From: Bacilli bacterium
GTDB taxonomy: Bacteria > Bacillota_I > Bacilli_A > RF39 > UBA660
DNA length: 28,004 nucleotides
Direction: 5' to 3'
Assembly: GCA_918219625.1 (NCBI GenBank)
Contig: CAKJXT010000109.1
Coordinates: 1 to 28,004, forward strand
Under the pieces are notes generated by a model. It made no database searches, was not told the origin of the DNA, and worked only from the letters and a program-made list of their open reading frames with translations. Of this stretch, positions 1 to 28,004 are shown in pieces; position 1 is the stretch's first letter, and each line of letters starts with the position of its first letter. The position numbers and the translations under genes are program-made.

Positions 1-40
1 AATCTAAAATCATTTTAACACAGTAAAAACTTAATAACAA

Positions 41-68
41 TAAAAAATGAAAAGATTAATTATCTTTT
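41..68 (-). terminator. Rho-independent terminator of the first XRE gene
   Basis: On the - strand, AAAAGAT and ATCTTTT (positions 50-56 and 62-68) form a 7-bp A/U stem with a 5-nt loop, followed by C-A and a short T run. It overlaps the stop codon of the gene ending at 56. The stem is weak because it has one G-C pair, so this is a modest call. Confidence 0.4.
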
Positions 69-280
69 TCATTCATTGAATTCCTTGTATCATCATAAAA
101 CAAATAATCAGGCTTAACATTAAAAACTTTAGCGATTTTAACAGCAGTTTCGTAAAGTAACCTTCTCTTTCCATTCTCAAGTTGACAATAAAATGGTTTA
201 CTAATACCAACTTGTTTTGCTACATCAACTAAAGTCATATTATTTTTAATTCTAATTTCTTTCAATTTATTGTACATCAT
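56..280 (-). CDS. XRE-family helix-turn-helix regulator (74 aa)
   Basis: Small single-domain DNA-binding protein, predicted cytoplasmic transcriptional repressor. Residues about 4-60 form a Cro/C1-type HTH: LKEIRIKNNMTLVDVAKQVG followed by a recognition helix (ISKPFYCQLENGKR) and the helix ending PDYLF, typical of the family. The start follows GGAGG with a 4-nt gap; a second ATG one codon later (277) is equally possible. It is divergently oriented from the second XRE gene at 376, and the roughly 95 bp between them carry three operator-like repeats, so auto- or cross-regulation is likely (inference). Phage, plasmid or toxin-antitoxin regulators look like this, but no toxin is visible beside it. 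Confidence 0.85.
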   Translation of the reverse strand: MMYNKLKEIRIKNNMTLVDVAKQVGISKPFYCQLENGKRRLLYETAVKIAKVFNVKPDYLFYDDTRNSMNEKDN

Positions 281-300
281 ACTACCTCCACTATAAAACT

Positions 301-331
301 AGTATACCACAAAGTGCACTATCAGTGTACT
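301..331. promoter_or_regulatory. Tandem operator-like repeats between two XRE genes
   Basis: Three 8-bp near-palindromes lie in register: AGTATACC (301-308), AGTGCACT (313-320, a perfect palindrome) and AGTGTACT (324-331). Their starts are 12 and 11 bp apart, about one helical turn. They sit in the divergent promoter region, and the complement of the first contains a TATACT -10-like element for the - strand gene. Such phased sites are typical of small XRE repressors. That they are bound is inference. Confidence 0.5.
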
Positions 332-375
332 GTCTTTGTCTATTATTTGTGAGAAAATGTAAACAGGAGGCAAAT

Positions 376-606
376 ATGATTGCAAATAAAGACTTACTAA
401 ACCAATATCTCATATTTAGTGACAATATAAAAAAACTAAGAAAAAGAAAAAATTTAACTCAAGAAGAATTAGCAGAACTTGCTGATTTAAGTATTTCATA
501 TGTAAAACAAATAGAATCTTGTAAAGGATATAAGAATCTAACACTTACAACAATGTTAAAACTTTCAAAAGCACTAGATACAACAATAAGTAATTTATTT
601 AAATAG
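376..606 (+). CDS. XRE-family helix-turn-helix regulator (76 aa)
   Basis: Second small Cro/C1-type repressor. The reading frame is open from 325, but the ATG at 376 is preceded by AGGAGG with a good spacing, so this start is preferred. The HTH spans residues about 16-72: IKKLRKRKNLTQEELAELAD, then LSISYVKQIE as the turn and recognition helix, and a final helix with LSKALDTTISNLF. It lacks any extra effector domain. The gene is divergent from the first XRE gene and ends convergently with the DinD-like gene at a shared hairpin. Target and signal are unknown. Confidence 0.85.
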   Translation: MIANKDLLNQYLIFSDNIKKLRKRKNLTQEELAELADLSISYVKQIESCKGYKNLTLTTMLKLSKALDTTISNLFK

Positions 607-627
607 TACATGAGTACTATTTTTTTT
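602..627 (+). terminator. Rho-independent terminator of the second XRE gene
   Basis: AATAGTAC (602-609), loop ATGA, GTACTATT (614-621): a perfect 8-bp stem followed by a T run to 627. The stop codon of the + strand gene is inside the 5' arm, and the 3' arm overlaps the last codons of the convergent - strand gene. Confidence 0.8.
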
Positions 628-1468
628 CAATCTTTTTATTATCAATATATTTATAATTCAAATTATTTTCTTTTGTTATCACTGTTTCACCAAGATTTTT
701 TTCAAAATCATCTCTAGCAGATTTAGCAGCATGTCCACCCAATCTAGCAATTCTTTTATTTTCTTCTAAACCATAAGGTTTATGCTTTTTAGCTAATTCC
801 TTAGTAGCTTCCTCACCTAAATCAGCTAATAATTCCTCCATACGAGACATATTATCTCTTAAAGACTCCTTGCGAAGCCCTTTAAACTCTTTATATTCAC
901 TAGCTTTCATACCTGACCATTCATTATAAATTTCATTCGTTAATATAGCATATTCTTTTCCGTCAATTATTCCATTATCTTTCCAAACATCAGTCAACTC
1001 TTTTCTATCTTGAATACTTTTAATTCTTTGAGAAATCCATTTTTCATCATAACCTTTAGCCCTATATAAATCAATTGATCTTTGAGTAGCAAGTGATGGA
1101 TCAAATACTTCGTTTATTCTCTCACTACCTAGTTTAGCTAACCAAAGTTTTACCGGTTCTGCATTCTTACTAGGGACTGACTCTATAATTCTAAACATTC
1201 CTTCAATATCAACAACATCAGTAATGCGATATTTACCATCTTGAGCTTTTAATTTCAAAGTGTGACAATTTGTCACGGTTTCATTTCCTTCTTCTTTTAA
1301 ACGCTGTTTTAATTTTCTCCAATATGATTGTTTATCCTTACTTTCAGAAACCGCTCCAACCAAATCGACAACACTAACATAATATTTCCCATGTTCCTCA
1401 TCCCAAACAGTTCTTATTGTTTTATCATTAAATAATTTATTAATTAAATACATCTTATCTTGATTCAT
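617..1468 (-). CDS. BRO-N / DinD-like protein
   Basis: 283-aa protein resembling DNA-damage-inducible protein D and BRO-family phage antirepressors. The N-terminal part (about residues 15-115) has the BRO-N pattern: an IRTVWDEEHGKYYVSVVDLV stretch, then SYWRKLKQRL and the YRITDVVDIEGMFRIIESVPS block. The middle (about 120-230) has the DinD-type segment with RSIDLYRAKGYDEKWISQRI. The C-terminus carries NKRIARLGGHAAKSARDDFE, seen in DinD-like proteins. The start follows GAGGAGGAGATT. Such genes are usually found singly or in prophages and respond to DNA damage in E. coli; I see no clear LexA box upstream. With the two XRE genes it may be a small horizontally acquired set (inference). Confidence 0.85.
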   Translation of the reverse strand: MNQDKMYLINKLFNDKTIRTVWDEEHGKYYVSVVDLVGAVSESKDKQSYWRKLKQRLKEEGNETVTNCHTLKLKAQDGKYRITDVVDIEGMFRIIESVPSKNAEPVKLWLAKLGSERINEVFDPSLATQRSIDLYRAKGYDEKWISQRIKSIQDRKELTDVWKDNGIIDGKEYAILTNEIYNEWSGMKASEYKEFKGLRKESLRDNMSRMEELLADLGEEATKELAKKHKPYGLEENKRIARLGGHAAKSARDDFEKNLGETVITKENNLNYKYIDNKKIEKK

Positions 1469-1573
1469 AATCTCCTCCTCTATCTTTATAATTAATAAAA
1501 TAAATCAAATTTATTGCATATTTTCACCCCATAATAAATAATACGAGATAAATTTATAAATTCCTTAAATTAA

Positions 1574-1604
1574 TTAAAAAAAAAGAACTTTTTTCAAAGT
1601 TCTT
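1574..1604 (-). terminator. Rho-independent terminator of the GNAT gene
   Basis: Read on the - strand, AAGAACTT (1604-1597), a 6-nt loop and AAGTTCTT (1590-1583) form an 8-bp stem followed by a run of nine T. Confidence 0.85.
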
Positions 1605-1616
1605 AATCTAACTATA

Positions 1617-2084
1617 TTATTTTTTAATTCTCTTATTATAATAAATTGAATACTCAGAAAAACCATTTTCCTTATAAAATGAAACAGCAGGTTTATTATT
1701 AGGAAATGCCAATAATCTAAGATCTTTTGCACCTATTTCTTTAGCAACCTTCTCAAATTCAGACATTAATTTAGTCGCAACGCCTTTTTTTCTATAAGAA
1801 GAATCAACACACAAATGATTAATATAAGCAACTTTTTCCTTATACCACCATTCATCATCAGGAACATTTCCATCAATAAAACCTACAATTTTATTATCAT
1901 CTTCCATAACAAAGAATATATTGCTTTTAGATCTTATTCTTTTTTTTAATTTTTTTCTTCCCTCTTCTGTATCATAGCAATGACTTACTAAATTATTATC
2001 AAAAACAACTTCAGCATCTTCTAACTGCAATTGTAATCTCAATATATCTTCAAAATCACTTATTAATACTTTTCTTATTTCCAT
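1617..2084 (-). CDS. GNAT-family N-acetyltransferase
   Basis: 155-aa single-domain acetyltransferase, cytoplasmic, predicted to transfer an acetyl group from acetyl-CoA to an amine. Residues about 1-60 give the N-terminal strand and helix pair, NIFFVMEDDNKIVGFIDG the central beta hairpin, YINHLCVDSSYRKKGVATKLM the strand with the acetyl-CoA pyrophosphate loop (RKKGVA), and LLAFPNNKPAVSFYKENGF the final helix. The length is normal. It resembles the AAC(6')/RimI-like group, but the substrate cannot be read from the sequence. Start ATG after AGGAGAGTGATTTATA. It is monocistronic, with its own terminator downstream. Confidence 0.88.
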   Translation of the reverse strand: MEIRKVLISDFEDILRLQLQLEDAEVVFDNNLVSHCYDTEEGRKKLKKRIRSKSNIFFVMEDDNKIVGFIDGNVPDDEWWYKEKVAYINHLCVDSSYRKKGVATKLMSEFEKVAKEIGAKDLRLLAFPNNKPAVSFYKENGFSEYSIYYNKRIKK

Positions 2085-2136
2085 TATAAATCACTCTCCT
2101 GCAATTTATTATATTACATACATTAATCAAAATCAA

Positions 2137-2161
2137 CAAAAAAAGAACTATAAAAGTTCTT
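2137..2161 (-). terminator. Terminator of the tRNA transcription unit
   Basis: On the - strand, AAGAACT (2161-2155), loop TTTAT, AGTTCTT (2149-2143), then a T run. It lies 12 nt beyond the CCA end of tRNA-Ile. Confidence 0.85.
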
Positions 2162-2172
2162 ATAATCCAATA

Positions 2173-2249
<77 letters not shown>

Positions 2250-2267
2250 AGAAAACATTACTACTAA

Positions 2268-2296
2268 AGTATACATAATTTTAATAAATAATGCAA
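2268..2296 (-). promoter_or_regulatory. Promoter of tRNA-Ile
   Basis: On the - strand, TTGCAT (2296-2291), a 17-nt spacer, then TATACT (2273-2268). It sits about 20 nt upstream of the mature 5' end, so tRNA-Ile can be transcribed separately from tRNA-Lys. Confidence 0.7.
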
Positions 2297-2325
2297 TACC
2301 TTTTTGTAACTTTTTAAAAAATAAA

Positions 2326-2401
2326 TGGTGGACTGTTAGGGACTCGAACCCTAGACCCACTGATTAAGAGTCAGTTGCTCTACCAACTGAGCTAACAGTC
2401 C
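2326..2401 (-). tRNA. tRNA-Lys(CTT)
   Basis: Cloverleaf on the - strand. The acceptor GGACTGT pairs perfectly with ACAGTCC, the anticodon loop is CTCTTAA (anticodon CTT, codon AAG), the T arm is CTAGGGTTCGAGTCCCTA, the discriminator is A, and CCA is encoded at 2328-2326. Confidence 0.96.
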
Positions 2402-2422
2402 ATTCAAAAAAAGAACAAATAT

Positions 2423-2451
2423 AATATATCATAAAATTATTTAAACTACAA
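2423..2451 (-). promoter_or_regulatory. Promoter of tRNA-Lys
   Basis: TTGTAG (2451-2446), 17-nt spacer, TATATT (2428-2423) on the - strand. The predicted start is about 15 nt before the mature tRNA 5' end. Confidence 0.65.
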
Positions 2452-2484
2452 GACATTTTTTATTTTTTTTAAAAAATCTTTATA

Positions 2485-2513
2485 TTGATTTATACTCAAA
2501 ATTATTATAAAAT
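2485..2513 (+). promoter_or_regulatory. Promoter of the phosphoketolase gene
   Basis: TTGATT (2485-2490), 17-nt spacer, TAAAAT (2508-2513). It lies about 34 nt before the start codon. The region is very AT-rich, so other hexamer choices exist. Confidence 0.45.
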
Positions 2514-2546
2514 AGTATATAGTAAAAGAATAATATGGAGGGTAAC

Positions 2547-4910
2547 ATGAATATAGAAGAAAAACAACCATTAACAGTTGACTATCTAAGAAGAATGGAT
2601 GCATATTGGAGAGCTGCCAACTACCTATCAGCAGCGCAACTATACCTATTAGACAATCCATTATTAGAGCAACCATTAAAAAAAGAACACATAAAGAAAA
2701 AAATAGTTGGTCACTGGGGAACTGTACCAGGACAAAACTTTATTTATGTTCACCTAAATAGAATAATAAAAAAATATGACTTAAATATGATATATATATC
2801 AGGTCCAGGACATGGAGGAAATGGAATTGTATCAAACACTTATCTAGAAGGAACATACAGTGAAATCTATCCTTATATTAGTGAAGATAAACAAGGATTA
2901 AAACGCCTATTTAAACAATTCTCTTTTCCAGGAGGAATCTCATCACATGTCGCACCAGAAACACCAGGATCAATTCATGAAGGCGGAGAACTAGGATACT
3001 CACTCGCACATGCATTCGGAAGTGTATTCGATAATAAAGACTTAATTACTGCTTGTGTTGTAGGAGATGGAGAATCAGAAACCGCTACCCTAGCCTCATC
3101 TTGGCACAGCCTAAAATTCTTAAATCCAAAAACAGACGGAGCAGTACTTCCAATACTACACCTAAATGGATACAAAATTTCAAATCCAACAATAATGTCT
3201 AGAATGACACACGAAGAAATGGATTCTTTCTTCCACGGATATGGATGGAAACCATACTATGTTGAAGGAAGCCAACCAATGATAATGCATGCTGAAATGG
3301 CAAAAACACTAGACAAAGTAATAAATGATATAAAAGAAATACAATATAAAGTAAGAAATTTAAACTCAAAAGAAAAATTTTACTGGCCAGTAATTGTACT
3401 TAGAACTCCAAAAGGATGGACAGGTCCAAAAATAGTAGATGAAAAACAAATAGAAGGAACATTCAGAGCTCATCAAGTACCAGTAGATATGTCAAAAGAA
3501 GAACACTTAAACATACTATATAATTGGTTAAAAAGTTATAGACCAGAAGAACTATTTGATGAAAATGGAAAATTAGTAGAAAAATTAAAAGCTTTAGCGC
3601 CTACTGGTAACATGAGAATGAGCGCTAATCCTAATACAAACCCTGGAGTACCAAAAGTATTAAATCTACCAGATATAACTAAGTATGAAGTAAGAGTTAA
3701 AAATCCAGGAGAAACAGTTAAACAAGACATGATTGAACTTGGAAACTATATAAGAGATGTATTTAAATTAAATCCAGATAACTTTAGAATATTTGGACCA
3801 GACGAAACAATGTCAAATAGATTAAACCATGTATTTGAAGCAACAAATAGAACTTGGAATATACCAATGTTAGAAAATGATGAATTCTTAGCAAGCGATG
3901 GTAGAGTAATGGATTCAATGTTAAATGAAAATCTATGTGAAGGATGGCTTGAAGGATATACACTAACAGGAAGACATGGAATGTTCGCTAGCTACGAAGC
4001 ATTTATAAGAATAGTTGATGGAATGACTAGCCAACACGCTAAATGGTTAAAAATGACTAAAGAAATACCTTGGAGAAAAGATATACCATCACTAAACTAT
4101 ATTCTAACATCAAACGTATGGCAACAAGATCATAACGGATATACACACCAAGAACCAGGATTCCTAGACCATCTAGCAAATAAAAAATCAAATATAATTA
4201 ACCTATTCCTTCCACCAGACGCAAATACATTACTAGTAACATTTGATAACTGTTTAAAATCAAGGCAAAAAATAAATGCAATAGTCGCATCTAAACATCC
4301 AACAAATCAATGGTTAACACTAGAACAAGCAAAACTACACTTTAAACAAGGAATAAGTATATGGGAATTCGCAAGTAATGACTACATGGAAGATCCAGAC
4401 ATAATACTAGCTTGTGCAGGATCAACTCCAACACTAGAAGCACTAGCTGCAACAACTATAATAAGAGAATATATCCCAAATATAAAAATAAGATTTATAA
4501 ATGTAATAAATCTAATGAAACTACAAGATAGAAAACTAAATGAAAACGGACTAACAAATGAAGAATTTGATATGATGTTTACAAAAAACAAACCAGTTAT
4601 ATTTGTAAACCATGGATATCCTGCTTTAATAAAACAATTACTATTTGAAAGAACAAACAAAAACATTAAAGTATTAGGATACCTTGAAGAAGGATCTATA
4701 ACTACTCCATTTGACATGAGAGTACAAAATAAAATCGATAGATTCCATATAGTTATAGAAATGGTTAAAAAACTTTCAAATCTAAACAACACAGGAGCAC
4801 ATATAATACAACAAATGAACAATAAATTAATAAAACATAAAGAATATATAAAAGAATATGGAATAGATATGGAAGAAATAAGAAATTGGGAATATAAGAA
4901 AAATTCATAG
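2547..4910 (+). CDS. xfp: Xylulose-5-phosphate/fructose-6-phosphate phosphoketolase
   Basis: Thiamine-diphosphate enzyme that splits xylulose-5-P (and often fructose-6-P) with phosphate to acetyl-phosphate plus glyceraldehyde-3-P or erythrose-4-P; it is the key enzyme of phosphoketolase fermentation in the cytoplasm. The family hallmarks are visible: GHWGTVPG near residue 55, ISGPGHGG near 86, the SFPGGISSHVAPETPGSIHEGGE block, VVGDGESETATLASSWHS (ThDP/Mg site), ENDEFLASDGRVMDSMLNE and GWLEGYTLTGRHGMF. The length of 787 aa is normal. The frame is open from 2535, but GGAGG at 2537-2541 is the ribosome binding site, so the ATG at 2547 is the start. It is monocistronic with its own promoter and terminator. 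Together with CTP synthase and peptidoglycan genes it is ordinary core metabolism; the organism probably ferments sugars through acetyl-P. Confidence 0.97.
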   Translation: MNIEEKQPLTVDYLRRMDAYWRAANYLSAAQLYLLDNPLLEQPLKKEHIKKKIVGHWGTVPGQNFIYVHLNRIIKKYDLNMIYISGPGHGGNGIVSNTYLEGTYSEIYPYISEDKQGLKRLFKQFSFPGGISSHVAPETPGSIHEGGELGYSLAHAFGSVFDNKDLITACVVGDGESETATLASSWHSLKFLNPKTDGAVLPILHLNGYKISNPTIMSRMTHEEMDSFFHGYGWKPYYVEGSQPMIMHAEMAKTLDKVINDIKEIQYKVRNLNSKEKFYWPVIVLRTPKGWTGPKIVDEKQIEGTFRAHQVPVDMSKEEHLNILYNWLKSYRPEELFDENGKLVEKLKALAPTGNMRMSANPNTNPGVPKVLNLPDITKYEVRVKNPGETVKQDMIELGNYIRDVFKLNPDNFRIFGPDETMSNRLNHVFEATNRTWNIPMLENDEFLASDGRVMDSMLNENLCEGWLEGYTLTGRHGMFASYEAFIRIVDGMTSQHAKWLKMTKEIPWRKDIPSLNYILTSNVWQQDHNGYTHQEPGFLDHLANKKSNIINLFLPPDANTLLVTFDNCLKSRQKINAIVASKHPTNQWLTLEQAKLHFKQGISIWEFASNDYMEDPDIILACAGSTPTLEALAATTIIREYIPNIKIRFINVINLMKLQDRKLNENGLTNEEFDMMFTKNKPVIFVNHGYPALIKQLLFERTNKNIKVLGYLEEGSITTPFDMRVQNKIDRFHIVIEMVKKLSNLNNTGAHIIQQMNNKLIKHKEYIKEYGIDMEEIRNWEYKKNS

Positions 4911-4930
4911 AATAATCTATGAATTTTTTT
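4901..4930 (+). terminator. Bidirectional terminator between xfp and the rubrerythrin gene
   Basis: AAATTCATAGA (4901-4911), loop ATAA, TCTATGAATTT (4916-4926): a perfect 11-bp stem with T runs in both orientations. It overlaps the xfp stop codon and lies directly after the convergent rubrerythrin gene. Confidence 0.9.
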
Positions 4931-5468
4931 AATAATTATTTGCTTTTAATTCAAAATAACTCTTTGGATGAGCACATACAGGACATACTTCTGGAGCCTT
5001 CTTACCAACTACAACATGTCCACAATTTCTACAAATCCAAATACATTCTTCATCACGAGAGAATACAACTTCATCATCAATATTTTTAAGCAATTGTCTA
5101 AATCTTTCTTCATGATGTTTCTCAATAGCACCTACTTGTCTAAACTTAAGAGCTAAAGCCTTAAATCCTTCTTCTTCAGCAGTTTTAGCAAATTCTTCAT
5201 ACATATCAGTCCACTCATAGTTTTCACCATCAGCAGCTTCTTTTAGATTACTAACAGTATCAGGAATAATACCATCATGTAATTCCTTATACCACATTTT
5301 AGCGTGTTCTTTTTCATTATTTGCAGTTTCTTCAAATAAAGCAGCTATTTGTTCATAACCATCCTTTTTAGCCTTAGAAGCAAAATAAGTATACTTATTT
5401 CTAGCTTGAGATTCACCTGCAAAAGCCTTCATTAAATTTTGTTCTGTTTTTGATCCTTTTATATCCAT
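4929..5468 (-). CDS. rbr: Rubrerythrin
   Basis: 179-aa non-haem di-iron peroxidase of anaerobes that reduces hydrogen peroxide using a rubredoxin domain. The N-terminal ferritin-like four-helix domain (about 1-140) shows the iron ligands in [29 protein letters not shown] and [11 protein letters not shown]. The C-terminal rubredoxin domain has two cysteine pairs, C146-x2-C149 and C162-x2-C165. It starts 6 nt after the D-Ala-D-Ala ligase stop codon with AGGATAGGATATT upstream, so it is the last gene of that operon. It points to an anaerobe that meets occasional oxygen. Length and motifs are complete. Confidence 0.96.
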
Positions 5469-5474
5469 AATATC

Positions 5475-6680
5475 CTATCCTTTCAATTTCCCTTTTGATC
5501 CTTTTGATCCATCAAAATTACTTAATATATTAGTATCAAATGAATATGTTTTATTACTTCTATTTTTAAAATCTTTTATAGCTATGTTAATCATTTCATC
5601 AAGTAATTTAGGATATGATTTACCAACTGGCTCCCATAAATAGAATGATAAGCTTCCTGGAATTGTATTTGGTTCATTAACATAAAACTTATTATGTTTC
5701 TTATCAATTAAATAATCAATTCTACAAACCCCACCTAAGTTAAGAGTTCTAAACACTTTCTTAGATGTCTCTTTAATCTCTTCAGTCATCTTATCACTAA
5801 TTCTTGCAGGAATAATTCTACTAGCGCTAGCCATTCCCTTAGAACCAGTTGATTTAACACCTTTAACGCCTTTAGTTTTACCATTACCTAAATACTTATC
5901 TTGATAAGATAATATCTCATCAGATCCCATTACTTCTTCTAATACACCAACTTGTTGGCTTTCATAATTACCCAAAACACTGCAATTAACTTCGACCATG
6001 TTTTGAATAACTTTCTCAACAACAATCTTATTATCATAATTAATAGCGTCCTCTATAGCAGTAGCCAATTCATCATTATTATGAGCAATACTAATACCTA
6101 TACTACTCCCAAGATTTGCAGGCTTAACTATAACCGGAAAACCTAATTTATTAATATTCTTAAATATTTCCTCTCTTATACTATAGTAATCACAATCAAA
6201 GAACCAAGTATAAGGTACAATTGGAATACCTGCACTTTCAAAAACTTGTTTCATGACAACTTTATCTTGTCCAAGAGCAGCACCAATTACTCTACATCCA
6301 ACATATGGAACACCAACAGTATCTAAATAACCTTGTAAAGTACCATCTTCAACATTAACACCATGAACAATTGGAAAAGCAATATCAATTTCAGCAATAT
6401 CTCTTCTAAATAATCCAGTAGTATTAACTAAAAAATACCTACCATGCTTCTTACATAAAGTAACCTTTTTAGCATACCTTCTAAGTAATTCCATATCTTT
6501 ATAAATTTGAATATCCATAAGCATACGACCTGTATACCACACTCTATTCTTATCTATATAAATAGGAATAATATCATACTTATTAGTATCCATATTATTA
6601 ATTGCTTGAATTGCAGAAATAATACTTACTTCATGTTCAACTGTCTCTCCACCAAATATAACTCCAACTTTTATCTTCAC
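5475..6680 (-). CDS. ddl: D-alanine--D-alanine ligase
   Basis: ATP-grasp ligase making the D-Ala-D-Ala dipeptide of peptidoglycan. GVIFGGETVEHEVSIISA at the N-terminus, FPIVHGVNVEDGTLQGYLD, VKPANLGSSIGIS, the omega-loop region (SYQDKYLG) and CRIDYLIDKKHNKFYVNEPN with the Mg-binding E and N are all present. At 401 aa it is somewhat longer than many homologues: a Lys/Gly/Ser-rich insertion follows KYLG, and the C-terminus ends in a short GSKGSKGKLKG tail. The start is GTG overlapping the hydrolase stop by one base (TAGTG), with AGGAG inside the end of the upstream gene, so translation is probably coupled. D-Ala rather than D-Lac specificity is inferred from overall similarity. Confidence 0.94.
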   Translation of the reverse strand: MKIKVGVIFGGETVEHEVSIISAIQAINNMDTNKYDIIPIYIDKNRVWYTGRMLMDIQIYKDMELLRRYAKKVTLCKKHGRYFLVNTTGLFRRDIAEIDIAFPIVHGVNVEDGTLQGYLDTVGVPYVGCRVIGAALGQDKVVMKQVFESAGIPIVPYTWFFDCDYYSIREEIFKNINKLGFPVIVKPANLGSSIGISIAHNNDELATAIEDAINYDNKIVVEKVIQNMVEVNCSVLGNYESQQVGVLEEVMGSDEILSYQDKYLGNGKTKGVKGVKSTGSKGMASASRIIPARISDKMTEEIKETSKKVFRTLNLGGVCRIDYLIDKKHNKFYVNEPNTIPGSLSFYLWEPVGKSYPKLLDEMINIAIKDFKNRSNKTYSFDTNILSNFDGSKGSKGKLKG

Positions 6681-7414
6681 TATTTATCAACTCCTAAAAA
6701 ACTTCTTAAAACATTAACGGTTTGGCCTAATCTTTCTAAATATGCATAATGAGTACAACCATCATACACAACTATACCTGCATCCTTAATTAATTTTTCA
6801 AGTTCATATCCTCTACTAATTGAAACTGCAGTATCATTAGTACCCCATATAAGTAATGTTGGACATTTAATTTTTTTTACATCCTCAGTAACATCTAAAT
6901 TGACATGTTTAACTAGAATGTCTCTCATAACCCCACTAGCATTCCTATAATCAGTAGAACCCATATGTTTCTTTACAACATTCTCTAACTTATTAACAAC
7001 AGGAACATTCTTCATAAACTTTAAAACTTTCACTTTAAAAGATACCTTTGTAATCTCACGACAATATGGTCCCGCTAGACTAACCAATTTTTTTGCACCA
7101 TACTTACTAGCATATATATAACCTATTTTACCGCCAAAAGAATGTCCTATAATAATAGGATTCTTAACATTTAATTCTTCCAAAGCCTCATGAATAAGAT
7201 CAACAAAATCATAACATGACCATACACTAGTTGGCTCATCACTCCTGCCAAATCCAGGAAAATCAAATATAATAATATCAAAATCTTTTTGAAGATTATC
7301 ACCAATAGGCTTCATCATTTCAATATTTTGACCCCATCCATGAAGTAAAACTATACTTTGTCCTTTAGAATTACCATACCTTTCATAATTTAAATTAATA
7401 CCTCGTATTTTCAT
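6680..7414 (-). CDS. Alpha/beta hydrolase
   Basis: 244-aa serine hydrolase of the alpha/beta fold. The oxyanion motif LHGWGQ is near residues 24-29, DFPGFGRSDEP follows, the nucleophile elbow GHSFGG has Ser92, the acid strand is LLIWGTNDTAVS and the catalytic His is in GCTHYAYLE near the C-terminus. The frame is open to 7474, but the ATG at 7414, after GGTGATGGT and just downstream of an extended -10 element, is the likely start. It is followed by ddl with a one-base overlap, so the two are cotranscribed. The substrate is unknown; esterase or lipase-like activity is the usual annotation. There is no signal peptide with the chosen start. Confidence 0.88.
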   Translation of the reverse strand: MKIRGINLNYERYGNSKGQSIVLLHGWGQNIEMMKPIGDNLQKDFDIIIFDFPGFGRSDEPTSVWSCYDFVDLIHEALEELNVKNPIIIGHSFGGKIGYIYASKYGAKKLVSLAGPYCREITKVSFKVKVLKFMKNVPVVNKLENVVKKHMGSTDYRNASGVMRDILVKHVNLDVTEDVKKIKCPTLLIWGTNDTAVSISRGYELEKLIKDAGIVVYDGCTHYAYLERLGQTVNVLRSFLGVDK

Positions 7415-7432
7415 ACCATCACCATATAATAA

Positions 7433-7441
7433 ATTATAGCA
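7433..7441 (-). promoter_or_regulatory. Extended -10 promoter of the hydrolase-ddl-rbr operon
   Basis: On the - strand GTGCTATAAT, with TATAAT at 7438-7433 and TG one base upstream, sits between the pyrG terminator and the hydrolase start. No good -35 is visible. The same ten bases occur at the pyrG promoter. Confidence 0.45.
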
Positions 7442-7442
7442 C

Positions 7443-7472
7443 AAAAAAGAAGACTTATAAATATAAATCTTC
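7443..7472 (-). terminator. Rho-independent terminator of pyrG
   Basis: GAAGATTTATA (7472-7462), a 2-nt-centred loop, TATAAGTCTTC (7459-7449) with one G.U pair, then a T run. It separates pyrG from the hydrolase operon. Confidence 0.85.
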
Positions 7473-7478
7473 AAATAT

Positions 7479-9127
<1,649 letters not shown>

Positions 9128-9137
9128 GCTCTTCTTA

Positions 9138-9146
9138 ATTATAGCA
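9138..9146 (-). promoter_or_regulatory. pyrG promoter (extended -10)
   Basis: TATAAT (9143-9138) preceded by TGC. The predicted start near 9131-9129 gives a transcript beginning around GAGCC, only a few bases before the attenuator stem. The -35 region is poor. Confidence 0.55.
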
Positions 9147-9191
9147 CTTTAATAAATTCATTAAAATACTTTTTAAATCATTTTTTAAAAT

Positions 9192-10334
9192 TTAATAATC
9201 ATACTCACTTGTAAATCCAAAATAAGACTCCATTGTAATCCAATCACCATTATTATATAACTTCTCAGCTAATTCAGTACCAACATACCTAAAATGCCAT
9301 GATTCATACATATATCCTGTTTCATTATCCTTACCTTTTGGATATCTAAGTATAAATCCATATTTATAACAATTATTAGAAAGCCATATTGCCTCCGGTG
9401 TATTGTCAAAAGAACTATCTATTTGATTAACGTCAAAAGCAAGTCCTGTTTGATGTTCAGAATGTCCTGGACGAGCAGAATATGTATCTGCCTTAGCCTT
9501 ACCATCACGCGAAACATAATTATTATAAATATTCTTTTGAGTTGAATAAGATCTAAAACCACTAGATAAATATATATTTAATCCTAAAGCTTTCGCATCA
9601 GCAAACATTAAATTAGCTTGTGACTGAACATTAGAATTAAGTCCTGGATTATAAGTAGAAGGCAAATAATAAGTCTTATTCGCAACCAAATAGCCATCAA
9701 TATAAGTTAAACCATTTTTTGTTTCAGCATCAAATCCTTTTGAAGTCTTAAATTTTCTATCAGGCATAATACGCGCATCACCACTAACAGCAACTTTCTT
9801 ATTTACAGTTAAAGTAAATTCTTCACGTGTTTCATTACCGCTTGAATCTTTAGCTACATAATATAACTTATAATCACCTGCAGTATTAATATCATAATCA
9901 CCACTTACTGCAACACTTATATTCTCACCAGAATCATCAGTTGCGCTAACACCAGTTAGTAAATCAATATCTTTACCAACCTCAGTACTTAAATTCTTAA
10001 AATTAATAACAGGGCCTTCGTTATCCTTAACGTCTAATTTATAAGTAATTTCCTTATTTTTCTTAAAAAAATCCCTAATAATAACCTTAACCTCCTGTAC
10101 ACCTACTTTGGAAGTATCTAATTTAACCTTTTCATTAACAAAACTACCGTTCTTTACAATAGTAATATTATCAGTATCATAAACTTCCTCGTTCAATTTA
10201 ACAGAAATACTTTTTTCATACTTTACAACTAATGATTTAGATTTGATAAAAATAAAACCCAAAATACATAATAAAACAATAACAATCACTAATATTAATA
10301 CAATTAATCTCTTCTTATTATACTTCTTCATCAT
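9192..10334 (-). CDS. Membrane-anchored VanY-type D,D-carboxypeptidase with Ig-like domain
   Basis: 380-aa extracellular peptidoglycan hydrolase. An N-terminal hydrophobic segment (about residues 10-31) after KKYNKKR is a membrane anchor or uncleaved signal. Residues about 104-178 form a bacterial Ig-like repeat (DNEGPVINF..., GDYDINTAGDYKLYYVAKDSSGN). The C-terminal M15B domain (about 215-370) has SSGFRSYSTQ, the zinc motif H-S-E-H294-QTGLAFD301 and E344-S-W-H347. All expected catalytic residues are present, so it should trim the terminal D-Ala of muropeptides. It lies upstream of pyrG in the same direction but with no obvious terminator between. ATG at 10334 or 10331. Confidence 0.92.
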   Translation of the reverse strand: MMKKYNKKRLIVLILVIVIVLLCILGFIFIKSKSLVVKYEKSISVKLNEEVYDTDNITIVKNGSFVNEKVKLDTSKVGVQEVKVIIRDFFKKNKEITYKLDVKDNEGPVINFKNLSTEVGKDIDLLTGVSATDDSGENISVAVSGDYDINTAGDYKLYYVAKDSSGNETREEFTLTVNKKVAVSGDARIMPDRKFKTSKGFDAETKNGLTYIDGYLVANKTYYLPSTYNPGLNSNVQSQANLMFADAKALGLNIYLSSGFRSYSTQKNIYNNYVSRDGKAKADTYSARPGHSEHQTGLAFDVNQIDSSFDNTPEAIWLSNNCYKYGFILRYPKGKDNETGYMYESWHFRYVGTELAEKLYNNGDWITMESYFGFTSEYDY

Positions 10335-10380
10335 TCCACTTCCCTATTATTATTTTACTAGAAAAAATTAATTTTTGCCA

Positions 10381-10412
10381 CAAAAAAGAAAAAAAACTAT
10401 AAAAATAGTTTT
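10381..10412 (-). terminator. Terminator after the 157-aa gene
   Basis: AAAACTAT (10412-10405), loop TTTT, ATAGTTTT (10400-10393) on the - strand followed by a T run. It overlaps the stop codon at 10411. Confidence 0.75.
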
Positions 10413-10884
10413 ACAAATACTTCTTAACAACTTCCATGCTCTTTTCCTGCATAGAAACATATTCTGAAACAATTTTACTTACTTTATCATCAATCAACTT
10501 CTTATTTAAAATTCTTCTACCTTCAATAATTCCCATATTAATACCTTGTAATAATAATTCAGCAATCTTACTAGTAGAATCATCAGTAAGAGTCTTCATC
10601 TCAACATTATACCACGTCATTGCCTTATTAATAGGACCTGTTTCATGAGGTTTACCATCATTATACTCTGGATATATCTCTTCAATTTCATTCTTAATCT
10701 TTTCATATTTCTCATAATCCTTATTAAGATATTCCTTTAAATCTTCATTATCAAGCTTATCAAGAATAAAATGAATAGCGTCCATTCCCATACATGCACC
10801 CTTGCAAATCTCATCTAAAGCATTAATGTTTTCACTACATTGATTTTCTGATTCATTCTTAATATCATTTTTTTCTTTTTCCAT
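10411..10884 (-). CDS. Conserved hypothetical helical protein
   Basis: 157-aa soluble, acidic, almost entirely helical protein that I do not recognise by name. An N-terminal Glu/Asn/Lys-rich stretch is followed by ALDEICKGACMGMDAIHFILDKL, and later by MTWYNVEMKTLTDDSTSKIAELLLQGINMGIIEGRR, an amphipathic pattern suggestive of a four-helix bundle like those seen in many Bacillota small proteins. No metal-binding ExxH pattern is evident. The frame is open to 10959, but ATG at 10884 after GGTGATAAT is preferred. It follows the metallohydrolase gene by about 50 nt with no terminator, so it is probably cotranscribed. Function unknown. Confidence 0.75.
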   Translation of the reverse strand: MEKEKNDIKNESENQCSENINALDEICKGACMGMDAIHFILDKLDNEDLKEYLNKDYEKYEKIKNEIEEIYPEYNDGKPHETGPINKAMTWYNVEMKTLTDDSTSKIAELLLQGINMGIIEGRRILNKKLIDDKVSKIVSEYVSMQEKSMEVVKKYL

Positions 10885-10937
10885 ATTATCACCATTTATA
10901 TTATGATGATATTTATTTTTTTTATACAATATTATTA

Positions 10938-12008
10938 TTATTTTATATTCTTCCACCATTCACTTTGATACCTTTTATAATCCTTTATACTAACTGTTTG
11001 ACCCATTTTAGGCATCATATAATTAACATTATCTTCTTTAGATTTCATAACAAATCTATTTACAGGATCATCAAAAGAATGATCAGATAAAACAAACGCA
11101 CCCCAATGAACAGGCATAGATAATTTAGAATTTAAATCAATTGAAGCTTGAACTGCTTCTTCAGGAAACATATGTGAACTATGCCATTTAACATTATACT
11201 GAGCAGAATCAAGTAATGAAAAATCAATATCATACTTCTTACCAATCTCTTTAAAATGATCACCATAACCAGTATCACCACTAACAAATATAGTATTATA
11301 AGAATTCTTAAAAACAAAAGATGAATATAAAGCCTTACCATAATCTAATATATATCTTCCAGAATAATGCGTAGAAGGAGTACAAGCAATTGTTAAACCT
11401 GAAATATCTATCTCTTCCCACCAAGACATATTAGTTATCTTACCTCTATCAACACCAAATTTTTCTAAATCCTTATCAATACCTAAAGGAACAATAAACC
11501 TACTTGTTTTACTATTCAATTCCTTAATACTTTTATAATCCAAATGATCATAATGATCATGAGTAATAACAACAACATCAATATTAGGTAATTCATCTAT
11601 AGAACACGGTAAATCACTATATCTCTTAGGTCCTATAAAAAAAGGAGAAGCAACACTAGAAAACATAGGATCAACTAAAATATTTAATCCACTCATTTGT
11701 ATCAAAACAGTAGAATGACCAAACCATGTAATTAAAGCATCATTATCCTTATAATCACTAACATAAGAAAACTTTTCTACAGGAAACTTATCCTTAGGTT
11801 TAACACCTTTACCACTAGTCCTATCACTATATAAATCAGTATATTTATCATTAGAACTACTTCTAAACCTATTATTTTTTATAATAGATGACCTTATTAA
11901 ATAATCTTTAAAATCATTATTATTAGGAACACCACCAAATGGCTTGTACAAATTAATAAATAAAAATATACATATACCAATAAAAATTAATCCAAATAAT
12001 TTCCCCAT
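10938..12008 (-). CDS. NAPE-PLD/UlaG-like metallo-beta-lactamase-fold hydrolase
   Basis: 356-aa membrane-tethered metallohydrolase. Residues about 3-20 form one hydrophobic helix. From about residue 92 the MBL fold is clear: ITWFGHSTVLIQ, NILVDPMFS, the HxHxDH motif H150-D-H152-Y-D154-H155, VSGDTGYGDHF and PVHWGAFVLSDH. The segment ASPFFIGPKRYSDLPCSIDELPNIDVV is typical of the N-acylphosphatidylethanolamine phospholipase D-like branch. The substrate in bacteria is unknown; a lipid phosphodiester is one option. The frame is open to 12035, but ATG at 12008 after AGAGGCGATGTT is chosen. Confidence 0.9.
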   Translation of the reverse strand: MGKLFGLIFIGICIFLFINLYKPFGGVPNNNDFKDYLIRSSIIKNNRFRSSSNDKYTDLYSDRTSGKGVKPKDKFPVEKFSYVSDYKDNDALITWFGHSTVLIQMSGLNILVDPMFSSVASPFFIGPKRYSDLPCSIDELPNIDVVVITHDHYDHLDYKSIKELNSKTSRFIVPLGIDKDLEKFGVDRGKITNMSWWEEIDISGLTIACTPSTHYSGRYILDYGKALYSSFVFKNSYNTIFVSGDTGYGDHFKEIGKKYDIDFSLLDSAQYNVKWHSSHMFPEEAVQASIDLNSKLSMPVHWGAFVLSDHSFDDPVNRFVMKSKEDNVNYMMPKMGQTVSIKDYKRYQSEWWKNIK

Positions 12009-12026
12009 AACATCGCCTCTTATTAT

Positions 12027-12056
12027 ATTATACAATAATTAATAAAAATATAACAA
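12027..12056 (-). promoter_or_regulatory. Promoter of the metallohydrolase operon
   Basis: TTGTTA (12056-12051), 18-nt spacer, TATAAT (12032-12027) on the - strand. The -35 overlaps the T tract of the NUDIX gene terminator. Confidence 0.55.
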
Positions 12057-12080
12057 AAAAGAATTCAATAAAATGAATTC
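12055..12080 (-). terminator. Terminator of the NUDIX gene
   Basis: GAATTCA (12080-12074), 6-nt loop, TGAATTC (12067-12061), then six T on the - strand. Confidence 0.75.
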
Positions 12081-12087
12081 GTAAAAA

Positions 12088-12672
12088 CTAGCATATTTTT
12101 TTATTAATAAAACTTACATAAGCATCTATCATGTCGCCATCATGTAATTTATCTGGTAAATTATCTAAACCAAAAAATTCTAATTTTATAGATTCAGAAT
12201 CAATCTTAATATTAATATCATTAGTATTAACATCTACTAAATATAAAGAACTATTATTATATACTATATCACCATTAGGATAGCTTCTTTTTCGTTCTTC
12301 ACCAGAAAGTGTATCTATTAAAACTAAATCAGATTCATTAACCTTAATACCAGTTTCCTCATAAAGCTCTCTAACAGCAGTAGTTCTAAGATTCTCTCCT
12401 AAATCTTGACATCCCCCAGGTAAACCCCACATACCATTATCAGAACGTTGTTGAAGTAATATTTCATCCTTCTCATTTCTAACAATAACAGAAGAACCAG
12501 TCTGAATAAAAGGAATATGACATATTCTTTCATCTAAAGCCATTCTAAATAATACTGGATAACCTCCATAATTGGCACTTAATTCCAATAATTGATCATC
12601 ATTCAAACTTTCAACTAACTCTACAAATTCTTCATGAGAATAATCTCTCATTCTTTTAAAAGCTTTATTCAT
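12088..12672 (-). CDS. NUDIX hydrolase
   Basis: 194-aa pyrophosphohydrolase acting on a nucleoside diphosphate linked to another moiety. The Nudix box spans residues about 87-109 (GCQDLGENLRTTAVRELYEE, then TGI), with the REL-x-EE metal ligands intact. The first 50 residues form a helical extension (SHEEFVELVESLNDDQLLE) of a type seen in Bacillota Nudix proteins that resemble ADP-ribose or nucleotide pyrophosphatases. Start ATG after AGAGGTGTTTTT. It has its own terminator and lies downstream of murG in the same direction, with a gap of about 30 nt. The substrate is not predictable. Confidence 0.93.
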   Translation of the reverse strand: MNKAFKRMRDYSHEEFVELVESLNDDQLLELSANYGGYPVLFRMALDERICHIPFIQTGSSVIVRNEKDEILLQQRSDNGMWGLPGGCQDLGENLRTTAVRELYEETGIKVNESDLVLIDTLSGEERKRSYPNGDIVYNNSSLYLVDVNTNDINIKIDSESIKLEFFGLDNLPDKLHDGDMIDAYVSFINKKIC

Positions 12673-12703
12673 AAAAACACCTCTTAAACCAAATATAACA
12701 TAT

Positions 12704-13750
12704 TTATCTTTTTAAATCAATTATTTTATTAACAACATCCTCTATATTACCTAATTCATTTTGATTATCCATATTCTTCTTAAATTCATCAATATGTTCA
12801 TAAGTATCAAATACTTTATCTAGAAATTCTTTATTAATATTTTCATCTTCCAATATATTACAATACCCTCTATCTTTAAAATATCTAGCATTCTCAATTT
12901 GATCACCTCTGCTTTGACTAAGAGGCAAAGGTATTAATAACATAGGAAGTTTTACAGATAAAAACTCAAATATAGAATTAGCGCCAGCTCTAGAAATAAC
13001 CATATCGCTTATCGCAAATATATCTTTAAGTTCATCTCTAACAAATTCGAATTGAGCATACCCTTCTTTTTTAATATCTTTTAAAGAACCCTTACCACAA
13101 ATATGAACAACATTAAATTTTTTTAATAATTCATCTAAATTATTCCATATAGCTTCATTAATGCTTTTAGCGCCTAAACTACCACCCATAACAAGAAGTG
13201 TAGGCTTGTCATCTAAAAATCCGCAAAGCTTTTTCCCTTTATCTTTATTACCTAAATCTAATCCATCTCTAACAATCGCACCAATATATTCTCCTTTTTT
13301 CTTAAACTTATCATTATCAAAAGTCAAAAATATTTTTTTACAAAAAGGAAAAGATAATCTATTCGCAAGACCAGCAGATAAATCAGACTCATGTATAACA
13401 ACAGGGACTCCATTCATCTTAGCACCTACAACCACAGGAAAAGAAACAAATCCCCCTTTAGAAAAAACAATATTAGGTTTAATTTGCTTTATCAACCTCT
13501 TAGATTGAATTATTCCTTTAAAAACTCTAAAAGGATCTTTAAGATTTTCTAAAGAAAAATATCTTCTTAATTTACCAGTAGAAATTTCATGATAATAAAC
13601 ATTATCCATATCTTTAATTAAATCTTTCTCCATACCATTTTTAGAACCAATATAATGAACTTCATATCCCCTTTCTATAAAATAAGGAATCAAAGCCAAA
13701 TTAAGTGAAATATGTCCTGCTGTTCCTCCACCAGTAAAAACTATCTTCAT
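12704..13750 (-). CDS. murG: UDP-GlcNAc--lipid I GlcNAc transferase
   Basis: 348-aa GT28 glycosyltransferase converting lipid I to lipid II at the inner face of the membrane. The N-terminal GGGTAGH loop (residues 7-13) binds the lipid acceptor. FSKGGFVSFPVVVGAKMNG and PVVIHESDLSAGLANR are family blocks, LLVMGGSLGAKSINEAIW begins the C-terminal UDP-GlcNAc domain, and SRAGANSIFEFLSVKLPMLL with LSQSRGDQIENARYF is the donor signature. The frame is open to 13807, but ATG at 13750, after GGATGTGATTGC and downstream of an extended -10, is preferred. It is stand-alone rather than in a dcw cluster, as is common in Clostridia and related groups. Confidence 0.94.
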   Translation of the reverse strand: MKIVFTGGGTAGHISLNLALIPYFIERGYEVHYIGSKNGMEKDLIKDMDNVYYHEISTGKLRRYFSLENLKDPFRVFKGIIQSKRLIKQIKPNIVFSKGGFVSFPVVVGAKMNGVPVVIHESDLSAGLANRLSFPFCKKIFLTFDNDKFKKKGEYIGAIVRDGLDLGNKDKGKKLCGFLDDKPTLLVMGGSLGAKSINEAIWNNLDELLKKFNVVHICGKGSLKDIKKEGYAQFEFVRDELKDIFAISDMVISRAGANSIFEFLSVKLPMLLIPLPLSQSRGDQIENARYFKDRGYCNILEDENINKEFLDKVFDTYEHIDEFKKNMDNQNELGNIEDVVNKIIDLKR

Positions 13751-13769
13751 GCAATCACATCCTAAAACA

Positions 13770-13778
13770 ATTCTATCA
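13770..13778 (-). promoter_or_regulatory. murG promoter (extended -10)
   Basis: TGATAGAAT on the - strand, with TAGAAT at 13775-13770 and TG one base upstream. It lies about 20 nt before the start codon and just after the terminator of the preceding gene. No strong -35 is seen. Confidence 0.45.
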
Positions 13779-13794
13779 TAAAAATAAAAATATG

Positions 13795-13822
13795 TAAAAA
13801 AAACCAAGTATTCCTACTTAGT
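13795..13822 (-). terminator. Terminator of the accessory three-gene operon
   Basis: ACTAAGTA (13822-13815), loop GGAA, TACTTGGT (13810-13803) with one G.U pair, then eight T on the - strand. It closes the operon whose last gene ends at 13862. Confidence 0.85.
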
Positions 13823-13861
13823 AATTCAAATATTTATTTTCACTTATAAAACTTTATATCA

Positions 13862-14680
13862 TTATTTTTTGGGCATTATAATTGCTAAAGGCTCATCTTG
13901 GTTTTTACCAGAATACACTTGTGCTCTTTCCAACATCGTAGGAGTATATAACATTATTGAATTAGGCATTCGATTTCTTATAAATGTTCCCACCGTTGAC
14001 TCGCTAGAAGCTATAACTTTGGATCTTTGTATTATCTGCTCTTGATCCCATCCAAAAAGTTTGTAAAACCTTCCACCACGCTCAACTATTCTATTAAAGA
14101 CTGTTTCATCAATTGGTAATGGTTCTATTATTACTCCTTTATACCCTATAATATCATATAGTTCTGGAAATCTTTCACTTAGTAAGCAAAATTTCATTTT
14201 TTTTGGAACGTATTTTTTGAAATTTTCTATATTCTTTTTTAAATCTGATATTTTATTAATTGTTTTTTCCGGTTGTTCTAATGATAAATCAAAAAATATT
14301 GCTTCTGGGTTCAGACATTTAAAACCCATAGTTTTTGTTTTATTGCAAAACTCTTCTAAATTTTTCAACCCCTTTTTTGTTGTATTACCAACATCATCAG
14401 TTCTAAAGCCATCTGAACCTTCTGCTTTTATGTATGAGGGGCAAAAAAGTGAATAAAATTGTATTGGTTTGTCACTCATAAGAATATTACATATTTTTTG
14501 AGTAACTTTCTTATTTCTCCATCCTTCTATTTCTATTTCGTGCAAGTACCTAAACCAATCAAGTATTTTAATATTAAAATTCGTTAATTCTGCAATATAT
14601 TTCAAATCATCATATCTTATTTTTGATATTCTTTCTCCTTTTAAATAACTATTTAATTTACTGTTTAAATTATTTATCAT
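13862..14680 (-). CDS. Protein of unknown function (272 aa), accessory operon
   Basis: I do not recognise this protein. It is soluble, with no signal or membrane segment. The N-terminal 75 residues are helical and basic. The segment KPIQFYSLFCPSYI (about 72-85), followed by GFRTDDVGNTTKKGLKNLEEF, reads like a nucleotide- or substrate-binding strand-loop-helix. AIFFDLSLEQPEKTI and FCLLSERFPELYDIIG suggest further alternating strands and helices. The C-terminal part (about 215-272) has conserved-looking SSESTVGTFIRNRMPNSIML and ERAQVYSGKNQDEPLAIIMP. A small alpha/beta enzyme is likely. It starts 2 nt after the CYTH gene stop, with GGAG inside that gene's last codons, so it is translated as part of the operon. 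A role on the adjacent tRNA-like RNA is inference. Confidence 0.8.
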   Translation of the reverse strand: MINNLNSKLNSYLKGERISKIRYDDLKYIAELTNFNIKILDWFRYLHEIEIEGWRNKKVTQKICNILMSDKPIQFYSLFCPSYIKAEGSDGFRTDDVGNTTKKGLKNLEEFCNKTKTMGFKCLNPEAIFFDLSLEQPEKTINKISDLKKNIENFKKYVPKKMKFCLLSERFPELYDIIGYKGVIIEPLPIDETVFNRIVERGGRFYKLFGWDQEQIIQRSKVIASSESTVGTFIRNRMPNSIMLYTPTMLERAQVYSGKNQDEPLAIIMPKK

Positions 14681-14682
14681 TT

Positions 14683-15315
14683 TTACTCCTTTACTTGTGG
14701 CATCGGTAAATCAAATGTTACATAATTATAACGTTCCACGCCCTGCTCTTTACACAACTCTGTATATTTATCATCCCAAGATAACCTATAAGCCTTATTA
14801 ATATCTAAACCCAATTCTTTTGTCCATTTTTCTACAATTTTCTGCGGATTATTTTCAACACTTTTATTTTCAATTTCCAGTGCTAAACCAAATGGATATT
14901 CATCTATTGCAATTTCTATTTCATCATTATATGCAATCGTTCTATACCTTTCATAACTTTCTACACATCTCATTTTTAAAACGTTATCTACTATAAACAT
15001 CAAATTATCATATTCGTTATATTCTATAGTTAATTCTACCTCTTCCTCTTTATTTACAGTTTCTTCTGTTGTTGAAGGTAATCTTCTTTTCCAACTTATT
15101 TTGCACTTCGAATCTTGTTGGTCATTTGTAATTCTAATCCTAAATCTTCCATCTATTTCTTTTTTATAAAAGCTCATTTTTTCAAAAGGATGATCGTATT
15201 GAATTGTTTTCTCATATTTTCTTGTTCCTATTGTTAATGATTTATTTTTTTTTAACTGTTCTAATATTTTTTCTTTTTCACATGTTGGATAATAAAATCG
15301 TACTTCATATTCCAT
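14683..15315 (-). CDS. CYTH-domain (triphosphate tunnel) protein
   Basis: 210-aa protein of the CYTH superfamily, whose members (class IV adenylate cyclase, thiamine triphosphatase, RNA triphosphatase, tripolyphosphatase) act on triphosphate groups inside an eight-stranded tunnel with divalent metals. Visible signature: E2-x-E4-x-R6 at the N-terminus (ExExK with Arg instead of Lys), R59-x-R61, K72 and K76-R77-R78, EEVELTIEY, ESYERYR, D138 and ALEIEN (E147, E149) near the end. No second domain such as CHAD is present. It lies 2 nt downstream of the RibA-like gene, with GGAG overlapping the upstream stop region. The substrate is unknown; nucleotide triphosphates or a 5'-triphosphate RNA are both possible. 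Confidence 0.88.
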   Translation of the reverse strand: MEYEVRFYYPTCEKEKILEQLKKNKSLTIGTRKYEKTIQYDHPFEKMSFYKKEIDGRFRIRITNDQQDSKCKISWKRRLPSTTEETVNKEEEVELTIEYNEYDNLMFIVDNVLKMRCVESYERYRTIAYNDEIEIAIDEYPFGLALEIENKSVENNPQKIVEKWTKELGLDINKAYRLSWDDKYTELCKEQGVERYNYVTFDLPMPQVKE

Positions 15316-15317
15316 AA

Positions 15318-16853
15318 TTATTCTCCTTTTTTTAATAAATTATATATACATTTTTCTTCTGATATTGCTGACTCTATATTTGCAAATCTTAAATTATAAT
15401 TTGTGAAGTTTTCATCTTCATATTCTTGATTAGATACTGCATCATTTAATACCATTCTTTTTGAATTATTTAATATATTATCCAAAAATTCTTTTATTTT
15501 TTCTTTTGGACCATATACATCCATTATTCTACAATCAATATTTGGAAGTTTTTTTATATAAATATTAATCCCTGGAAGTTGATTTTCAGAAATGATGGTG
15601 ATCATCTCAACCCTTTTCACATAATTAAAATCGCTGTTTTCAAAATAAGATCGTAATTTTGAAAGACTAATCTCATTTTGTATAATTTGACTTTTATCTT
15701 CATTAAAAAATCTTTGCTCTACATGAACTTGTCCTGTTAAAAATATTGATTTATTATATACAGTATCTAAAACTTGACTAGAACGAATTCTTAATGTACT
15801 TTTGTCTACACTACTTTCAAAATAATATAATTTTTCTAATGACATTCTATCAAATACATTAGGTCCATACATTTTATAAATTGCATTAAAAATACTACTA
15901 TTTACTTTACACGAAAAATTATTTTGTATTTTGATTCTTTTTTCGTCAAATACATATTTTTTTTCTACCCCACATATTATTTCATCATATGTCTCTAAAA
16001 ACTTATTCTTATACTTGCTCTTCAAATTAAAATCTTTGTCATTTTTTATTTTTTCTATTATTTTTACTATAGTTGATAATGCTCTCGTATTATACTTTCT
16101 ATTTTCAATTAATGTGAATATTTTCTCCATTATCGATTCATCAAATAAATGTGTTTCATTCAATATTTTTACCAGATATTCTGAAAGATTATCTTCTGAA
16201 ATATTATAGTTTTTATATTCTTCCATGCCCATCGCGTTTAATCCATTATCTTTAAATGCATTAATTTTTTTTTCAGAATTAGATAAAATTACAAATTTGC
16301 TATTATTTAATTTAAAATCCTTCAATATATTAATTAATATTTCATAGTTTCTACAATCCTCAAAATTTTGTTTACCTAATAATATTTTTTGTGCATCATC
16401 TCTATTTTGTATTCCAATATATTTTCCTTTATCATTTCTACCAGATACCTGCAATTCTAATTCACTTAACTTATAGTGTAATCCCCATCCTTGTGCTTCC
16501 TGCGGCAAATGTATATAAATACCATTGTTTTCTGATATTAAATTAATTGTCTCAATTCTTTGTTTTTCACAATCACAATGTGTATCACCGTACATTCCTA
16601 ATAAACATTCACTTTGTACTCTAAAAAAAATAGCTTCGTTTTCAAAAGTAGTTTTAATTTCATTATAGTAATCAATATTTTTTGTTTCTTTCAATTTTTC
16701 AAAGTCATTATGCTTAAATATTATCAGAATATTTTCATTTGTAAGACCATATTTTTTCATTTCTTGTTCATTTGCTTTGTAGCACGCAGAAATAACTGAG
16801 CCATTAAATAATGAATTATCCTTTTGAAAGTAGAATGAATAGTTTTTTTTCAT
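15318..16853 (-). CDS. Diverged GTP cyclohydrolase II-like protein with long C-terminal extension
   Basis: 511-aa first gene of the accessory operon. Residues about 75-215 align with GTP cyclohydrolase II: RVQSEC83LLG, then GDTHC93DC95 gives the three zinc cysteines; HLPQEAQGWGLHYKL replaces the usual RQEGRGIGL-type loop (Arg to Gln); FEDCRNYEILINIL keeps the Asp166-x-Arg168 pair matching the catalytic D-x-R-[DN]-[YF]; FVILSNSEKKINAF matches LLTNNPKK. The Tyr that precedes ELQ in canonical enzymes is Leu here. No DHBP synthase domain is present. Residues about 230-511 match nothing I recognise. The frame is open to 17018, but ATG at 16853 after AGAGGTGATTCT is right. No riboflavin genes are adjacent, so a specialised GTP-derived or RNA-linked reaction is more likely than riboflavin synthesis (inference). 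Confidence 0.82.
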   Translation of the reverse strand: MKKNYSFYFQKDNSLFNGSVISACYKANEQEMKKYGLTNENILIIFKHNDFEKLKETKNIDYYNEIKTTFENEAIFFRVQSECLLGMYGDTHCDCEKQRIETINLISENNGIYIHLPQEAQGWGLHYKLSELELQVSGRNDKGKYIGIQNRDDAQKILLGKQNFEDCRNYEILINILKDFKLNNSKFVILSNSEKKINAFKDNGLNAMGMEEYKNYNISEDNLSEYLVKILNETHLFDESIMEKIFTLIENRKYNTRALSTIVKIIEKIKNDKDFNLKSKYKNKFLETYDEIICGVEKKYVFDEKRIKIQNNFSCKVNSSIFNAIYKMYGPNVFDRMSLEKLYYFESSVDKSTLRIRSSQVLDTVYNKSIFLTGQVHVEQRFFNEDKSQIIQNEISLSKLRSYFENSDFNYVKRVEMITIISENQLPGINIYIKKLPNIDCRIMDVYGPKEKIKEFLDNILNNSKRMVLNDAVSNQEYEDENFTNYNLRFANIESAISEEKCIYNLLKKGE

Positions 16854-16881
16854 AGAATCACCTCTTATATATATCACATGT

Positions 16882-16910
16882 ATTATATCAACATTAAAAT
16901 GTAAAGTAAA
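16882..16910 (-). promoter_or_regulatory. Promoter of the accessory operon
   Basis: TTTACT (16910-16905), 17-nt spacer, TATAAT (16887-16882) with TG one base upstream, on the - strand. The spacer contains the inverted repeat ACATT-AA-AATGT (16891-16902), a possible operator. The -35 box is only 8 bp from that of the divergent RNA promoter. Confidence 0.7.
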
Positions 16911-16918
16911 TAAATGTA

Positions 16919-16947
16919 TTGCATTATTAACTAAAATAATGTATAAT
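16919..16947 (+). promoter_or_regulatory. Promoter of the tRNA-like RNA
   Basis: TTGCAT (16919-16924), 17-nt spacer, TATAAT (16942-16947). The first base of the RNA (G16954) is exactly 7 nt after the -10. The architecture is the same as the tRNA-Ile promoter at 2268-2296, including an identical -35 hexamer. Confidence 0.8.
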
Positions 16948-16953
16948 GTTCTT

Positions 16954-17017
16954 GGGGTCGTAGTTATATTTAAAACATTTTTATAAAGAAGATAGTAAAA
17001 CCTATCCGACTCCACCA
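16954..17017 (+). ncRNA. 64-nt tRNA-like RNA with encoded CCA and G3.U70
   Basis: The 5' GGGGTCG (16954-16960) pairs with CGACTCC (17007-17013), then A (17014) and CCA (17015-17017): a 7-bp acceptor-like stem with discriminator A. Immediately 5' of its 3' strand, GATAG (16991-16995) pairs with CTATC (17002-17006) around a 6-nt loop TAAAAC, in the place of a T arm. The remaining 30 nt can form a weak D-like arm (GTT/AAC, 16963-16976) plus a small A/U stem, or one hairpin TTATA/TATAA (16964-16968 with 16982-16986). There is no canonical TTCRA T-loop, no GG in the D loop and no usable anticodon arm with U33. The third pair is G.U, which with A73 is the alanine identity set. Its own promoter and terminator flank it precisely, so it does not look like a decayed tRNA. 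It also resembles the two ends of a tmRNA without the middle. Confidence 0.75.
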
Positions 17018-17032
17018 TATATTGTTACAACT

Positions 17033-17054
17033 AATATAAAATTTTATATTTTTT
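17033..17054 (+). terminator. Terminator of the tRNA-like RNA
   Basis: AATATAA (17033-17039), loop AATT, TTATATT (17044-17050), then T to 17054. The stem is all A/U, hence weak alone, but it lies 15 nt after the CCA end in the expected place. Confidence 0.55.
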
Positions 17055-17067
17055 ATCATAACATAAA

Positions 17068-17091
17068 CAAAAAACCTAGGAAAACCTAGGT
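17068..17091 (-). terminator. Terminator of tRNA-Arg
   Basis: ACCTAGG (17091-17085), loop TTTT, CCTAGGT (17080-17074), then a T run on the - strand. It faces the terminator of the tRNA-like RNA. Confidence 0.88.
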
Positions 17092-17102
17092 ATTTTTCTA
17101 TA

Positions 17103-17179
<77 letters not shown>

Positions 17180-17203
17180 AGTCTGTTCCAAAAGAACAAA
17201 CTA

Positions 17204-17232
17204 ATTATACAATAAAATATATATTTATTCAA
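17204..17232 (-). promoter_or_regulatory. Promoter of tRNA-Arg
   Basis: TTGAAT (17232-17227), 17-nt spacer, TATAAT (17209-17204) on the - strand, about 18-25 nt before the tRNA. The -35 lies inside the last codons of gerM. Confidence 0.75.
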
Positions 17233-18187
17233 GACTTTTTAAGACACTTTTGTAAATTTCTTCATTATTTACATTAAAAATAACCTCTTTTACATCATAA
17301 TTATCATGAATAGATAAACAAATAGTATAAATTACCTCTTCTAATATGTCATGAGTATCTAAATCACTATATAAATACTCATTAAAATTAAGATTCAAAA
17401 CATCCATGCTCTTCTCAACACTAATCAATTTAACATTAGAATTTAAAAAACTCATTAAATTAGTGTTATATACATTAGAGCTTCCTAATTCTTCAATAAC
17501 AATCTTAATCTTTTCCCTATCATCATTCATATACTTAGTAACAGGAATATAATAATACTCACTATTATTTTTACCAACAAAATAAGTAGTAACACTACTA
17601 ATATTCTTACTACTTGTAACATCATACTCCTTATTAATACCAAAAGATCTATCAAGGGTACTAGGTAAATTAATCAAACTCTTAGGGAGTTTATTCAAAA
17701 TATTTCCTTCAACATAAATAATTACTCCATCAATGCCATCAATGCTAGTTAAAGTATAAACTATAGAAGAAATCATCTTTTCTTCTAAAGAAACATCTAT
17801 ATCAAAAATATCCTTAGAAAAATCAACCTTAACAATACCATTCTCAATACCAATAGATAAAATCTTAGTATCGCTAGGAATAATAGGTTTAAATCCATTT
17901 GGAATTAAATCTTCACGAGAACTATCAATAATTAAAGACTCTAATAATTCCTTTACCTTAGACTCTATATCATCAGAACCTACCATAATACTAGTTAAAC
18001 TAACCATGTTATGACTATCAAGTAAAAATATATCATTAGTTATAACAGAACTATCAACATAAATAACTTCTTTACGAATACTTTCTAATTTATTGACACT
18101 ATCAGTAGGAAATAAATATATTAAAAACAAAACAAAAAGAGCTGAAACACAAATTATTATTTTTTTTAAATACATTCTTTTAAGCAC
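17225..18187 (-). CDS. gerM: Germination/sporulation protein GerM-like
   Basis: 320-aa membrane-anchored sporulation protein. One hydrophobic segment (about residues 8-27, IIICVSALFVLFLIYLF) is followed by two GMN domains (about 70-170 and 200-315). Each has the pattern of a turn-rich strand, a helix with a KELLESLI or VIEELG core, and a final strand such as GIVKVDFSKDIFDI and MDVLNLNFNEYLYS. In B. subtilis, GerM is made under SigE and acts in engulfment and coat/cortex assembly. The GTG at 18187 after AGAGGTGAAGTTT is preferred over the open frame to 18223. It follows gerE; the pairing of gerM and gerE near each other is also seen in B. subtilis. Confidence 0.88.
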   Translation of the reverse strand: MLKRMYLKKIIICVSALFVLFLIYLFPTDSVNKLESIRKEVIYVDSSVITNDIFLLDSHNMVSLTSIMVGSDDIESKVKELLESLIIDSSREDLIPNGFKPIIPSDTKILSIGIENGIVKVDFSKDIFDIDVSLEEKMISSIVYTLTSIDGIDGVIIYVEGNILNKLPKSLINLPSTLDRSFGINKEYDVTSSKNISSVTTYFVGKNNSEYYYIPVTKYMNDDREKIKIVIEELGSSNVYNTNLMSFLNSNVKLISVEKSMDVLNLNFNEYLYSDLDTHDILEEVIYTICLSIHDNYDVKEVIFNVNNEEIYKSVLKSLE

Positions 18188-18211
18188 AAACTTCACCTCT
18201 AATAAAGAATA

Positions 18212-18237
18212 TGAAAAAAGCACATAAAAATGTACTT
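18212..18237 (-). terminator. Terminator of gerE
   Basis: AAGTACAT (18237-18230), loop TTTT, ATGTGCTT (18225-18218) with one U.G pair, then T on the - strand, directly after the gerE stop codon. Confidence 0.75.
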
Positions 18238-18444
18238 TTACAAAGAAATTTCTCCAATTTTTAAAAGCTCAACAACAGCGGCTGCACGGCCTTTAACTCC
18301 TAACTTCTGCATTACATTAGATATATGGTTTCTGACAGTTTTTTCACTAATATCTAACTTAGAAGCAATTTCAGAAGTTATCTTATTTTGAATCAATAAA
18401 TCAAAAACCTCTTTTTCCCTCTTAGTAAGAATACTTTTAGACAT
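18238..18444 (-). CDS. gerE: Spore regulator GerE (LuxR-type HTH)
   Basis: About 68-72 aa consisting of a single LuxR/GerE helix-turn-helix, the late mother-cell regulator of coat genes under SigK control. The block LTKREKEVFDLLIQNK, then TSEIASKLDISEKTVRNHIS and MQKLGVKGRAAAVVELLKIGE, is nearly identical to Bacillus GerE over its whole length, which makes the assignment firm. The frame opens with GTG at 18456, but GAGGG just upstream of two ATGs (18447 and 18444) makes one of those the likelier start. It is followed by its own terminator and then gerM. Confidence 0.95.
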   Translation of the reverse strand: MSKSILTKREKEVFDLLIQNKITSEIASKLDISEKTVRNHISNVMQKLGVKGRAAAVVELLKIGEISL

Positions 18445-18492
18445 CATTTCCCTCACTTCCTGTTGGGTGGCTTATACTCACAATATTATATG

Positions 18493-18521
18493 TAAAAACC
18501 AAAAAACAGTGAGGGTTTTTT
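18493..18521 (-). terminator. Possible terminator after spoIIIAH
   Basis: On the - strand AAAAACC and GGTTTTT, about 13 nt apart, can pair just after the spoIIIAH stop codon. The loop is large and the T tail is the stem arm itself, so this is a weak call. Confidence 0.35.
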
Positions 18522-19025
18522 CTAAACTTGAAACTTTACAGAAATATACTTATCCTTATCATAATTTTCTTGAATAGATCTAATTATATTATTAGCTAAA
18601 ATATTATCATGTTTATCACTTTCAATAACAACCCTAATTTGATCACCATCAATTTTAACAAAAGATTTTAAAGAATAAGCATCCATTATTTGCTTTTCTA
18701 ACTTTTCTTCTTCAGTTCTAACATTATTAATATTCTTAATTTTCTCATAAGCATTATTCTTTTCCTCAGGAGTCGCATCTGCGTTAACTAAAATTGCCTG
18801 CAACTCTTCTATTTCAGAACTAACCTTTTCTTCTGCCTCAATTCTAAGAGCAGTTAAAATACTACTTTCACTAACAACAACAGTTTCCTCATTAGAAACA
18901 GGCTCTATATTATACTCACCATTATTAGAAACAAGTAACTCATTAGGCATAGTTATATAATAAACACTAAGTACTAAAATTAAACTAAATAAAGTTAAAA
19001 ACCATAAATTTCTTTTATTTATCAT
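18522..19025 (-). CDS. spoIIIAH: Stage III sporulation protein AH-like
   Basis: 167-aa single-pass membrane protein. The N-terminal NKRNLWFLTLFSLILVLSVYYI (about residues 3-24) is the transmembrane segment. An acidic linker follows, then a helical region (EEAEEK...EELQAILVNADATPEEKNNAYEKI) and the C-terminal YscJ/FliF-like ring-forming domain (IMDAYSLKSFVKIDGDQIRVVIES...). SpoIIIAH in the mother-cell membrane binds SpoIIQ in the forespore to form the A-Q channel. ATG at 19025 follows AAGGAGGATAAT; the open frame extends to 19043. It stands alone here: no spoIIIAA-AG genes are upstream, which is unusual because it normally ends that operon. Confidence 0.88.
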   Translation of the reverse strand: MINKRNLWFLTLFSLILVLSVYYITMPNELLVSNNGEYNIEPVSNEETVVVSESSILTALRIEAEEKVSSEIEELQAILVNADATPEEKNNAYEKIKNINNVRTEEEKLEKQIMDAYSLKSFVKIDGDQIRVVIESDKHDNILANNIIRSIQENYDKDKYISVKFQV

Positions 19026-19075
19026 ATTATCCTCCTTGTACATCTATTAGATTATATTAGGAAGATAATAAAATA

Positions 19076-19414
19076 TTACTTTTTCATTTCATCATACTGT
19101 CTATACATATTTTGAACACAATTTTCTAAAAGAAAATAATGATAAATATAAGGTATTAAAAAGCACATTAACATATACCCAATTATTACAGGTATTATAC
19201 TTTTAAATACAATACCAACTAAAAATGATAATAAATCCAATAATCCATATGTAACAGTAACAATTAAATGAATCATTCTTTCATGTTGAAAAAATCCAAT
19301 CTTAATTAAATGATCATTAATAAACTTATCATCCGCTTTAGCCTTATTCTCTTCAACATAATTTAAATAATTAACAATATACTTTGCCATACTCTTTCTT
19401 TCAATCTTTTCCAT
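19076..19414 (-). CDS. Small membrane protein of unknown function
   Basis: 112-aa protein with a charged helical N-terminus (about 1-45, rich in Lys and Glu), two closely spaced hydrophobic segments (about 48-69 LIVTVTYGLLDLLSFLVGIVF and 72-94 IIPVIIGYMLMCFLIPYIYHYF) and a short charged tail. No catalytic motif is visible. The start follows GGTGATGAT. It lies directly upstream of spoIIIAH with about a 50-nt gap, so it may be cotranscribed and expressed in sporulation, but this is inference. Confidence 0.75.
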   Translation of the reverse strand: MEKIERKSMAKYIVNYLNYVEENKAKADDKFINDHLIKIGFFQHERMIHLIVTVTYGLLDLLSFLVGIVFKSIIPVIIGYMLMCFLIPYIYHYFLLENCVQNMYRQYDEMKK

Positions 19415-19447
19415 ATCATCACCATATTAATAATAACACTAATTTAA

Positions 19448-19474
19448 ATAAAAAAAAAGATGTATAAACATCTT
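19448..19474 (-). terminator. Terminator of secG
   Basis: AAGATGT (19474-19468), loop TTAT, ACATCTT (19463-19457), then nine T on the - strand. Confidence 0.85.
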
Positions 19475-19682
19475 ATAAACCATAAAAAGCACAAATAATC
19501 ATAAATGCTATTCCTAATCCTAAAGTTAAACGAGAAATAAATAATTCTCCTCCTCTTTCCTTACGATTAGCAAATAAATCATCATTACCACCAGATATAA
19601 TTGATGCACTTTCAGCCTTACCACTTTGAAGTAAAACTAAAGCAACTAACAAAATTGATACAACGATTAATAAAACTTTCAT
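19473..19682 (-). CDS. secG: Preprotein translocase subunit SecG
   Basis: 69-aa accessory subunit of the SecYEG channel. Two membrane segments are visible, residues about 2-18 (VLLIVVSILLVALVLLQ) and 48-66 (ISRLTLGLGIAFMIICAFY), with the family signature LLQSGKAESASIISGG between them. The start follows GAGGTGGATTAA. It is the last gene of the run that begins with sufC, with a terminator immediately behind it. Confidence 0.94.
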   Translation of the reverse strand: MKVLLIVVSILLVALVLLQSGKAESASIISGGNDDLFANRKERGGELFISRLTLGLGIAFMIICAFYGL

Positions 19683-19735
19683 TTAATCCACCTCACTGTA
19701 ATAATTTATCATATTTATTAAAAATATGCAAGTAT

Positions 19736-20005
19736 TTATTTAATAAATAAAGCTTTAACTTGTTCTTCTATAATCTTATAAATTCCATCATCATCTACAG
19801 ATATAACAGAATACTCATTACCATTTTTTATTAATTCTGAAATAAGAATACGATACTTACCATCTATTTCAACATAATCAGTATAAGCAATATATACTTT
19901 ACCCGAATTTTCATCAAACATTTCATATAAAATATCACATTTGATTTCTTTCCCATCCATACCTTTTAATACAAATCTCAAATCTTTAACATCTATTTTT
20001 TTCAT
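19736..20005 (-). CDS. DUF1292-like small protein
   Basis: 89-aa acidic beta-rich protein resembling the DUF1292/YrzB family: LRFVLKGMDGKEIKCDILYEMFDENSGKVYIAYTD, with the characteristic short strands and the [YV]-[IV]-x-[YF]-T-D motif near residue 40. The function of the family is unknown. The gene begins one base after the stop of the 233-aa gene and has AAGGAAGTAAT upstream. A paralogue (20702-20983) lies on the other side of that gene, a sandwich arrangement that is unusual. Confidence 0.78.
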   Translation of the reverse strand: MKKIDVKDLRFVLKGMDGKEIKCDILYEMFDENSGKVYIAYTDYVEIDGKYRILISELIKNGNEYSVISVDDDGIYKIIEEQVKALFIK

Positions 20006-20006
20006 A

Positions 20007-20708
20007 TTACTTCCTTATTATAGATGAATTAATTTTTCCTAAAAAATCATTTGTTTTTTTGAAAAGAAATCCACCAAACTTCTTAGTCATATTAAATTTA
20101 ACACCTTTTTGAGAATTACATACATGACCAAAAACATTTTTAACAACATCACATGAAAATCCAACCGCAACACCAACTAAGCCAGCTGCAGAACTAATTC
20201 CAATATTTGTTACAATCAAAGCAGGCGCAACAACAAATTTACTTACACTCCAAATAGAACTAAAGCAACTTCTAACTGGTTTACTTTCCCCATATTCAGA
20301 TTCTCTTCTATGTATATTAATTGTAGTGGCTGTTTTACGAATCTTTAAAATAATTTCTTTAGGAATAGAATATTTATTTTCAGAACTTTTATTTTCAATT
20401 ATTCTTTTTTCTATTTGATTAGCATGATCTTTCATTAATTGATTTAATAAATAAGAATAGTATTCATATTCGCTATCACATAATATTTCAGGATTATCTT
20501 TCTTATATTCTTCAGGCTTATCCGATATATATGTACTAGGAACATTTGTAAGCTCATTCTTACATTTAAAAAGCATCGTTTTTATTAGTCTAATTAATCT
20601 TCCTCTACAACGAGTTATTTCAGCTTGAGCCCCCGAATCCAAAGCTACTGCCAATTCATTTTTTATCTTCACACATTCATCTTTATAATAATCAATTGTT
20701 TTTACCAT
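20007..20708 (-). CDS. Hypothetical protein with helical domain and hydrophobic segment
   Basis: 233-aa protein that I do not recognise. Residues about 1-130 are charged and helical (YYKDECVKIKNELAVALDSGAQ..., a possible coiled coil; SEYEYYSYLLNQLMKDHANQIEKRI). A Gly/Ala/Val-rich hydrophobic stretch at about 153-187 (SVSKFVVAPALIVTNIGISS, then AAGLVGVAVGFSCDVV) could be a membrane or amphipathic insertion segment. The C-terminus is Lys/Phe-rich. The ATG overlaps the stop of the upstream DUF1292-like gene by 7 bases, so translation is coupled. It is embedded between two DUF1292-like genes and may work with them (inference). Confidence 0.7.
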   Translation of the reverse strand: MVKTIDYYKDECVKIKNELAVALDSGAQAEITRCRGRLIRLIKTMLFKCKNELTNVPSTYISDKPEEYKKDNPEILCDSEYEYYSYLLNQLMKDHANQIEKRIIENKSSENKYSIPKEIILKIRKTATTINIHRRESEYGESKPVRSCFSSIWSVSKFVVAPALIVTNIGISSAAGLVGVAVGFSCDVVKNVFGHVCNSQKGVKFNMTKKFGGFLFKKTNDFLGKINSSIIRK

Positions 20709-20983
20709 AATTCCTCCCTAGACATCGTTAATTGAACCAAATAATCTCTTATATTATCATCAACATCTTTAAGAATATAATCATCACCATCAAAAACTAT
20801 TTCATTCACATAACACTTAAATTTATCGCCATCTAAAAAATAATCAGTAAAGACAACATATAAAGAATCAGTATCATCATCATGATAAGAAGCTAATACA
20901 TCACATAAAACCTCTACTCCATCAGAATTAACTGTTTTAAAACTTATATTACTCAAATCTTCATCATATAAACTAACATTCAT
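20702..20983 (-). CDS. DUF1292-like small protein (second copy)
   Basis: 93-aa acidic protein with the same plan as the 89-aa protein at 19736-20005: ISFKTVNSDGVEVLCDVLAS, a variable turn, SLYVVFTDYFLDGD and a C-terminal helix. The central V-F-T-D-Y matches the paralogue's A-Y-T-D-Y. It begins 17 nt after sufS with GGTGGATTC upstream, so it sits in the suf operon. Function unknown. Confidence 0.7.
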   Translation of the reverse strand: MNVSLYDEDLSNISFKTVNSDGVEVLCDVLASYHDDDTDSLYVVFTDYFLDGDKFKCYVNEIVFDGDDYILKDVDDNIRDYLVQLTMSREELW

Positions 20984-21000
20984 GAATCCACCATAAATAT

Positions 21001-22194
21001 CTAAATAATTTCATTCTTAATATTAGGGTTATTTAAAGCCTCACATAACTTATCAATTTCTTCAAAAGTATTATAAAAATAAAAACTAATTCTACAAGTA
21101 TTCTTAACCTTTAACTCTTCTTTTAATATCTTCGCACAATGATTACCAGCTCTAACACAAATATTATACTTATTTAAATATATTGCTAAATCTTGAGAAA
21201 AAATATCTTTATAATTAAAAGTAATGATACCACTCTTACTATTTTTATTATAAATAATAATATTAGGATTTAAAGATAACTTAGATAAAGCATACTCTTT
21301 AAGCTTAGCCTCATGACTAGAAATCTTATCAAAGCCAACATCATTTAAATACTCTATAACTCTACCAAAAGCAATTACATCCGCAATATTAGGAGTACCT
21401 GCTTCTAATAAATGTGGAAGTTCCTTATAAACACGAACACCATCATCATCAAAAGAAGCATTCATACCACCACCATAAATAAGTGGACGTATATTATTTA
21501 ATAACTCCTTCTTACCATATAAAACACCAACACCAGTAGGTCCACACATTTTATGAGCAGAAAAAGCTAAAAAATCAATATCCATGTCATTAACATTAAT
21601 ACTCATATGAGGAACACCTTGAGCTCCATCAACGACAACTAAAATACCTTTAGAATGAGCATAATTAATTATCTCTTTAATAGGTCTAACATCACCTACT
21701 ACATTACTAATGTGCGCTATAGAAATAACTTTAGTCTTATCAGTAATACTTTCTTTAACACTCTCTAAAGTAACCTCATAATCATCATTAAGAGAAATAT
21801 ATTTAATATTTAAACCTAATTCATCTTTAAGTTCAAACCAAGGCAAAACATTAGAAGCATGTTCTGCTCTAGTAAGTAAAACCTCATCTCCAGAAGATAA
21901 CTTATCTCTAAAATAACCAAAAATAATCTTATTTAAAGCATCAGTACAACCACTTGTAAAAACAACCTCACTAGAATCAGAAGCACCAATTAAATCACAA
22001 ACTAATTCTCTAGTATGTTCATACATCATATCAACCTTTAAGCTAATATCATAATCGCCTCTATGAGCATTCGCACTATAATTATTATAGTAATCACTAA
22101 GACTTTCTAATAAACACTTAGGCTTTAAAGTAGTCGCACCATTATCAAAATAAATAATATCTTGATTAAGCATCATGAAATCTTCTCTATTCAA
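21001..22194 (-). CDS. sufS: Cysteine desulfurase SufS
   Basis: About 397-aa class II PLP-dependent cysteine desulfurase that takes sulfur from cysteine for Fe-S cluster assembly. Visible are IYFDNGATTLKP at the start, NAHRGDYDIS, EVVFTSGCTDALN, the aspartate block VVVDGAQGVPH, the PLP lysine in FLAFSAHKMCGPTGVGVLYG and the sulfur-carrying Cys in VRAGNHCAK. The frame begins with ATG at 22209, but that ATG-GAG-GTG is the ribosome binding site (GGAGGTGA) that overlaps the sufD stop; TTG at 22194 with 5-nt spacing is the likely start. No SufU or SufE follows it in this operon. Confidence 0.94.
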   Translation of the reverse strand: MNREDFMMLNQDIIYFDNGATTLKPKCLLESLSDYYNNYSANAHRGDYDISLKVDMMYEHTRELVCDLIGASDSSEVVFTSGCTDALNKIIFGYFRDKLSSGDEVLLTRAEHASNVLPWFELKDELGLNIKYISLNDDYEVTLESVKESITDKTKVISIAHISNVVGDVRPIKEIINYAHSKGILVVVDGAQGVPHMSINVNDMDIDFLAFSAHKMCGPTGVGVLYGKKELLNNIRPLIYGGGMNASFDDDGVRVYKELPHLLEAGTPNIADVIAFGRVIEYLNDVGFDKISSHEAKLKEYALSKLSLNPNIIIYNKNSKSGIITFNYKDIFSQDLAIYLNKYNICVRAGNHCAKILKEELKVKNTCRISFYFYNTFEEIDKLCEALNNPNIKNEII

Positions 22195-22199
22195 AAAAA

Positions 22200-22988
22200 T
22201 CACCTCCAATAATTATCAATCACTGAGTTAAAATAATCACAAATAACAGATGACATATTACTAGTTAAAAATCCAATTAAAAGTAATCTTGTCGCATCAC
22301 TTCTATTTATTCCTCTAGACTGTAAATAAAACAAATCATCTTCACTAAAGGAACCAACCCAAGCACTATGAGACGCAACAACATCATCACAATCAATATA
22401 TAAATTAGGTTTAATAATACATTCTTTATCATTTAAATTTATAATTCTATTATCTTGAGAAGCAACACAACCTGTAATATTTTTAGGAATAAAAGATGAA
22501 ACATTAAATAAAACACTTCCATCTTTAATACTAACACCATTAGTATTTATACTACTATTAGTATTACTTGAATTATGATGAATTAAGAAATCATAATTCT
22601 CAGGTTTAATAGAAATAGTCTTTAAATTATAATTAATTGAAGCACCACTACCATTTAAATTACAAATAAAATGTTCCTTAATACTATCAATATTATTAAA
22701 CTTAAAAACATTTACTCTACTATTACCATCTATAGAATAAGTAGTTCTAATCTTACAACTATCACCGCTAATAATCTCATTAACATTTAAATCAATGCCA
22801 CTTAAAACATTAATACATACCTCTAATTTACAATCAGAAAATCTATACTCTAAATTTAAATCACAAGACTTAACAACATCAATATTTAAAACCTTAATAC
22901 CAAAACTCTCATTATCAACTAAATCATAAGTTATAGAATCAAATTCAGATTCAACTATATTTAAATCATCCAATACTATCTTATTCAT
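22200..22988 (-). CDS. sufD: Short SufD/SufB-type Fe-S scaffold protein
   Basis: About 262-aa member of the SufBD family. Only the beta-helix core and C-terminal region are recognisable: the repeat of short strands (NVFKFNNIDSIKEHFICNLN..., GSVLFNVSSFIPKNITG), CIIKPNLYIDCDDVVASHSA with the SufD-type His, and GSFSEDDLFYLQSRGINRSDATRLLLIGFL. Typical SufD and SufB are about 430-470 aa, so the N-terminal helical domain is missing. Start at ATG 22988 overlapping the end of sufC by 8 bases (an ATG at 22997 is also possible but too near AAGG). It binds SufC and probably forms the scaffold. Confidence 0.85.
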   Translation of the reverse strand: MNKIVLDDLNIVESEFDSITYDLVDNESFGIKVLNIDVVKSCDLNLEYRFSDCKLEVCINVLSGIDLNVNEIISGDSCKIRTTYSIDGNSRVNVFKFNNIDSIKEHFICNLNGSGASINYNLKTISIKPENYDFLIHHNSSNTNSSINTNGVSIKDGSVLFNVSSFIPKNITGCVASQDNRIINLNDKECIIKPNLYIDCDDVVASHSAWVGSFSEDDLFYLQSRGINRSDATRLLLIGFLTSNMSSVICDYFNSVIDNYWR

Positions 22989-23745
22989 TAGAATCATTTT
23001 CCTTTGTACTAATTCCTAATTTATCTAAATCATATCCATTCTTTTCAATTAAACTAACTAAAGAAGAATCTCCACTTTTAACAATATGTCCATCCATCAT
23101 AACATGAACAAAATCAGGCTTAATATAATCAAGTAATCTTTGATAATGAGTAATTAATAAAATACTAGGTTTAAACTGTTCATAATACTTCATAACAGAT
23201 TCTCCAACAATTCTTAAACTATCAACATCTAAACCAGAATCAATCTCATCCAAAAGAACAGTATTAGGCTCTAACATATACATCTGTAAAATTTCATTTT
23301 TCTTTCTTTCTCCACCAGAAAAGCCTTGATTAACACCTCTATGAATCATTTCCCTATTCATAGATAAATCATCAACAGTCTTATTCATTTTTTTAACAAA
23401 ATCATAAAACTTAAAATCACCTTTATTATGTAAAGCAGCTCTTAAGAAATCAGCGTTACTAACACCTTCAATCTCCATAGGCATCTGCATTCCTAAAAAT
23501 ATACCTAATCTAGCTCTTTCATCAACTTCCATATTATTTATCTCTTTATCATCAAAATAAATATGTCCAGACATTATTTTATAATTAGGATCACCCATAA
23601 TAACCTTAGATAAAGTACTCTTACCAGTACCATTTGGACCCATAATCGCATGTATTTCACCACTATGAATCTCTAAGTTAAATTTATTCAAAATTTGTTT
23701 GTCATCAACACTAACACACAAATCTACAATCTTTAATGTATGCAT
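22981..23745 (-). CDS. sufC: Fe-S assembly ATPase SufC
   Basis: 254-aa soluble ABC-type ATPase of the SUF scaffold. Walker A GPNGTGKSTLSK (near residue 37), the SufC-specific MEIEGVSNADFLRAAL, the ABC signature FSGGERKKNEILQM, Walker B with VLLDEIDSGLDVDSL, and the His switch LLITHYQRLLDYI are all present. GGTGGAGATGATTTT precedes the ATG. It is the first gene of sufC-sufD-sufS and then the DUF1292/secG genes. Confidence 0.97.
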   Translation of the reverse strand: MHTLKIVDLCVSVDDKQILNKFNLEIHSGEIHAIMGPNGTGKSTLSKVIMGDPNYKIMSGHIYFDDKEINNMEVDERARLGIFLGMQMPMEIEGVSNADFLRAALHNKGDFKFYDFVKKMNKTVDDLSMNREMIHRGVNQGFSGGERKKNEILQMYMLEPNTVLLDEIDSGLDVDSLRIVGESVMKYYEQFKPSILLITHYQRLLDYIKPDFVHVMMDGHIVKSGDSSLVSLIEKNGYDLDKLGISTKENDSNE

Positions 23746-23835
23746 AAAATCATCTCCACCACTATATTATACAATAAAATATATTTTTTTAAAATTAAAT
23801 AGTTTAAAAAAAACAAGAATTCACATAATAAAATA

Positions 23836-23878
23836 GAATATTCGCAGATATTCACTAAAAGAGGTTAACCTCTTTTTT
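23836..23878 (+). terminator. Hairpin pair with terminator between sufC and the HIT gene
   Basis: GAATAT-TCGCAG-ATATTC (23836-23853), then AAAAGAGG-TTAA-CCTCTTTT (23857-23876) followed by further T on the + strand. Both lie before the HIT promoter, so on the + strand they would end a short upstream transcript. Confidence 0.5.
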
Positions 23879-23884
23879 AATTTT

Positions 23885-23893
23885 TGATATAAT
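23885..23893 (+). promoter_or_regulatory. Extended -10 promoter of the HIT gene
   Basis: TGATATAAT with TATAAT at 23888-23893. It lies 20 nt before the start codon; no clear -35 is visible. Confidence 0.5.
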
Positions 23894-23913
23894 TAATACA
23901 TGGAGATGATTAT

Positions 23914-24273
23914 ATGGATATTTTTTGTAAAATAATTAATGGTGAAATACCTTCATATAAATTATATGAAGATGAATTTGTTCTAGCATTCTTAGATATA
24001 AGTCCACAAGCAAATGGACACACACTAATAATACCTAAAAAACACTATCTAGATATTGATGATATTGATAATGAAACACTAAATCATATATCAGATACAG
24101 CTAGATATATTAAAAAATTATTAATAAACAAACTTAACTGTAATGGTGTAACATTCGTACAAAATAATGGAGAATGCCAAGAGGTAAAGCATTACCACCT
24201 ACACGCTATTCCACACTATAAAGAAAATCAAGAATTAGAAGAAGTATCAGAAATTTATGAAAAATTAAAATAG
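23914..24273 (+). CDS. HIT-family nucleotide hydrolase
   Basis: 119-aa histidine-triad protein that hydrolyses or transfers nucleoside monophosphates (AMP-lysine, AMP-NH2 and similar). It starts with IFCKIINGEIPSYKLYED, has LAFLDISPQANGHTLIIPKKHY, and the catalytic triad H93-x-H95-x-H97 in KHYHLHAIPHY. It is complete, though the N-terminal side of the triad is shortened compared with the usual Q-x-V-x-H-x-H-x-H. ATG at 23914 follows GGAGATGATTAT. It is monocistronic and divergent from sufC. Confidence 0.94.
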   Translation: MDIFCKIINGEIPSYKLYEDEFVLAFLDISPQANGHTLIIPKKHYLDIDDIDNETLNHISDTARYIKKLLINKLNCNGVTFVQNNGECQEVKHYHLHAIPHYKENQELEEVSEIYEKLK

Positions 24274-24290
24274 GGAATCCCTATTTTTTT
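24267..24290 (+). terminator. Terminator of the HIT gene
   Basis: AAAATAGGG (24267-24275), loop AAT, CCCTATTTT (24279-24287), then T. The stop codon is inside the stem. Confidence 0.85.
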
Positions 24291-24294
24291 TAAT

Positions 24295-24325
24295 AAAAAA
24301 AATTCAACCTAACTCTTAGGTTGAA
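24295..24325 (-). terminator. Terminator of the spoVA operon
   Basis: TTCAACCTAA (24325-24316), loop GAG, TTAGGTTGAA (24312-24303), then a T run on the - strand. It overlaps the spoVAE stop codon. Confidence 0.88.
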
Positions 24326-24659
24326 ATAAAAAGCTTAAAAACACAGAAAATATAATAGCCGAAGAAATACCAGAAGCAGTAAGATCAAATATTCCCATAA
24401 AAAGACCCATTATACCATAATTAAGTGTTGATGCCATCGCTCCATGAATAAGTAAATGCCCAAAACTAGTAATAGGAACACAAGCTCCACCACCAGCCCA
24501 TAATATAATCTTATCATAAATTCCAAATATATCTAAAAATGCACCAATAACAACAAATAAAGCCGTAATATGCCCAGGAGTAAGCTTAGTATTATCTAAA
24601 ATAATTTGACCAATTAAGCAAACTAATCCACAAAATAAGAAAGCATTAAAATATATCAC
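24309..24659 (-). CDS. spoVAE: Stage V sporulation protein AE
   Basis: 116-aa integral membrane subunit of the SpoVA channel, which moves Ca-dipicolinic acid into the forespore and out during germination. Several hydrophobic segments cover most of its length (FNAFLFCGLVCLIGQIIL, TALFVVIGAFLDIFGIYDKI, ASTLNYGIMGLFMGIFDL, SSAIIFSVFLSFLF) and the block AGGGACVPITSFGHLLIHGA is typical of SpoVAE/AEb. The start is GTG overlapping the spoVAD stop by one base (TAGTG). The operon here is the minimal C-D-E set common in Clostridia. Confidence 0.93.
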   Translation of the reverse strand: MIYFNAFLFCGLVCLIGQIILDNTKLTPGHITALFVVIGAFLDIFGIYDKIILWAGGGACVPITSFGHLLIHGAMASTLNYGIMGLFMGIFDLTASGISSAIIFSVFLSFLFQPKS

Positions 24660-25645
24660 TATATTACCTCCAAACTAATCGCATGCGCAATACTAGGAAT
24701 AGATAACTTTTGATTCACCATAGTAGGACTCATTAAAGCACCTGTAGCTACAAGTAAAACTCTATTTAATTCTCCTTTTTTCATCTTATTAAAAACATAA
24801 GAATAAGCAACTAAAGGAAGACATGCAGGACCGGATCCCCCAGCATACACAGGTTGTCTATCAATATCATAAATCATACTAGCGCAATCATCATAATTCT
24901 TAAGGTCAATATTATATTCAGTTCTCATATATTCTTGTAAAATCTTCTTACCATAAATTCCTAAATCACCAGATAAAATTAAATCATAATAACCAGCTTC
25001 ACGCTTAGTATTCATCAAATGCTTATAAATAGTATCCCCACAAGCAGCAGCCATAACGCCACCCATATTATAAACATCTTTTATACCCATATCTACAACT
25101 GTACCAATTGTACTACTATCAACCCGAACACCTTTCTTATCACGAGATAAATAGGCACTACAACCACCAGTAACAGTAAAAGTAGTATAACTCTTTTTAG
25201 GTCCGCCATATTCAACAGGATATCTAAACTGTTTTTCAGCAGAATTATTATGACTAGAAACAGAACAGATGACATTATCAACACACTTATGTTCAACCAT
25301 ATTAGAACCAATAATTAAACCTTCAACACTAGTCGCACAAGCATTATAAACACCTAAAAAAGGAATACCTAAACGACTAGCTGCATAATTAGAACTAGTT
25401 AACTGATTCATTAAATCACCAGAAATATGTAAATCAATTTGAAATCTAGTCATGCTTAATTTATCTAATAAAATATCAATAGACTCATCAATCAATTTAC
25501 TCTCTGCTTGCTCAAAAGTCCTTTCTCCAAAATAAAAATCACCATAACTCTTATCATATAACTTACTAAAAGGACCATTAGCCTCATATGGGCCAGTAAC
25601 AGTACTAACCATATTTAAATAAACATTATCATATCTATGTGTCAT
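24659..25645 (-). CDS. spoVAD: Stage V sporulation protein AD
   Basis: 328-aa thiolase-fold protein of the SpoVA complex that binds dipicolinic acid at the inner spore membrane. Recognisable blocks: TGPYEANGPF, YGDFYFGERTFEQAESKLI, LGVYNACATSVEGLIIG with the thiolase-like Cys, HNNSAEKQFRYPVEYGGPKK, CSAYLSRDKKGVRV and AGGSGPACLPLV. The length is close to the usual 330-340 aa. It starts one base after spoVAC with GGGGGTATAGT upstream and is followed by spoVAE with overlap. Confidence 0.95.
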   Translation of the reverse strand: MTHRYDNVYLNMVSTVTGPYEANGPFSKLYDKSYGDFYFGERTFEQAESKLIDESIDILLDKLSMTRFQIDLHISGDLMNQLTSSNYAASRLGIPFLGVYNACATSVEGLIIGSNMVEHKCVDNVICSVSSHNNSAEKQFRYPVEYGGPKKSYTTFTVTGGCSAYLSRDKKGVRVDSSTIGTVVDMGIKDVYNMGGVMAAACGDTIYKHLMNTKREAGYYDLILSGDLGIYGKKILQEYMRTEYNIDLKNYDDCASMIYDIDRQPVYAGGSGPACLPLVAYSYVFNKMKKGELNRVLLVATGALMSPTMVNQKLSIPSIAHAISLEVI

Positions 25646-25646
25646 A

Positions 25647-26087
25647 CTATACCCCCATTACCAATAATCTTAATAAACCAAAAATATATGCACTAACAAC
25701 ACCATATACAATAACACTTCCAGCAAGTTTAAATATATTAGAACCTAGTCCTAAAACTAATCCTTCTTTTCTATACTCTAAAGCAGCACTCTGCATAGCG
25801 TGAGCAAACCCAGTAATAGGAATAATTAAACCACACCTACAAAAATGAACAATTCTATCAAAAAACCCTAAACAAGTAAATAAACATCCTATAAAAATTA
25901 AAGTAACAATCATAAATACAGAAGCATCTTTAGTAGGAATATTTAAGTAATAAGAATAAAATTCCATCAAAACCTCACCTAAAACACCCATTAAGCCACC
26001 TATAACAAAAGCAATCAATCCATTATAAACTCTATTTTCTTTAGGAGTATACTTATCAACAATACTCTGATACTTTCTCTTTTCCAT
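25647..26087 (-). CDS. spoVAC: Stage V sporulation protein AC
   Basis: 146-aa membrane protein of the SpoVA channel, thought to form a mechanosensitive pore. After a basic N-terminus (MEKRKYQSIVDKYTPKENRVYN) come GLIAFVIGGLMGVLGEVLM, SVFMIVTLIFIGCLFTCLGFF, the family block GLIIPITGFAHAMQSAALEYRKEG and LAGSVIVYGVVSAYIFGLL. The frame is open to 26183, but ATG at 26087 after GGTGATTAT is the start. It is the first gene of the operon; a SigG-like promoter is just upstream. Confidence 0.94.
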   Translation of the reverse strand: MEKRKYQSIVDKYTPKENRVYNGLIAFVIGGLMGVLGEVLMEFYSYYLNIPTKDASVFMIVTLIFIGCLFTCLGFFDRIVHFCRCGLIIPITGFAHAMQSAALEYRKEGLVLGLGSNIFKLAGSVIVYGVVSAYIFGLLRLLVMGV

Positions 26088-26101
26088 ATAATCACCATTA
26101 A

Positions 26102-26130
26102 TATTTTGTAAAAAAAATTGAAATTTATAC
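26102..26130 (-). promoter_or_regulatory. SigG/SigF-like promoter of spoVA
   Basis: On the - strand GTATA (26130-26126), 17-nt spacer, CAAAATA (26108-26102) matches the forespore consensus GHATR-N17-CATNHTA except at one -10 position. The predicted leader would be very short (about 8 nt, starting near GGTGAT), which lowers confidence. spoVA is SigG-dependent in B. subtilis. Confidence 0.35.
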
Positions 26131-26232
26131 AATTTTAAAAAACATAAAAATAAATAAAACAAAAAATAAAAATCTGTATACAAAAATTAAAAATCTACAT
26201 TTTTTTTAAAACAAAATATCAAAAACACTCAT

Positions 26233-26261
26233 TTGAACTATATTTTTATATATGATAACAT
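26233..26261 (+). promoter_or_regulatory. Promoter of the structured RNA
   Basis: TTGAAC (26233-26238), 17-nt spacer, TAACAT (26256-26261) with TG one base upstream. The predicted start is G26268, exactly the first base of stem A of the RNA. Confidence 0.6.
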
Positions 26262-26267
26262 GTACAT

Positions 26268-26432
26268 GAAAGGAGAAAAATCATAATAATTCCCGTTAGA
26301 TTTGAGTACGTTTGCCTATAAACTTCTCCTTTCAAAAACTTTCTTCAAACATGAAATCGTTCATATAAAAGCCTCTTACTCACTATAAAGTACTCAATCT
26401 AAAAAAACAATAGAATATCTCTATTGTTTTTT
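26268..26432 (+). ncRNA. Candidate structured RNA (about 165 nt) with H-type pseudoknot
   Basis: Four pairings stand out. Stem A: GAAAGGAGAA (26268-26277) with TTCTCCTTTC (26324-26333), perfect over 10 bp. Stem B: TTAGATTTGAGTAC (26296-26309) with GTACTCAATCTAA (26390-26402), 13 bp with one bulged T. Order A-B-A'-B' makes a pseudoknot, or two alternative folds. Hairpin C: ATGAA-ATCG-TTCAT (26351-26364). Hairpin D is the terminator at 26406-26432. There is no protein frame. The promoter, predicted start and terminator define a + strand unit opposite to the sigF/spoVA genes. I cannot assign it to a known family; 6S, SRP, RNase P and tmRNA signatures are not visible. A sporulation-linked RNA such as CsfG is one idea to test. 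Confidence 0.6.
26399..26432. terminator. Bidirectional terminator between sigF and the structured RNA
   Basis: AACAATAGA (26406-26414), 5-nt loop, TCTATTGTT (26420-26428) with T runs on both strands. It serves sigF on the - strand and the RNA on the + strand. Confidence 0.88.
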
Positions 26433-27088
26433 CATGCTGCCAAATTATCTCTTAATTTAGACAATACCTTTTGTTCTTTCCTAGAAACTTGAACTTGAGA
26501 AATACCTAAATTAGATGCAACTTCAGACTGAGTTAGATTTTGAACATACCTTTCATTAATAAGTTCTCTATCAAAAGAATTAAGCTTAAGTAATTCTTCT
26601 TTTAAAGCAACTAAAGTACTCATATCCATACAATTAATATCAGGAATAGTATCAAGAAGTGTTATCTCTCTTCCTTCATCATTAATAACACTATCAGTAC
26701 TCATTATAGGATATCTAGCCTTCATAGCTTCAACTACAAAATAACTATCAATTTCTAAATAATCAGCAAGCTCATCTACAGTAGGCTCTCTCATTAATTT
26801 TTGAGTTAACAATATACTTGCGCGTTCAATTCTGGAATTTAGCTTACTAATTTCTCTACTAACTTTAATACCCTTATCCTTCTTAACATAATTACTAATC
26901 TCACCTAAGATATAAGGATATGCATAAGTAGAAAACTTAGTATTATAACTTTCATCATACTTTTTATAAGCATTAATAAGACCTATACATCCAACTTGAA
27001 ATAAATCCTCCTTATTACCATTAAATAAAGTCGCAATCTTATAAATCAAATTCTTGTTTTGTTCAATAAGAACAGATAAAGATTCCAT
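26432..27088 (-). CDS. sigF: Sporulation sigma factor SigF
   Basis: 218-aa sigma-70 family factor of the SigF/SigG group, the first forespore-specific sigma. Region 2 is seen in NKNLIYKIATLF, DLFQVGCIGLINAYKKYD and TKFSTYAYPYILGEISNYVKKD; region 3 in SRIERASILLTQKLMREPTVDELADYL; region 4 with the HTH in FDRELINERYVQNLTQSEVASNLGISQVQVSRKEQ. It is shorter than Bacillus SigF (about 255 aa) at the N-terminus. The assignment to SigF rather than SigG rests on its place between spoIIAA and the spoVA operon. It lies 9 nt after spoIIAA with GAGGAGGATA as ribosome binding site; spoIIAB, which normally intervenes, is missing. Confidence 0.9.
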   Translation of the reverse strand: MESLSVLIEQNKNLIYKIATLFNGNKEDLFQVGCIGLINAYKKYDESYNTKFSTYAYPYILGEISNYVKKDKGIKVSREISKLNSRIERASILLTQKLMREPTVDELADYLEIDSYFVVEAMKARYPIMSTDSVINDEGREITLLDTIPDINCMDMSTLVALKEELLKLNSFDRELINERYVQNLTQSEVASNLGISQVQVSRKEQKVLSKLRDNLAA

Positions 27089-27097
27089 TATCCTCCT

Positions 27098-27439
27098 CTA
27101 AATAAAATCAAAAGCAGCAAGTTCATCATTTAAATCAGTCATATACTGAAATAACCTTGTTCCTTCAATCTTATTATGTATATTAGTATTTTGAGTACAA
27201 CAAAGTAAACTAACACCACGATTCTTCTTACAAATTTCATAATTATAAAACAATCTACTAATTCCTTTTAAATCAATACGAGATAAATTACTGACATTAA
27301 AAACAACATTACGAATACCATTATCCTTAATTAATGTTGTTACAGAATAATCAAAATCATTAATAGTCCTCTTAGTAAGCTCACCACAAAGTCTTATAAA
27401 AAGTATTCCTCTTCTAAATTCAAAATTAACATCAAGCAT
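27098..27439 (-). CDS. spoIIAA: SpoIIAA-like STAS protein lacking the phospho-serine
   Basis: 113-aa STAS-domain protein at the position of spoIIAA. The sequence follows SpoIIAA closely in GILFIRLCGELTKRT and IRNVVFNVSNLSRID, but where Bacillus has D-S-S-G-L with the Ser phosphorylated by SpoIIAB, this protein has D56-L57-K58-G59-I60, so no hydroxyl residue is available. The kinase/anti-sigma gene spoIIAB is also missing between it and sigF. The start follows GAGGTGATTAT. A Spo0A box lies about 52 nt upstream. It may still bind an anti-sigma factor encoded elsewhere or have lost the switch; annotate as anti-anti-sigma-like. Confidence 0.82.
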   Translation of the reverse strand: MLDVNFEFRRGILFIRLCGELTKRTINDFDYSVTTLIKDNGIRNVVFNVSNLSRIDLKGISRLFYNYEICKKNRGVSLLCCTQNTNIHNKIEGTRLFQYMTDLNDELAAFDFI

Positions 27440-27450
27440 ATAATCACCTC

Positions 27451-27535
27451 AAAATATACTTTAACACACATAAAAAACCAAAACATTAAATTCGACAAAA
27501 CTAGATAATAATTTCAAAAATTAAAATATACTTTA
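27451..27535. repeat. 13-bp direct repeat in the spoIIAA-sigK intergenic region
   Basis: AAAATATACTTTA occurs perfectly at 27451-27463 and 27523-27535, 72 bp apart. Each copy is close to one of the two divergent starts. In this AT-rich sequence a chance match is possible. Confidence 0.5.
27491..27499 (-). promoter_or_regulatory. Spo0A box upstream of spoIIAA
   Basis: TTTGTCGAA on the - strand is a perfect match to the 0A box TTTGTCRAA. In B. subtilis spoIIA is directly activated by Spo0A~P, so the position between the spoIIAA-like gene and sigK is meaningful. The overlapping GTCGAATTT also fits the SigH -10 pattern. Confidence 0.65.
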
Positions 27536-27549
27536 TTAGGAGTGATTGT

Positions 27550-28004
27550 ATGATTTTAAAAATATTAAAATACTTATTTAAAGACTTTTATATATTTACT
27601 GCTGCTTATTCAAATGACATATTTCCAGAACCACTATCAAAAGAAGATGAAGAAGAAAATGTAAAAAAAATGTTTCTAGGTGATAAAGATGCAAGAAACA
27701 AATTAATAGAACACAATCTAAGACTAGTCGCACACATAGTAAAAAAATATGACAATAAAAATGAAACAGACGATCTAATAAGTATAGGAACAATTGGACT
27801 AATAAAAGGAATAGACACATTCTCATATAAACATGGAACAAGAATTACAACCTACTGCGCTAGATGCATAGAAAATGAAATACTAATGAACTATAGAAAT
27901 AATAAGAAAAACAACAAAAATGTAAGTATAAATGAATCAATTGGATTTGATAAAGATGGAAATGAAATAACACTTTTAGATATATTAAAAACACCAGATC
28001 CTGA
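27550..28004 (+). CDS. sigK: Sporulation sigma factor SigK (partial, cut by window end)
   Basis: The frame is open from ATG 27550 to the last base (151 codons seen), so the 3' part is outside. AGGAG at 27538-27542 precedes the start. The N-terminus has a hydrophobic 20-residue pro-like sequence (MILKILKYLFKDFYIF...), then FPEPLSKEDEEE, ARNKLIEHNLRLVAHIVKKY, DLISIGTIGLIKGIDTF, TTYCARCIENEILMNYRNNK and IGFDKDGNEITLLDIL, which match SigK almost block by block (SigE is the alternative). SigK is the late mother-cell sigma that drives coat genes and gerE. There is no skin-type interruption in the visible part. Confidence 0.93.
   Translation, partial: MILKILKYLFKDFYIFTAAYSNDIFPEPLSKEDEEENVKKMFLGDKDARNKLIEHNLRLVAHIVKKYDNKNETDDLISIGTIGLIKGIDTFSYKHGTRITTYCARCIENEILMNYRNNKKNNKNVSINESIGFDKDGNEITLLDILKTPDP

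Follow-up and report, generated by a model that had tools for sequence, protein, structure and literature searches.

A tRNA-like RNA with an alanine-type acceptor end, linked to the gene of an unnamed protein family of predicted synthetase-like fold in uncultured bacteria

The window, by which we mean the whole stretch of 28,004 nucleotides analysed here (contig CAKJXT010000109.1 of a Bacilli bacterium), carries three genes that we call A, B and C, all of them open frames, and a small tRNA-like RNA, hereafter TLR, encoded on the opposite strand (Table 1). Between the TLR and a convergent tRNA-Arg lies a hairpin that could terminate transcription of both RNAs, and the region from 17225 to 27088 contains sporulation-type genes (Germane domain, SpoIIIAH, SpoVAC, SpoVAD and a SigF-like sigma factor), which suggests a spore-forming Firmicute host. 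ARAGORN and Rfam recognised three normal tRNAs only in the window and none at the TLR, where a lenient Rfam scan returned no tRNA match either; an ordinary tRNA, a tmRNA or another Rfam RNA was ruled out on these results as the identity of the element.

Table 1. Features of the TLR locus, with positions counted along the window
Feature	Position	Strand	Basis
Gene C, 272 aa, predicted class I synthetase-like fold	13862..14680	-	Model, fold searches
Gene B, 210 aa, CYTH-like protein	14683..15315	-	Similarity to the CYTH protein of locus L010
Gene A, 510 aa, GTP-cyclohydrolase-II-like (~1-210) and triphosphate-tunnel CYTH-like (~300-487)	15318..16850	-	PF00925, model, fold searches
Putative weak -35, TTGCAT	16919..16924	+	17-nt spacer to TATAAT
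Putative -10 of the TLR, TATAAT	16942..16947	+	Perfect hexamer, ends 7 nt before G1
tRNA-like RNA (TLR), 64 nt	16954..17017	+	Sequence; match to covariance model R1
TLR acceptor stem, 7 bp, GGGGUCG/CGACUCC	16954-16960/17007-17013	+	Sequence
TLR pair G3.U70	G3 16956, U70 17011	+	Sequence
TLR T-like arm	16991-17006	+	5-bp stem 16991-16995/17002-17006, 6-nt loop
TLR 3' end	A73 17014, CCA 17015-17017	+	Sequence
Bidirectional terminator-like hairpin, near-palindromic	17074..17091	both	Between the TLR and the convergent tRNA-Arg
tRNA-Arg, convergent with the TLR	17103-17179	-	ARAGORN

The acceptor stem with its G3.U70 pair, the 5-bp arm with a 6-nt loop, A73 and CCA are all present as the original prediction had described them, which had further presented the element as a full transcription unit of 64 nt with its own promoter and terminator. 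Of the promoter, the -10 hexamer is perfect, the -35 hexamer agrees with TTGACA at 3 of 6 positions by eye, and a consensus promoter scan of 16800-17300, which found 4 sites against 3.3 expected, did not list the pair. A clear terminator does exist, the terminator scan finding 2 (both strands) against 0.1 expected, but it is the hairpin of Table 1, outside the range given by the prediction, and the hairpin immediately 3' of the CCA has A-U pairs only, so that 3' trimming is probably needed to yield the mature RNA, and a primary transcript of 64 nt is conjectural. Folded alone, the window TLR reaches -13.1 kcal/mol (z -2.18), with 7 of 200 shuffles equally good; this energy is modest evidence by itself, and it is the comparison of homologous sequences that we regard as decisive.

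Using an alignment of C only, we scanned genomes and retrieved 12 loci, all in metagenome-assembled genomes (MAGs) labelled Bacilli, Bacillales, Clostridia, Clostridiales, Rickettsiales or bacterium. A structural scan found a TLR in every one of them, starting GGGGTYGTAGTTATA and ending CRACTCCACCA, and the descriptor also returned 4 chance rows (3 places) within these loci; homologous loci without the RNA were looked for, as the prediction had proposed, and none was found among these 12. Pairwise identity is 64-99% (median 79) among the 13 RNAs and 59-88% (median 67) among the C proteins of the window and 11 loci (the truncated one of L012 left out), values so high that the 12 loci do not form a fully independent set.

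In the 12 sequences without the window, the TLR has an acceptor helix of 7 pairs, a D-like helix of 3, a middle helix of 4 and a T-like helix of 5, and these 19 pairs are formed in 100% of 227 cells, against at most 61.2% for control structures slid along the same alignment. Compensatory changes, on which the prediction had staked itself, are present: five pairs are altered on both sides, a number reached by 9 of 500 shuffles, and the covariation score of 0.207 is reached by none of 500, while further pair types are no more numerous than chance allows (83 of 500). RNAalifold, unaided, predicted 16 of the 19 pairs and omitted the D-like helix, which hardly varies. The covariance model R1, made of the same 12 sequences with the window left out, recovered the window TLR at 58.4 bits (E 7.3e-13), with the tRNA-Ile of the window second at 30 bits. 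By eye, three of the five pairs in the window's T-like stem have both bases changed relative to the commonest form and remain paired.

The acceptor end is the most uniform part of the RNA. All 13 TLRs have the 7-bp acceptor stem, position 73 and the CCA, and all keep G1-C72, G2-C71, G3.U70, G4-C69, U5-A68, G7-C66, A73 and CCA, pair 6-67 alone varying between C-G, U-A and U-G. The bacterial alanine identity set, as given in PMC9976931, consists of A73, G2-C71, G3.U70 and G4-C69 plus G20, and apart from G20 it is complete in 13/13 copies, in agreement with the alanine-type end that had been proposed. In six loci bases 1-10 are also constrained by the reading frame of C; the 3' strand is free of this constraint, and bases 1-10 are unchanged in the seven remaining copies.

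The remainder of the molecule is reduced. Copies measure 64-80 nt, and most of them have a shrunken middle arm; G51-C63 is missing in all 13, A49-U65 is present in 10 (the window has G49-C65), and by eye the GG of the D-loop is missing in 11. The T-like loop starts with UG in 11 of 13, the canonical UUCAAAU occurring in L010 only, a locus whose TLR also has GG in its D-like loop. A 7-nt anticodon-type loop was seen by eye in two of the 12 copies from outside the window (L002 with C33, L010 with G33) and not in the window, and the elongator hallmark of such a loop with U33 was found in none of the TLRs, so the earlier view that the window RNA has neither a normal decoding loop nor a canonical T-loop stands. 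At the RF00005 cut-off of 29 bits only the L010 copy passes as a tRNA (45.5 bits) among the 12 other TLRs, and the window copy is unmatched; ARAGORN calls the former tRNA-Lys(UUU), though in our own reading it has G at 33. Judged by its sequence, the L010 TLR is still a recognisable tRNA, and the series that runs from it to the 64-nt window form suggests that the family descends from tRNA.

The TLR lies at the stop codon of C or at most 50 nt from it in 12/12 loci. It overlaps the stop codon in six (L001, L003, L005, L008, L010 and L012), follows it by 5 nt in L009, 8 nt in L004, 37 nt in L006 and L007 and 42 nt in L011, and lies 50 nt from it on the opposite strand in L002. The linkage to C is thereby strongly supported, as the prediction had it for the neighbouring enzymes, and the RNA and C almost certainly form a functional pair. 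In the overlapping loci U8-A9-G10 of the TLR is the stop codon of C, so the RNA 5' end lies inside the C coding sequence, and C ends in Gly-Ser or Gly-Leu as set by TLR base 6. Such an end occurs in 51 of 119 full-length C homologues and in 0 of 120 A proteins among the matches listed, and the overlap is thus probably common among metagenome copies. Excision of the TLR would remove the stop codon of C, and RNA processing may therefore be coupled to translation of C. The window TLR, the shortest of the 13 copies, is on the opposite strand to C with a possible promoter of its own, an arrangement known from this one locus only; the proposal that the RNA starts at position 1 and needs no RNase P suits this arrangement, but not the six loci in which the 5' end is inside C. 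Both displaced TLRs seem to have their own promoters, that of L002 being a TTGACA-17-TATAAT which, by eye, ends 17 nt upstream of the inverted TLR. As side observations, a 336-aa C homologue (P0101) has a C-terminal extension that resembles a translated TLR, by eye in the protein alignment, and a ROOL RNA (RF03087, 193.6 bits) lies at L006:6449-7022, about 1.2 kb downstream of the TLR.

At the level of genomes, all of the 11 genomes with C that were scanned (the L011 genome left out) contain a 15-base TLR motif exactly once, and in each of these R1 detects a single strong copy (73.9-99 bits), with other matches at or below 41.1 bits; two genomes with a divergent C, G165 and G450, have no strong TLR by R1. 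Among 299 genomes of the phylum of G008, searched with stricter filters that could miss weak matches, only G008 scores above 45 bits, and 46 others score 34-44.4 bits; of these, 10 loci were checked, and each has an ordinary Ala or Val tRNA at that place. Few relatives have C (2 of 143, 2 of 147 with one weak at E 1.7e-6, and 1 of 125 genomes, centres included), and A was found at E <1e-30 in G008 only among 338 genomes of that phylum. Against phage and plasmid records C had no match, and the C alignment, run against viral contigs, produced 8 pattern hits, none of them a relative; phage or plasmid cargo was rejected on this ground. The 15-base motif matches 63 viral-contig stretches, where R1 finds nothing above 35.2 bits, so that the short motif alone is no evidence. 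PADLOC had no match for A, B or C, and a defence system was rejected on this ground.

An hmmscan up to E 1 places C in no Pfam family, and it has no NCBIfam match; of its 166 homologues at E up to 0.001 in the protein collection very few are named among the 120 listed. Its structure model is confident (pLDDT 92.6). Foldseek returned the isonitrile synthases PIsnA/PvcA as best matches and cyclodipeptide synthases (CDPS) as well, a further fold search returned TyrRS, PvcA and CDPS, and the model agrees both with the class I synthetase-like Rossmann fold of the CDPS and with the DIT1_PvcA fold, so C is predicted to have the fold common to class I synthetases, isonitrile synthases and cyclodipeptide synthases. 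At the level of sequence, C has no match to the CDPS family PF16715; hhalign with PF05141 (DIT1_PvcA) gave probabilities of 0.3% and 0.1%, the PvcA profile holding only 5 sequences from a search with matches in 5 of 398 genomes; a CDPS profile had 0 matches in 348 genomes, where the controls were equally silent, which makes this search uninformative; and the five weak matches to solved structures are chance-like. A shared predicted fold does not show a reaction shared with CDPS or PvcA, and the PvcA-type enzymes at the head of the Foldseek list use free amino acids, which speaks against transfer from an RNA donor. Ser82 is conserved in 133 of 134 C rows, and Glu227 and Tyr245 in all 134, in an order that, from sequence alone, is plausible for the catalytic Ser, Tyr/Glu and Tyr of CDPS; both TLR-less relatives have G, Y and P at these positions.

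The N-terminal part of A has both the family profile (PF00925, GTP cyclohydrolase II, E 5e-13) and the fold of GTP cyclohydrolase II, and its C-terminal part has the CYTH / triphosphate-tunnel fold. Of the 176 homologues of A at E up to 0.001, the 120 listed are of similar length and very few of them are named. Residues C82, C92, C94, D165, R167 and K195, which we take to be the catalytic positions of GTP cyclohydrolase II, are invariant in 57 rows, and the motif PQEAQGWGL stands in place of the RQEGRGIGL type, so the substrate of A may differ. B of the window has no match of its own in Pfam (E 0.001) or NCBIfam and is 30% identical (tblastn E 4.5e-12) to a CYTH protein of L010 that passes PF01928; its orthologue in L001 matches TIGR00318 below the cut-off. 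Other loci have a GTP cyclohydrolase I, FolE2 or a Q_salvage protein in the cluster, GTP cyclohydrolases of three families occurring across the TLR clusters, and Q_salvage or SIS-domain proteins are near C in 8/12 loci. Gene D and other cluster genes vary between loci, D not being found in the window. In L001 the frame of A is broken into two, in L003 and in L009 it contains a single stop, and the L005 genome retains just the final 46 residues, also with a stop; these defects may be decay or MAG errors; with this fragment only in L005 and no A in G010, A is not essential to the TLR-C pair. Two further clusters, L022 and L023, combine FolE2, Q_salvage and a distant C-like protein and have no TLR; along with these, one cluster contains A, B and a partial SAM-synthetase-like protein, while the other contains an APH-family protein, a thymidylate-kinase-like protein and what is, by eye, a serine-recombinase-like gene.

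The reading that we favour, by a little more than even chances, is that the TLR is charged by alanyl-tRNA synthetase and serves as a dedicated alanine donor for C, and that C would in turn load this alanine on a small molecule derived from GTP; the notion of an alanyl-RNA made as donor for the enzymes, already put forward by the original prediction, is supported in this conditional form. Alanine as the amino acid is highly probable, its transfer by C is reasonably probable, and a GTP-derived acceptor is tentative. In the scheme that we infer, the TLR would be cut from the operon transcript in most loci and made from the opposite strand, perhaps from its own promoter, in the window, and the host alanyl-tRNA synthetase (AlaRS) is predicted to charge it. 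C would bind the acceptor stem and take the alanine, likely on Ser82 with Glu227 and Tyr245 assisting, and pass it onto an acceptor that A (or FolE/FolE2) and the triphosphate-tunnel proteins would make from GTP. The reduced elbow and middle arm may keep the TLR off EF-Tu and the ribosome, in which case the pathway need not compete with translation. It is possible, though somewhat less likely than not, that the whole is a self-contained module in which a private RNA carrier, a tRNA stripped of decoding and fused to the tail of its enzyme gene, brings alanine into a new class of GTP-derived metabolites.

The isonitrile synthases at the head of the Foldseek matches would also fit a TLR on which C remodels the alanine itself, with the product released later, the RNA then acting like a carrier protein and not as an acyl donor; the amino group might for example be changed as by an isonitrile synthase, with a sugar phosphate, a kind of compound that the Q_salvage and SIS-domain proteins near C could handle. 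We find this unlikely, since C has no sequence-level relation to PF05141 and isonitrile synthases use free amino acids. The window copy, taken for itself, could be a decaying remnant that is functionless at this locus, as it is the shortest, has a 6-nt T-like loop and a weak middle arm, is displaced from C and has no gene D found beside it; against this, the double changes in its T-like stem preserve pairing, the alanine set, CCA and perfect -10 are retained and A, B and C are open frames, and loss of function here appears quite improbable. A TLR that is the substrate of a 7-deazaguanine-like base modification, with an alanine signature inherited from a tRNA-Ala ancestor, would suit both the recognisable tRNA of L010 and the presence in the clusters of genes for GTP cyclohydrolase and Q_salvage proteins, but it is the acceptor end and CCA that are best kept in 13/13 copies while the loops vary, the general family scan of cluster genes noted no tRNA-guanine transglycosylase, and the TLR-less clusters retain FolE2 and Q_salvage, which leaves this role very improbable. 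Equally improbable is a toxin-like C that attacks alanyl-tRNA, with the TLR as decoy or antitoxin RNA, for which the patchy distribution and the tight linkage with an overlapping RNA would speak, but not the operon with metabolic-type enzymes, the single TLR copy per genome or the lack of matches in PADLOC and in phage or plasmid records.

As far as our searches show, the TLR is an undescribed RNA family paired with an unnamed enzyme family. No description of a TLR-enzyme system was found in the openly licensed literature; neither 'dedicated' nor 'tRNA-like' occurs in a 2026 review (PMC12945691), and a 2010 survey (PMC2922099) contains none of the words 'cyclohydrolase', 'CYTH' and 'tRNA-like'. 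Since 12 of the 13 TLRs match no Rfam family at cut-off and C matches none in Pfam or NCBIfam, the pair is invisible to those libraries, and the two together would offer a searchable RNA-enzyme signature for a pathway of uncultured bacteria. Enzymes that draw amino acids from tRNA compete with translation, and a co-encoded, non-decoding alanyl-RNA would solve this through a separate donor. If the donor reading is true, the TLR would correspond, in RNA, to a dedicated carrier protein, and would be a natural example of a tRNA that has abandoned translation; the forms that lead from L010 to the 64-nt window RNA would then serve as a natural series for a tRNA becoming a minimal acceptor RNA.

The tRNA-like domain of tmRNA lacks an anticodon arm and has an acceptor end of alanine type that contains G3.U70, and the TLR shares this acceptor end; ARAGORN found no tmRNA in the window and Rfam none at the TLR, and no tag reading frame was noted. 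Cyclodipeptide synthases (PMC7566563) move an amino acid from aminoacyl-tRNA to a serine and use the elongator tRNAs of the cell; C is like them in its predicted fold and may have an acyl-accepting serine with Glu and Tyr, and is unlike them in having no sequence match to the family and, presumably, an acceptor other than a second aminoacyl-tRNA. Alanine borne on RNA would go to a non-protein acceptor in both the TLR system as proposed and pacidamycin synthesis, where PacB, an alanyl-tRNA-dependent transferase, is Fem-like and uses ordinary alanyl-tRNA according to PMC4052509, whereas the TLR is not an ordinary alanyl-tRNA and C is not Fem-like. The same paper describes non-proteinogenic tRNA-Gly isoacceptors of S. 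aureus that serve peptidoglycan bridges and have lost GG at 18-19 and have weak T-stem pairs. They resemble what we propose in being reserved for non-ribosomal amino-acid transfer, in the GG loss and in the weak T-stem pairs, and by this resemblance the missing elbow and weak T-stem of the TLR would keep it from EF-Tu; they are, however, glycine isoacceptors that serve Fem transferases, whereas the TLR is alanine-type, is reduced to 64-80 nt and sits at the gene of its own enzyme, which has another fold. The tRNA-Sec gene, which PMC8124441 reports nested in selB with a proposed regulatory coupling, likewise overlaps the 3' part of the gene of its user protein and is a precedent for coupling between TLR processing and C translation, although there a whole tRNA-Sec is involved, and for translation, whereas the TLR overlaps by 10 nt and supplies the stop codon. 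Set against known aminoacyl-tRNA-dependent non-ribosomal chemistry, the new element would be a dedicated donor RNA, co-encoded with the enzyme that uses it.
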